This document shows positions 1 to 64,000 of a stretch of 64,000 nucleotides of DNA, piece after piece. Each line of letters starts with the position of its first letter. Position 1 is the first letter of the stretch. The notes under the pieces were generated by a model. It had not been told where the DNA came from. It did not search any database and saw nothing but the letters and a program-made list of their open reading frames with translations. Where the stretch lies: positions 28,369,234 through 28,433,233 of the forward strand of contig CM038471.1 in the NCBI GenBank assembly GCA_021464415.1, in the 5' to 3' direction. The DNA is from Lonicera japonica (Eukaryota > Streptophyta > Magnoliopsida > Dipsacales > Caprifoliaceae). Position numbers and translations under genes: made by a program.

Positions 1-483
1 TTTTGGTTGACTTCTTGTAAACTATCAGTCCCTCTTTGCTTGTATTGATTCTCTTTTTACAATATAAGTTCCGTTTCTGATAAAAAAAAAAATTACAAAA
101 TTATATTGATAACTAATTGTTCGTAGTTTATCTTGCAATTTTTTCTTTTATCCACTGGGCTTACTTGAACCGCCACTCAGGTCTTAGCTGAACTTGGCTC
201 TTATTGCATATATACCAACTTCCTGTTCTTTACAAGTTGTTGAAACTTTTTTGGTCTATGAAAATATTTTTTTTTAACTATAATTAGCAACCTCAAATCA
301 TAAAGGGATCCTCACCCACAATTCCCTCTATTAACCAGAAAGTATAATTTCTTGCTCAGACTTCCAACTTTTATCTTTTGCCACTTAGTTGAGTTCTCAT
401 TTCTGTTGATTGATTCTTTTACTTTAATTTGACTGGTCGGATTCGATTATACCTGTTACTGATATTTGACTAATGATGTGTAG
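1..483 (+). other. intron / upstream part of TFIIIC gene
   Basis: I recognise no exon here. The stretch is AT-rich and ends in an acceptor (TAG at 481-483) directly before the first recognisable exon of the TFIIIC-subunit gene. The 5' half of that gene must lie before the window. Confidence 0.6.
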
Positions 484-3400
484 GCTATGTTCAGTGTGTT
501 GCACACGGAGCACACGCACGATCATCCTCAATTATTTATTGAAGTTGGGGACGCATTAATGGGTTTTGAACACTATGATCATGCATTAAAGTATTATATG
601 ATGTTGGAAACACATGCCGGATATAACAGTGTAAGGAATGTTTCCTAGTTTACAATTTGTTTTTTGTATCGTTGGTCAGCGTATATTCATAACTCCATTT
701 GCTTCAACATGGTTATGTCTGACCGTTCTCTTCTGTTACAATGTTATATTCTTAGCAAAGTTCATGTGGACTGGCTTCCTCTATCTTACATGTATTTTAT
801 AAGTAACTTTGACGTAAGAAAGTCTCTTCCTCACCCAAACAAAGTAATTTTTTGAATTAGCTTTACACTTTCTTTTAAACATTATTGTTCCTGGTGAGTG
901 ATGGCTGTAATGAAGTCAAGACACTGTTTGACTTGACTAATGTTGGTGTTTGGTTTCTTGAACAAAAAGTATTCATAACTTCTCTGTTGCCCAGATACTA
1001 AGATATTGTTGTTTTCTTAAAATTTTGTCACGTGTTATGTGAATAAATGCTTTCAAACATGTATCTATGTTTTTGTTTGGTCGGGGTGATTGTTTCACTT
1101 TAATTGTTTGTAGGGCCTTTTATATTCGAACATTGCCCGGTGTCGCCTCTCTCTAAAGGAAAGATTGCGAGCAATTGAGTACTTGTACAAAGGTACAATC
1201 AATTTCTTTTGCAGCTTTGCTAATTGCTTTTGGCATGTCTTAGAATAGGGTGGCACTAATTACACCAACAGAAACACTTGGTAACATTCCATCTCATTTA
1301 AATGGTTGTTTTGTCTATTGGCACACCACACATTTTTATATTTATTCCAATGATTAACTATTGATAACCCTAATTAATAATCCCATCATTTACATTAATA
1401 ACACAAATTAATACACCCCTCTAAGCCAACTCTTCCATACACATCCGAGGAACAATGTACTCTCTCGCTTTGATTTCCATTTCCTTCAAAAATCCAAAAT
1501 CTGAACAAGAAAAACGGAGATTATTGTTAGTTATGTTATGATAAAGTATGGTTGTTTATGCAACTGTACTCAGACGAGCAAAACCGAATGAAGAATGGGA
1601 AACAAAAATAATATTTTTTCCCCTTACTCGGTGGAACCAAACTGAGTGTTCGGCCCTTACTTGGTGGTTAAGTTGTGATTGAAGTGTAGAAATCATTCAT
1701 TAAACAAACACCTTCAGAAATGGTAAGATCTTTTGCGCAAGAAGGGGATTGATCCGTATCATCTTGACAATTAAGTACCTTATGTCAGAATTTACAAACC
1801 GTGACAAGAACATTTATTCGGTTGGTGATAACCGAGTTTGGCGACATTACTTGGCAGTCTCCATCCAAGCCCCTTCGCCCTTACTTGGTGAGCATGAATT
1901 GAGTTCTTTGAAACCATTGATGAAAACTTGTACTCGGTCCATATGCACGGAGCACTTTGTGTTTTACTTGGTTATGTTAAACTGAGTAAAGCTTCACTCT
2001 AGGTCATCCGTGGCAGCTTTGAATCTAAGGGCTCTAAACATATTTCAAGTGGGTTTGAAACCAAATTAGCGTTTGAACGCAATTAAGGTTTGAAAGCTAT
2101 GTGTTTGATGAGAGAAGCTAGGGTTAGGATTTAAAAATTGCTGTCGGCGGCAGTTTGATTTTTCCGGTGAGGGAAGAATGAGGCTAAGACTGAGGAAAAT
2201 GAGTAGAACTATTTGTGTGTTGTGTTGTTTGTGATGAAGAAGATTGCGTAAAAGAAGAGAGAAAAAGAGAGGGAACGGCTAGGTAATTTTGTTAGAATTG
2301 GGTCTTTGTTTGAAATGTAGAGAGAGACAGAGATTAATTTTGTTAATAATAATATTGTTAAGAACTATCTCTTCCAAAAGCTTAATATATACAAATCTTA
2401 ACAAATGTATTATATATAATTACTATTGTTAATATTAATTAATACTAATTAATTTAAAATTAGATGAGGAGTGTTGGGAGTGTTAGTAAGAGTAAAATAG
2501 TATTTGAGGAGTGCTAGAAATGGATGAAGTGTTACAGAGTGTTTTGATGGGTGTAATCAGCGCCGCCTCTTAGAATATTATAATAATAGTGGTAGTAGTA
2601 GTAGGCTAGTAGTTGTATATACGTAGAAACTAATCAGTGGTCTGCTTAAAATATTTGATTATTTATTTTACAAGGTTGCATTTGAAATTTAACCTTGTGG
2701 CCTGTTTATCATCAGCTTTACCTAAACTCAAAGACAGTGTTGATGCTCGGTTGACTCTAGCTTCGCTTCTCCTTGAAGAAGATAAAATTGATGAAGCCAT
2801 TTCTGTGCTTTCTCCTGCTAATAATTTAGGTATTATTACAGTGTATTAACCCTCTTCTAGTATCCTTTGTTTAGATATAATAAGTAGTTGCTTGTGTTGA
2901 CCTCTTGGCCTATGTTTCCAGAATCAACGTCTGACAAGAACTCTGATAAAGCTTCACCACCGTGGTGGCTAAATGGGAAAATAAAGTTGATGCTTTCCCG
3001 CATCTATAAAGCTAACGGCTCGCTGCAGGCCTTTGTTGATGCAATATATCCATCGGTTCGCATGTCATTATTTCATGAAACTAAGGTAATTTCTCAGAAA
3101 GCTATCTATGCCTAGAATCTCTCTCTCTTTCTGGGTGTGTGCACACACTCACAAAGTTGTGTGATCTTTTGAGGTGACTTGTAGTATGAGCAAATGAAAG
3201 TGTTAGATGACTAGATTTGGTTATGCCAAATGAAAATGTTAGATAACTTAGATTTGGTTATGCCCTTTTACTTTAGGTTCTGTGAGTATTATAGTAATTT
3301 TTCATTTTCTTTATTTTATTTAGATAACTTAGATTTGGTGATTTGTTTTGTTTGTCGACACGTTTAGTACTATGTTTGTGCTTTCAATAGGTTTTACACC

Positions 3401-6400
3401 TTATTAGTAGGAAAACTAGTAGTTAAGAATGTCTGCAACAGTTTGGTTCTGGAGTGTAGATAGGATAATTTTATCTTATAACACTAAGTAATACTGCATT
3501 TCTGGAATGATGCATTCCCATCCTAAAACGCGAACCAAACATCGGAATCCTTCTAGAATGGAATGTAGCATTCCGGGAATGATTTAAAACTCGAACAAAA
3601 CAATCCCTAAGGATAAAGTTATGTTTGACTAAGTACCCTATCATACGGACGAAAAATCCCCGTTTGGATACATGACTGCGTTGAGAACAGGATTTGGAGT
3701 ATATGTATATATATACACCGTATGAATTTATGGCAAACTGCTATAACTCCTAATGGATTTATTTTTTAATTATTTTCTGACAATTGGTTTTCTCTTTAGG
3801 TCCGAGTGAGGAGGAGGTTACCAAAAAGTGTTCTTATCGAAAGAGCCAAAGTACTAGATGATAGTCAAACTGATAGTGTATTTCAAGGATTCAGACCTTT
3901 AGCTTCAACATCAGATCTGTCAGTACTACTTTTTTCTTTTTAGTTTTATCTGCATATTTAGCCGATTGTTTATGTTTAGTTTTCTTTTGCATTGAGTTTC
4001 AAATCACAAAGACCCAGACAAAGAAATGCATTTACTGTTATATGTGAATGTTATAGACACATGTTCCACAATAGAAAACATAAAAGAACACACGTAATAT
4101 ATCTTTGCATTCCACATAAGCGTTATGAACTTATTCTTGCCTTTTGTTCTTGGATGCACATTCACTTGGAGCAAGTAATGACCCACTCCTTACTGATGCA
4201 CTGTAATAATAGGTTGAAAGCTGCCAGAGCAAAAAAGTTACTTCAAAAGAGGGAAACAATAAAGGAACAAAAAAGAGCTGCAGCATTAGCTGCAGGGGTT
4301 GATTGGAAAAGTGACGATTCGGATGACGAGTCTCCTGTAAGAAAGTTTATTCCATGCGGAAGGAATTGTATTCCGTTTGTCCTATTCAATCCTTTAGTAT
4401 TTTGACTGACAATCTGGTTTGTGTGCTCATTTGATGTTTGCATGTCTCAAGAAAGAAGCACCAAGAGAGTCTCCGTTGCCTAATCTCCTGAAAGATGAGG
4501 AGCATCATAATCTCATTATAGAGGTTATCCTACCAAACACCCCCCGCCCACCCACAAAAAAAAAAGGAGAAAAAAAAAGGAAGAGGATAAATAATATATA
4601 TATATAGTCTTTTACACGCTCACCTTGTAACCGAAAAACAAAAAGAAGAAAAGGGGAGAAAGAGTGAAGAAGTGTTTCTCTCTGTTAAACGAATCCTCCA
4701 TCGTTGATTTCTCTCAGCAACAATTTCTCTCTCTGTGTTCCTGCTCTCAACGATTTCCTTTCGTTCTTGGATAAGTGACTCTCTTCTCTCTATTCAAGTC
4801 CTTGACTTGAAAATCTAGGGCTTTTGATTAGCTTCAAATTTGGGTTTGATTTCCTTCAAATATTTAGACAAGGTTTGAATTTTTGTTTTGATATACTTCT
4901 CTCTACCTCCTCCTAGTGAGAAGAACCCAGTCATTGTTCTAACTTTTTTTTTTCTCCTGTACCTTAATTGGCGGAATTTACAATCCATAGCAGTAGAGGT
5001 GAATCTGTCTTGATTATTCTGATAGCCAGAGATGAAATGGATTTTCTCAAACAATGAAATAAAATTTTGGGTTTGGCTTTTTTTTTTTTTTTTTTGGATT
5101 TTGGGCTAAGAGGCAGAGAACGCTTCTTGTTGTGGGTTTTGTGTGAAAGAGTAATTGTGCTAATTTGATGGTGCATAAGGGGGTAATTTTGTAGCTTTTT
5201 TGAATTTGGGTACTGTTTTTGGGGCAGAGATAATCGAGCCTCCTTAATTCTGTGGCTTTTTTGTGAACATTGAGAAAGAATGAGAGGAAATTGTTGTGTG
5301 TATTTTCATTAACAAGAGCATCTATAAATACAAGAGAAATCACTATTGAAATAACCTAATTACTATTAGATTAACCTAACCTAACTAGCAGCTAATTTAC
5401 AGCTAATATATAATATTTAACACTCCCCCTCAAGCTGGAGCGTACAAGTTGTATGTTCCCAGCTTGTTACAAATATAATTGACTCGAGGACCTGTGAGAG
5501 ACTTGGTAAATATATCTGCTAGTTGATCATTTGACTTAACATAACCAGTAGCAATGTCTCCTGAAAGAATCTTCTCTCGAATAAAATGGCAATCAATCTC
5601 TATATGCTTGGTCCTCTCATGAAAGACAGGATTAGAGGCAATATGGAGAGCTGCTTGATTATCACATATTAACTTCATTTGCTGAATCTCTATAAATTGT
5701 AGCTCTTGGAGTAATTGTTTCAGCCATATGAGTTCACATGTTGCTTTAGCCATGGCTCGATATTCTGCTTCCGCGGTGGATAGAGCAACAACGGATTGTT
5801 TCTTGCTCTTCCAAGACACGAGATTACCCCCAACAAAAATGCAGTATCCAGTAGTTGAGCGTCTATCGGACGGGCAGCCTGCCCAGTCAGCATCTGAATA
5901 GCCAATTACCTGAGTATGTCCCTTGTTTTCATATAACAAGCCTTTACCTGGAGCTCTCTTGATATACTTTAGAATACGAATAGCTGCATCCCAATGGCTA
6001 TCACATGGAGTACTTAGAAACTGACTGAGAACACTCATCGGAAACGCAATATCAGGACGTGTTACCGTGAGGTAGTTAAGTTTACCAATAAGTCTCCTGT
6101 ATTTACTCGGGTCTGGTAAAGGCTCCCCCTGATTAGGTAGAAGCTTAACATTTGGATCCATCGGAGTCTCGACGGGTTTGCAGTCGAACATGCCTGTTTC
6201 TTCTAAGATATCCAGAGCATACTTTCGCTGGGAGATAAATACGCCATGTTGGGATTGAGCAACTTCAATTCCCAAAAAGTACTTGAGTGTGCCCAAATCT
6301 TTTGTCTGAAAGTGTTGGAACAGATGTTGCTTAAGTTTCTGTATACCCTCCTGGTCATTTCCGGTAATCACAATGTCATCCACATACACAACCAAATAGA

Positions 6401-9400
6401 TGCATCGGTTGGAAGGCGAGTGGCGATAAAACACTGAATGATCAGACTCGCTTCGGGTCATTCCAAATTGTTGAACCACTGAACTGAATCGCCCAAACCA
6501 AGCTCGTGGGGACTGTTTGAGTCCATATAAAGAACGTCGGAGGCGACACACCAATCGAGATCTAGACTCCCCCTGAGCAACAAAACCAGGAGGTTGCTCC
6601 ATGTAAACTTCTTCTGATAATTCACCATGGAGGAAAGCATTCTTGATATCTAACTGATAGAGAGGCCATTGATGAATGGCGGCCATAGAAAGAAATAAGC
6701 GAACAGAGGTCATTTTAGCAACCGGAGAGAATGTGTCACCATAATCAAGCCCATAAATCTGTGTATAACCTTTGGCAACCAATCGAGCTTTCAACCGGTC
6801 TATAGCTCCATCTGGACCAACTTTGATAGAATAAACCCAACGACAACCGACTGTGGATTTTCCAGGAGGAAGGGGCACTAAATCCCAAGTGCCATTAGAA
6901 TGTAATGCAGACATCTCATCAACCATTGCTTGACGCCAACCGGGGTCCAAAAGAGCTGATCCTACATTTTTTGGAATAGAAACAGGGGACAAGGACGATA
7001 CAAAGGCAGTATATGATGGAGATAAACGATGATAACTCAGGAAATTATAAATGGGATAAGGATTTCGAGTAGAACGAATACCTTTACGTTCAGCAATGGG
7101 ACGATCCAAGTCAGAGACCGGAACAGAGGTCGTGATCGGAGTAGAGGATGAGTCCACAGGGTCAACTATAGGATTGGCAGGGGTGGTAGACTCAGTCATA
7201 GGAGATGATGCAATGTCGGTCGTAGGTTCAGTTGGAGGAGCAGTGGTGGACTGTTGCCGGCGATGGTATGTGAGTAAAGGAGGTGCCGAGTCTGCGGTAG
7301 GAGTCACAGGGTCAGGGGAGGACACAATCAATGGAGTTGAACTAGTGTCTGAAAGAGGGAGAACATCAATTGGACACTCAGCATGTTCAGAAGACGTAAA
7401 GAAATGAGTCGTTTCGAAGAATGTGACATCGGCAGAGATAAGATATCGTTTAAGTTGAGGAGAGAAACAACGATAACCTTTCTGTAAACGAGAGTAACCT
7501 AGAAAGATACATTTAAGAGACTTGGCATATAACTTGTCTTTTCCCGGAGTGAGATCGTGAACAAAACATGTACATCCAAAGACACGAGGTGGAAGATAGT
7601 ATAGTGATTGATTAGGAAATAACAGAGAATGAGGAACCTGATTTTGTAAAACTGAGGACGGCATGCGATTAATCAAATAGCATGCTGTAAGAACAGCGTC
7701 TCCCCAAAAACGCAGCGGAACATGAGTGTGAATAAGGAGAGTACGTGTAGTTTCAATCAAGTGTCTGTTTTTCCTTTCTGCCACCCCATTTTGTTGAGGG
7801 GTATGAGCACAGGATGATTGGTGAAGTATGCCTTGAGAGGCCATAAAAGATTGAAAAGGAGCAGAAAAGTATTCTCGTGCATTATCACTTCGAAAAGTAC
7901 GAATAGTTGTACCAAATTGAGTTTTAATTTCAGAACAAAAATTTTGAAATATGGAGAATAATTCTGAACGATTTTTCATTAAAAATAACCAAGTACAACG
8001 GGAAAAATCATCAACAAACGTAACAAAATAACTAAAACCCAAAGTAGATTTAACACGACTAGGACCCCATATATCCGAATGAACTAAAGCGAAAGGTGAC
8101 TCTGCTTGTTTATTGAGACGACTAGAAAAAGAGTTACGAACATGTTTTCCTAACTGACAAGACTCACACTCTAAAGAAGACAAACTCGCAAGACTCGGTA
8201 CCATCTGTTGTAACTTTTGTAGGCTAGGATGTCCCAAACGGTGATGGAGGATGGCAGGTGGATCAATGGCAACACATGCTACAGGGAGCGGTGGTGGTGA
8301 AAGGTAGTATAGTCCGCGGTACTCACATCCTACTCCAATCGTCCTCCCAGTGTTCCGATCCTGCACAAGAACCGAATTAGCAACGAAGGTAACAGAATAA
8401 GGCAATGTTTGGGTTAATTTGCTAATGGAAATTAAATTAAAAGGACAGTTTGGTATGAAAAGAACAGAGTCTAAAGATAGAGAAGACAAGGGAGTAGCTT
8501 GTCCAATTCCTCTAACTTTAGTTTGTGAACCATCAGCTAAGGTAACAGTAGATAAAGTATCAGAATAAGTAATACGAGAGAACAAATCCTTGTTACCAGA
8601 CATATGATCGGAGGCACCCGAATCAAGAACCCATGGCCCAAGAGAGGATGATTGAGAGATGCAAGCAATATGATTACCAATTTGACTGGTTGAGGCTATG
8701 GCTGATGATTGGTTCTCTTTAAATTTTTGAAATGCAACATACTCAGTAGCAGGTACAGTCACAGTCCCAGGTGTATCCCCAGAGGATGGATCATATTGTG
8801 AGATGTTGGCAACCTTAGGCGGATAGCCATGAAGCTTGTAGCAACGATCCACTGTATGGCCCAGATTATGGCAATGAGTACATCTTGGGCGAGTTCGACC
8901 TCGTTGGCCGCCTTTACCATCCCGTCGAAGAGTCACTTGAGATGCTAGTATAGCCGAATCAGTGGAAGTGGTAGAATTGCTTGGGATGCTTAGGGGTGCA
9001 GAAATACGAATCAACTGTTCAAAAATCGTATCCATACTAGGAACCCCAGGATTTGCCAAAATTTGATTGCGAACTGAATCAAGTTCAGTGGGCAACCCTG
9101 CGAGTGCAAGAACCATAAAGAACTTTCCACGATCTGTTTCTTGTTGCGTAACATCAGTTGACAAGGGCATTAACTCATTAAATTCTTGTCGAAGAGTCTC
9201 AATTTGGCCAAGGTATTCTTGCATATCATGATCCTGTTTCTTAATCGTCTTCATATGAGAGACAATGGTATAAAGACGATTTATGTCATTTGAATAAAGT
9301 TTCTTAGCCTTTTGCCACACATCATAACAAGTTCGATAAGGACGGTACTGGCCAACAAGACTTTGATCAATAGATTGCCATAGAACATTGCATAAAAAGG

Positions 9401-12042
9401 CATCAATTTGTTTCCATTGCAACTGTTCTTTTTCAACAATATCAGTAACGCGTTTTACTAAGTGTTCTTCATAACCCTGGCCCATAAACCACAATTCAAC
9501 AGAAGCAGACCATGACATATAATTATTGGGACCCTTCAATTTTTCCGAACATATGATAGGAGTGGTTGCAAAACTTAGGAAAGATTTGTTAGGCAACATA
9601 TTAGTTGGATTACTCATTACGAATGAACACAAGAAAGAATGTAAAGGGCAAGAAATACCAGGACAATACTGTAAAACAGTAGGGTTTTAGTCAAACAGTG
9701 AATCTGGAAATTTCGGAGGCAGAACGACTGTTCACGCGCCTACACGCGCGTGTGGAGGTGGAGGCGCGTGGATCTCACGCGCAGGGCAGCGTCGGCGCGT
9801 GGGAGCGCGTGAAGGAAGATTTTCCGGTGATTTCTCCGGCGTAGGTTCGTCTGAGTATTCCGACAACCTTGGTGTGGGTGGTGTGGTGTGAAAGTGGTAG
9901 GATACACGCGAAACAACTAGGGTTTGGATGGCTCCTTGGTTGTTGGCGGCTAGGGTTTGAGTAAGATGAATGCTGGAATGAAGAAACACAGCAAACACAG
10001 ATTATAATAGGGTTTTTCTCACTTAGTATCCTCTGATACCATGAGAAAGAATGAGAGGAAATTGTTGTGTGTATTTTCATTAACAAGAGCATCTATAAAT
10101 ACAAGAGAAATCACTATTGAAATAACCTAATTACTATTAGATTAACCTAACCTAACTAGCAGCTAATTTACAGCTAATATATAATATTTAACAAACATTA
10201 AGGCACATAATTACACCTCTGTCTACGTACTGTCTGCAACTACAAATTAAGTCTTGCCATTTACCAAAGAACGAAGAGAAAGAATGTTGGAGTATAACAA
10301 AGCCCTAAATCGTTGATGGAGGATTTGTGCTGCAGTTAGAGAGAGAGAAATCATCTGAGAAAGAACGAACAGAGAGAGAGAGAGAGATTCTCCCTTTTTC
10401 TTCTTTTTGTTTTGAGCGTCTTTTGGCTGTTTGGTTACGGGTGAGCTAATTTTAAAAAAGGAAGAGGCTCGCTTTTTGGTCCAATCCGGAAATGGACTCT
10501 CTCTCTCTATATATATATGTATGTTGCTCTATTTGGCGCCATTTTGAAGTGATCATTATTTCACCTTCTGTTGGATGTACTTAAGGGGTGCTAGCCAATT
10601 GAGACTCGCTGCTTTTTATTATGATGCTTTAATGTCCTTGTACTTCATTTCCTAATTTTATTTGCTCGTTGACCTAACACCACCTTGTGTTCTTTGTGTT
10701 ATTCTTCATAGCTATGCAAGGCACTGGCATCCTTGCAAAAATATTGGGAAGCACTTGAGATCATCAGTCTGAGTCTGAAATTTGGTGTCAACACATTATC
10801 CGCAGAGAAGAAAGAGGAGCTTAGGTTCCTTGGAGCTCGTAAGTTTTGAACTTGGAAAAGATTTGTTAGATTCTTTTGCTGCTTGTGCCCCCGAACAAAC
10901 CTTGGTGTCAATAAAATTGTTGTTTTAGAAAAAGCCTATATCTACACTATCAATATATGGGGTTATGTTCAACGGAGAAAGAGGCGGAGGCATTTTTTTC
11001 TCATGCTAAAGCATTGCGTCATCTTTTTGGTCCAACAGAAATAGCGTACAATTTTGCTGATCCTACATATGGATGGGAGTGTGCACGGGACATTGTTAAT
11101 CAGCATCCTCACAACTTTGCAGCATGGAATTGCTACTACAAAGTTATATCCAAGTATTCGACCCCTCTTCCTTGTTCATCTCATTTCTTTCTCTATTTAA
11201 AATAAAAATAAAAATTCTGCTACATCTTATCTGAATACGTACACAGTTGAACTCGTATAGTTAGTGATTGGCTTTCTTGTTCATGTCCAGACTAGAGGAT
11301 CGGTATACGAAGCATAGCAAGTTCCTGCATGGTATGAGAAACAAACACAGAGATTGTGTACCTCCAACTATCATTTTTGGGCATCAACTCACCATGATAA
11401 GCCAACATCAAGCAGCTGCAAGAGAATACTTGGAAGCTTATAAATTGATGCCAGACAGTCCCTTGGTCAATCTCTGCGCGGGTAAGACTCTTCCCCTCAG
11501 GTTGATTTTGTTTTTCAAAAAAATATTTATTGGTTTTATTTGATCTGATAAGATAAGAAGAATCATTCCTTCAGGAACTGCTTTAATCAACTTAGCCCTC
11601 GGGTTGAGACTTCAGAACAAGCATCAGACTCTTACACAGGGTTTAGCATTCCTCTACAACAACTTGCAGCTTTGTGAAAACAGTCAGGTCTAGTATTCTT
11701 CGTTCTCTTCAGGGTTTACTCACGTGTGAGTATATATATATAACACTAATTTTCATTATTATGTAATTGCAGGAATCATTATATAACATAGCTCGGGCAT
11801 ATCATCATGTTGGTCTAGTTTCTCTTGCAGCTACATATTATGAGAAGGTACTAGCAATTCGTGTCAGTGATTACCCAATCCCCAAGCTACCTACGGAGAA
11901 TCTGGATCTTGTAGATAGTCGAAAGTTAGGTGGCTATTGTGATCTTCGTAGAGAGGCAGCTTACAACTTGCATTTGATCTATAAAAATAGTGGAGCACTT
12001 GACCTTGCTAGGCAGGTATTGAAAGATCATTGTTCTCTTTAG
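484..12042 (+). CDS. GTF3C3: General transcription factor 3C polypeptide 3 (TFIIIC subunit, TPR protein), C-terminal part
   Basis: TFIIIC binds the A and B boxes of tRNA-type genes and recruits TFIIIB for RNA polymerase III; this subunit is the TPR scaffold (yeast Tfc4 / human TFIIIC102 type). I read twelve exons: 484-630, 1114-1192, 2716-2829, 2922-3085, 3800-3918, 4213-4336, 4452-4523, 10712-10838, 11039-11153, 11291-11481, 11575-11687 and 11773-12042 (stop). All have GT-AG borders and compatible phases, giving 544 codons without a break. Diagnostic stretches are SVDARLTLASLLLEE, ISQHQAAAREYLEAYKLMP, YNIARAYHHVGLVSLAATYY and the C-terminus ALDLARQVLKDHCSL. A Lys/Arg-rich then acidic linker (KKLLQKRE...DDSDDE) sits in the exon at 4213. 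The 5' part is outside the window. The intron 1193-2715 carries a MULE, and the intron 4524-10711 carries a complete copia element. The frame is intact, so the gene is probably functional if the 6.2-kb intron is spliced. Family assignment is from memory of plant homologues. Confidence 0.88.
1248..2568. mobile_element. Non-autonomous MULE with 9-bp target duplication, in an intron
   Basis: The element is flanked by the direct repeat CTTAGAATA at 1239-1247 and 2569-2577, a 9-bp duplication as expected for Mutator-like elements. Its ends are inverted repeats of about 50 bp: the left reads GGGTGGCACTAATTACACC and the right, reverse-complemented, AGGCGGCGCTGATTACACCC; the match continues through ACACTT..AACA..CATC. 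The 1.3-kb interior has no transposase ORF, and I recognise no captured gene. It sits wholly inside the TFIIIC-subunit intron 1193-2715. Confidence 0.8.
5271..5422 (-). repeat. 3' LTR of copia element
   Basis: 152 bp, apparently identical to 10042-10193. It begins just after the polypurine tract in element orientation. Confidence 0.95.
5430..9632 (-). CDS. Ty1/copia Gag-Pol polyprotein (intact, 1400 aa)
   Basis: The single ORF carries everything needed for copia transposition, in copia order: integrase before reverse transcriptase. From the N-terminus: a Gag region; a CCHC zinc knuckle at about residues 251-264 (CTHCHNLGHTVDRC); protease with DSGA at about 337; the integrase zinc-binding start HHRLGH at about 463, then the core with HSDIWGP, SDNA and the GVAERKNR block; reverse transcriptase with YVDD at about 1083; and RNase H with SDADWAG at about 1243 and the ALSTAEAEY block at about 1201-1209 of that region's numbering (C-terminal fifth of the protein). 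No stop or frameshift is present. Two nearby Met codons (residues 1 and 6) could start translation. A leader of about 400 bp separates it from the 5' LTR. Length and architecture are normal for an autonomous element. Confidence 0.93.
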   Translation of the reverse strand: MCSFVMSNPTNMLPNKSFLSFATTPIICSEKLKGPNNYMSWSASVELWFMGQGYEEHLVKRVTDIVEKEQLQWKQIDAFLCNVLWQSIDQSLVGQYRPYRTCYDVWQKAKKLYSNDINRLYTIVSHMKTIKKQDHDMQEYLGQIETLRQEFNELMPLSTDVTQQETDRGKFFMVLALAGLPTELDSVRNQILANPGVPSMDTIFEQLIRISAPLSIPSNSTTSTDSAILASQVTLRRDGKGGQRGRTRPRCTHCHNLGHTVDRCYKLHGYPPKVANISQYDPSSGDTPGTVTVPATEYVAFQKFKENQSSAIASTSQIGNHIACISQSSSLGPWVLDSGASDHMSGNKDLFSRITYSDTLSTVTLADGSQTKVRGIGQATPLSSLSLDSVLFIPNCPFNLISISKLTQTLPYSVTFVANSVLVQDRNTGRTIGVGCEYRGLYYLSPPPLPVACVAIDPPAILHHRLGHPSLQKLQQMVPSLASLSSLECESCQLGKHVRNSFSSRLNKQAESPFALVHSDIWGPSRVKSTLGFSYFVTFVDDFSRCTWLFLMKNRSELFSIFQNFCSEIKTQFGTTIRTFRSDNAREYFSAPFQSFMASQGILHQSSCAHTPQQNGVAERKNRHLIETTRTLLIHTHVPLRFWGDAVLTACYLINRMPSSVLQNQVPHSLLFPNQSLYYLPPRVFGCTCFVHDLTPGKDKLYAKSLKCIFLGYSRLQKGYRCFSPQLKRYLISADVTFFETTHFFTSSEHAECPIDVLPLSDTSSTPLIVSSPDPVTPTADSAPPLLTYHRRQQSTTAPPTEPTTDIASSPMTESTTPANPIVDPVDSSSTPITTSVPVSDLDRPIAERKGIRSTRNPYPIYNFLSYHRLSPSYTAFVSSLSPVSIPKNVGSALLDPGWRQAMVDEMSALHSNGTWDLVPLPPGKSTVGCRWVYSIKVGPDGAIDRLKARLVAKGYTQIYGLDYGDTFSPVAKMTSVRLFLSMAAIHQWPLYQLDIKNAFLHGELSEEVYMEQPPGFVAQGESRSRLVCRLRRSLYGLKQSPRAWFGRFSSVVQQFGMTRSESDHSVFYRHSPSNRCIYLVVYVDDIVITGNDQEGIQKLKQHLFQHFQTKDLGTLKYFLGIEVAQSQHGVFISQRKYALDILEETGMFDCKPVETPMDPNVKLLPNQGEPLPDPSKYRRLIGKLNYLTVTRPDIAFPMSVLSQFLSTPCDSHWDAAIRILKYIKRAPGKGLLYENKGHTQVIGYSDADWAGCPSDRRSTTGYCIFVGGNLVSWKSKKQSVVALSTAEAEYRAMAKATCELIWLKQLLQELQFIEIQQMKLICDNQAALHIASNPVFHERTKHIEIDCHFIREKILSGDIATGYVKSNDQLADIFTKSLTGPRVNYICNKLGTYNLYAPA
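10042..10193 (-). repeat. 5' LTR of copia element
   Basis: 152 bp, followed in element orientation by the initiator-Met-type primer-binding site at 10041-10030. The flanking AACAT duplication is at 10194-10198. Confidence 0.95.
10194..10711 (+). other. Remainder of TFIIIC intron
   Basis: Intronic sequence between the copia target duplication and the acceptor at 10710-10711. It contains the right arm of the older inverted repeat, a GA-rich microsatellite near 10370-10388 and a CT/TA run near 10498-10519. I see no gene. Confidence 0.6.
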
Positions 12043-12420
12043 TTATACAGATTCTTTCTTGGAATAGCCTCCATTGTTATTTATAACAATTTTGATTCAT
12101 GGACCAATTTTTGTATACGTATTGATGGGTTATACATACATTGATTGGAGTTTGGGGTTTTTATGAAATGCTAATCAATGTATCTGCTACATCAGTCGGT
12201 TTACAAAAATTGGTATATTAAATTGATTGATTTGTAGTTAAGTCGATTTATATACCCCTTTTTGTTCAGGGCTACATATATCATCCAAATTTACTGTCTT
12301 TTCACTTCATTTGAATTTCACATGTGCTTGACTCCCTCGCATAGTAATTTTAATTGATCTCTAGAAGTAAAGAATGATTTTTTATAGCTGAAAGTGTGTC
12401 CAACAATCATATATATATAT
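12043..12420. other. 3' flank of TFIIIC-subunit gene
   Basis: AT-rich sequence after the stop codon, presumably containing the 3' UTR. No ORF or repeat structure is recognised. Confidence 0.5.
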
Positions 12421-12423
12421 AGG

Positions 12424-12770
12424 AAGGATCTAAATCAAATGCGGACCAGCCATTTTGAGGTGGGTAAATGGATGAATTTTTTGATGAAACTTAGTGAAGG
12501 TGATCTCCTTGATTAGTAGATCATATAAACTAAATTTTATCGAAAAATTCAACTTGGAAGTAAGTTAAATAATTTTTTTTGATATATATGCCCATTTATG
12601 GCCGTTAAAAATTTAGATGTTTAGAAAGCCCGCTTTCCAATTGAATTTTTTTATGAAATTTGGTGGAGATGATCTTTTTAATCATGGAGTTCATTTTCAC
12701 CCACTTTCACCAAAAAAAATTGTTTTTTTACCCCTAAAAATGATTGGTCCGCATTTAAGGAGAAAACGGT
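12424..12770. mobile_element. Short MITE-like inverted repeat
   Basis: AAATGCGGACCAGCCATTTT near 12437 is matched by its approximate reverse complement near 12737-12756 (AAATGCGGACCAATCATTTT when inverted). The repeat extends about 35 bp each side. I found no convincing target duplication, so the family is unknown. Confidence 0.5.
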
Positions 12771-12812
12771 TTGTTCTCTTTATATTCTTTATATATATGA
12801 GGTTTCTATATG

Positions 12813-12954
12813 AGGGGGGTTGGCCTAGTGGTAGGCAACCTCCACCCTTGTCTTAAGCTCAAGGGTTCGACTCATGGGAGTGGGTGGAGGGTTTTTCTTT
12901 GTTTGTAGGATTGAGGGAAAGACTTAGACCTCCCTTAATTTAAAAAAAAAAAAA
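12813..12954 (+). mobile_element. tRNA-derived SINE
   Basis: A GGGGGGTTGGCCTAGTGG start contains a pol III box A (TGGCCTAGTGG, 12821-12831). A box B-like GGGTTCGACTC follows at 12863-12873, then a short body and a terminal poly(A) run at about 12942-12954. Box spacing and total length near 140 bp fit a plant SINE. No clear target duplication was seen. Confidence 0.75.
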
Positions 12955-12970
12955 GAGATAGAGCCATTTT

Positions 12971-13020
12971 CTTAAGGACAGTCCTTAAAATATTTAACTT
13001 AAGGACAGTCCTTAAGAGAA
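12971..13020. repeat. Two copies of a 19-bp palindrome
   Basis: CTTAAGGACAGTCCTTAAG-type palindromes occur twice in about 45 bp, just left of the inverted-repeat element that also begins with an AAGGACC motif. They may be nested MITE ends. Confidence 0.5.
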
Positions 13021-13047
13021 TAAAACCATATATATATGGTACATATC

Positions 13048-14325
13048 AGTCAAGGACCAATCCTTACGGATTGGTCTTACCATTTAAAAATCGGAACTTT
13101 TTCACTCCCTCTTTACTTGTTGCCAAATAGCTGCCTTAATAAAAATAGGACAAAAGCTCTTTTTCCCTTCATTATTTGTTCTCAGTATCTCTCATTCCCT
13201 GCACATCCTCCCCGTCCATCTCTCTCTCTCTCACGGCACTTGCTGTTCACCACCCTCTCACTCCACCCACCATCCACCACCCTCACTCCACCTTCGTCCA
13301 CCGGCTCTCTCTCCCTCACCGGCTTGCAACCATTCTACAAGCCGCGTAACTGAGATATGGAGAGAATAAAATAACTATGATATCCGGCCCCTTCCGATGT
13401 AGATCCATATGTACCATCAGCTTTATTATAACAAATGACTTTTTTTTTTTACTTAATTTGATTGATTCTGTTTGCAAAATTTGGTTTGTCCAATGGTTTG
13501 ATTTAATTAACTATATATGTTACAATTGTTTGCCCTGTTGCTGGTACACTATAATCATTACGACTATAATTAAAAGGAAGGCCGCCTTTGCATCAATTTT
13601 TCACCGTTCTTTAGTTTTTTCAGCAAAAAAACAGAGCATCTAAAAGAAAGACAAGGCAAACGTGGTCCCAATCCTGCAAATTTTATTATTGAAACAACAA
13701 TTGAATGGAAGCAGCCAAGAATACAAACACCTAAAATTAAGCATGCTAACAACAAAACACTTGGGAAAAAAAATTGGACCAACAACAAAACACCCAGAAA
13801 ACAGAACAAGCAAAACACCCAGAAAACAGAACAAGCAAAACACTCAGAAAAAAGAACAAGTACTACAATTCCTGTTGAGAAGCTTGAAGTAAAACTTGGC
13901 ACCATCCCATGCAAGTCTAATCTTGTCGCCTTTTTTAAGGCCCTTCCTAGTAACCAAATTCTTCTTCCAGTTGCTGGTGAGCACGGAATATTTAGTATTA
14001 GCCCACTTGCGAAGGAGAGAATCGACTTCATGAGCCGCGTAACTGAGACATGGAGAGGGAGAGAGAGCCGGTGGACGGAGGTGCACGGTGGAGTGAGAGT
14101 GGACAGTGGGTGGAGTGAGAGAGTGGTGAACAGCAGGTGTCGTAAGAGAGAGAGATGGACGGGGAGGGGGTGAAAGGGTTGAGAGAGTTACTGAGAGCAA
14201 ATAATGAAGGGAAAAAGAGCTTTTGTCCTATTTTTATTAAGACAGCTGTTTGGCAATAAGTAAAGAGGGAGTGAAAAAGTCCCGTGTTTTTAAATGGTAA
14301 GGATTGGTCCTTACTTGATATATAC
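13048..14325. mobile_element. MULE-like element with long terminal inverted repeats and a captured gene fragment
   Basis: About 200-300 bp at 13050-13340 is the reverse complement of 14040-14320. Shared blocks include AAGGACCAATCCTTAC, CCATTTAAAAA, ACTTTTTCACTCCCTCTTTAC, AATAAAAATAGGACAAAAGC and TCCACCGGCTCTCTCTCCCT. The left arm has an extra 12 bp near its tip, and its inner end is rearranged: GCCGCGTAACTGAGA is in direct orientation in both arms, at 13341 and 14034. Between the arms lies a B3-domain-like fragment on the minus strand. Long inverted repeats around a host-gene piece suggest a Pack-MULE. I could not fix a target duplication. Confidence 0.6.
13844..14031 (-). pseudogene. B3 DNA-binding-domain-like fragment
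   Basis: On the minus strand this reads about 60 residues ending in NWKKNLVTRKGLKKGDKIRL followed by WDGAKFYFKLLNR. That resembles the C-terminal half of plant B3 DNA-binding domains (pattern: WkknFVtrrgLKkGDeIgLrWd..FyFsVLnR). The N-terminal half of the domain, a start codon context and downstream exons are missing. It lies between two long inverted repeats, so it is best read as a captured fragment, not a gene. The B3 call is from recalled family pattern only. Confidence 0.5.
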
Positions 14326-14339
14326 CTATCGCATATATA

Positions 14340-14935
14340 TATATTGCTATATATTTAAGTTGGAGGAGGATTTTTTGTTTGAACTTGAAATTGCTTAATA
14401 ACCCTTCATACTTAAAATATAAATAGTGCTACAACTAGGATTTTAACCCATGACATTGAATATGACAAATACATTATTCTCACTTGAATAAAGATGAAAC
14501 ATAAATTTTGGATCAACTAAGCTAGCTCTTTTGGTTCGTAAGAACCTCATGCATTGAATGTGATTTGGCATTGTAGAATATGATAAAATCCTGTTGCATA
14601 GAATACGGAAATGATGAAGCTAGTTGCGACAAAGTTCGCAAACATACAGGAATTTGAAATCCGTTTGGTAATAACCAAAAAGTTAACGTTCGGGAAACAC
14701 TCAGCCAGATGGCTGGGATCTGAACTACCAGCCGGATGACCAACGTCTGGGAGATGATCAGCCGGAAAGCTAGCGTACGAACACTATATAATTTCAAGGA
14801 AAGAGTCCACAGTTTGATTCTCTCCACATAAACGTCCCAATTTTTGAGACAGAAAATTGAGTACTTCTTTGACACCCTTTGTCCATTGACACATTTTCAT
14901 GTGATACTATTATTTTACACACAAATTAGGTTATA
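14340..14935. other. Intergenic, no gene recognised
   Basis: AT-rich. Around 14680-14790 there are three degenerate GC-richer repeats built on CAGCC(G/A)GA and AACGT(T/C) motifs. An ORF on the minus strand here has no recognisable domain and low-complexity repeats, so I do not call it. Confidence 0.4.
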
Positions 14936-15213
14936 TTTAAATTAGGCAGTCGCTATTTGCTCACTATTTTTTACTTGGTTATATTCCACTTTTCATTCCC
15001 ATGATAACAAGTGAGCAAGTGCATGTTACTCACTCGATGACAAGCGAGCTTAAGTCTACATGCTTGGTGCTTATGAGCCGAGTAACGCATTTTCAAGATT
15101 ATACTCGCTTGTCATTGTGTGAGTAATATGCACTTATTCGATTGTGATCGAGCAAATAAAAAGTGGTGTATAAGTGTATTTTTGGAGTGCAAATAGCGGT
15201 TGCCTTAAACTAT
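14936..15213. mobile_element. Foldback MITE
   Basis: A nearly full-length inverted repeat of about 280 bp. The left arm has CGCTATTTGC then AAGTGCATGTTACTCAC and GATGACAAGCGAG; the right arm is the inverse (CTCGCTTGTCATTGTGTGAG, then AGTGCAAATAGCGG). It would fold into a long hairpin. No transposase; class uncertain. Confidence 0.6.
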
Positions 15214-16330
15214 CATATCATACACTATTACTCTAAATGGACAGATCCTCTTAACACTTCACTCACTCACATGTGAAGTTTTGTTTTTATTTTTTTGAAA
15301 GCACACAAGTTCTTTATTATTTTGTTAACTGAAAATGGGGGTTAGTGCTTGCATGAGTTAATTTTTTATAAGACAACAACAACAAATATTTGTACAAGTT
15401 CCTCTTTCTTAGGTTGCATTCGATAAAAAGTTGAAAAATGATTGTAAATATTGCTACTTTTATAAGACGTTGAAAGAGAATTAGTGATTTGGGGAAATGT
15501 TCACTACTTTTTTCTTATTTTCCATGAAAGAAAAAGGATGATATTAGTGTTATTTTGTGCTGTATATATTCACTTTAGTTATTTTTTAAGTTTTCAATTT
15601 TGCACTTTCCACATTTAATTCAGCACAATGATTACTTTTTTAGCTTATTTTTGCATGTCTGAGTCAAGTAGGGTTGTAAAACAAACCTCACGATCATTCG
15701 AGATTCGTTTGTGGAAAAAAAATTAATTAATATGTTTAAACAGATTTTAGAGCTCAGCATTTTAATCAGCTCGGCTCGTTAAGTTTGAAATAATGTTGAG
15801 CTATGTTCGTGAGTTAAACAAGCGAAGCTCGAACAAATTTATAAAACTCGATTGAAATGTTTTACGAACCAATTTTGAACCTTTGGCTCGACTCCACTTG
15901 TGTACACCCCTATACATACTTAAGCAAATGCAATTTGAGGTTATCGTTATAATTTTTCGTAGATATGATGGTATCTTTTTTCCCCTAATTTTGACAAAAC
16001 TCTGAAAACGGTTATATACAACGTAAGATGTGCTACAATTCAAGGAATACTCCAAGGTTACAATAGTTGAGATATGTAATCTAGAAAAATCTCAAATTTT
16101 TGCAAGTAATTTGGATTAAACCAAATTTGTTCATCCAGCTATTCCTATTACTTTATATATATATATATATATATTTGTGAATTATGTCAAACTCCAAAAG
16201 TTATAAAAACCTTCGACTAGATTAGGAAACACATTTATGATAGTTTTCAATACATCTTTCACGTATTTATAAAGGTCATATACACTTGATATATCATCAA
16301 CAATTAGTGTAAAAATGATTTAGTCTCTGG
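15214..16330. other. Intergenic with a possible degraded hAT-type MITE
   Basis: Between about 15668 and 15914 the ends TAGGGTTGTA and its rough inverse TACACCCCTA flank a stretch rich in GCTCG motifs, resembling common hAT MITEs. No target duplication was seen. A (TA)n microsatellite lies at 16157-16174. Otherwise nothing is recognised. Confidence 0.35.
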
Positions 16331-16370
16331 ACAACTTGGGTCTTATATTCTATGAAGTTAGGAGGCTTAA

Positions 16371-16565
16371 ACCCCGAATTACATTGTTGAACACTGAGTG
16401 CTGAACTTCCACTTTGATAAGTTGGAAAAATGACGCCACTCAAGGAGCCTAGCGCGAAAAATCCTGAATTGTGAAAACCCCCGAATTACATTGTTAAACA
16501 CTGAGTGCTGAACTTCCACTTTGATAAGTTGGAAAAATGACGCCACTCAATGAGCCTAGCGCATT
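16371..16565 (+). repeat. Tandem duplication, period about 107 bp
   Basis: The block starting CCCGAATTACATTGTT at 16373 recurs at 16480 with almost every base preserved through GAGCCTAGCGC, giving one full and one partial copy. Confidence 0.8.
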
Positions 16566-17264
16566 TCACAGATACCTAAGAAACAAACAAAAGGGTGTGG
16601 ATCCATTGTTTCTTTGATCTACTACTAATTATAAAGACAGTCTTCCACCTAATTTCATAAAACAATTCATCCGTTTAACTCTCAAATGGACCCCATTGAG
16701 CCTAAATCCTGCCATAAAAACCCTACATGACCAAAGATAGAAATGGGAAAGAAAATAGAATAGATGTATCAACAACCTAGTACTTGCAAATATAAAGAAA
16801 TTTCTAAATCAATGATAATTGGCACATACGTTTATACCAATGATAGCTAGTAAAACAAGGTCATCATCAGGCAAGCACCAATTTGCCAAATCCTCCTCAT
16901 CAGTTGGAACGTTTTCCATCTGATATGATCTGAAAACGAAAGCAATGCAGCTCAAACCTGCTGAAGTCACATCTTGAATTGCATTGTTGAATAATGTCAC
17001 CTGCAGACCAAAGTAGATTTAGTAACCACTAAACCTAAATTTGTACTGAAATATTTTAGAAAACTACAATATATATTATACGGTTGCTAATATAGGTAGT
17101 TGAATCGTTTGAGGCTTGAGCTAGAATATTTATTTCTACTTCTAAACTTCTCTATCAAATGCAATGAAACTTCAATAGCAATTGCAATTAACTTAAGGAA
17201 CATAATAATTTTCCGGACCTTGTCTTCATTAATTGCCACCCAGCAGCCATTAGTATCAATCTAT

Positions 17265-17790
17265 GAAGCATGGATGTGGGATGCAAGTGCGATGCGATTC
17301 GAGAATTTTCAAAAAAACAGAGTGCGGGTGCGGCGAGTAATAAAATAATAATATAAATTTACATTAGTTGATTAGATTGTATGTTTAAGAATTACCTATA
17401 ATCAATAATGAAATATGATATTTTTGGATATTTTGTGGAGTAATGTGAGAAGAGTAGAAGACTAAGAAAATAACGTGATCTTTTTGGATATTTTGTGGAG
17501 TAATGTTATATATATATATATATATTTATGTATAATGTAAAAAGTTAAAAGGATAAAACTTAAAAGTCAAAAATAATTCTCTTTTTTCTTTTTTTAAAAA
17601 AGTCAATTAAAATATCTCTTTTTTTAAAAAAAAATCAATTTAAATTAAAAAATAAAAAGAGAAAAAGGATTCTTCCCGAATCCTCAACGAATCAGAAATT
17701 AAGATTAATCAATTAATTATGATTCTCCTCGGGTGCAAATTGGTGCCGAATCGGGGCCGCACCCGCACTCGCACTCGATTCACACCTAGC
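17265..17790. repeat. Inverted repeat of GTGCGGGTGCGG motifs
   Basis: GAGTGCGGGTGCGG near 17321 and its inverse CCGCACCCGCACTCG near 17757-17775 face each other across about 450 bp of AT-rich sequence. This is MITE-like but the ends are unclear; the right end abuts the ATPase exon 17786-17906. Confidence 0.4.
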
Positions 17791-18045
17791 TGAATTTGCT
17801 GACCCTTTAGAAGAATCCGTGCTCCATAAGTATCAATATATCTTGTGCATTCAGCTAAGACAATTTCAGCAGCTCCTTTCCAATGTATATGAGCTTCAGA
17901 ATCGGGCTGTTAGTTTCACAAAGTAGTACGGTTACAAGTGACAAGGTAAAATGACGACTCCCAAGGTAGAGTATGTTTAAATTCCTACATTAGATGCAAA
18001 CTTTGCCATTTTAAAGGTTTATGTGCTTTAATTTCTAGACGGTAA

Positions 18046-18336
18046 GATTTTGTTTGGTTGGAGTTTTAAATATCTAATTTAAAATTTGTTTTTAAGTATA
18101 GTTCTTTAAAACTGTTTTTCAATTCGATTTGTGTACGGTACATTATTTTTAAAATTTTACAAAAAATCATATTTTTTGTATTTTATTTATTTCTTAAATT
18201 TTTTCTAAAATACAAAAGAAAAAATAAACAAAAAAATTTCTTTTTACTTGAATGAAGTTTTAAAAATTGGTGAACCAAACGCAATTTTTTTAAAAAAAAC
18301 CTAAAATATTTTTTAAAAATCCAACCAAACAACACC
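18046..18336. mobile_element. Tourist-like (PIF/Harbinger) MITE 1
   Basis: The ends are inverted: left GATTTTGTTTGGTTGG, right inverse GGTGTTGTTTGGTTGG. TAA is duplicated at 18043-18045 and 18337-18339, as expected for PIF/Harbinger elements. The interior is AT-rich with no ORF. Confidence 0.7.
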
Positions 18337-18339
18337 TAA

Positions 18340-18623
18340 GGCTCCATTTGATTGCAAAGATGAAAAGGAAAAATAAATTTAGTTAGTTTGTGTGAAAAGA
18401 TAGAAAATAAGGTAAAAGATGTTACTCATTTTATGAGTGTATATCCTCCATCTTTCAATATTTTTGGTGGAAAATTTTTACTCACCGCCAAGCAAAAAAA
18501 AATTCTTCATGGAAAAACTTAAAAATCAAGAGGATATCACTTCTATTACTCAACTTATTTTTCATCTTTTCATCAAACTAACTCAATTTATTTTTCTTTT
18601 CTACTTTGCAATCAAATGGAACC
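18340..18623. mobile_element. Tourist-like (PIF/Harbinger) MITE 2
   Basis: A 284-bp element. The left end GGCTCCATTTGATTGC and the right inverse GGTTCCATTTGATTGC start an inverted repeat of about 50 bp (AAGAAAAATAAAT..AGTTAGTTT). TAA flanks both sides (18337-18339 and 18624-18626); the left TAA is also the right duplication of MITE 1. Confidence 0.8.
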
Positions 18624-19301
18624 TAAGTGTTTGGTTAAACCAGAAAGTGTTAGCGTGGACGAGCGCCACATCTGCATAAAGCACCAAATCAACTCACAAA
18701 GCGGCTACCACTGCAAGTACCCCGAGGAATACTGGTGTGCTCAAATTTTCAGGCGTGTTCCTCATTTAAAAGTACCAATCAGGTTATTGTCATTCCCGAC
18801 ATGAGTCTTTGGCACAAACAAACTGTGTGCAGTACCATAGAATTGTTATGTACCCTTGTCTTGAAGGAATACTGGTCTCTAAAAGATCATATTTGTTGAT
18901 GTGTCCCTTTTCGAACTTGCTACTACAACACATTTCTCTCTTACAAAGAAAACGATATTAATTTTATTTTATTTTTGTTACAAAAAGTTTAGGTTAGGGG
19001 AAACTATCTCAGTCTAGGGTCAGGACATGCCACAAGGCTCAACAAGTGCTTACTGTAATTCTTACAGATAACCCACCAAGAGAGAGTACTAGCAGAGAAG
19101 CAAAATATTCAAATCCTAGCTACCAACTCAACCAGCCCATGTTGGCAGAAAATGATATTAATCAAACAAAAATTACACTTGGAACAATATGTAGCCCATT
19201 ACCAGATTTACCACAACACCTCCTTGTTTTTTCACCGAGTCGAAAGGGTTAGCATGAATAACTGAAGAATCGGATCTGACAGCATCAAAATTCATTCCAA
19301 G

Positions 19302-20510
19302 CTACAAAACATATACAAATGATCAATATCAACTTGTCAAAAGTGAAAAGGTAAACCATGAAATAACTAAATTTAATTAGCAGACATACATCAAGACCCC
19401 ACTGGAGAATGGCCTTCTCTGTTGGTGATCCAGACACCAATGTATCTTCGCTATGCTGTCAAAGATAGTCACCGGAAACAATATCATATAAATGAAGAAA
19501 GGAAAATAGCTAAAGAGATACTGTAGTCTTTACTCTTTAGTTAGGAGTGCCTTCAAATTGAAATGCGATTTACAGCAATTTTCATAATATTTGAGTAAGA
19601 AAGACCATCAAAAAGGTAATTATATGAGTGCTATGAACTTACGATTAAGAAAGACTAGCAATTTCATCTTTATTACCCCCTTTGCGTAGTCCATCATGAT
19701 CATTTCTAACTGAAAATTTCAATTTAGCTTTTTACTAGAGTTGGAAAAAATATGCTATATCAGTTATCAGATTTAAGACATGGTAGCTCGAACTCTGTGA
19801 TTTAACCACTTGTACCCCAGGCCCTTCATATATATAGAGTCCTACATTCTTTTGTTCATTTAGGAATCTCGATCTAGGAGCTTCCTAAGCCTCTCTGACA
19901 CTCCAAACTTCACTAAAACTTATGACCAGGAGTTCTTACAATGGGTTTCGACCACAATTACATGTTATTTTCCGCAATACAACTAAATGGTTAAAAAATA
20001 TGATTTTGTGATAATAAAGATTGACATAAATGTTTAATAACCAATGCATTCATCCTTAATGTGTTCACTGGAAGATGGGTGGTAAAGTTTGTACAATGGA
20101 GAAAGAAGATTCTTACAACATTGTAGTTTTAAACTTTTGTAAAGAAATTATACGTGCATGCCGTATAGAATATGATGTTGGCAAGATTATGCACTTCATT
20201 GTAACCTTGAGTGATTTTTGGTACAACTACCTATGCTACATGGACATGGATGTACATTCTTATGCTATATGGACATGTATGTGCATAACCTATAATTATG
20301 GAGTTGGAAGTTTCCATAAGCTCTTCCCAAGTAGCATTTCTATCTTATTTCATAGGGTAGGAAGAGCATGGATTCTAAGAATAGGCTGTAAAGCATCATA
20401 CGTAGAATATATACTAATAGTCTAATACAAATTATGGACACATGGTAACATGGGAAAACTAAACTCCATGAATTAAGTAAGAACCGACTTGGAAGAACTC
20501 TAGACTACCC
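19302..20510. other. Non-coding (ATPase pseudogene introns)
   Basis: Apart from the 66-bp ATPase exon at 19390-19455 I recognise nothing. A 116-codon plus-strand ORF at 20075-20425 has no domain-like pattern and is not called. Confidence 0.4.
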
Positions 20511-20511
20511 C

Positions 20512-20720
20512 TTAAGCAGGATGTTTGTGATCTATATGCACTGAATTGGAACATAAACACCTAAAGGTAGACCGAGTTAATGGCCTAGTGAAAATATCAC
20601 CTAGTTCATCCCAATAATGAGTGACAATCTGCTTTTGCAAAACAAGATCTTGAATAGAATGGCAGTCTAGTATCAAACTCGATGTGTTTTGTTCGCTCAT
20701 GAGATGGCAACTGGTTGGTT
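20512..20720 (-). pseudogene. Ty1/copia Pol C-terminal relic
   Basis: The minus strand reads LILDCHSIQDLVLQKQIVTH followed by LGDIFTRPLT. This is the conserved end of copia RNase H (pattern IELDCHFIRDLV..IVTHYV..QLADIFTKPL). A frameshift separates it from the preceding ERTKHIE-type residues, and no LTR was found. Confidence 0.75.
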
Positions 20721-21495
20721 TTGGCCGAACCCGAACCTGGCCAGCCTAACCCGAGGCGGACCCAACCCAGCCTGAAGCAAATTTACTGAAAACCGAACCG
20801 GTGGAACTCCATCTGGACCTACCCGGCCCCATTGCAATTATATGCTATTAAAAGGATATTTAAGAAAAAAAAATAGATATTATATTTAAGTCAGATCGGG
20901 TTGGGTTGGGTCAAACAGGCTAAAGTTTTTGGAACCCGAAACTGTTCCAGGTTTGTAATTTAAAACCCATAGCCACTCCAATTACAAAAACCCCACCCCA
21001 TTAGAGCAGCTTGCAATAAAGATAGCTGCCTGGTTATCGCATTACATCATCATAGTTGACGGAACATCAATACACAGTATCAGAAGCAAAGATCAGATTG
21101 ACTACATCTTCGAGAATACTGTTTATTTTAGCCCCCTTCCCAGCGTGCTTGAAGGCCAAAAGCCCAAAACTTGGGCAATTGATCTGCAGAATGATTGAAG
21201 GAAGTCGAAATGATTTGGCTTGTATTGACAAGATTTACAAATCACTAATATATTTGAAGCTTTTGTAATGCTTTTGGCACCTTTGAAATCGGCATGATAT
21301 TGTGATCCTTAAACAACGGAATTCTATAACATATCAGCAAATGTCAATGTAGGAATATTTGGTCAGCGTAGAACAACGTATTTCTGTAGTTCTCCCAACA
21401 GAATTTCTAATATGAGAAAAGAAAATTCAACCCAAGTCAGAATAAGCTACTCGCAAGTCGCACCCAAAAAAAAAAGGCTTATTTCTTTCACCTAC
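20721..21495. other. Non-coding, degraded hAT-like GC-rich ends
   Basis: Positions 20740-20835 (CCCGAACC.., CCAACCCAGCC) and 20893-20945 (GGGTTGGGTTGGGTC) form a loose inverted repeat like those in hAT MITEs. No gene is recognised. Confidence 0.3.
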
Positions 21496-22629
21496 CTCAG
21501 GCATAAATACACTGCCAGTTGTATTCTGCGCAATTCCTTCAGGGAGGAGGGAAGTAACGGCCGGAGGTATTGATGACCTATTGTTGGGGGATACAATTTT
21601 CTCCCCACAAATGAACACCTCAACTACTGTCATCTGTAAAACAAATAAATTTGAGATAATCAGAAAAACTGAATAATTCACAATAATCTTTCCCATCCAT
21701 CCCAACACAAAATAACAATATATGCAATGTTGTATACATGCACACACACACAACACATACGACAAGTAAAGGGAAAATCACTCCCGATTCACGAAAATGG
21801 TTAGTTTCATACAACCCATTAGCTTAGAAATGTAAAAGCTTTTATATGACTTTTCATCACTCCATCTCAAATTAATGACCCACTTTGACATTTGATCTTC
21901 TTAAGAAAACAATAACATAAACATAATCCTTGGGTAAGAAAAAAAAATACAAGACTTGTGTACTACTGTGTTTGGTACATTGATTATGTTCTGAAAAAGA
22001 AAACGAGGCTCTTAATTTGAGGCGTCCCAAAAAGGTAGGAAGTATTTTTCATGGCTTGTTAGGGCCTCTCACAAAAATACTATTGTACCCTTTGGATTAA
22101 GTTGGAACTTTAATTTAACAATCTCATGTATCTTAACAAGATTGAAACGGAAATCTTATTGTTTCTAAGAACAAACACTAATTGTCGAAATCAAATGCCC
22201 CTTTATTAATTTATCTTATATCGTCTTTAGAGCTTAAGAAATCAATACTGTCTTTCAATAAACACCCAGTTAGTTTCAACTTTCAACTATGGGAAAATGT
22301 ATTATACATGAGCTGGAAATAGTAGTACAAGCAGCAGCAGTAGATGGTATCAAAGAAGAAAAAAATATCGAGAGAGAGAGAAATATTCATATTACCAAGG
22401 CCTTCTCTGCCATCATATTTCTTGTCGAGTAAGCGAGCCTGTAAGATACTCATAGAATTACTGAATTATAACAGGAAAAAAGTATAACTAAGAGAAAAGG
22501 TCACACATGACATACAAAAATGCTTTTCGACTTTTTGGGCTAATCCAAAAAATTCTCTCTCATTGAAGTTATTTTGAGCCCAGTTGTTGAAAACAAAGGA
22601 AGAAAAGAGAGGGAAATTTTCTGGAATGA

Positions 22630-23390
22630 GTTTATTAATATTCTTACGCGACTGTCTCCGTCAAGGTGCATAATGTGCAAAGATAGTTTTGAGAGTTTAA
22701 ACCATTTGACAATCCATTGTAAGTTTGCACACTCCATTTGGTCCAACATTAGGAGGGAATTCAATTTGAACTCAGCCTTCCCGGATTTGTGGTATGATCT
22801 TTTGATTGGAAAGTGGTGTTTGAAAGGCGATAAGAAGAAATCGAAAGTGTAATGGAGGTGCTCCTGCATGGCTGTGCTGTGGTGTGTCTGGAAAGAAAGA
22901 AATACTAGGATATTTGAAGATAAGGAGGAAAATGAGCAGAAGGTGTGGCAAAGAGTGAAGTCGTTAGCTTCACTATGGGCTTTCTAATCTAAGAAATTTG
23001 GTATTCTTTTGATATCAGATGTTTATCGAGACTGGGAAGCAGCTACGGCATAATTGATGGAGCTTTTGGGATTTTCTCGGTGATTGATTTATGCAGGGGT
23101 TGTGTAGAAGTAGTTTCACAAGGGAGTTTTCTGTTTTGAGTTGCTTTGGGTTTGTTTGTTTGATTCCTTGGTTGTTTGTTTGCTCCAGGTTGTGTTATTG
23201 CCTATGGTTTTTTATTTGGGTGGTTGTTGCTTTGTTTTGTTTGTCTTGTTAGTTATTTGTGGACCTCTAGTTCACTTTCAACTCTTTCTCTGCTTGTACT
23301 TGCATTTTCTGTTGCAATAGGAGCTATTAGTCCTCCATGTTTCCAAACAACTTCTTTTTGATGTTGATGATAAATGAACAAACCATCAAT
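22630..23390 (+). mobile_element. L1-type LINE 3' fragment
   Basis: The plus strand encodes the end of a plant L1 ORF2: the zinc-binding RT-associated domain (CIMCKDSFESLNHLTIHC), then WCVWKERNTRIFED after a frameshift near 22850. A T-rich 3' UTR-like stretch runs to about 23390. The reverse-transcriptase catalytic part is missing, so this is a 5'-truncated copy. Confidence 0.75.
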
Positions 23391-23756
23391 TTTATGTTTT
23401 CCTCACAATTTATTGAAATTTGTGAGAAGAGTGATTATTTGTCACACTGTCATGGATGATAACCCCTATCTGCAACAGTGAATCTCTCTCTCTGTGGAAG
23501 TTATACCTAGTTTTACTTCAGAATTTGGACACTATTATTATTTTGTGCTATCTTTTTCTTAGGTAGTTTTCCGTTGCTTTACCTATAGGTTTACAATTGA
23601 ATTAGTGACATATTTCTATTCACATATATATCAATTTCCAATATAATGTGATAAGTCAGTCATTTTGTTAAGAATCCTGGAGTTTAGGACTATGAGTGGA
23701 AATGGGAAGGCATTTCATTAGTCTAATATATATTTTTTGTGGTGGCTGTTGTTCAG

Positions 23757-23983
23757 AACTCGCCATGTGACCCATGCTTGGTGCATTGTTGCATGCACTG
23801 GTGTGCTTTGTGCCAAGAACACAGGGAGATGAAGGGACGTCTTTCGGTGATGCTGCTACCATACCAATCACTGTTGTCAATCCTCCTCCCCTTCAAGAGA
23901 TGAACTCTGTTGACAGTAACCCCAATTCTGCATCCTCTGCGAAGGGTAATGGGCGCAAAACCATAGAAATGCAAGCCTTGTAG
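23757..23983 (+). pseudogene. PLAC8-family protein, isolated last exon with a frameshift
   Basis: After a TTCAG acceptor the frame reads [20 protein letters not shown] then [10 protein letters not shown], the Cys-rich signature of PLAC8 proteins. One base shift near 23845 moves to a second frame reading [16 protein letters not shown] and ending IEMQAL*, which matches the usual C-terminus of this subfamily. I found no upstream exons. It is a broken fragment, probably moved here. Confidence 0.7.
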
Positions 23984-23989
23984 GATTCA

Positions 23990-24591
23990 TCCATCTTTAT
24001 CTAGGCAAAAAGTAAATAGCACTTCATAGATATATTTTTTTTTGTGCGGTGTGTTTGCATTGCCGCTTAAGAAGGTTTTTTAGTTTCGAGATCTAGAGGT
24101 TTTCCGTGGAACGTACGTATTATAGCGATTATCACAGCTATATCTTAACAGTTTTATTGCAATTATTACATTGGTTTCAATTTAAGAGTTTTCTACCCCT
24201 TTCAAGTATGGTAAAGGAGATGTTAATTCTGATCAACTCAGGGTGTTTGTTAAGAGTTCCACTCCCTTGGCACCCCAAATCTTCCTTCAGTTGTTCGAGT
24301 TGCTAATCGTCCCTGTAAATCATTTTTCACCATTTACATACTGAAACAACCAACATGTATTGATTTGATGACTTCAAATTTATTTGTTTCTTGCAAGAGA
24401 ACAAGATTAATTTGTTCGGCTTTGATATACCAAATGAATGGTAAACCTGCATTGAGTTGCAAAAATAACTTTTTAATTGCCCAAAAGAAAAAAGAAAAAA
24501 AGATGTTCAACTACGCTTTTGTAAGTTGTCGAGGATGGTGAAGAAAGACACAACTGACGGTTGGATTAAGAATTTGATGATAAAAGAAAAT
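23990..24591. other. Flank of PLAC8 fragment
   Basis: AT-rich sequence, perhaps including the 3' UTR of the PLAC8 fragment. Nothing else is recognised. Confidence 0.4.
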
Positions 24592-24600
24592 TTATTTAAA

Positions 24601-25683
24601 GAAATATTTTGTACTTGCACACCACGTTTTAGGGGGTAATTTTGTAGTTGCATTCCACATTTTATTTTTTTTGTAGTTGCACCCCGTAGTTAGTGCAATA
24701 TGTTAAGAAGTGTTAACTTTTACTTGAATGGCTGAAAATGCCCTTATATGAACAAGTGCTAATATAATTTCAATGAAATGTAATTGATATAAGGAGGTTT
24801 AATACTACAGACATGATTTTGTCTTCTAAAAGTTCACATTTAAACCTTAATCAAATTATAATGTCAAAAGATGAACTGGTATTTTTGTTAAGTATTTCAT
24901 TTCTTTCGAAGGTTGATGCATGTATGTTTTTGGGCCTTTTATATAAACACACACATATATATAGTTTGGACCAAGTGGTTGACGAGGAATCTTAGGGTTA
25001 ATTACGAAGGTTTATGAGAAAAAAGTAATTTAGGAACTGTTATGGTTGACAATTACAAGGGTGGAACCTTAAGGGACAAGTTAGGGGTACACTAGGACTC
25101 TGTTTCTTACCAAAAACTAGTAGACATTGGTCATGAGTGTATTTCAAAAATAAAAGAAAGAATTTGTTCATTTGATTACATGACTGGGACTTTTTGACTT
25201 TGACTTTGTTTTTTATTTTTTGATTGCTTTCAATATTGATTCTTTATTCTTTTTTTTAGTTATAGTCGATATAATGGAGACGGTAATATATTTTTTTGTA
25301 TTTTTAGTATGTTTGTATTGTTGAAGCATGATGGAAATGATGATATTTTTTTTTCTTCAGAATGATTGGAACTTGTTGGAGTTTCGCCTACGTTTATTTC
25401 TTCTTTTTTGTACGTAATACTTTGAACATGACAAACCTGGAAATGAAAATTAACTATTACATATTATTAAACTTGCTTATATCAATTGCTTACATTGTAA
25501 TTGCATTTTCATCAAAATTATATAAGCTTCTTCCTCATATCAAGGGCATTTTGTTCCATTGGCATAAAAGTTAACACCTCCTAACATAATCCACTAACAG
25601 TTGAGTGCAAATGTAAAGAAAATAAAATGTGGGGTACAATGCAAAATATCTTCAAAATGTGGGGTGCAAATACAAAATATCTC
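24601..25683. mobile_element. Non-autonomous MULE with 9-bp target duplication
   Basis: TTATTTAAA occurs at 24592-24600 and 25684-25692. The terminal inverted repeats are about 120 bp: left GAAATATTTTGTACTTGCAC, right inverse GAGATATTTTGTATTTGCAC, continuing through CCACATTTTATTTT and GTTAACTTTT. The 1083-bp interior has no transposase. Confidence 0.82.
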
Positions 25684-25851
25684 TTATTTAAATGCAAGTC
25701 TTCAAACATTTGGGGTACCATTTATAGACCGGTTAGCAAGCTGCAATATATTAACAATTCATTTATGAAAAACAAAATGTATAATTCCGCACCCGCTAAA
25801 TATTGACCAAATTGATTGGAAATTTGGGTTCTAGATATGTATATATATGAA

Positions 25852-25882
<31 letters not shown>

Positions 25883-26820
25883 ATATATTTTTTATACGGA
25901 CCGGACCTTTAGCAACGGTTTTTTGTCGCGAATACATGGGAGATATGTTTTTAGCGACGGAAAATTGTCGCTAAAGGTCCCGTTCCGTACGGACCGGTCT
26001 GCATAGGAAAATTCCCGTATATATATATAGGATATGTTTCTAGTATGAACCAATTCGTATTACGACAGTTTCCCGTCATAAAAATACTTGGCAGTGTTTT
26101 TTTATAACACAAAACGTCATAAAAAAGTCCAGTCCGTACGGACTGGCCTGCACTTGATCCTGGCCGTATATATCTACACATTCAAGGAGAATATTCCCCT
26201 ACTTTCACACGGTGCTCGCTAAGATGACATCATATATTTAAAATGATTGTAAATTATGCCCAAAAATAACCATTTAACAGTAAGGAGTAATATATGTGGT
26301 GCCTTTGGCAACCACCTTCAACATTTCATTATTCACTTCTGTTGTCATAAAATTTCAAGAGTAAGATTTTGCAAATTGGAATCTCTGTGAGTTTCAAAAA
26401 AATTCGTGCACTCTCAAATAATAAGTCCTATTTTGGAAGGGAGGAGAACATATTCAGTCTCAAACGATCAATGATAAAGCTCAAAGTTAAAACCAACGCT
26501 TGAAATAATTATATTGCTGGTGATATCTAAGAATCCGACAGATTTTTTTACAAAACATGAAAGGAGGGGAACAAAATATCTATTCAGACATTGGTTACCA
26601 ATATCACTAAAATTTGAGAAAAAAATCATTCATCAACAAAAACTCTTAGAAGGGAAAGTGGTATGCTGATAGGCAGAACGTGAGAGTCGCGACACTAAAA
26701 ATAGGACTCCTGGTTGCGGAGATTGCAGTAAAATGCACTGATCAAATTTCCATCCTTAGACCTGCAATAGTCAAATGGTTTTAACAACAAAAGAATGCAA
26801 TTAGGCTTTTAAGAACATGC
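25684..26820. other. Intergenic with CACTA-like hairpins
   Basis: TTTAGCGACGG..GTCGCTAAA at about 25951-25977 and CCAGTCCGTACGGACTGG near 26129 are short perfect hairpins. The first resembles subterminal repeats of CACTA elements. A GA microsatellite lies at 25865-25882. The rest is the 3' flank of the transporter gene. Confidence 0.4.
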
Positions 26821-26823
26821 TCC

Positions 26824-27951
26824 TTATCTTTGCTCTGCTGAATCTGTCAGTTTTTCCACATTCCCACTCTTTTCCGTGCTACTTTTCATCTCAATCAGCT
26901 TCTGTTGTTCCTCATCGCTCTCCTGTGCCTGTGCTTCTGTAGCCTTAGGCTTGTCTTTGGCAAACTGCTGGTACATAACCCCACCAATTAGGCAAATCAA
27001 AAGCCCCAATGTTCCTACAAATGTTGAATGTTTATCCCAAATAACTAGATTGATGACTACTGTCAACAGCTTGTTTACTATCCCAAGTACTGTAAACCCC
27101 GTTGCAGATATTGCCCTTCGACAAGAGAATCCAAAGAAAGAGATTGCCAAACCAAACAAACACGATAACCCTACCGGTAAAACCACTTGAAAAGAATACC
27201 AATCTGACTCATCTGCGATTTCGTGTTTTATCTTCTTCAATTCCCCCATTATAAGCAACTCTAATGGAAACAACAACAGAGCCTCAAGATTATTGTACAG
27301 CACAAGACCCCATGTGTTCAAACCAATCGTCATAACAACATGTTTGATGTAAACAAAATCTATGGACATGCTTATTAAGTAAGCCAAAGCCCAACTATAT
27401 GCCATGAGAGTGAACTGGTAATCCGTTGCAACATAAAGTACACTACCTCCAAAGATCGTGGCAAGTGAGAGCCATGTTTTCATTGATGGCCATGGTTGGT
27501 GCAAGTAAAGGGTTTCTCCAATTGCAACAAAAATTGGGACTGCAGAACGAAATACGATGAAGGTGTCAACGTTGGCATGGAGTAAGAGCTCACTGTTTGT
27601 GAAGAGAGAGAGATAGAATATAAATGCTGCTGGTAGAAACCGCCACATTGTTAGCAGATCAAGGCGATCGTGTTCTATAAGCTTGATCCGCCCGCAAAGG
27701 AAGACACCGGCTGCACTCGTAAAGTACTGTAAAGCCGTCAGTGCTCCAGGGTAAGGAAATTTCATAACAGCCCATTTGTTGATGATGGAGAGTAATGATG
27801 CTGAAAGGCAGTATCCAGCAGCTATGCCATAGACTGATATGTGCTGGAGTAAGACATCATACCAGGTTGCTTTGGTTTCAACGGAGGAGGAAGCGAGAAC
27901 TTGACCTTTCTGGGGATCTCCATTTTCAGGGTTTTCTGCACCATTGGACAT
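26824..27951 (-). CDS. GONST3: GDP-sugar transporter, GONST3-like (nucleotide-sugar transporter, 375 aa)
   Basis: A Golgi-type antiporter of the NST/TPT (EamA-fold) superfamily that moves nucleotide sugars into the Golgi lumen. The ORF is intact and of normal family length. About ten hydrophobic segments follow a short polar N-terminus, and the C-terminal tail of about 45 residues is charged (ESDEEQQKLIEMK). Signature stretches are GYCLSASLLSIINKWAVMKF, LLLHANVDTFIVFRSAVPIF and, at residues 290-294, GIVNK, the counterpart of the GALNK nucleotide-binding motif. The sequence matches my memory of Arabidopsis GONST3; the exact substrate cannot be read from sequence. The start is supported by a splice acceptor (CCTTCACAG) 6 bp upstream of the ATG, which implies a 5'-UTR intron. 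No defects seen. Confidence 0.9.
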   Translation of the reverse strand: MSNGAENPENGDPQKGQVLASSSVETKATWYDVLLQHISVYGIAAGYCLSASLLSIINKWAVMKFPYPGALTALQYFTSAAGVFLCGRIKLIEHDRLDLLTMWRFLPAAFIFYLSLFTNSELLLHANVDTFIVFRSAVPIFVAIGETLYLHQPWPSMKTWLSLATIFGGSVLYVATDYQFTLMAYSWALAYLISMSIDFVYIKHVVMTIGLNTWGLVLYNNLEALLLFPLELLIMGELKKIKHEIADESDWYSFQVVLPVGLSCLFGLAISFFGFSCRRAISATGFTVLGIVNKLLTVVINLVIWDKHSTFVGTLGLLICLIGGVMYQQFAKDKPKATEAQAQESDEEQQKLIEMKSSTEKSGNVEKLTDSAEQR

Positions 27952-28440
27952 CTAAATCTGTGAAGGAAAAAAACTGTTAAAATATTTAGTTACTAAAATA
28001 AATGCTAGAAAATGAATATAAGTTACCTTACGATTTGAACTAATGACTTTGAGTGTATTAAAAGTCTCTCATTACCACTTGAGCAAACCAAATTGAATGT
28101 TACTAAAAATATTTATTAAGTATAATATTGCACATGTATCTCACATGCTTTGAATTTTAGTCTAGTCTTCAAATTAAGATTTTGGTTTCAATTAAACATT
28201 TTCTTAATGATATATTATTTAACGTAATTAACGGTTAAGAATAAAATTTGTATAATATTGTGAAAATTGATACGTTAACTAATTATTGTACATAAAAGGA
28301 ACTTTTAATTTAGGATAACAAATGCGATGGTGTGCACGTCTTATTTGTATGCGCGCATATATTTAATATAGTATGAGAATAATAAAACAAACAAAATATA
28401 TATTATTTATTCAATAATAAGGCATCTTCACTTTTAACTT
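27952..28440 (-). other. GONST3: 5' region of transporter gene
   Basis: Holds the 3' end of a probable 5'-UTR intron (acceptor at 27958-27959) and AT-rich upstream sequence. The first non-coding exon and promoter cannot be placed. Confidence 0.5.
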
Positions 28441-28450
28441 AAAACTCGGG

Positions 28451-28645
28451 GGGTTCAAGTCCAACCAACAAATTTTTAAATAAAAGAATAAATACATATA
28501 CTAATAGAGATTTAAAATAAAAGGAGTATACTAAACTCAGAACGGGGTTCGAATCTAGCTAACAACATTTTTAAATAAAATAAATAAATACATATACTAT
28601 TATAGATTTAAAATAACAAAGAGTATGCTAAACTCGAAACGGATA
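28451..28645 (+). repeat. Imperfect tandem duplication, period about 97 bp
   Basis: The unit carries AATTTTTAAATAAA, AATACATATACTA, GATTTAAAATAA and TATRCTAAACTC in the same order twice. Confidence 0.7.
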
Positions 28646-29439
28646 TTAAGTCCTTGTTAGATTTACAATATGTCAAGATTTTTCAATACAATTAGACAAT
28701 TAGTGCACCAACATTGCAAATTTACCCTAGGCAAAAGACGGTTAACATGACCCTTTAGTTTTATTGGCTAAATTTCCTATGTCAGCTCCATGTCATCCTT
28801 CACTTAATTGGAATTTTGATTTCAAGCACCCAGAAAGGACTGTAGTCTGTTTTGGGAAAAACTTATCTCATCAAGGTTTTGAGATATAAGGAATTCTTTC
28901 TTGTTATTTTTGATAAATGTTTTCCTGTTATAATGAAGTAAATAATTTTCAGTGATATTCATACTTTGATTAGTATGAAAATCTGAAGAATGTTTAGTAT
29001 GCTCTACAGCTGCCACTTTACATTTTCTTCTGATTTTAGTATGCTCTGTGACTGCCATTTTATATGGATCTCTCACATCAGAAAACTCAGAGAACTTGTG
29101 TGGATCTCCTGTATCAGAAACCGTTCGTTCTCCTTTTCAGAACACTGGTATAATTCTTTTGGTTACACAAATAGATATACTCTCATATATGGACAGGTGT
29201 TGAGCGCTAGGCTTTTAAGGCGATGGACAGCCGTGTGTATGCCTGATAAATGCTCCTGATTGTGGTCAAATATGAGATTATAGATTTTGATGTAGCAAAA
29301 GGTAGTCGAAGATCTCAGATCTATGAAAACTTTTATTTACTCCAAAAATACAGAAAAATCTTTCATCCAAAAATATTGAAAAAGCGTGACTTATCTCTGA
29401 AATACCTTGGTGATATAAGTTTCCCATCTCTTTTCAAAT

Positions 29440-29745
29440 ATGTTTTTAAAATCCAAGTCTATGTCCGCGTCGTCGTCTTCTTCAAAAACTCTTTCTCCTA
29501 CTGAGTCTTTTCGTTCTAGCGAGTCATTTAGGTCTAATAGTTCTCATAAAGATAAAATCGAGTCTTTGTATGAAATTACCCATTTACCTGTAGAACAGAT
29601 CCCAGAAACCAAGTTAACCATCACAAACCCTTACCATGTATTCCAAAAACCCTCTTCCGAGTCTTTCACAAAGAGTCAGACAGTTGGTAGAGTCAGACAA
29701 ATCCAAACTCCCAGTACGAGAATTTGTTCGGCGTACCCGTTTTGA
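29440..29745 (+). pseudogene. N-terminal region of caulimovirid ORF1
   Basis: A Ser-rich N-terminus leads into residues that continue, after a frameshift, in the movement-protein frame. No motif of its own. The stretch 29250-29440 before it may also be viral leader. Confidence 0.5.
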
Positions 29746-30232
29746 TTCTTTATTTGTCAAATCCGGTCATGAAGAACAATTCTTCACTGTCCCCTTTCCC
29801 ACAGATATTCCCCGTATAGCTTTATCTCAAGGATACACCCATATGCATTTTGGAGCCATCCGATTTGTAGTTACTTTCCATGGACGCAAAGGATTAGAAG
29901 CAGTTACCAGGATTGCACTTGTTGATTCTAGAATGACAAATTATCAGCAAGCAATTCTTGGAAATGTCCAAGCAACGTTAAATGCAGGAACGGTGTTCTT
30001 TACACTATATCCTAATTTTAATGTTCCCCTCAGTGATCCCTTCGTCTGTTCAGCACTAAAAATCCAGGTTCAAATAACTGGTGTTTCAATGGTACCAGGC
30101 ACAGCAGCAGCAACAATTCATCAACAGATGGTTTACCGTGTACAAAATCATTCCTATGATTTATGTATACCTGGATCATTTACTCCCTTCTACAATATGG
30201 AAACCATGCCAATTAGCCTTTCGAGTCGCTAA
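29636..30232 (+). pseudogene. Caulimovirid movement protein domain
   Basis: A 30K-superfamily cell-to-cell movement protein region, about 200 codons open. It shows the HFGAIRFVVTFHGRKGLEAV block and ATLNAGTVFFTLYPNFN, both typical of caulimovirid movement proteins. Its frame is lost at both ends through shifts, so no functional product is expected. Confidence 0.8.
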
Positions 30233-30758
30233 TGGTGAAATACTCTATGTTGACAAAGTTAGTAAACCAATCCTTATCCAACTCTTTCCTGGTCCTCGAA
30301 TCAAGCATGCCGTCTATGGCAGCAGTGCTACCCAGAAAGAACTTATGATAGGATGGGATCTTATCAAGAAAATGCCAGTCCAATTCAGTGATAATGGTCT
30401 CAAATATAAGAAGCAGTTCCTTCCATGGCATGATCCAGATGCAGCTCTCATGTTCTATCAAGCTGCTCCAGCATATCCAATTGATCCAGGGTTATCATTG
30501 GATACTCTAAGAAGAAATCTTGTCACCATGTCTTGTGCAGAATCGCATGTTGATTTCCTCACAAAATGTCAGAATCCTCTTTGGCGAAATAGCAAATTCT
30601 TCGTTACATTGCCCTTCAAGCTCAATGAAGACGTTAATCCCACAAGAGCATCCCACTCTGGAATGAATCCAGAACATCAGTCCCTTGCTCTCCAAGAATT
30701 AACCTCTCTCAAACAGCAAAACCTGATCGAAGAAACAAACTCTCCATGGGCATGTTAA
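30225..30758 (+). pseudogene. Caulimovirid protease-to-RT linker region, protease incomplete
   Basis: Continues the polyprotein in the third frame. The usual Asp-(Thr/Ser)-Gly protease motif is not visible between the end of the movement domain and this segment, suggesting an internal deletion. The final part (HSGMNPEHQ..LI) is the start of the reverse transcriptase domain, broken at 30745. Confidence 0.7.
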
Positions 30759-31900
30759 GCTTCTATGTGAATAAGAGATCTGAACAAATCAGAGGAAAAA
30801 TGAGGCTAGTGATTAATTATCAACCGTTGAATCATTTTCTAGCCAGCGACAAGTTTTCACTACCCCAGAAACACTCCCTGTTTAGCTATCTTTCAAATGC
30901 AAATGTTTTCTCTAAGTTTGATTTGAAAGCCGGTTTTTGGCAGTTAGGCATCACCCCCACAGATCGTCCTAAAACAGCATTTTGCATTCCCGGTTTCCAT
31001 TTTCAATGGACAGTAATGCCCTTTGGATTGAAGAATGCTCCGTCTGTTTTCCAGAAAACCATGATGTCTATCTTTGAACCCATAGCGGCAAATGCATTAA
31101 TCTACATTGATTACATTTTGCTCTTTAGTCAGAATGAAGCAGATCACCTTAAGCTCCTCCACCATTTCCATCACATAGTCCTCTCACATGGAATTATGCT
31201 TTCTGAAAAGAAGATGATTATTGGTACAACAGAAATTGAGTTCCTTGGAATGATGATCAAGAATGGAAAATTCCAACTCCAGCCTCACATTTCTAAGGAT
31301 TTACAGAAATTCCCAGACAAGCTAACAAGCAAAACTCAAATCCAGCAGTTTCTTGATTTGGTGAATTATATGTCTCAATTCATCCAGAAGGTTACCACAT
31401 ACACTGCTCCTCTTTCGGCTCTCCTGAAAAAGTCACCACCTCCATGGACTGAAGTTCAAACCGCAGCAGTCAAGAAGCTAAAAGCCCTCACCTCACGGCT
31501 ACCAGATCTTCAGATTCCTTCAGATGGTCAACGAATTTTGCAAACTGATGCAAGCAATGAATTTTGGGCAGCAATCTTGTTAGAAGAAAAGAATGGTACT
31601 AGAACTCCTTGTGGATACAAGTCCGGAAAATTTAAGCAGAGTGAGTTGCATTATCACTCAACTTTCAAGGAAATTCTAGCAGTTAAAAGAGGAATTGAGA
31701 AATTCCAATTTCATCTTATTGGTCACCATATAAAGATAGAAATGGATATGTCCTCGTTCCCAACCATGAATCAATTCAAAAACAAACAAATCCCAAATGA
31801 TAAGATGGTCAGAATGGTTCTCTCAATGGAACTATGAAGTTAAGCACATCCAAGGCAAGAACAATGTCATCGCTGACTTCTTTTCTCGAAAAGGCGCTAC
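30746..31900 (+). pseudogene. Caulimovirid reverse transcriptase and RNase H, active site altered
   Basis: RT blocks are clear (LRLVINYQPLN-type start, FSKFDLKAGFWQ, MPFGLKNAPSVFQ), followed by RNase H (LQTDAS, ELHYHSTFKEILA, GKNNVIADFFSR). The polymerase motif reads YIDY where Y-x-D-D is expected, so the second catalytic Asp is lost. A frameshift near 31800 splits the RNase H end. Confidence 0.85.
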
Positions 31901-33068
31901 TGAACAAGCAAACTCCTCATCCCACATCGCTCCTTTCATAAAAGAACCCTTTTGCAAGCCCTTTAAATTCAATGACCTTGAACCACAAACCATATCATGT
32001 ATCCCAGTCATTTACACCTTAACCCAAGTCATGAACCCCTTCAAGGCCAGTTCATCAAAGTCTCCTTTATCTCATCCTGAGATCTCCCATCCTTTCCACT
32101 TTTCAGACTTTGAACAAGCTCTTGAACCCATGACAGCAATCTCTCTCCTCCCGTCTGAAATCCAAGAGATTGTTGTTAATTATGCAATAGAGTTACGAGC
32201 GAAAGACCTTGTCATCAAGTATTTAGAAATATTACTTGAAAAACATGGCCTTTGTTTTCGTGGCCTTCGTCTTCACCCCACTTATCCGTTTTATTCTCTC
32301 TTTCATGTTCACTATTGTTACAAAGTTCCAAAATTAGCCCTTGTTTTCCTTTGGTACCTCACAGAAGTCTACCATGTTGGTTTCATATTCAAGGCTCCTG
32401 ATTTGCTCTTATACCTACAGATTGCCACCTCAGATCCAGAAATCCAATTTGCTCATGCAGATTTATATGGCGTCCCAAGTTCATATAATTTTGTTACCTT
32501 TTTCAAGTGGTTTAAATTTGTTGAACAATGGAAGAATGCTCTCAAAACCCATCATCACACCTATTGTCTGATTCACTTTCATAAACCACTCAGAGTTCCT
32601 CACCTAGATGGTTCAAATGCTACCATTGAAGCATGGTTCACAGAAAATCTTTCAAAATCAATAAAGGAACCATAGAATTTGAATTATGTTACTTTTCTAA
32701 AAAACATATGCGCTCTTAACAGAGTTGATTATGAATCAGTCCCTGACTATGTTAAATTTGCAAAGGATCCATGGCACAATGAACACTGGAATGATCATTC
32801 ATGCACTCCGTTGTTTAATCGCCTATATGCCTACGCAGAGGCCCATAGATGGAGTTACGATGAATTAAGCTCTGATTCAGAAGCATTTGTTGGAATAGAA
32901 TCTGATACTGATTATGATAATGACCCTAATGCTAGAAATTTTGGCGAAGAACTTGCAGAACTAGAAAACACCAGCAATGATGAAGATGGTGGTCCATACT
33001 CTCCAGATACCCTAATCTATGGTCATGACTATTATGACCTTGATTTTGACGGAAATAAAACAGATTGA
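31901..33068 (+). pseudogene. Caulimovirid C-terminal region, two ORF pieces
   Basis: Two open stretches in one frame, separated by a stop near 32673: an aromatic-rich part and an acidic Asp/Glu-rich C-terminus (to 33068). No domain recognised. The same segment is repeated inverted at 34475-35634. Confidence 0.6.
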
Positions 33069-33312
33069 TGTCATCCATGACGTCATCCATGACATCATCC
33101 TCCACTACCCAGACAGCCCCATGTGAAAAATCTACTTTCGGCGCTTGTATTATTATTTGCTTTAGCTTTATGTCATGTGTGCTTTAGCTTTATGTTATTT
33201 TCCACTTTACTTTTGTAAAAGTAGTTGGAATCTTTGAACTTTAGCTTTTGTATGTCGGGACAGCTGTTTTCCCTTTAGTTTGTCATGTTGCTCAGCCCTT
33301 TCCCTATAAAAG
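33066..33312 (+). promoter_or_regulatory. Pararetroviral promoter: as-1-like repeats and TATA box
   Basis: Three TGAYRTCA octamers start at 33066, 33078 and 33090, exactly 12 bp apart. That is the spacing of the two TGACG boxes in caulimovirus as-1 elements, which bind TGA-type bZIP factors. A TATA box (TATAAAAG) follows at 33305-33312. It lies downstream of the coding region, as the pregenomic promoter does in this family. Confidence 0.65.
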
Positions 33313-33354
33313 GAGCGAGTTTTCTCATTTGTAATCAGAGGAGTGTGTTTTGAG

Positions 33355-34064
33355 TAGGGCTGGCAATATTTGACACGACACGCTAACCCGACACGAACTC
33401 GACACGGAGTTAGCAGGTTTGGGTCAAGCATAAACAGGTTCGGGTCAATTTCGGGTCAGACATGCTTAACCCGCAAACTAAACGGGTCGTGTTCGGGTTA
33501 ACCCGCTAACTCGAAATTGACCCGCAGTTAACACGATTATTATTTTTTTTTTTTTGCAGCTATATATATATATATTATTTTACCATCTTGCTTGAACAAT
33601 TATATTCTTATTTTGAGTATCGGTAGTAGATGATAGTTATTATGTTTTTTATAATAGATAAATTACTATCTTTTTAAGTTTATACTTCGGTGATGGAATG
33701 TTATATATTTTGACTCTAGATTATTAATATTGAATTTTGGTATTAATGGGCAATACTTATTATTACTTATTAAAAATTTAAAACTATTATAAAACAAGTT
33801 AATTTTTTTCACATGAAATGTAATTGTCATTATAATCTTAAAAGATTAATTGTGTCATATCGAGTTGCAGCTTTAACACGACCTATTTATTAAACGGGTT
33901 AGTCGGGTCGTGTCGTGTAACCTGTAAAATAAATAGGTCGTGTTCGAGTTAATATAAATGACACGATTAGTTAAACGGGTCGTGTTCGGGTTGACACTAA
34001 TACTATAATATTTATGTGTTGACACGACCCGAACACGACACGCGAACCCGAATTGCCAGCCCTA
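33355..34064. mobile_element. hAT-type MITE inserted just after the viral TATA box
   Basis: A perfect 8-bp target duplication GTTTTGAG (33347-33354 and 34065-34072) flanks the terminal inverted repeats TAGGGCTGGCAAT and ATTGCCAGCCCTA. The 710-bp interior is rich in ACACGACCCG-type motifs in both orientations. No transposase. Confidence 0.9.
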
Positions 34065-34317
34065 GTTTTGAGTTAAGTTTTCTAGTTTGTAAGTATCTCT
34101 CTTGAGATTTTCATCTTCAATGAAAGTCGATTAAAGATGCTTGTTCTCTTTTATATGTATTATACTCTCCCATATCTCGCTCTGTTCATACTATTATTTT
34201 ATAGTATCCCTTTATGAGTTTCTTTTCTCTTTGTTGTCTTGTTCTTTATTGTTGTTCTTAGGTTAGAACTCCCCCGGTATTGCGTAGCCCCTTCACTACG
34301 AATATCCCCCCATTTGG
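34065..34317 (+). other. Downstream leader-like part of the endogenous virus
   Basis: Sequence that continued the viral promoter region before the MITE inserted. No ORF. It ends where the inverted viral copy begins. Confidence 0.45.
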
Positions 34318-35634
34318 TCAAAGATTCCAACTACTTTTACAAAAGTAAAGTGGAAAATAACATAAAGCTAAAGCACACATGACATAAAGCTAAAGCAAAT
34401 AATAATACAAGCGCCGAAAGTAGATTCTTCACATGGGGCTGTCTGGGTAGTGGAGGATGACGTCATGGATGACATCAATCTGTTTTATTTCCGTCAAAAT
34501 CAAGGTCATAATAGTCATGACCATAGATTGGGGTATCTGGAGAGTATGGACCACCATCTTCATCATTGCTGGTGTTTGCTAGTTCTGCAAGTTCTTCGCC
34601 AAAATTTCCAGCATTAGGGTCATCATCATCATCAGTATCAGATTCCATTCCAACAAATGCTTCTGAATTAGAGCTTAATTCACCGTAACTCCATCTATGG
34701 GCCTCTGCGTAGGCATATAGGCGATTAAACAACGGAGTGCATGAATGATCATTCCAGTGTTCATTGTGCCATGGATCCTTTGCAAATTTAACATAGTCAG
34801 GGACTGATTCATAATCAACTCTGTTAAGAACGCAGATGTTTTTTAGAAAAGTAACATAATTCAAATTCTATGGTTCCTTTATTGATTTTGAAAGATTTTC
34901 TGTGAACCATGCTTCAATGGTAGCATTTGAACCATCTAGGTGAGGAACTCTGAGTGGTTTATGAAAGTGAATCAGACAATAAGTGTGATGATGGGTTTTG
35001 AGAGCATTCTTCCAATGTTCAACAGATTTAAACCACTTTAAAAAGGTAACAAAATTATATGAACTTGGGACGCCATATAAATCTGCATGAGCAAATTGGA
35101 TTTCTGGATCTGAGGTGGCAATCTGTAGGTATAAGAGCAAATCAGGAGCCTTGAATATGAAACCAACATGGTAGACTTCTGTGAGGTACCAAAGGAAAAC
35201 AAGGGCTAATTTTGGAACTCTGTAACAATAGTGAACATGAAAGAGAGAACAAAACGGATAAGTGGGGTGAAGACGAAGGCCACGAAAACAAATTTTTCAT
35301 GTTTTTTCAAGTAATATTTTTTCTAAATACTTGATGACAAGGTCTTTCGCTCGTAACTCTATTGCATAATTAACAACAATCTCTTGGATTTCAGACGGGA
35401 GGAGTGAGATTGCTGTCATGGGTTCAAGAGCTTGTTCAAAGTCTGAAAAGTGGAAAGGATGGGAGATCTCAGGATGAGATAAAGGATACTTTGATGAACT
35501 GGCCTTGAAGGGGTTCATGACTTGGGTTAAGGTGTAAATGACTGGGATACAGGATATGGTTTGTGGTTCAAGGTCATTGAATTTAAAGGGCTTGCAAAAG
35601 GGTTCTTTTATGAAAGGAGCGATGTGGGATGAGG
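34318..35634 (-). pseudogene. Inverted second copy of caulimovirid C-terminal region and promoter
   Basis: The reverse complement of about 31915-33237, with the same two C-terminal ORF pieces (34475-34864 and 34868-35140, plus 35297-35634) and two of the three TGAYRTCA boxes near 34450-34470. Several substitutions (for example an Asp-rich run replacing Asp-Tyr) and one frameshift near 35315 show it has diverged. RT and movement regions are absent. Confidence 0.85.
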
Positions 35635-35639
35635 AACAA

Positions 35640-36140
35640 GGTGGGCGAGGTATTTGGTTCAATTGGTGCCAAACCTAGTTCTTGGCGTGAGTTCTTGAGC
35701 ATGGAATGGCAGTTTGTAGGGAATAAAAAGAAGTCCAAACTAATGTGGAGATGTTGTTGTCTACCATTGGCATGGTGCACTTGGTAAGAGAGAAACACAA
35801 GGGTTTTTGAAGACAAATCCAATGAAGCCGCTGAAATCTGGCTTAAAATGAAGCTGTTATCATCTATTTGGGCTAGCTTTTCTAGTTTATTTGTCAACCT
35901 TTCTATTTATGTTATTTGTTTGAATTGGGGGTGCAGCTATCCAGTGATGGAGATGTGCTTGGAACTGTTCTGAAATTGCTAAAATGAAGTTTTTTTTACT
36001 TCTTTTGTTTTCCTTCAGTTAGCTAGAGGTTATAAGGGGCTTGGCACTGGACTGTGCTGTTCACCAAGATTGTTCTCTAGAGGTTATCTTTGTAATGCTT
36101 TAATTATTCTATTTTAATAAAGCATTTGGTTTCGGATCAA
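35640..36140 (+). mobile_element. L1-type LINE 3' tail
   Basis: Reads ERNTRVFEDKSNEAAEIW and a following hydrophobic end as in plant L1 ORF2 C-termini, then a 3' UTR with TTTTAATAAAGC and an A-rich end at about 36141-36147. It is 5'-truncated and abuts the inverted viral copy. Confidence 0.7.
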
Positions 36141-36147
36141 AAAAAGA

Positions 36148-36950
36148 TATGAAAAAATGTAGATTCGGACTCTTCATCACTTACAAAAATGGCCACAGTC
36201 GAGATACTTCGATGCTCATATGCCTCACAAACCTGAAATAATAGTATTGGCTTCAAAAAATGGAATTCGCTCGCCCATAATCCCTTGTATTGAAATATCT
36301 TCTTCACACTAGCATTCATAAATCAGATTCTAGAATATTCTACCTCTTAAAAATAAAATCAATCACTGCCCCCATCCATTTTGAACTAATACCCTGAAAA
36401 GTAGGCCCCTTTTCTGCCTAATACAATTCTAAAATTCACGAACTTCGGTTGCTTTGCAAGTTGATTACTTTATAAGATCGGGATTGTTGGGTTGCTCCAA
36501 AGTTCTCACAAATTGCCAAGGATATTTTTTCCCCTCATTTTAAGTTTCATGATAGTCAAAAGGCAATTGGGTTTGTAATTTTGTATACAAGTACATTAGA
36601 TTTAGATTCAAAACCATGTAATTGGTTTTAATTAGAGCATGGAATATGCAAGCATTTTGGGAACGAGATGCGTGGGTTCACACTTGTAAAATTGCTCGGC
36701 CGGGAATGATTCTTCTAAAATGACATACAATTCCTCGTGATAATACTCCAACTCACAAAGAAGAAAATATATATTATCAGGGCTTGATGTTTTAGAGGTG
36801 TTGATTATCCTTGTTATGTTGTTTGGCTTTTCAGGAATTTTGTATCTATGTTGGAGTCATTATGACGAAACCAAATTTGAAGGAGATATAATGTGGAACT
36901 AATGTGGAAAATCCATCCCATAGATACAAAGGGTCATGTTAAGTTGTTAA
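36148..36950. other. Intergenic; one possible minus-strand exon
   Basis: At about 36160-36228 the minus strand reads VCEAYEHRSISTVAIFVSDE after a plausible TTTCAG acceptor. It looks exon-like but I do not recognise the protein. The rest shows nothing. Confidence 0.25.
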
Positions 36951-36953
36951 CCC

Positions 36954-37510
36954 CAGTGTTTTAAAAGGCGAAGGCGTAAGCCTAGGCGTTTGCTTGTCCG
37001 AAGGCGAGGCGTAGGCCTCAATGCGGCAAGGCGTAAGCCTTTTCATGTAAAGCATTTTATATTAAAAAAAAAATAATATAAAGTTTATAAACATTAAAAT
37101 ATGTTGTTGTTTTTTATCTTGTAATGAGGTTTTTCACTTTAAAGAATAAAGTGCTTAATAAAAATAACTTGGGGGTTTGTTGTAAATGTTAAAAAAATAT
37201 TCTCATCCATTCCATAGAATTATTGGTAATTTTGTAGATATTTAATATACTTAAGGTTAATTTGGTCATTCTCCCCTAAAAATTAAAACCCTTGCACGGT
37301 TGCACCTCTTATTTACCCTCTCTTTCTCATCATACCACACACAGCCGACATGTCTTCTTCTTCCTTCTCTCGATCTCCATCTCCATCTTCCACATTCTTC
37401 ATTCCGTCACCGTCCATCTCCATTTTCCGACATTCTTCCCTCCATCACCGTCCAGGCCATCTCCATTTTCCGAAGTTCCGAGTACATCCTCACTTATTCC
37501 TCCACAGCTC

Positions 37511-37550
<40 letters not shown>

Positions 37551-37682
37551 TTCGACTTTGTGGGTGTGACGGTGTGTGTTTTGTTGTTAGGGTTTAGACA
37601 ATTGAAACTGCACAAAAGGCGTGGGCCTTGCCGAAAATGCGTACGCTTTTCCTAAAACGCGTAAGCCTCGTTGAAAATGCGC
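36954..37682. mobile_element. hAT-type element, left part
   Basis: Begins CAGTGTTTTAAAAGGCG with GGCGTAAGCC motifs and ends in repeated GCGTAAGCCTCG-type sequence, like the complete relative at 58039-58895. The right end is replaced by LINE sequence. A CT microsatellite lies near 37510-37540. Confidence 0.6.
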
Positions 37683-39346
37683 ACGAGGTAGTGGAGGACT
37701 ATAGGGTAAATAAGAGAGAGGGTGTGGTGTTCAAAATAGACTTTGAAAAGGCGTATGACCACATTAATTGGGATTTTTTGGACTTCGTTTTGGATAAAAA
37801 AGGGTTTGGGAGAAGATGGAGAAGTTGGATTAGAGGGTGTCTCTCTTCGGTTAATTTCTCGGTTATGATTAACGGCAAAGCAAGTGGACTTTTTGGGGCT
37901 TCGAGGGGGTTACGTCAGGGGGATCCACTATCCCCTTTTCTTTTCATATTAGTGGCGGATGTCTTAAGTAGGTTAATGAAAAGAGCATGTGAGAAGAAGG
38001 TTATTAGGGGTTTTGAAATTGGGCGTAATAAAACTGAAATTTCTCATTTGCAATTTGCTGATGATAGCATCTTCTTTATTCCAAATGATAGTCTTGTGGC
38101 TGATAATTTGGCTGGGGTGCTTAAGGTATTCTCATTGGTATCGGGTCTAAAAATCAACATGGGAAAAAGCATAGTGGTGGGGCTGAATTTAGCCCCATCA
38201 CAGTTGTCCGGAATTGCAAATACGCTTGGGTGCGGATGTGGGGAATGGCCGCTTAGCTATTTGGGTTTACCATTAGGTGGTAATCCCAATAGCATTGAGT
38301 TTTGGAACCCAGTTATAGAACGAGTCTCAAAAAGAGTTGATGGGTGGCATAAAGGATGCCTTTCAAAGGGGGGAAGATTAACTTTGCTTCAATCGGTTTT
38401 GGGGAGTATTCCAATTTACTACCTTTCTATCTTCAATATTCCCCAAAAAGTAGCATCTATTTTGGAAAAGTTAATGAGGGACTTCCTTTGGGACGGAAGA
38501 GGGGAAGGAAAAAAAGATCATCTTGTGAATTGGGAGGTTGTTTCGAGATCTAAGATAGATGGAGGGCTTGGCGTGGGAAACTTAATTAAAAGGAATAAGG
38601 CATTGCTAGGTAAATGGCTTTGGCGGTTCCCACTTGAAAGTAATTCACTTTGGCATGCGATTATAGCAAGTAAGTATGGCTCTCATCCGAATGGGTGGGA
38701 CTCTTCACATGACATTAATGGCTCTCTTCGTGCTCCTTGGAAGTCTATTTCAAGGGTGTGGAGTGACTTTGAGCAACATATTAAATTGGTTGTGGGAAAT
38801 GGGGAAAGAATTTGCTTTTGGGAAGATTCATGGGCAGGGGATAGCCCACTCAAAATCAGTTTCCCTAGACTATATAGGATTTCTTGCGATCAAGATGCTA
38901 CCATTCATTCGATAATCTCATGGTCATCCCATTTAGAGTATTCGTGGAACCTTTCATTTCGTAGGTTTTTCCTTAATAGGGAGGTCGATGAGTATGTTTC
39001 CCTGTTAGGTTTGACTCATGGCTTAAATCTAAACCAAAATTCGTTGGATAAACGGGTATGGGTTGCTCAGACTTCTGGTGAATTCTCTTGTAAATCATTT
39101 TTTGAAACACTATCTCATTCATCGCCCTCAATCACTCCACATCAATATAACTTCATTTGGAAAGGTAAAGTCCCTTCCAAGATTAAGGTCTTTGCTTGGC
39201 TTGTGTTAAGAGGAAGAGTGAACACTTGTGACGTTATTCAAGAGAGGAGGCCATCCATGTGTTTATCTCCGTCTTGGTGTATTTTGTGTAAAAAAGGTTT
39301 CGAAGGGATCAAGGCATTTGGGTTGATAGGGGTTGTCCCTAAGAAA
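37683..39346 (+). mobile_element. L1-type LINE reverse transcriptase fragment (open frame)
   Basis: About 555 codons of plant L1 ORF2 without a stop: RT blocks VVFKIDFEKAYDHINWDFL, LRQGDPLSPFLF and the active site FADD (in HLQFADDSIFF), then the thumb-like region and the start of the RT zinc-binding domain (WCILCKKGFEG). The endonuclease and 5' RT parts are missing; the fragment joins hAT sequence at about 37683. The 3' end runs into the assembly gap. Confidence 0.85.
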
Positions 39347-39446
39347 NNNNNNNNNNNNNNNNNNNNNNNNNNNNNNNNNNNNNNNNNNNNNNNNNNNNNN
39401 NNNNNNNNNNNNNNNNNNNNNNNNNNNNNNNNNNNNNNNNNNNNNN
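39347..39446. other. Assembly gap (100 N)
   Basis: A run of exactly 100 N between the LINE and the first base of the Tat LTR. The true distance and the left target duplication of the LTR element are unknown. Confidence 1.
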
Positions 39447-40940
39447 TGTAGACACCCCGATCCGTGACCCCCGCAAGAACCCTAACGACCTACGAGACTA
39501 CTTTTTTTGGTCCAGGACACACCCGAGCACCCGAAACTACCCCGGGGGGGTTTGTTGCGCGACAAACCTATTTTTATGAAGGATTGTCGCACGACATATC
39601 ACATTGTCGCGCGACAATCATTGAATGTCGCGCGACAATCCCACTATGTCGCGCGACAATCCCTCTCTGCACCCGACCAACCACTTTCTGACACATCACA
39701 GTGTCAGGACCCATCACTTCAGCCGTTTGTCGCACGACATACAGGAATGTCGCGCGACAAACAGATATGTCGCGCGACACTTGCCTTTTTTGGGAAATGT
39801 CGCGCGACAATCTTCCCCGAGCAGTATAAATAGGCCAACACCCCCAAGGGTTCAAGGCAGCAATTGGAATCTGAAATTTGGAGCTTTAGATTTGATTTTT
39901 ATCAAGCACTTTTCTACTATTATCTTATTTCTGAAGAATTATCGAATCTATCCTCGACACTCGACGTGTCCCGTCTCCGGAATCGATTTCTCGAAAATAT
40001 CTGAAGAAAGAGAAGATTATTATCGCCAGAGATCCCTCTGCCGTATTATATTTTCTTTCTTATTATTATTCTCGTCGGGAAGGTAAAGAAAGTCCCTTCT
40101 AGTATTTAAAATTAGATATCTGTGTACTTGTTTTACTTCTGTTTTTCTGTCCACGTTTTATTTGAATAAACTATTGTCAAGTTACAAATAGTCTATCGTT
40201 TTCGACACAAAAAGACCCTGATAAAACCATTTTCAAAACCAGAAGAATAAGTACGTTATCGTCCGGATAAACCCTGTTTTCAAAACCCGGACTGATAAGA
40301 CTTATTTAGGAATTAAAAATCAACATATCCTGTCTTCTTCTATAGACTGCGATGTGTCTGATAATTCTCCTCAAAGAGTCATGATTCCATATTAAATTAG
40401 TCCCGATATTATCCGAACTTTCCAAAAGTAAACACAACACGAGAAAACCGTCATTATCTGAGGAAATAATACGGGATACTCTTTCAAAATAAAAGGTTTT
40501 TGTCATGTGTATTTACATCTTTTAAATAATAAAAACATCGGATCTCGGAACACAAAGGTTTCATCCCTTTCCGTTTTCCCCCAGAAATTAGGGTTTTCAT
40601 TTGAAAGTAGTAGACTGTCAGTAAAAGCATCCAAGTTTTTCAACATAGAATAAACATATAAGTCCACTAGAGACCGAAAGGGCGGAATGGGTGCTTAACA
40701 CCTTCCCAAACCGTAATATAGTTCCCGAACCCTATAGAAACCTGGTTTCGCAGACAAACGTGTAAAGAAAGGCTTGTCTATAGCCTTTCCCTTACACAAC
40801 CTTTTTGTCCGTTTTCTCGTAAAACGTACTGGCGACTCTGAACGAACCCCTTTGCATCTAGAATAGACGTAGGGACACCCGATATGAATCATCAAAACAA
40901 CTCCAAGCAAATGGACGACGGAATCCCTCCGACAGCTTCC
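39447..40940 (+). repeat. 5' LTR of Tat element (3' tip not recognisable)
   Basis: Matches the 3' LTR from its first base to GACAGCTTC at about 40940, then diverges. The 3' LTR continues about 50 bp more to a TCTCACA end. No tRNA primer-binding site is evident after the 5' copy. The TATA box is TATAAATA at 39825-39832. Confidence 0.85.
39552..39832 (+). promoter_or_regulatory. 5' LTR promoter: nine TGTCGCGCGACA-type palindromes and TATA box
   Basis: Cores lie at about 39553, 39585, 39605, 39626, 39647, 39728, 39748, 39768 and 39798. Most are exact TGTCGCGCGACA; the first, second and sixth have one changed base. The last ends 15 bp before TATAAATA (39825-39832). Each core has three CpG sites. 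Confidence 0.85.
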
Positions 40941-41668
40941 GAGTCTAGATAACTAGACTCTTATAATGTGGACTTTTGTTTATTTGAATACTTGCTTTTT
41001 TTCTGCTTTCCCTACTTATGTTAATTGATTGAGAAGAAACATTTTTTCAGAAAAAGGGAATTTTTCAAAAATACGTAATCAAGATAATGATATTTGTAAA
41101 CCCAACCTTTTCACACGCACTATCACAAATCATGCATTGGTTCTACAAGTGTGAATTTACCCAAACCCTCGAAAGTATTATAAGTGAGTAGGGAGTTGGC
41201 TTGCTTGGGCCAACATAAACCGAAAGCATTTACTTCCACTCTCCTTGGCCAAGTACGCCCCCGAGGTATATTGAGTGACGAGAACACTCACGTACCCGGG
41301 AAGTATATCAAAAGGCTCTTGCACGTACCCGCCCCTGGGGTATATCGCAAGGTCTTGCCAAAAAGAGGAGCCTGAAGCCTTAACCGTTCGTACACCTGCG
41401 CTGCATATAAGATCGAGTCAAGTTAAAACACTTGTCAAACAGCCGTAGGGGATGTACCACCTTACGGCTTACTTTTGGACGCCCTTTTTAAATCCGAGGC
41501 TCTTCTCGGCAATTTTTAGTGGTTCTTTTGGCAAAAATCGAGTCGCATCACAGTCTTCCTTCATCTTCGCCACGTGGTTTCGTCTACAGTCGTGAAGCAA
41601 CAAACAGACTGGAAGGTTGGGCCGGCCGTGATCACACCGGAAGACTAGTAAGACCAAGCACACCTGAA
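40941..41668 (+). other. Leader between 5' LTR and gag
   Basis: Non-coding. GAGTCTAGATAACTAGACTC at about 40940-40959 is a short palindrome right after the LTR match ends. No primer-binding site was recognised. Confidence 0.5.
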
Positions 41669-43640
41669 ATGGCCGATGAACGTGAGAATCGAGAGACAGA
41701 TCAGAGCCTAGCCGAGGCATCATCAGCTCAGCCAACCCTAGCCGAAATGCACCGTTTACTCATGACCGTCAGCAGGGATCTGGCAAACCTCACGAACGAG
41801 CAACAGGGTACCCGGATCCGAATAGAAGAATTATCAGCCGAACGAACTGCACCACCGGGGTTTGATCGACTACCACCGAATCGAGATCCGAACCAAGGAC
41901 AGTCTTCACAAGTACTCCCCCCAGTTCAAGGAACCAATCCACCCCAAACGGGCCCTATCGTAGTTGGTCCCGTTCAAACCGACCCCAACAATCAGAACCA
42001 ATGGGCCCCGGATTCAGGCCCCACTTACCAACAGCAGGAGCCACCCATAGTCTGGCCGCAACCCCAAGTACAACCCGTTTTGACCCCCAATACCAACCAT
42101 GGCCACAAGTTCCCGCAAAACCCATTCCACCACCGCCCCAGCAGCCCTCCCTAATGAATACCCAGACATCAACCGACTTCGGGCAGTATATGCAGAATCG
42201 GTAATAGCACGGGAACAGCCCGACGAGATGTCAAGAGAGAGTGAGAAATGAAGAAGCTGAAAGAGCAGATGAGGGTCCTACAGAAGGGGGTGTCCCTAAT
42301 AAAAGGTGCAGACGAGATCACGATATGAATGCCTTTCTCCCTCTACCCAGAAGCGCGATTGCACGCCAGGAATTCAAACTCCCTTCCATCACCAAGTTCA
42401 CTGATACCACGCCCCCTAAAACTCACCTGTACAGTCCTTAGGATCCTCACGATCCCTGCAAGTGTCCGGTGGACGAGAGCCGGAATTAGCATCAAGCCTT
42501 TCACAGAACTCTTCCACGGAGAAGCCGCCCTGAGATGGTTCTTTGGGTCTAGAAAGCATCACAACGCAGACTTGGGAGATATCGTCAAAGAATTTATGAC
42601 CAAATACGGGTCCAACGAGGATTTGGAAATTACACGTAAACACCTGGAAAATGGCCAAACGGCGAGAAAGAAAGCCTTCAGCGACTTTGTCACCCGCTGG
42701 AGGGAGATGGCCTCCCAAATGTCCAAACGACCCGATGAAGACGAACAGCCTGGGAAATCATTCAGAAGAACTTCACTCCGCCGTACTGAGTTGCATGGGA
42801 AAGCACGTATTCCCACAATGCAATCAGAGCCCTGTTGAGTATGGGGGTCACAAGTAGAGGAAGAACTGGCCAAGAAAGTTGAAACTGATACCAAGAAAAG
42901 CCTCTTACGCCGGAAAGAAAGACGGCCACTCAGCCGTAAACCAACTAACTAGCTCGTACCCGTATCAACAAAACCATTCCACAGCAGTCACCTCCGCAAG
43001 TCCCCCAAATGAATGGCCTACGCAGGGAGACTCTTCAAACACCGAGGCCAAGAAAAGGAGAAATTTCTGCACCCTCCCCACTACTCTGGTTAAGAGCCTG
43101 GAACTACTCCAAAAAGCTGGACTAGTCGCTCCACTCAACCCACGCCCCCCACCAAACCCTATTCCCAACACTTGGAGAATGAATGAGAACTGTGCGTACC
43201 ATCAAGCGGCAGGCCATGACACGGAACGCTGTTTAGCTCTCCGCCATCGAATCCAGGACCTCATTGAAGCCGGAACTATCCCCGCACCCGGCGGGCCCAA
43301 TGTTACTAACAATCCACTTCCTAACCATGCTCCACCTGCAGGGATTAATGCCTTGACCACTGATGAAGAAGGCTTCGATCCCGTGGGGCTCATTCGAGAT
43401 GACCCAACCTACAGGGCACTCATTGTACTGCCAGCAAAGGCTCAAGTTACCCCAGGCCTCAATCCAATAATTGACCAATGGATGGCCAAAATGAACTTCC
43501 TACCCGGGCAGGGTTTAGGAAAAACAAATCAGGGGATCTCACAACCACTCACAATCAAAACCAATCCCGGAAAATCTGGGATAGGATGGACCCAGAATAA
43601 GAAGAAACAATCATGGAAATCCCAAAACCCCCCCAGGGAG
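41669..43640 (+). pseudogene. Tat gag (frame-broken)
   Basis: Starts MADERENRET. The capsid-like retrotransposon gag domain lies at about 42490-42730 (ALRWFFGSRKH, FSDFVTRWREMASQM), followed by CAYHQAAGHDTERC near 43186, a knuckle-like motif typical of Tat, and a first G-patch-like motif (PGQGLGKTNQGI) near 43500. The frame changes at about 42150-42330, 42830-42880 and 43640. Confidence 0.8.
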
Positions 43641-44491
43641 ACAATCTGTATGACAGAAACCTCCCCCGGGACTTTCAGTTGGTCGATAGAGCCAGAATCG
43701 TCAAAACTTCAGAGGAATCAAACCCGGCATCCCTTTGGATCCAACAAATCACCCGTTCAGGAAGGGTATACCAACCACCACCGGATGCTGAGAAAACACC
43801 GCCACCTAAGGAAATAGGAGAAGATAGAGTGCTTGAGCAGTTGAAGAAGACCCAGGCACACATCACCATTTGGGGCCTCTTGGTTGCCTCCAAACCCCAC
43901 AGGACCGCTTTCATCAAACTTCTGGACGAAGCCGTGATATCACCAGACTCCACACCCGAACAACTGCCAAACATGATCGGGTCACTTACAGTCCAAAGAA
44001 GTCTGTCATTTTCAGATGAAGACTTGTCTCCATTGGGGAGAAAACACAGCCTGGCTCTCCACATCACCGTCCGAACTCGAGGGAAGATCTTGCCACAAGT
44101 CCTCATCGACAATGGGTCGACCATAAATGTTTGCCCCCTGAAGACTGCCAGATGCTTGGGTATATTGGATTCAGAGCTTTCACCATCCGCCGTAACCGTC
44201 AGGGCCTATGATAATACCAGGAGGGCCGTTCTGGGTTCTCTGAAGCTTGATCTCATGGTCGGTCCCGGAATTTTTTCGGCCGATTTCCAAATCATAGACA
44301 TTCCCTCCAGTTTCAACCTCCTGCTGGGAAGAGCGTGGCTACACGACATAGGAGCACTCCCCTCCTCCTTGCACCAAAAGATCAAGATACCGTTTGAAGG
44401 GAACATAATTACCATCCAAGGAGATCCTGAAAGGACCTTGGCAGATGTGGAGTTACCTGTTTTGGGAATCGGAGCCAGAGCATACAGTTAG
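43641..44491 (+). pseudogene. Tat aspartic protease region
   Basis: Contains VLIDNGSTINVCPL at about 44099, the DNG(S/A) active-site form usual in Tat, and FNLLLGRAWLH downstream. It ends in TAG at 44489-44491, after which the coding sense resumes in another frame. Confidence 0.8.
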
Positions 44492-45558
44492 GAGGCTTTT
44501 CTTATGAGCCTCAAGTACAAACTCTCAGCACTCAGATAATCGAATATCTCCCCCCAGACAATATCCCCGGTCTCAGCACCAAGATTACAAATATGCTAAG
44601 AATGATGAAATATTTACCTGGAGCCGGCCTAGGAATGGGACAATCAGGACTACTTCAAGCCTTGGAACCGATAACGAGGTACGAAAGGGAAGGTTTGGGG
44701 TACCAACACACTGAAGAAGACGATCAGCAGAAAAAGGGCCGAGGGCATCAGTATCCGAGTTTCAGCTCTTTGAACGGGTTTTTTGTCAAAGAAGGAGAGG
44801 ACTTCCCCTTTTGCGGTTTTCAGGAACCTTGGAGAAACAGTGACGGAGAGAACCTGCCGGGATGGGAAATCTTCTATGAAGAGGACCTATATGTCAAAGA
44901 AAGCATTGAACATGGTTTCTCCACCAAATTAACGATCGGGCTGAAAGAAGGAAATGAAGACAAGACAGAAAGGAGGAAGAAATGATCGGAGATCTTTTCG
45001 ACATCATGGTTCTAGGAGATGACAAGCCAGGGATGACCCCGTACACCTGATATACGCTGATCCAGACTACCAAAGGGAAAGAGAAAAGAGTGAAATTGTA
45101 AGGGTGAGAGGTGAGAGTGAAAGTAAGGCTAGGAAAGAGCCACTCCTAGATTTACTCTTTAAACTTGTACCTGTAAACACTATTATCAATGAAGAAAACT
45201 CTGTGTTGCGTTATCCTGTTATTTGTAATTCTGTAATAGCTTATAAGGAGTTAGAAAGACTGAACGAACACCCGAAACGGGAGGAGCAGCGTATACAAAG
45301 CGAGGAAGGAGACACTCTTGTGATTAACCTCGGAACAGAGGAGGAAAGAAGAGAGGTCCGCATTGGGGCAAGCCTAAGTGAGACAGAAAGAGAAGAATTC
45401 ACACAAACTCTGAAAGAGTATGTGGATGTCTTCGCCTGGTCTTATGCGGATATGCCAGGTTTGAACAGCCAGATAGTCATGCACGAGATACACACCAAGC
45501 CAGAATTTGGCCCGTCAAGCAGAAGCTGAGGAAACTTACGCCAGAATGGTCCTTAAAA
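44492..45558 (+). pseudogene. Tat pol linker with second G-patch-like motif
   Basis: KYLPGAGLGMGQSGLLQ at about 44610 and GLGYQ near 44695 form a G-patch-like element. Further on, EVRIGASLSETER and DVFAWSYADMPGL are the conserved residues before RT in Tat. Two frames are used (44593-44985 and 45104-45529). Confidence 0.75.
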
Positions 45559-47203
45559 GTGAAAGAAGAGGTGATGAAACAATTAAGTGTGGGTTTCTTG
45601 CGGGTAATCGAATACCCTTCGTGGTTGGCCAACATCGTGCCTGTTCCAAAAGCTAATGGGAAAGTCCGCATGTGTGTGGATTACCGGGATCTCAATAAAG
45701 CTTGTCCAAAAGACGATTTTCCCTTGCCCAACATCGATTTGATAGTAGATAATACTGCCAACCACGCCCTGAAGTCATTTGTGGATGGTTTTGCCGGATA
45801 TAACCAGATCAAGATGCACCCAGATCACCAAGAGAAAACAGCATTCATCACACCGTGGGGAACATACTGCTACACCGTTATGCCATTTGGGCTAAAGAAC
45901 GCCGGGGCAACGTATCAGAGGGCAGCTACGGCTATCTTTCACGACATGATTCACAAAGAAGTAGAGGTGTATGTAGACGACATGATAATCAAGTCAAAAG
46001 AGAGGAAAGGCCACGTACCAGCCTTGCGAACCTTCTTTGATCGGCTCCGCCAATATCAGATGAGACTCAACCCGCAGAAATGTGTGTTCGGGGTAACCAA
46101 AGGAAAACTCCTGGGATATGTCGTCAGTAAGAAGGGAATCGAGGTGGACCCCGCTAAAGTTCAAGCTATCCAAGACATGCCTAAACCTCGTACCGAGAAA
46201 GAAGTCCGAGGATTTTTGGGTAATCTGCAGTACATCAGTAGGTTCATCTCTCAGCTCACTCAGACTTGCGAGCCCATCTTCAAACTCCTGAGGAAATCTT
46301 CACCAGGAGAGTGGGACGGCCAGTGCCAAGAAGCTTTTGATAGAATCAAAGAATACCTCTCCAAACCCCCAGTGTTAGCCCCGCCCCAGACCGGACTGCC
46401 ACTAATCTTATACCTAACCGTCACTGATTCGGCTGCGGGAGCAATGCTAGCCCAGCACCTGACCGATACCCGGAAGGAGCAGGCCATCTATTTCCTCAGC
46501 AAAAAGCTGTCCCCATTTGAGATAAACTACACACCATTGGAGAAATCGTGTACCGCTCTCGTCTGGGTAACACAGAAACTACGGCACTATATGCTAGTTT
46601 TCCCAGTCATCCTGGCATCACGGATCGATCCGTTGAAATACCTCTTCGAGAAACCGGCTCTCTCGAATCGAATGGCAAAATGGTTGTTTCTACTCTCCGA
46701 ATTCGACATCACCTACATGACCCAAAAGGCAGTCAAAGGCAAGATCATAGCTGATTACCTGGCCCACAATCCGATATTAGGAGACATGCTAGAAGAAGCC
46801 GAGTTCCCGGACGAAACCATCATGAACGTCGAGATCGATGAAGACTGGAAGTTGTACTTTGACGGGGCCGCCAATCGAAACGGAAACGGGATAGGCATCC
46901 TGTTAGTTCTCTCCAGACCAAACTCACTCCCCGGTATCATATCGTCTGGACTTTTTCTGCACCAACAACATGGCCGAATATGAAGCATGCATACTCGGGT
47001 TAGAGATCGCTCTTCAAAAGGGTATAAAGAGAATACAGGTATATGGAGATTCAGCACTAGTGGTCCACTAAGTTCTGAAGGAATGGAAGATCAGAGATGA
47101 GAAATTAGTCCCTTACCTCGCCCGACTAGAGGATGTCGCAGGAAAGTTCGAGCGTGTAGAGTTTTACTATATCCCCAGGTCCCAGAATAGTTTTGCTGAC
47201 GCA
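45559..47203 (+). pseudogene. Tat reverse transcriptase, RNase H and archaeal-type RNase H
   Basis: The RT and first RNase H are open for 474 codons (45559-46983): VRMCVDYRDLNKACPKD, PFGLKNAGATYQR, YVDDMIIKS, then RNase H with a TVTDSAAGAML core. The additional RNase H begins WKLYFDGAANRNG at about 46850 and continues in another frame with NNMAEYEACILGLEIAL. A TAA at 47069-47071 interrupts it where a Gln codon is expected. Confidence 0.85.
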
Positions 47204-48583
47204 TTGGCAACCCTGGCATCTATGATCGATATTCCGGAGGGGATGGAAGAAATAACCCTCACGGTACAAAAGAAATCAGGACTCGCGCACTGCATGACCC
47301 TTGAGGTAGAAACTGAAAAAAACGGTGACTCGACCGTTTGGTTTTATGACATCTGGAACCTTCTGAAGAACCACCAGTATCCCGAGGAAACAGACAAGAG
47401 AACGCGGGTCACCCTCAGAAGACTAGCATCAGGATTCATACTCTGTGCCGGAAGATTATATAAAAGGAACTACGACGGGACTCATCTTCAATGTCTCACC
47501 GAAGAAGAATCGGTTAGAATGATGGATCAGATACATGGGGGCGATTGCGGACCTCATATGAGCGGGCATACACTTGCCCGCAAGATCATCAGGCAAGGGT
47601 ATTTCTGGTCTACCCTACAAACCGACTGTGCTGACCATGTACGCCGTTGTCACAAATGCCAAATCTATGCTAAATCCCAGAAGCTTCCTCCAAAAGAGTT
47701 GTACAACATGACTGCTCCCTGGCCTTTCGCAACTTGGGGAATCGACGTCATAGGGAAAATCTCGCCCAAAGCCAGCAACGGCCATGAATTCATACTAGTA
47801 GCCATCGACTACTTCACCAAATGGGTGGAAGCCGAGTCTTACCAGACCCTGGATGCCAGGAAAGTTGCCCGATTCATCAAAAGGAACATTGTCTGCCGAT
47901 ATGGGGTCCCACACGAGATCATCTCAGATAACGGCACCCACTTCGAAGGAGAAGCTAATACAGTCATGGAGGAATACGGTATCACCCGACACAAATCTTC
48001 GCCATATAGGCCACAAACCAATGGGGCAGTTGAAGCCGCCAACAAGAATTTGAAGAATATCCTAAGCAAGATGACCGACACCTGCCGGGACTGGCCGGAG
48101 AAATTACCATATGCATTGTGGGGATACCGCACCACCGAGAGGGTCTCCACCGGGGCAACCCCATTCTCGCTGACATACGGGATGGAGGCAGTCCTCCCTG
48201 TCGAGTTAGAAGTCCCCTCCCTCAGGGTAATACTAGAAAATCAAGTCAATGAACTGGAATGGGTCCAGGCACGTTATAACGAGCTAGCCCTACTAGATGA
48301 AAAGAGATTGAAAGCCGCATACCACCATCAGGGGTATTAGAAGAGAATCGCTCGAGCATTTAACCAGAAAGTGAGGACTCGGGGTATCAACGAGAACGAT
48401 ATTGTATTGAAAGAAATTCGAGAACCGGCCAGAGATCCGAGGGGTAAGTTTGGGCAGAAGTGGACAGGGCCATACATCGTCAAAGAAATCGATACAGGAG
48501 GTGCCGCTATACTCACTGATTTGGATGGGCAGTTACTACATTCACCAGTCAACATGGATCGACTGAAGAAGTATTATCAATAG
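47204..48583 (+). pseudogene. Tat integrase
   Basis: Zinc-binding H-H-C-C part (CHKCQIYAK), then the catalytic core with WGIDVIGK, DNGTHFEG and VEAANKNLK (the DD35E residues appear present). The C-terminal part after a TAG at 48338-48340 reads KFGQKWTGPYIVKEI and ends at 48583. The TAG stands where a Gln codon would fit. Confidence 0.85.
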
Positions 48584-48806
48584 GTGTGGCATGTAATAAG
48601 AACTACGTAAACCTGAGCCCCAACTCAAAACTTTTTGTTCTTTGTAAAAATCAAAAAGGGGAACGTAGGCAACCTGAGAAGTGACTTCAGGCCCGGTTTA
48701 AACTTTATAAATAAATTTATTTTCCGCAAGCAGTCCCTCATATATTATTAAAAGGTGGTTCAGAACACCGAAGGTTACAAAGGAGACATAACAAATACGA
48801 AAGAAA
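48584..48806. other. Convergent spacer between pol and antisense ORF1
   Basis: About 220 bp that must contain the 3' ends of both the sense pol reading frame and the antisense ORF1 transcript. No further structure is seen. Confidence 0.5.
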
Positions 48807-50063
48807 CTAATCCCTAGGAGTTGGCCACACTGGGTCCTCAATAGCCAAGTCGATCCGAGCTTCGTCCAAGATCTGATATGCAAAGACAATGTTATCATCA
48901 GTAGCCTCCGTATCCATGAACCGGAACCATTCCATTTGAAAGGGGTCGTCGATCAGTTCTCCTTCCAGAGATTGCCAGCAAGAGCGGATGATATCAGCCC
49001 GGAGGGGCCGGGTAATACCAAAACGGGCATAGTTGAACCGACGAGTCAGTCGAGCACGCCACATCCTCTCTACCGATAAAGAAACATGTGGGGTCACAAA
49101 TTTAGACTCAGAAGAGAAGTTGTTTAGACCAAGGGGAACCTCCTGAGGAATGTTAAACTGTCGAAAAAGACGCCCAGGGAGATAAAAGGAAGTGAACCAG
49201 AGCCCGCGGAGCCGAACATAGTTCTGACCCCCAGTGCTAAGTACCATCGCCCTCAGCTTCCACCAAGGAATGTTCCACCGGATAGCCCGAAAGTTCTCCG
49301 AAAACCATACCGTCCAATCAGAGGAAGACATGGTCAAAGCACCAAAGAGAGGCCGATGGAAGAAATGAGTCGGATTGTCGAGCCGAGCTCCGTTGAAACC
49401 CACCGATCGAAAGCGCTCTAGCAGCCACATGTATAGCAGACGCGGACTCCCCCGGAAGAAGGGCGAGGCCCCCCGTTGAACATCATCAAGACCATTCAGG
49501 GTCTCTGCAAGAATGATCGGCACTATAGACTCCCCATTTCTAGCCTGGTAAATCAGACTCAGGATAGTCGGATCAACACGGGAAGAACCCGTCACCAGCA
49601 GCATATCAGAAACCAGGCAAATCAGGGCCGCTGCAGTACGCCCCACGCCGTAAGAGGCCCTATCTTCATAACGATGAAAGAACCTCACCATTTTATGAAG
49701 GTCAAGAAAACCATCGGCAATAAAACCATCACAGGCCGCCGGGGGAATGGCTAACAGAGCAATTAGCATGTCACGGGGACCGATTTCTTCTATGGGAACT
49801 GCCATCGGGAGACGAACGTCAGAACGTAACAGCCAGGAGAACTCCTCATAGGTCGGGCAGAGCTCATCTAGTCCAAAACGGAAGAGATGGTCCGCAGGAC
49901 TCCAGAAATACAAGGCACCTAACAGAAAGGAAAAATCGACCGGACGATGGCACCAACCCGCTAAAGGACTGAAGGCACCAAAGTTCAGACCATTTTCAGA
50001 AGATATCAAAGCATCTCTAGCATTGACATAAGAAAAATCAGATTTTGTGCGATAAGAAGACAT
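48807..50063 (-). CDS. Antisense ORF1 of Tat element (418 aa, intact)
   Basis: An uninterrupted ORF opposite to gag-pol. It starts MSSYRTKSDFSY 39 bp downstream of a TATA box (TATAAATA, complement of 50102-50109). Residues such as ALYFWSPADHLFRFGLDELC and PTYEEFSWLLRS resemble the retroelement-associated DUF7745/plant-mobile-domain-like proteins, in which a hydrophobic FWDP..FRFG block is followed by a PTxEEY motif. I cannot name a biochemical function. It has no signal peptide or membrane segment. Two GTCGCGCGAC palindromes lie upstream of its TATA box, as in the LTR. That it has no stop in 1.25 kb while gag-pol is broken at many points is notable. The family call is tentative. Confidence 0.75.
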   Translation of the reverse strand: MSSYRTKSDFSYVNARDALISSENGLNFGAFSPLAGWCHRPVDFSFLLGALYFWSPADHLFRFGLDELCPTYEEFSWLLRSDVRLPMAVPIEEIGPRDMLIALLAIPPAACDGFIADGFLDLHKMVRFFHRYEDRASYGVGRTAAALICLVSDMLLVTGSSRVDPTILSLIYQARNGESIVPIILAETLNGLDDVQRGASPFFRGSPRLLYMWLLERFRSVGFNGARLDNPTHFFHRPLFGALTMSSSDWTVWFSENFRAIRWNIPWWKLRAMVLSTGGQNYVRLRGLWFTSFYLPGRLFRQFNIPQEVPLGLNNFSSESKFVTPHVSLSVERMWRARLTRRFNYARFGITRPLRADIIRSCWQSLEGELIDDPFQMEWFRFMDTEATDDNIVFAYQILDEARIDLAIEDPVWPTPRD

Positions 50064-50101
50064 TTTTGGAAAGTGTGGGGATGAAGGAAGGAAGATGGGT
50101 G

Positions 50102-50179
50102 TATTTATAGCAAAAAAGAGGGACCTGTACCTGTTTGTCGCGCGACAAACTCATATCCAGGAGGGATTGTCGCGCGACA
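50102..50179 (-). promoter_or_regulatory. Promoter of antisense ORF1: two palindromes and TATA
   Basis: GTTTGTCGCGCGACAAAC (50133-50150, perfect 18-bp palindrome) and a second core TGTCGCGCGACA (50168-50179) precede TATAAATA (complement of 50102-50109). The nearer core is 26 bp from the TATA box. Confidence 0.8.
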
Positions 50180-50505
50180 AACCCCTTTGGGGTCACCCTA
50201 ATTTGGTTTTTTCTTACACATAACAGTCATTTTTGCCAAAAGAATCATTTTTTAGATGCTTTCTTGTTCTCACTTTGCTCTTGGTTTACAGGAAAAATAT
50301 CACTATACTACAAGGTATGGCTTCTAAAATCACTGACTCTTATATATGTATCTTTCACACACAGAGAATAAAAGTATAATCAAACGCAGATAAAGATATT
50401 TTATAAATCCTATAAAAAAAAACAGTTTTTAAATATCTGTCTAAACATGTCTAAAAATAAATACATATCTGTCCAAAACTAACACTAAATGCAGAAAAGG
50501 GAAAG
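50180..50505. other. Spacer between the two antisense genes
   Basis: AT-rich. It should hold the 3' UTR of the antisense PMD gene and the upstream promoter of antisense ORF1. No ORF. Confidence 0.5.
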
Positions 50506-53500
50506 CTAATCTACTCGGGCGCGTTTTGACACGCTCCCACTATCACCCGAGCCTTCCTCGGGAGTAAGATCAACGACTGGGACGCTGGGAGCGGGAGGAG
50601 CTGCCGCTTGGGAAGGACCCGTAGACTGAACCGGTGCCGTCGGACGGATCACCGAAGATCGGGATCGCCTAGAAGTCCGACTGCTACTCCGCCTAGACTC
50701 CGACCGAACATGAGAGGAGGTCAGGGGGTCGTCCGGCCGTAAGGAGACGTCGATAGCCCTCTGATAATCACGCATGTAGGCCGGAGGGTCTCGACCGACG
50801 TACTAGAGCAGGTTCCAGCGGTAAAGATACTGGGCGTGCCAAGCCCGAAGGTCTGCCACCCGTACACTCACCCGCTGTAAAAAAGACAGAAGATAAAAGA
50901 ATCAGCACAGTCAAAATAGATAGATATGGATGTAAAGGTATCAAGAGAAGTTGAAAAAAGTACCTCGTCATCAGGGCGACCACCCAGATAATCAAAAGTA
51001 TCCTCAGGAAGGGGATACTCGGGGACGGGATATCGACGTAATCCAGCGCCAACGTAAGAGATGTCCCTGGGGAGTGGGGGTAGATCTACCCACGGAATAG
51101 ACGTCCCCGCCGGAACACCAGCAGAAGTGGACCCGCCCTCCTCGCGGATCGGGAACAAGGGAGGCCGGGATGAAGAACCCCCGAAACCTGGAGATCGGGC
51201 AGGAGGACCCATGACAGTCGCCGGAAGAGGAGTCAACGTGGCGTAGGTACGAACCCCCGGAGGATCCACTATGGCCGTCGCCCTCAAAGGAGGTACCCCA
51301 CTAGAAGGAGTAGCCACCGCAGCTGGAGGAGTCCGCCCGAACTGCTCATAGTCTGCCCCAAGGTCCGCAGGCTCCCAGGACCTCTCAGACAATCCCGCTC
51401 TCCCCTCAGCAGCCTCAGCAGCAGCAAAAAGAACCCCCGGAGACACAGAAGGGCCGGTGGGAAACTCGAAACCCTCAGCACGCTGCTCCCTCACAGGTGT
51501 CGCCTGAGGTGACGGCTCCGGAACAGCTGTCGCATCACCTCCCTCACCCTCTGGCTGACCACCGCCCTCGGCCGCAGCAGGAACATCCCTCTCTCCCTCA
51601 GGATCCTCATCCTCAGAATCCGGAATGTTGTCCCTCTGATCGGGGACAGGTGGCAAGTGACCCGGAACCGCCCTAGCTAAATGGGTCTGTCCCCGTATGT
51701 AGTTGGGATCACCTCCCAGTGCCCGGTACCTCTCATAGAAGACCCGTCCCCGAGTCCCCTTCGGCTCCCTCATCAGATAACGGGCAGCAAAAAACGGGGT
51801 AGTCTCCCTCCTCGACGAACGTCTGGAAGCCGAGTCCGTCGACCAAGGCCTGCACCGTCACCGGATCGATCTCGCCCGTCCGCCTCATCAGAACAGGAGG
51901 GAATAATGGAACACGAGGCCACTGGGACGGCGTGTGCTGGCGAATGACCCTCTCGCCCAAGTAGAAGAGAAGGCCATACTCATCCCGGATAAGCCGCCTA
52001 GTCCTCGAGGCGGTCAGGGCGCGGCCATATCCATAATGGGGACTCAGATCACCCCAAGGAGCCCACTCAACCTGAAAAGAAAACAAGTTTTTTATTTCCA
52101 ATAATTTATATATTCTATCTATGAAAGAGCAAGAGAACTAAAATATTTACCTGCTCCTCCAACAGGTCGTGAACGGCAGCAGCTCCGGTCTCCCGAGTCC
52201 GGTATACATAGGGAGCCCGGTAGTTCCCCGCAATGAATCGGCAGAGAAAAGGAAATTGGTCCTCGTTCTCAACGAGGAGATCCACCTGGGCACGACCCAG
52301 GCGGGTATAAGCAACAAACCAGCTCTGAAAAGGAAAGATAAAAGAAATCAGCAATGATCAACAGGTAATATGCAAAGAACTGAAGCAAGGACAAAAGGAC
52401 TAAAGTATGTACCTCCCACAGCAGAGAAAAGCCCTTGAGGTTCAGGGCTAAATGGCGAGAGACCTGGTCCATGGCATCATAGAGGACTGCAAGAATGAAG
52501 CCTCCCCAGTCATAGTCAAACATGAGGTTGAAGTCCCGAAGATAGGGCAACCACCAAAGGTGAGCCGTGTCCCCGCCACGTGCCTCGAACAAATCATGGA
52601 GTGTCAACAGAAGAAGGACGCGGGCATACTGGCGCGCCTCCTGACGGGTCATAGGAACCCCTGAAGCAACTAACCGAGCTCTCTCTACGGCTAGCCGCGT
52701 AACCAAGACACCCCGAGGAATCGTATCGCCGGAACTCCGCCGCTCTGGGAACCATCCAAGCGCACTAACGATACCCTCTGCTGTCAGACGCAAAGGGACA
52801 TCGATCTGAATAGGGACCCCCCTGAAGGAATCCCGGTCAGAGCAAAAAGATCGAGGGGTGTCATCGTCATCTCACCCCAGCTCCAATGGAAGGTATGAGT
52901 AGTATCCCACCAATGGCAAGCCAGGGCCGACACCAAAACTGCCGCCCTAGAAACCCGCTCCGGGAGGGCGTCGAAGAGGGAGCCAAAAGGAGTCGCAAGA
53001 ATCAACTCCTGGACAGGGGCCGGTGCCCGTCGCCACTCCGAAGATATAGTGTTGGGAGAACCCCAACCCCGGCCAACCCACTGCAGACAAGAGAAAGAGA
53101 TATTGGGTTATAAGGGTAAAATTATGTATTTTTTTCAAAACCTGAGGGTACTTTGGTATAATTATGAGAGTTATAGGGCTATAGGGGTAAATTATGTAAT
53201 TTTCCAAACCCGAGGGTACTTTGGTGTAAATATAAGAGTTATAGGGCTATAGGGGTAAATTATGTAATTTTCCAAACCTGAGGGTACTTTGGTGTAAATA
53301 TGAGAGTTATAGGGCTATAAGGGTAAATTATGTATTTTTCCAAAAACGTGAGGGTACTTTGGTGTAATTATGAGAGTTATAGGGCTATAGGGGTAAATTA
53401 TGTAATTTTCCAAACCCGAGGGTACTTTGGTGTAAATATAAGAGTTATAGGGCTATAGGGGTAAATTATGTAATTTTCCAAACCCGAGGGTACTTTGGTA

Positions 53501-54629
53501 TAATTATGAGAGTTATAGGGCTATAGGGGTAAATTATGTAATTTTCCAAACCTGAGGGTACTTTGGTGTAAATATGAGAGTTATAGGGCTATAAGGGTAA
53601 ATTATGTATTTTTCCAAAACGTGAGGGTACTTTGGTGTAATTATGAGAGTTATAGGGCTATAGGGGTAAATTATGTAATTTTCCAAACCCGAGGGTACTT
53701 TGGTGTAAATATAAGAGTTATAGGGCTATAGGGGTAAATTATGTAATTTTCCAAACCTGAGGGTACTTTGGTATAATTATGAGAGTTATAGGGCTATAGG
53801 GGTAAATTATGTAAATTTTCCAAAACCTGAGGGTACTTTGGTGTAAATATGAGAGTTATAGGGCTATAAGGGTAAATTATGTATTTTTCCAAAAACGTGA
53901 GGGTACTTTGGTGTAATTATGAGAGTTATAGGGCTATAGGGGTAAATTATGTAATTTTCCAAACCCGAGGGTACTTTGGTGTAAATATAAGAGTTATAGG
54001 GCTATAGGGGTAAATTATGTAAATTTTCCAAAACCTGAGGGTACTTTGGTGTAATTATGATAGTTATAGGGCTATAGGGGTAAATTATGTAATTTTCCAA
54101 ACCTGAGGGTACTTTGGTGTAATTATGAGAGTTATAGGGCTATAGGGGTAAATTATGTAATTTTCCAAAACCTGAGGGTACTTTGGTGTAATTATGAGAG
54201 ATATAGGGTTATAAGGGGTAAATTATGTATTTTTCCTAAAAACTAAGAGGGATCACAGGTAAAAGTATGTGTTCGCTAAAATCGGGCGTTATTCCTAGGC
54301 AGACATGCATACTAACATTATCTAAAAACGAATACAGGAAACGACAAGAAGCAGAACAGATAAATGCACGAACGAAGACATACCAGAGATCGACGACGAA
54401 TCTCGTGAGAGACAGGCTCCATCAAAAGCCACGGGACATCCGGGACCGGAGCAGCTCGGATAGCATCCCGATAGACCACCGCTCGACCGCGGTCTATCCC
54501 ATCCTCATCATACCAATCCAAATCCGCCCAGTCGTCATGATGAGGGCTGCAGCGGAGAACGCCCTGAGCGTCAGTGAAAGTGACCTCCTCCTGGTCGCCC
54601 TCCAGTCTGTCGGGATGAGCAGGGTCCAT
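50506..54629 (-). CDS. Antisense plant-mobile-domain (PMD) gene, five exons, lightly broken
   Basis: I read exons 54384-54629, 52413-53080, 52151-52324, 50964-52071 and 50506-50874 on the minus strand, all GT-AG and phase 0, about 854 codons in total. The start is MDPAHPDRLEGD. Exon 2 has the PMD signature TFHWSWGEMTMTPLD followed by LTGIP, preceded by a Trp/Gly-rich entry (WVGRGWGSPNT). Exon 4 encodes a Pro/Glu/Gly-rich disordered region, and exon 5 ends Ser/Arg-rich with KRARVD, a possible nuclear signal. Three breaks: a C run of 6 at 52817-52822 (one short), an A run of 6 at 51789-51794 (one long), and a TAG at 50803-50805 (minus strand) where a Gln codon fits. The two homopolymer shifts could be assembly errors. 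PMD proteins MAIN/MAIL1 act in plant gene expression and TE silencing; this protein's role is unknown. Confidence 0.8.
53100..54235 (-). repeat. Minisatellite, about 68-bp unit x 16-17, within PMD-gene intron 1
   Basis: Units carry GAGAGTTATAGGGCTATA, GGGGTAAATTATGTAA and TTTTCCAAACC, then GAGGGTACTTTGGTGTAA. Subtypes alternate (TATAAGGG versus TATAGGGG; AATTATGAG versus AAATATAAG), indicating higher-order duplication of 3-5 units. It fills most of the intron 53081-54383. Confidence 0.95.
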
Positions 54630-54778
54630 CAGGTATAGGTAGGATATATGAAGAAGGTCGGAAAAGTCAAAAACACGGCAGAGCTTCCGCGCTTGGGAGA
54701 GAAGAAAATAAGAGAGAAGGAGAGCTAGAGAGAGAAAGAGAAGGGAGAGAATGAGGTGGAATGAGCTTAGCAGGAGGC

Positions 54779-54862
54779 TTATATAGTGGGGCAGTTTGTC
54801 GCGCGACAAATGGCCACATTGTCGCGCGACAAAGAACCATCCCACCGAAGTGTCGCGCGACA
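54779..54862 (-). promoter_or_regulatory. Promoter of antisense PMD gene: three palindromes and TATA
   Basis: Cores TGTCGCGCGACA at 54797-54808, 54820-54831 and 54851-54862. The nearest is 11 bp from a TATATAA box (complement of 54779-54785). The ATG is 150 bp further, after a CT-rich 5' UTR. Confidence 0.8.
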
Positions 54863-55725
54863 ATCTCCTGTCCCCCCTGATTTTTTGACCTCTTTTCTCA
54901 TTTTTATCTCCTACAGGAGGACTTCCGAGGAGCAGTTTTCGAAAAAAATGCTAAAACCACACACCCATAAAGATTTCAAAGAGAAAATTTCCAAATCATC
55001 TCTCCGAAAAAAAGCGAGAACAGAATGCCACGATTAAAAGTAGTCTCTGATCTCACAGAAGGACCGAGACCATCAAATAAGAAAAGGCAGAATGGCAAGA
55101 TAAGACGGGGATAGAAAAAAATTGAAAAAGTAGAAAAGAGAAATAACCCGTATGAACGCCCAAAGCGAGCGAGAGAAACAGAAATGCAGAGTGACAGGGA
55201 GAGCCACACCAAAAGTGACAGCTAGGCCAAATCGGCTCAGGGCTTCGTTTTGGGTGAGTAAGGCTCCTGATCACGACAAAGGGATGAAAAGACTCCTGGT
55301 CAAAAACAGAGAGGGCCAGGAAAAGTCTTTCCCAAAAGAGGGAGAAATAAGGGCATCGAAAAACAGAAAACGATGTTGGGCCCACCAAAAAGAGAAATTG
55401 AGAAAAGAACAGAGATCAGAGATTGGACTTTCAGACAAATTTTCTTTTCAGCACGATACAGAAGAGATGGTTTGGAAAATCCTCGAATCATCACGCTGCG
55501 GAAAGCAAAAGAAAATCGAAAACTGCCTTCTGAGAAAAGTATCCTCACTCAAGGAAAACATGAGAACAAAATTCAAGAAAGATATAGGAAAGCGGACATT
55601 CGGATAAGATTAGACCTCGAGGAGCTCTTTTTCACCCTCACAAAAACTTCTCTCTCTCACTCTAGCAATCTAAAGAGAGACAAATTAAATTTCTACAAAA
55701 ATCACAAACACAAGCCCTCTTCAGA
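54863..55725. other. Purine-rich region before the 3' repeats of the Tat element
   Basis: Plus-strand ORFs of up to 151 codons occur (55152-55607, 55373-55768), but they are Lys/Glu/Arg-rich, overlap in two frames and show no domain. I treat the region as non-coding. Confidence 0.4.
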
Positions 55726-56200
55726 GGCAAAATCACAAGCCCTCTCCAGAGGCAAAAGTTACTCATGAAAGTCCTCCCAGAGGCATTTTTTCCTTCTTCT
55801 TACAGATCTAGAAGCCCTCCCAGAGAGGCACAACGGTAGTCCTCCCACCTGAGGCGAAGCCCTCCCAGAGAGGCACAAACGGTAGTCCTCCCACCTGAGG
55901 CGAAGCCCTCCCAGAGAGGCACAAACGGTAGTCCTCCCACCTGAGGCGAAGCCCTCCCAGAGAGGCACAACGGTAGTCCTCCCACCTGAGGCGAAGCCCT
56001 CCCAGAGAGGCACAAACGGTAGTCCTCCCACCTGAGGCAAAGCCCTCCCAGAGAGGCACAACGGTAGTCCTCCCACCTGAGGCGCAATGGTAGTCCTCCC
56101 ATCTGAGGCAAGTGGAGCAAGTCAAAGCCCTCGAGAGAGGCAATGAGGTAACAAAAGCCCTCTCCGGAGGCAAAACCAAACACAAAGCCCTCTCCGGAGG
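55726..56200 (+). repeat. GAGGC/GCCCTC hairpin repeat block next to the 3' LTR
   Basis: At 55808-56100 a unit of about 46 bp (AGCCCTCCCAGAGAGGCACA, then ACGGTAGTCCTCCCACCTGAGGC) is repeated six times; further AGCCCTC(T)CCGGAGGCA-type units flank it on both sides. Each half-unit is a short inverted repeat (GCCCTC..GAGGC), so the RNA could form a string of small hairpins. Confidence 0.9.
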
Positions 56201-56317
56201 CACTCATAAGCACTTTTTGCATAAACACTTCTTTAGAGTTCATGCGGGAGCCATGGATCATGGTCTCTTCCAGTCGCCTCAATTCCTTGCAAGCAAGGAG
56301 CTTGAGTCGAGAGGGTC

Positions 56318-57885
56318 TGTAGACACCCCGATCCGTGACCCCCGCAAGAACCCTAACGACCTACGAGACTACTTTTTTTTGGGTCCAGGACACACCCAAG
56401 CACCCGAAACTATCCCGGGGGGGTTTGTTGCGCGACAAACCTATTTTTATGAAGGATTGTCGCACGACATATCACATTGTCGCGCGACAATCATTGGAAT
56501 GTCGCGCGACAATCCCACTATGTCGCGCGACAATCCCTCTCTGCACCCGACCAACCACTTTCTGACACATCACAGTGTCAGGACCCATCACTTCAGCCGT
56601 TTGTCGCACGACATATAGGAATGTCGCGCGACAAACAGATATGTCGCGCGACACTTGCCTTTTTTAGGGAAATGTCGCGCGGCAATCTTCCCCGAGCAGT
56701 ATAAATAGGCAAACACCCCCAAGGGTTCAAAGGCAGCGATGGGAATCTGAGAATTTGGAGCTTTAGATTTGATTTTTATCAAGCACTTTTCTGCTATTAT
56801 CTTATTTCTGAAGAATTATCGAATCTATCCTCGACACTCGACGTGTCCCGTCTCCGGAATCGATTTCTCGAAAATATCTGAAGAAAGAGAAGATTATTAT
56901 CGCCAGAGATCCCTCTGCCGTATTATATTTTCTTTCTTATTATTATTCTCGTCGGGAAGGTAAAGAAAGTCCCTTCTAGTATTTAAAATTAGATATCTGT
57001 GTACTTGTTTTACTTCTGTTTTTCTGTCCACGTTTTATTTGAATAAACTTATTGTCAAGTTACAAATAGTCTATCATTTTCGACACAAAAGACCCTGATA
57101 AAACCATTTTCAAAACCAGAAGAATAAGTACGTTATCGTCCGGATAAACCTTGTTTTCAAACCCCGGACCGATAAAAGACTTATCTAGGAATTAAAATCC
57201 ACATATCCTGTCTTTTTCATAGACTGCGATGTGTCTGATAAACTCTCCTCAAAGAGTTCTGATTCCATATTAAATTAGTCCCGATATTAGATCCGAACTT
57301 TTCCAAAAATAATCACAAACTCGAGAAAACCGTCATTATCTGAGGAAATAATACGAAATACTCTTTCAAAATAAAAGGTTTTTTTTGTCATTTTTCATTT
57401 ACATCTTTTAATTTATAAAAACATCGGATCTCGGAATACAAAGGTTTTCACCCCTTTTTCAGTTTTTCCCGAGAAATAGGGTTTTCTTTTAGAAAGTAGT
57501 AGACTATTGGTAAAAACATCCAAGTTTTTCAACATAGAATAAATATATAAGTCCACTAGAGACCGAAAGGGCGGAATGGGTGCTTAACACCTCCCCAAAC
57601 CGTAATATAGTTCCCGAACCCTATAGAAACCTGGTTTCGCAGACAAACGTGTAAAGAAAGGCTTGTCTATAGCCTTTCCCCTTACACAACCTTTTTGTCC
57701 GTTTTCTCGTAAAACGTACTGGCGACTCTGAACGAACCCCTTTGCATCTAGAATAGACGTAGGGACACCCGATATGAATTATCAAAACAAACTCCAAGCA
57801 AATGGAGCGACGGAATCCCTTCCGACGCTTCAGACCACCACGAACGGGGACGAGACCCGGGGGGTCGCATTTGCGGATTCTCACA
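56318..57885 (+). repeat. 3' LTR of Tat element
   Basis: Begins TGTAGACACCCCGATCC after GAGAGGGTC. The TATA box is TATAAATA at 56700-56707. It matches the 5' LTR to about 57831, then continues to TTCTCACA, which would give the canonical CA end at 57885. Confidence 0.85.
56424..56707 (+). promoter_or_regulatory. 3' LTR palindrome array and TATA box
   Basis: Nine TGTCGCGCGACA-type cores, at the same relative places as in the 5' LTR. The last (56673-56684) reads TGTCGCGCGGCA, one base off, 15 bp before TATAAATA. Confidence 0.85.
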
Positions 57886-58038
57886 GCGATGAAGTGAATT
57901 TTATTTATTTTTTTTTTTTTTTTTGAACATCAAAATATATGCGGAGGTCAACCAATTCTGTATCGAAATAGATATTCTTTATGGGACAGAAGATAATACA
58001 ATGAACCATAGGATTCTCATAATATATGTAATATCAAT

Positions 58039-58895
58039 CAGTATTCTAAAAGGTGAAGGCGTAAGTTTAGACATTTGCTTGTCGAAAAACGAGACGTAAC
58101 CCTTTCGTGCAAATTAATTTTATATTAAAAAATTAATAAATATTTAGTATAGACACAAAAATAGTTTGAAAATGTCATCTTACTGTCATGTATTTTAGTT
58201 TAAGGTGTGAATTGCTAATAAAGATAACTTAGGTGTCATGTCATTATTTTGGATCAATGGCCCATTAATGAATCGAGATTGGATCTGGACTTTTTGAGTC
58301 CACAATTTACAGGATCTTGGGTTTTTTCTACTAAGTATTAACCCAACCAAACCAAGGACAAAAAGGTCCTCACAAATCATATAACTAAAAACCATAGTGT
58401 ATTTATTTTCTCTTCTTTCTTTTCATCCTGCTGTTGCTTCTCTCTCTGTTCGTTCTTCCCCTCCTGCTGCCGTCTGAAATCTCTTGTATTTATTCTCTTC
58501 TTTGTTTTCATCTTGCTGCCGCTTCTCTCTCTATTCGTTCTTCTCCTCCTGTTGCCGTCTGAAATCTCTTCTATCTCTATTCGTTCTTCACTTCTTCGAC
58601 AGTTGGTTTAAGGTTCAAACGGCGTGTTTAGACTTAAGGTTTCAAATTGAAACTTATTTTCTTCTTTTCTATTTGCACAGAAACTACGTCTTTTTCGAAT
58701 TGGGAAGGGGGGAAAAACACGAAAGTCTTAAGCCTCACACGCCTAGGCGTAAAAGGCGCACGCCTCAACCAAAAAGCGTAAGCCTCAACCAAAAGGCGTA
58801 AGCCTAACATACAAAACGCTGATCGTAATAAGCTTTGATGCTTTTTTCTTTCAAGGCGCATCAATGCGCGCCCATGCACGCCTTTGAAAACACTG
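58039..58895. mobile_element. hAT-type non-autonomous element with 8-bp target duplication
   Basis: The left end CAGTATTCTAAAAGGTG and the right inverse CAGTGTTTTCAAAGGCG are flanked by ATATCAAT (58031-58038) and ATATCAAA (58896-58903), 7 of 8 matching. GGCGTAAGCC motifs near both ends are shared with 36954-37682. An internal 83-bp tandem duplication (TTCTCTTCTTT..GCCGTCTGAAATCTCTT) lies at about 58402-58569. Confidence 0.75.
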
Positions 58896-59066
58896 ATATC
58901 AAAAGAAAAAAATTTACCAGGGTCCATTACACCATCCAATGCATAAGCTAAAAGTGTAGGGTAAAGGTGGGTATTTAACCTATTAACGAAGGAGAAAACG
59001 CAGCGGAAAAAAGTTAAAAATAACTCCCATGACATTTGAAGTATCGTGACAAAATTTGAGGATTTC

Positions 59067-59346
59067 CACGACACATGATGTACTGTACCAATGAAGACTT
59101 CCCACAACACATCATGTGTCATGGCTAGGCATCCATGAGTCTCCATTTCCAAAGCATGTGCTCATGTTAATTTTCATAGCATCTTCAGAGCTGATGCATG
59201 AATCTCCGTTTCCAAAGCTCGTGCTCCATTTCCAAAGTAGTGCTCATGTTAATTTTAATAGCTTCTTCAGAGCCATGAGTATCACACGACACATGATGTG
59301 TCGTGGGAATGGAAAAATCTACCACAAGACACATCATGTGTTGTGG
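59067..59346. repeat. Four palindromes built on ACACATSATGTGT
   Basis: Copies at 59067-59082 (half), 59103-59123, 59285-59305 (perfect odd palindrome, arms CACGACACAT) and 59322-59346. Between them a block with TCCATTTCCAAAG and GCTCATGTTAATTTT is itself duplicated (59139-59275). Confidence 0.75.
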
Positions 59347-59418
59347 AAACTTTGGTTTTCTGCCCCAATACAATATATATCGTGTAGTGTACAATCTTGT
59401 CGGCTGCTATATTTGGCT

Positions 59419-59619
59419 TGTGTATACACTATCTACTCCACTTTTACCATTTTACATTCCCGGGTGGAGCATGCAAAAGTAAATATTTAGACTATTAGCT
59501 ATTGGAGTGGAGATAGCTATTGTGTATACACTATCTGCTCCACTTTTACCATTTAACATTCTCAGGTGGGGCGTGCAAAAGTAAATATTTAGACTATTTA
59601 GCTATTGGAGTAGAGATAG
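59419..59619 (+). repeat. Tandem duplication, period about 102 bp
   Basis: TGTATACACTATCT..CTCCACTTTTACCATTT through AAAAGTAAATATTTAGAC and GCTATTGGAGT occurs twice with few differences. Confidence 0.85.
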
Positions 59620-59639
59620 TTTAAGGATATTCGATAAGA

Positions 59640-61219
59640 TTAACCAATAAGTGTAACACATCAAAAATAATAGAGCTATATTCTCATGGAGGGACTTCTT
59701 CGAATGTACTGAGTAAGATAATGGATGCGACATTCTCTATAAGAACATAACTCTTCCATACTCAAAGGGGAAAAAAATTAAAATAAACTATCTATAAAAT
59801 TATTCTTTTCGTCACTAATTACATTGGGTGACAAGATTTTTGTCATCACGTGCTCACTAAACTGCGTCCACTAAAAGTATTGGATGAAGATTTTTGGTCA
59901 CTAAAAGTCTCTCGGTTACTAAAATTTTGCGTTACATTTAGGAAACACTTTTTAACACCAAATTCTAAATTTCGTCAATTTCTTAGTTGTTGCAACTTTT
60001 GTGACACTAAAAATTGTATTGTGTGATGAGCCGCAAATTTTCATTGTTAAAGAAGTACAATTTTTTACTAGTATGTACTTTTATCCCAAAGATTTCATCA
60101 TTAATTTAATAGTTGGAAAGTGCTGCAGCCCAAACAAAAATAAATCTCTAGGCTGGATCTGTCATGTAAAAGAAACCCACGTTTTGACGTTTATGTCAAT
60201 CAAATCAAATCAAATTGTTACTTTTCAATTTTCTAAAAATAGGTATCCATAAATTTGTTTCACGGTCCATTGAGTTGTCCAAGTATAGTTGAACATTAGA
60301 TGTCATTGGTGGCCACGATTTCTGAATTTAAATTTATTTTTGTCAAAAAATCAAAAGTACCCCCCATTTCAAATTAAGAAGTCTCATGGTTTCAAAAAAA
60401 ATAAAATTTTATGAAGTCGCCATAGGTTTCAAATTAAGAATCATATTTTCTTTTTAAAACACAATTATTTTCACACAAAATTTAATTACCTTGAAATTTG
60501 TATTTTTCTTGAAAGAGTATGCTAACATTTCTAGATGTATGTCACAAATACCAGATGTCGCTCCTTTATTAGTCATTTAGTTAATTTATATTCTTCAAGA
60601 TTCCCCGCATACACGAGGTATATTGGATAGATCTACTATCTACCGTCCAAATTGATTCGAGATACACATCTTGAAACTAATCAATATGTACGTCATTCTT
60701 CTTGAAGAAAAATACAAAAGTCAAAGCAAAACTCTTAATTTTAGGAGGAAGAAATAAAAATCACTGCACAACAAAAAAAAAAAAATCATCAAAATGGACA
60801 AAATCCCAGCCTTGGGCCAAAATATATCTACATATAACCTCCACAAATTGAAAACTAAATTTCCATAAAATTACATCAAACTCTACGGAGTTATATGAAA
60901 TATTACATTTATCTCAAATACAACAATATTTATGAGGTTCCCCTTGCATTACACACTAGGAAAAATCCCATGCCTAACTCATTACCCATAAACCTAATGT
61001 TCTGCGGCTATTCATTATCACTCAAATGTGCAAATATGGAAATCAATAGAGGTGAACCACCACCAAAATTGGTTTAAAAACTGAATTTAGAACAAAAAAG
61101 AAACATAAATATTCCGCAGAACACACCTGACAAATTTCCTATTTGACATGCCAAGAAAATCATGGTTGTTCATAGTGTAGTTTTCAAGCTTTAAATGAAT
61201 AAGAACCAAATCCCAGTGT
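59640..61219. other. Intergenic, no gene recognised
   Basis: AT-rich. GTCACTAA-type short repeats near 59810-59930 resemble CACTA subterminal motifs but no ends were found. Nothing else is supported. The last 100-200 bp may be the old 3' flank of the hydrolase pseudogene. Confidence 0.4.
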
Positions 61220-61807
61220 TAGACAAAGCGTTGAAGAAAATCCTTAATCTCGTCGATGTATGGAGACCTTGTAGGAATAATATGACCATTGTCATGTTCA
61301 ATAATCACAAAGCAACCATCTTCAAATAATTATGCCAAATATCTACTGGCTTGGCTTGCTATCTGCCAGTCTTCGCCCTTTTCGTTCCCAAATATATGGA
61401 GCAAAGGGCATTTGATTGATCCTCGTTCAAACTCGGCCAAATTAACAGCAAATCCAGAGCACAAAATCGCAAATCTAAAATCTATTTCACCCTTTAGCTT
61501 TGGTTTTTGTGCACAAACTGAAGCATCCATTACCGCTCCTTGTGAGAATCCTAGGATCCCATCGAACGACCCTGATTGTGCAAACATGGTTTTGAGGTAT
61601 GAAAATGATTCATCAAAACCGTCAGTTTGGTTTTGGTATTGAAGGGAATCAAATGGACCATCAGCTATTTTCCATTCATTGTTTGTTTTTGGATGGGTAT
61701 TAGGAGTAATTAACCACGCAAATTTTTTGTTGCATTTACTTGATGGTGGAGGAGATTCGTGATTATTATCTAGGACAGTTGGATTAGGTTGGTATATGAA
61801 TGATAGT
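61220..61807 (-). pseudogene. Serine-hydrolase (FSH1) domain of rhodanese-like protein 6, truncated
   Basis: The minus strand encodes the alpha/beta-hydrolase domain found at the C-terminus of plant rhodanese-like domain-containing protein 6 (STR6). Features are CNKKFAWLI; FDGILGFSQGA with the nucleophile Ser in GFSQG; IDFRFAILCSGF; CPLLHIFG; and GHIIPT with the catalytic His, ending in DFLQRFV and a stop at 61220-61222. A TAA at 61330-61332 interrupts the frame before FEDGCFVIIEHD. The N-terminal hydrolase start and the whole rhodanese part are missing, because the sequence is cut at 61808 by an LTR. It is non-functional as it stands; identity rests on remembered homologues. Confidence 0.8.
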
Positions 61808-64000
61808 TGTGAAGACCTCATTTTGCGAACCCCGCAAGAATCCTGAACTCTAAGAAAATGAACACACATGCATGCACAAGTATTCCTAAATGCATACATA
61901 CCATACACATGTGATATAGGTCAAATAGAATGCCGAAAGGACGCCCGGATGAGAAGTTACAGAATTATCGAAAACTGCTGGAATTGAAAACTGTCAAAAC
62001 TCCTGGAAACTTGTGAAAGGTGAGTTCCGTATTTCTGATCATCCTCAAACTTTTAGAGTTGTTAAACATTACCATAAAGAGTAGCATACTCGAAAATCAG
62101 CTCGATCCGACGATCGGATCTCCGAACATTCAGAAAACCATGAGTTTTGTTTCGGGTGATCAAATGGAGGCCTTCTCGAAGTTAAAATGGTCTGAATTTT
62201 GGTCAGTAGATAGGTATTATCGTGGGTAAGAACATATTCAAAGTTTAGCTTTAGTGGACATGGGATCATCAAGAATCAATTTGTCTATCGTGCAATTCTA
62301 GTCGAAATGTCCTTCGTAGTAAATTAAAATAAATAAAGGCCTTCCTGAATTCTGATCGAGCTAAAATTTGGATACAATCTAGAAAACATTTGGAAGGATA
62401 ACATATCAAAAATTTAGGAAAATCTAACGGCTAGAAGTTCAATTGTCGAGGCTATTGTACGCAAGTACGTTTCCTATGCGGGAACAAACTCTTTGTACCA
62501 AGCAAGGGAGACTGAATCCTTCCCGAACTCCAATCATCTCAAATTTTTTATAGAGTCTAGAAGACTTCTACTGGCAATACATATCCAAAATCAGCATCAT
62601 CCAACGGTTATAACTTTACTTGTCGTATAAACAAGTGACCTTGTCTACAAGAAGTACATTTCATACGCGGGAACAAACTCTTTGTACCAATTTGAGGAGA
62701 CCGAGTCCTTTGCGGACTCCAATTGTCTTCAAATTTTTACAGGATCTAGAAGACTTATATTGGCAATATATATCCAAAAATCAGCATGATCCAACGGTTA
62801 GAACTTGACTTGTTGTGCAAACAAGTGACCTTGTCTACAAGTACTTTTCCTACGCGAAAACAAACTCTTCATACCAATCAGAGCAAAAGGAAACCTTCCT
62901 GAAATATGATCGACCTAAAATTTTGACACAATCTAGAAGACTTCGCGATATATATCCAAAAATCAGCATGATCCAACGGTGGGAAGGCTTCGCAATAAGC
63001 TCTAAGAGTCCTGGTTGCAATCTTTTTTCTTGCTCTCCAAGCATTTTTTTCAACTATAAATAGACCCCCCCATCCATTCATGTTTTTCATCAACAATCAA
63101 GGGGATTTCGTGGTGCACACCAAGAGACCCTTATTCTCTCCCTCTAAGGAGGCCCAATTATAATTTTCTCTCTTCTTTTATTTATTCGTTAGTTTTATAA
63201 TTCATACTATTGTCTGTATAATTTTTATCACTTGATGGCTTTTCAAAACTTTTTTTTCAAATTGTTTTTCAAAACCAAAGGCGTATAACAAACCCTAAAC
63301 CAATTCCAAAATAGTATTATTACTTTCTTACTTTTCCAAAAGCCCGGATTAGCGGTATTGTTATGCGAAGGAATCGATAATCACTATATATCCAATCTAA
63401 CTCATAGATTGCGGTGTGTATGTGATAAATACTCGATTATGAGAGCACTAGTGCCATCTATACCGGTTTAATCAATAGACTATGGTATATAATCAGTCAA
63501 GTCGCCTCACGTCACATCGAATACAAGATTCCACATTGAATCAATTTCCAAAAAGCCCAGTACTTTACAAAATCACTCGTTTCATTGCATCTACTATTAT
63601 CAAACTCTCTTTTTTAAATCACACACACTTATTTTTAAAATCATGGGCAAATTAGGAAATACATTATTTTCATCCTATCCCCAAAATCCTAATTTCTAAA
63701 GCAAGTATGGAAAGCTGTAAAGTAATAGCAACAATATGCAAGAACTGAATTATAACACGCGCATATCCTACTTAAGATACTGAAAGGGCGAATTGGGTGC
63801 CTAACACCTTCCTAATTCGTAACTTAATCCCTGGACATTCGAATCAACTGGTTTCGCATATATTGTGTATAAGAGGATATTTAGTTCATAAATACGTCTC
63901 TTTTACACAAACATTTTTTGTTTGTTTAGTAAAACAAACTGGTGACTCTTATTCTTTTCAAAATCGATTTTCAAAGCAACAACGGAATCGGTGCCTACGA
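61808..64000 (+). repeat. Second Tat-like LTR, runs off the window
   Basis: Begins TGTGAAGACCTCATTTTGCG. It carries a TATA box (TATAAATA, 63055-63062) and, near its 3' part, GGGCGAATTGGGTGCCTAAC, then GGTTTCGCATA and ACTGGTGACTCTTATTC. These are the same landmarks in the same order as GGGCGGAATGGGTGCTTAAC, GGTTTCGCAGA and ACTGGCGACTCTG of the 39447 LTR. It is therefore an LTR of a related but different family, at least 2.2 kb long. It lacks the TGTCGCGCGACA palindromes. Confidence 0.8.
62290..62990 (+). repeat. About 185-bp repeats (3-4 copies) inside the LTR
   Basis: GCGGGAACAAACTCTTTGTA begins units near 62476 and 62667, with a diverged copy near 62853 and a fainter one before 62470. Shared blocks are TCTAGAAGACTT, ATATCCAAAAATCAGCATGA and ATCCAACGGT. 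They lie upstream of the TATA box, in U3. Confidence 0.8.

What the first reader, a model, noticed from the sequence alone, without database searches (positions are those of the whole stretch)
39552..56707. One palindromic cis-element marks the LTR promoter and both antisense gene promoters of a Tat retrotransposon
The core TGTCGCGCGACA occurs 9 times in each LTR, 2 times upstream of antisense ORF1 and 3 times upstream of the antisense PMD gene. In all cases it sits immediately upstream of a TATA box (11-26 bp to the nearest core) and has the correct orientation relationship to the gene start. I saw no other copy in the 64-kb window. A 12-bp CpG-dense palindrome clustered only at these four promoters is far beyond chance. 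It implies one dimeric factor, host or element-encoded, controlling genomic RNA and antisense genes together. The closest known logic is VANDAL MULEs, whose VANC proteins bind short motif clusters in their own element and undo silencing. An analogous self-regulating or anti-silencing circuit in an LTR element, possibly run by the encoded PMD protein, is inference and to my knowledge not described.
Basis: partly seen in the sequence, partly recalled or inferred. Interest (0 to 1): 0.93.

Follow-up and report, generated by a model that had tools for sequence, protein, structure and literature searches.

The report
Shared palindromic switch in a retrotransposon
A plant jumping gene, probably of a honeysuckle, carries the same 12-letter palindrome in clusters just before its main promoter and before the predicted promoters of two genes read in the opposite direction, and in the copies examined the palindrome is better preserved than the DNA between its repeats, so one regulator likely controls all three promoters together.

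Summary
TGTCGCGCGACA occurs 16 times exactly and 23 times with up to one mismatch in the window, all in one Ty3/gypsy (Tat-type) LTR element: 9 sites per LTR (6 and 5 exact), 2 before antisense ORF1, 3 before the antisense PMD gene, 11-26 bp from a TATA box.
The host genome holds 29,561 exact sites; the reversed-pattern control has 1. The 50 sites listed first all lie in this family: 38 in LTRs, 9 in PMD promoters, 3 in ORF1 promoters. The 30 best-scoring LTRs, 29 ORF1 and 17 PMD promoters examined all carry sites at near-constant positions. Motifs vary less than spacers.
So this is a conserved promoter element, most simply the site of one dimeric factor. Which factor is unknown; anti-silencing is untested. 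Both antisense proteins look PMD-related, ORF1 only weakly. A partial precedent exists: Sirevirus (Ty1/copia) LTRs carry palindromic repeats that recur upstream of their ENV gene (PMC2829016). New here: a Ty3/gypsy element, antisense TATA promoters, two PMD-type genes. New variant of a known kind.

The parts
39447..40829 (+). 5' LTR
   Evidence: Two-copy alignment, 97.2% identity over 1378 ungapped columns; starts directly after a 100-N gap
56318..57719 (+). 3' LTR copy; homology runs on past a PBS-like TGGCGACTC to about 57834, so not a clean 3' end
39553..39809 (.). motif cluster of 5' LTR: starts 39553, 39585, 39605, 39626, 39647, 39728, 39748, 39768, 39798 (6 exact, 3 with one mismatch)
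39825..39832 (+). LTR TATA box TATAAATA, 15 bp after last core
   Evidence: sequence
50136..50179 (.). two exact motifs (starts 50136, 50168; 32 bp apart) of the antisense ORF1 promoter
50102..50109 (-). TATA box TATAAATA of antisense ORF1 (predicted), 26 bp from nearest core
   Evidence: sequence
48807..50063 (-). antisense ORF1, intact 418 aa, weak PMD/DUF7745 match; 94% identical to Lonicera macranthoides LguiA_007186
54797..54862 (.). three exact motifs (starts 54797, 54820, 54851) of the antisense PMD promoter
54779..54785 (-). TATA box TATATAA of the PMD gene (predicted), 11 bp from nearest core
   Evidence: sequence
54384..54629 (-). first exon of the antisense PMD gene (predicted)
   Evidence: 17 copies compared
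50509..53095 (-). remaining exons of the antisense PMD gene (predicted); reading frame broken in this copy
   Evidence: PMD match E 3.4e-9 for 52787-53107 and 7.3e-5, below cut-off, for 52269-52871; C-terminal part 92% identical to Lonicera LguiA_017809
53096..54236 (.). 68-bp tandem array in the predicted first intron of the PMD gene
41492..48590 (+). gag-pol region in several broken frames: G-patch, RT, RNase H, second RNase H (RVT_3), integrase
56426..56684 (.). motif cluster of 3' LTR: starts 56426, 56458, 56478, 56500, 56521, 56602, 56622, 56642, 56673 (5 exact, 4 with one mismatch)
56700..56707 (+). TATA box of the 3' LTR copy
   Evidence: sequence

Best explanation
TGTCGCGCGACA is a conserved promoter-proximal element that is predicted to be the binding site of one dimeric DNA-binding factor, which would switch on the LTR promoter and the two predicted antisense gene promoters of this Tat-type retrotransposon together. 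Shown: clusters of the site upstream of a TATA box at all three places, in copies on many contigs of the genome, at near-constant spacing, better preserved than the spacers. Inferred: that a protein binds the site, as a dimer because the site is a perfect palindrome; that it activates rather than represses, because the sites sit just upstream of the TATA boxes as in known LTR enhancers (recalled); and that sites about two or three helical turns apart are bound side by side. Not known: which protein. I lean slightly to a host factor, with an element-encoded PMD-family protein as the main alternative. Each site holds three CpG steps, so binding could be sensitive to DNA methylation; this too is inference.
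For:: counts, TATA proximity, 11 spacings with helical phasing (R 0.76 at 10.5 bp, reached by 0.0007 of jittered sets; spacings from tandem copying are not independent); 29,561 exact genomic sites, control 1; the 50 sites listed first all fall in this family (38 LTR, 9 PMD promoter, 3 ORF1 promoter), assigned with the motif masked; 30 of 30 LTR loci (the best of 40 scored from 3406 first-look candidates) have 7-10 sites with at most one mismatch, nearest core 15 bp before TATAAATA in 30 of 30; 39 LTR pieces, older ones included but chosen for an intact start and TATA, have 4-10 sites with up to two mismatches, gap 15 bp in 38 and 16 in 1; 29 of 29 ORF1 promoters have two or three sites 32 bp apart (up to two mismatches; at least one exact in each); 17 of 17 PMD promoters have sites (16 with three, one with two), TATA 11 bp from the nearest in 17 of 17; mismatches to the window, ORF1 motif 4/336, spacer 25/644, TATA 0/112; PMD motif 6/564, spacer 80/634, TATA 0/112; variable columns 9/60 motif against 32/87 spacer, Fisher P 0.0028; 39 LTR pieces, mean minority letter 0.025 in motif, 0.055 in spacer; of 642 exact 14-base ORF1 starts 419 have the exact motif 60-90 bp upstream, but only 130 keep a neighbouring spacer 12-mer.
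Against: No binding, expression or methylation data were available. Copies are related, so the P values overstate independence; for ORF1 alone motif against spacer columns is not significant (P 0.12). 223 of the 642 ORF1 starts lack the exact motif at that place. Part of the sharing may be by descent: the LTR's outer pair and the ORF1 pair have the same 32-bp spacing and 13 of 20 matching spacer bases. Within this element's own LTR pair, motif and spacer diverge alike (1/108 against 3/270). CpG steps in motifs have not decayed less than other U3 CpGs (40/877 against 22/424, P 0.58). TATA boxes are not invariant: the listings show changed ones. The site cluster folds as RNA far better than shuffles (z -12.8), which fits a small-RNA role. 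No host regulon was seen that would support a host factor.
Confidence: 0.72

Rival explanations
1. The palindromes act as RNA or DNA hairpins that feed small-RNA production or host recognition, as proposed for Sirevirus LTR palindromes in maize, and their place beside promoters is where the host silences the element.
For: The 3' LTR cluster folds to -132.6 kcal/mol against a shuffled mean of -70.9. Sirevirus palindromes are described as small-RNA hotspots (PMC5311732 passages; PMC10760457 passages). CpG density of the clusters.
Against: Any cluster of one palindrome folds well, so the fold is not independent evidence. A hairpin needs pairing, not one fixed 12-mer, yet the same letters are kept at three promoters with near-constant TATA distance. 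The PMD and ORF1 promoters hold only two or three sites. Hosts recognising the site should select for its loss (inference).
Confidence: 0.14
2. A special case of the best explanation: the element encodes the factor itself. One of its two antisense PMD-type proteins binds the palindrome and activates or un-silences its own family, as VANC proteins do for VANDAL elements.
For: 50 of 50 listed sites in this family. Arrays differ by 20-21-bp units in the LTR and by a 32-bp unit in ORF1 promoters, as VANC targets change by tandem repeats (PMC5735166 passages). 91 of the 102 best-scoring ORF1 relatives have no stop inside the match. Arabidopsis PMD proteins MAIN and MAIL1 are needed for expression of genes that carry a promoter motif (PMC7156037, PMC9899485 passages).
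Against: No DNA binding by a PMD protein is shown; the cited papers leave direct recognition open. The Arabidopsis motif given for MORC1, CATGCAGTTT, is unlike this one. ORF1 matches PMD only weakly and did not match a PMD piece of the second gene. 0 of 50 sites outside, or 0 of 18 clusters, still allows roughly 6% of sites or 15% of clusters in host DNA.
Confidence: 0.3
3. The sites are passengers: an LTR fragment with the palindrome was copied into the internal promoters and amplified as tandem repeats, without function.
For: Same 32-bp spacing and 13/20 spacer match of the LTR outer pair and the ORF1 pair; 6 of 36,508 20-mers in the element match the ORF1 spacer that well, including itself and both LTR copies. 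Tandem-repeat structure of the LTR clusters.
Against: Motifs are better kept than the spacers between them at all three places (for ORF1 alone not significant), and 419 of 642 ORF1 starts keep the exact motif against 130 for one spacer 12-mer. CpG steps in motifs decay less than in R-U5 (40/877 against 66/735), though not less than in the rest of U3.
Confidence: 0.06
4. The sites serve a step other than transcription, such as nucleosome exclusion, integration targeting or recombination between LTRs.
For: CpG-dense clusters can exclude nucleosomes (general knowledge, recalled).
Against: The near-constant 15, 26 and 11 bp to three TATA boxes points to transcription. Integration and recombination would not need sites at two internal antisense promoters.
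Confidence: 0.05

Closest known systems
Sirevirus palindromic repeated motifs (RM; Ty1/copia; PMC2829016, sections 9 and 10 and passages read)
   Same: Multi-copy palindrome in the LTR, drawn upstream of the TATA box in four elements; further copies upstream of an additional internal gene (77 of 79 linker copies lie upstream of ENV); CpG-rich; the motif differs per family while its place is kept.
   Different: Sireviruses are Ty1/copia and their extra gene is an ENV-like gene; core signature CGG-CCG is absent here. Here the palindrome marks two antisense TATA promoters of PMD-type genes in a Ty3/gypsy element.
VANDAL MULEs and VANC anti-silencing proteins (PMC5735166, PMC10398659; passages read)
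   Same: One short motif repeated in noncoding regions of the element, next to several of its genes; arrays that grow and shrink as tandem repeats.
   Different: DNA transposons; motif binding and loss of methylation are shown there and untested here; the VANC21 motif YAGTATTAY is not palindromic.
Grande gene23 and Retand antisense genes (PMC7264820 passages, PMC11963269 parts 1-3 of 5 read)
   Same: [quoted passage not shown] Grande gene23 is transcribed from its own promoter; tandem repeats in the region.
   Different: Retand genes carry TRP28; here both genes are PMD-type. No promoter element shared with the LTR appears in the parts I read.
Ogre elements with a plant mobile domain gene (PMC6317226, one passage)
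   Same: 57% of Ogre elements were reported to carry the PMD (PF10536) in an extra ORF.
   Different: The passage gives no promoter information; Ogre membership of this element was not tested by a tree.
Tnt1 BII box and other repeated LTR enhancers (search listing; otherwise recalled)
   Same: Repeated short boxes in U3 upstream of TATA.
   Different: Recalled only; not known to me to recur at internal gene promoters.

Membership tests
Tat lineage of Ty3/gypsy | integrase downstream of RT and RNase H (gypsy order) | tested here: met
   RVT_1, RNase H, RVT_3, Integrase_H2C2 and rve in this order, 45382-48340
Tat lineage of Ty3/gypsy | second RNase H domain | tested here: met
   RVT_3 match E 8.7e-5 after the RT RNase H; dual RNase H as Tat feature from a PMC9289625 passage
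Tat lineage of Ty3/gypsy | RT placed in the Tat clade of a tree | not tested
   no reference RT set was at hand
Ogre | plant mobile domain gene (in 57% of Ogre elements) | tested here: met
   PF10536 above cut-off for 52787-53107 (36.8 bits against 34.9); not exclusive to Ogre
Ogre | primer-binding site complementary to tRNA-Arg | tested here: inconclusive
   PBS-like TGGCGACTC at 40830; its tRNA was not checked by any search
Retand | antisense ORF with TRP28 (PF04195) | tested here: not met
   no PF04195 in the four antisense pieces scanned; the copy's second antisense gene is broken and was scanned in pieces
Sirevirus with palindromic RM | Ty1/copia gene order | tested here: not met
   gypsy order
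Sirevirus with palindromic RM | multi-copy palindrome upstream of LTR TATA and upstream of an extra internal gene | tested here: met
Sirevirus with palindromic RM | CGG-CCG core signature | tested here: not met
   core is TGTCGCGCGACA (one of the 13 published motifs, Tnd-1, also lacks the signature)
VANDAL/VANC system | MULE DNA transposon | tested here: not met
   LTR retrotransposon
VANDAL/VANC system | element protein binds the motif and removes methylation | not testable with these tools
   needs binding and bisulfite data

The most novel reading that the evidence does not exclude
An LTR retrotransposon has built its own regulon: a PMD-type protein from one of its two antisense genes binds a 12-bp palindromic operator and drives, or frees from silencing, the genomic RNA promoter and both antisense genes at once, a VANC-like self-activation system that arose independently in a Ty3/gypsy element and has seeded the genome with up to 29,500 operators.
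Probability: 0.28. Interest if true: 0.92.

Novelty: new variant of a known kind. Interest (0 to 1): 0.78.

Why it matters
The function of antisense genes in plant LTR elements is described as unknown (PMC7264820, PMC11963269). A shared, conserved operator would tie them to the promoter of the genomic RNA and gives a direct assay for what they do. It would show that an LTR element can run a multi-promoter regulon, and would make self-activation in retrotransposons testable with one 12-bp probe and two proteins. Some 29,500 dispersed copies of one CpG-dense site also mean that any factor binding it would face a genome-wide sink.

Tried and rejected
Known plant sites, by recalled consensus only: CAMTA VCGCGB does not fit TCGCGCGA; E2F TTTSSCGC does not fit; ARF half-sites TGTC fit but at a spacing not recalled for ARF dimers. 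No conclusion drawn.

Rfam: 0 matches in 39300-58000. PDB by sequence: 0 for the ORF1 family. ORF1 against the PMD piece by profile: no match, so their kinship rests on weak Pfam matches only. IMG/VR: no motif pair, no relative of ORF1 or RT. Motif string in papers: 8 hits, by listing unrelated.

Rejected: that nine exact cores per LTR exist; that site orientation means anything; that motif sharing is only by large duplication, since masked flanks of the PMD promoter match neither other promoter better than shuffles (of six strand comparisons only LTR against ORF1 stood out).

Codon-level evidence from Lonicera gene models that read through the promoters (P0001, P0012, P0014; 0 of 16 motif codons changed against 13 of 25 spacer codons for P0001 and P0012, P 0.0003; P0001 alone P 0.098) was gathered before the genome could be searched and is now secondary; P0014 resembles P0012 and was left out of that count.

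Not obtained: sites outside the family beyond the 50 listed (STGTCGCGCGACAS did not complete); the denominator for PMD starts (the numerator is 374 matches, some promoters counted twice).
Full report
What is there. The window lies in an 886-Mb genome. The close named protein matches are all from Lonicera macranthoides, a honeysuckle, so the host is probably a honeysuckle; the genome itself is unnamed. The element has two LTR copies (39447-40829 and 56318-57719, 97.2% identity over 1378 ungapped columns), a decayed gag-pol with G-patch, RT, two RNase H domains and integrase, and two genes on the opposite strand between pol and the 3' LTR. Antisense ORF1 (50063-48807) is intact, 418 aa, 94% identical to LguiA_007186. 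It matches PMD and DUF7745 weakly and below the curated cut-off (E 0.0014 for PMD); the four relatives found match the same two families, only P0002 passing a cut-off (DUF7745), and a direct profile comparison with a PMD piece of the second gene gave nothing. The second gene is a PMD gene by its 52787-53107 piece (36.8 bits against a cut-off of 34.9) and is broken in this copy.

The observation. One search found 23 sites with at most two mismatches, against 0.46 expected, all within the element; none has more than one mismatch. Sixteen are exact. The nearest core is 15, 26 and 11 bp from the LTR, ORF1 and PMD TATA boxes. Spacings are 32, 20, 21, 21, 81, 20, 20, 30 in the LTR, 32 at ORF1, 23 and 31 at PMD; they are phased with the helix (R 0.76 at 10.5 bp; 0.0007 of sets jittered by up to 5 bp reach it), though tandem copying makes some of them dependent.

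The genome-wide test. The exact site occurs 29,561 times; the same letters read backwards occur once. The tool lists only the first places. I fetched stretches around all 50 listed sites and assigned them with the motif masked: 38 lie in LTRs of this family, 9 in its PMD promoters, 3 in its ORF1 promoters, none elsewhere. These 50 sites are 18 clusters in the first 4.5 Mb of contig C1, from copies whose coding parts are about 80-99% identical to the window's. Zero of 50 sites allows about 6% outside, zero of 18 clusters about 15%.

Conservation in other copies. For LTRs, one search scored 40 of 3406 first-look candidates and gave 30 loci, which are the most similar ones; 30 of 30 carry 7-10 sites, always with the last core at the same distance from TATAAATA, and the array differs by units of 20-21 bp. 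In 39 LTR pieces that include older copies, chosen for an intact first 11 bases and a TATAAATA, there are 4-10 sites with up to two mismatches, 15 bp from TATA in 38 and 16 bp in one. For ORF1, 15 of 15 promoters (window included), two and 12 of 12 carry the sites 32 bp apart, two of them with one site at two mismatches; seven of the 14 copies have three sites at 32 and 32 bp. For PMD, 17 of 17 have sites, 16 with three. Mismatches to the window are 4/336 in motif and 25/644 in spacer at ORF1, 6/564 and 80/634 at PMD, and 0/112 in either TATA box. By column, 9 of 60 motif and 32 of 87 spacer columns vary (P 0.0028); ORF1 alone is not significant (P 0.12). Over the 39 LTR pieces the mean minority letter is 0.025 in motif, 0.055 in spacer and 0.055 in R-U5; TATA cannot be judged there, because the pieces were chosen for it. 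CpG steps in motifs have decayed less than in R-U5 (40 of 877 against 66 of 735) but not less than elsewhere in U3 (22 of 424). Genome-wide, 642 places hold the exact 14-base ORF1 start; 419 have the exact motif 60-90 bp upstream, 223 do not, and 130 keep a neighbouring 12-mer of the spacer; that control is a single 12-mer and partly reflects subfamily differences. The listings also show some changed TATA boxes. With three mismatches allowed, a 32-base ORF1 start occurs 1205 times. For PMD, 374 matches place the exact motif 150-180 bp before a 14-base start, some promoters counted twice, controls 0; the denominator search did not complete.

Origin. The LTR's outer pair and the ORF1 pair share the 32-bp spacing and 13 of 20 spacer bases, and one of six masked flank comparisons, LTR against ORF1 in the window's own orientation, scores above all 200 shuffles. 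The ORF1 sites may thus descend from an LTR piece. The PMD promoter shows no such flank match.

Mechanism. Position, constancy and preferential preservation make this a promoter element. A perfect palindrome kept letter by letter is most simply the site of a homodimer. That it activates, that the same protein serves all three clusters, and that the protein is host- or element-made are inferences. The LTR cluster also folds strongly as RNA (z -12.8), which any cluster of one palindrome would do, and Sirevirus palindromes are reported as small-RNA hotspots, so a silencing role remains a real rival.

What is known. I read sections 9 and 10 and passages of PMC2829016: Sirevirus LTRs carry multi-copy palindromes, drawn upstream of the TATA box in four elements, and in nine elements with an ENV gene 77 of 79 linker copies lie upstream of that gene; the authors suggest regulation and note that experimental confirmation is needed. 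This is the closest precedent and lowers the novelty. VANC proteins bind short motifs in noncoding parts of their elements, arranged as tandem repeats that grow and shrink (PMC5735166, PMC10398659, passages). An antisense gene with its own promoter is known from Grande (PMC7264820, passages), and antisense ORFs are general in recent Retand elements (PMC11963269, parts 1-3 of 5). Arabidopsis MAIN and MAIL1, PMD proteins, are needed for expression of genes that carry a 'DOWN' promoter motif, but direct recognition is open (PMC7156037, PMC9899485, passages). I found no description of an LTR element whose LTR and antisense gene promoters share one motif in the searches; the library holds open-licence papers only, I read few of the hits, and the 2016 Sirevirus palindrome paper was seen only as a citation.

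Noticed in passing
57719-57834: Homology between the two LTR copies continues past a PBS-like TGGCGACTC for about 115 bp, so the right LTR is followed by internal sequence: a recombined or tandem arrangement rather than a clean 3' end.
   Followed up: partly
39347-39446: A 100-N assembly gap ends exactly before the first base of the 5' LTR, so the left flank and target-site duplication cannot be checked.
   Followed up: no
L074-L079, L081: Copies from ORF1 subfamilies with other open-frame lengths (431, 449 and, for L081, 432 aa) carry three sites at exact 32-bp spacing in the ORF1 promoter, one unit more than the window copy.
   Followed up: partly
53096-54236: A 68-bp tandem array of about 17 units fills most of the predicted first intron of the antisense PMD gene.
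   Followed up: no
55811-56084: A 45-46-bp tandem array of about 6 units stands before the 3' LTR.
   Followed up: no
P0006, P0009, P0010, P0013, P0015: Lonicera gene models join exon 1 or other parts of the element's PMD gene to other protein sequence, for example a model with ankyrin-type Pfam domains (P0013); capture by host genes or annotation error.
   Followed up: no
37598-39346: A non-LTR (LINE-like) reverse transcriptase ORF with zf-RVT lies directly left of the gap.
   Followed up: no
L072, L073: Two near-identical copies of an ORF1 subfamily lie 22 kb apart on C5.
   Followed up: no
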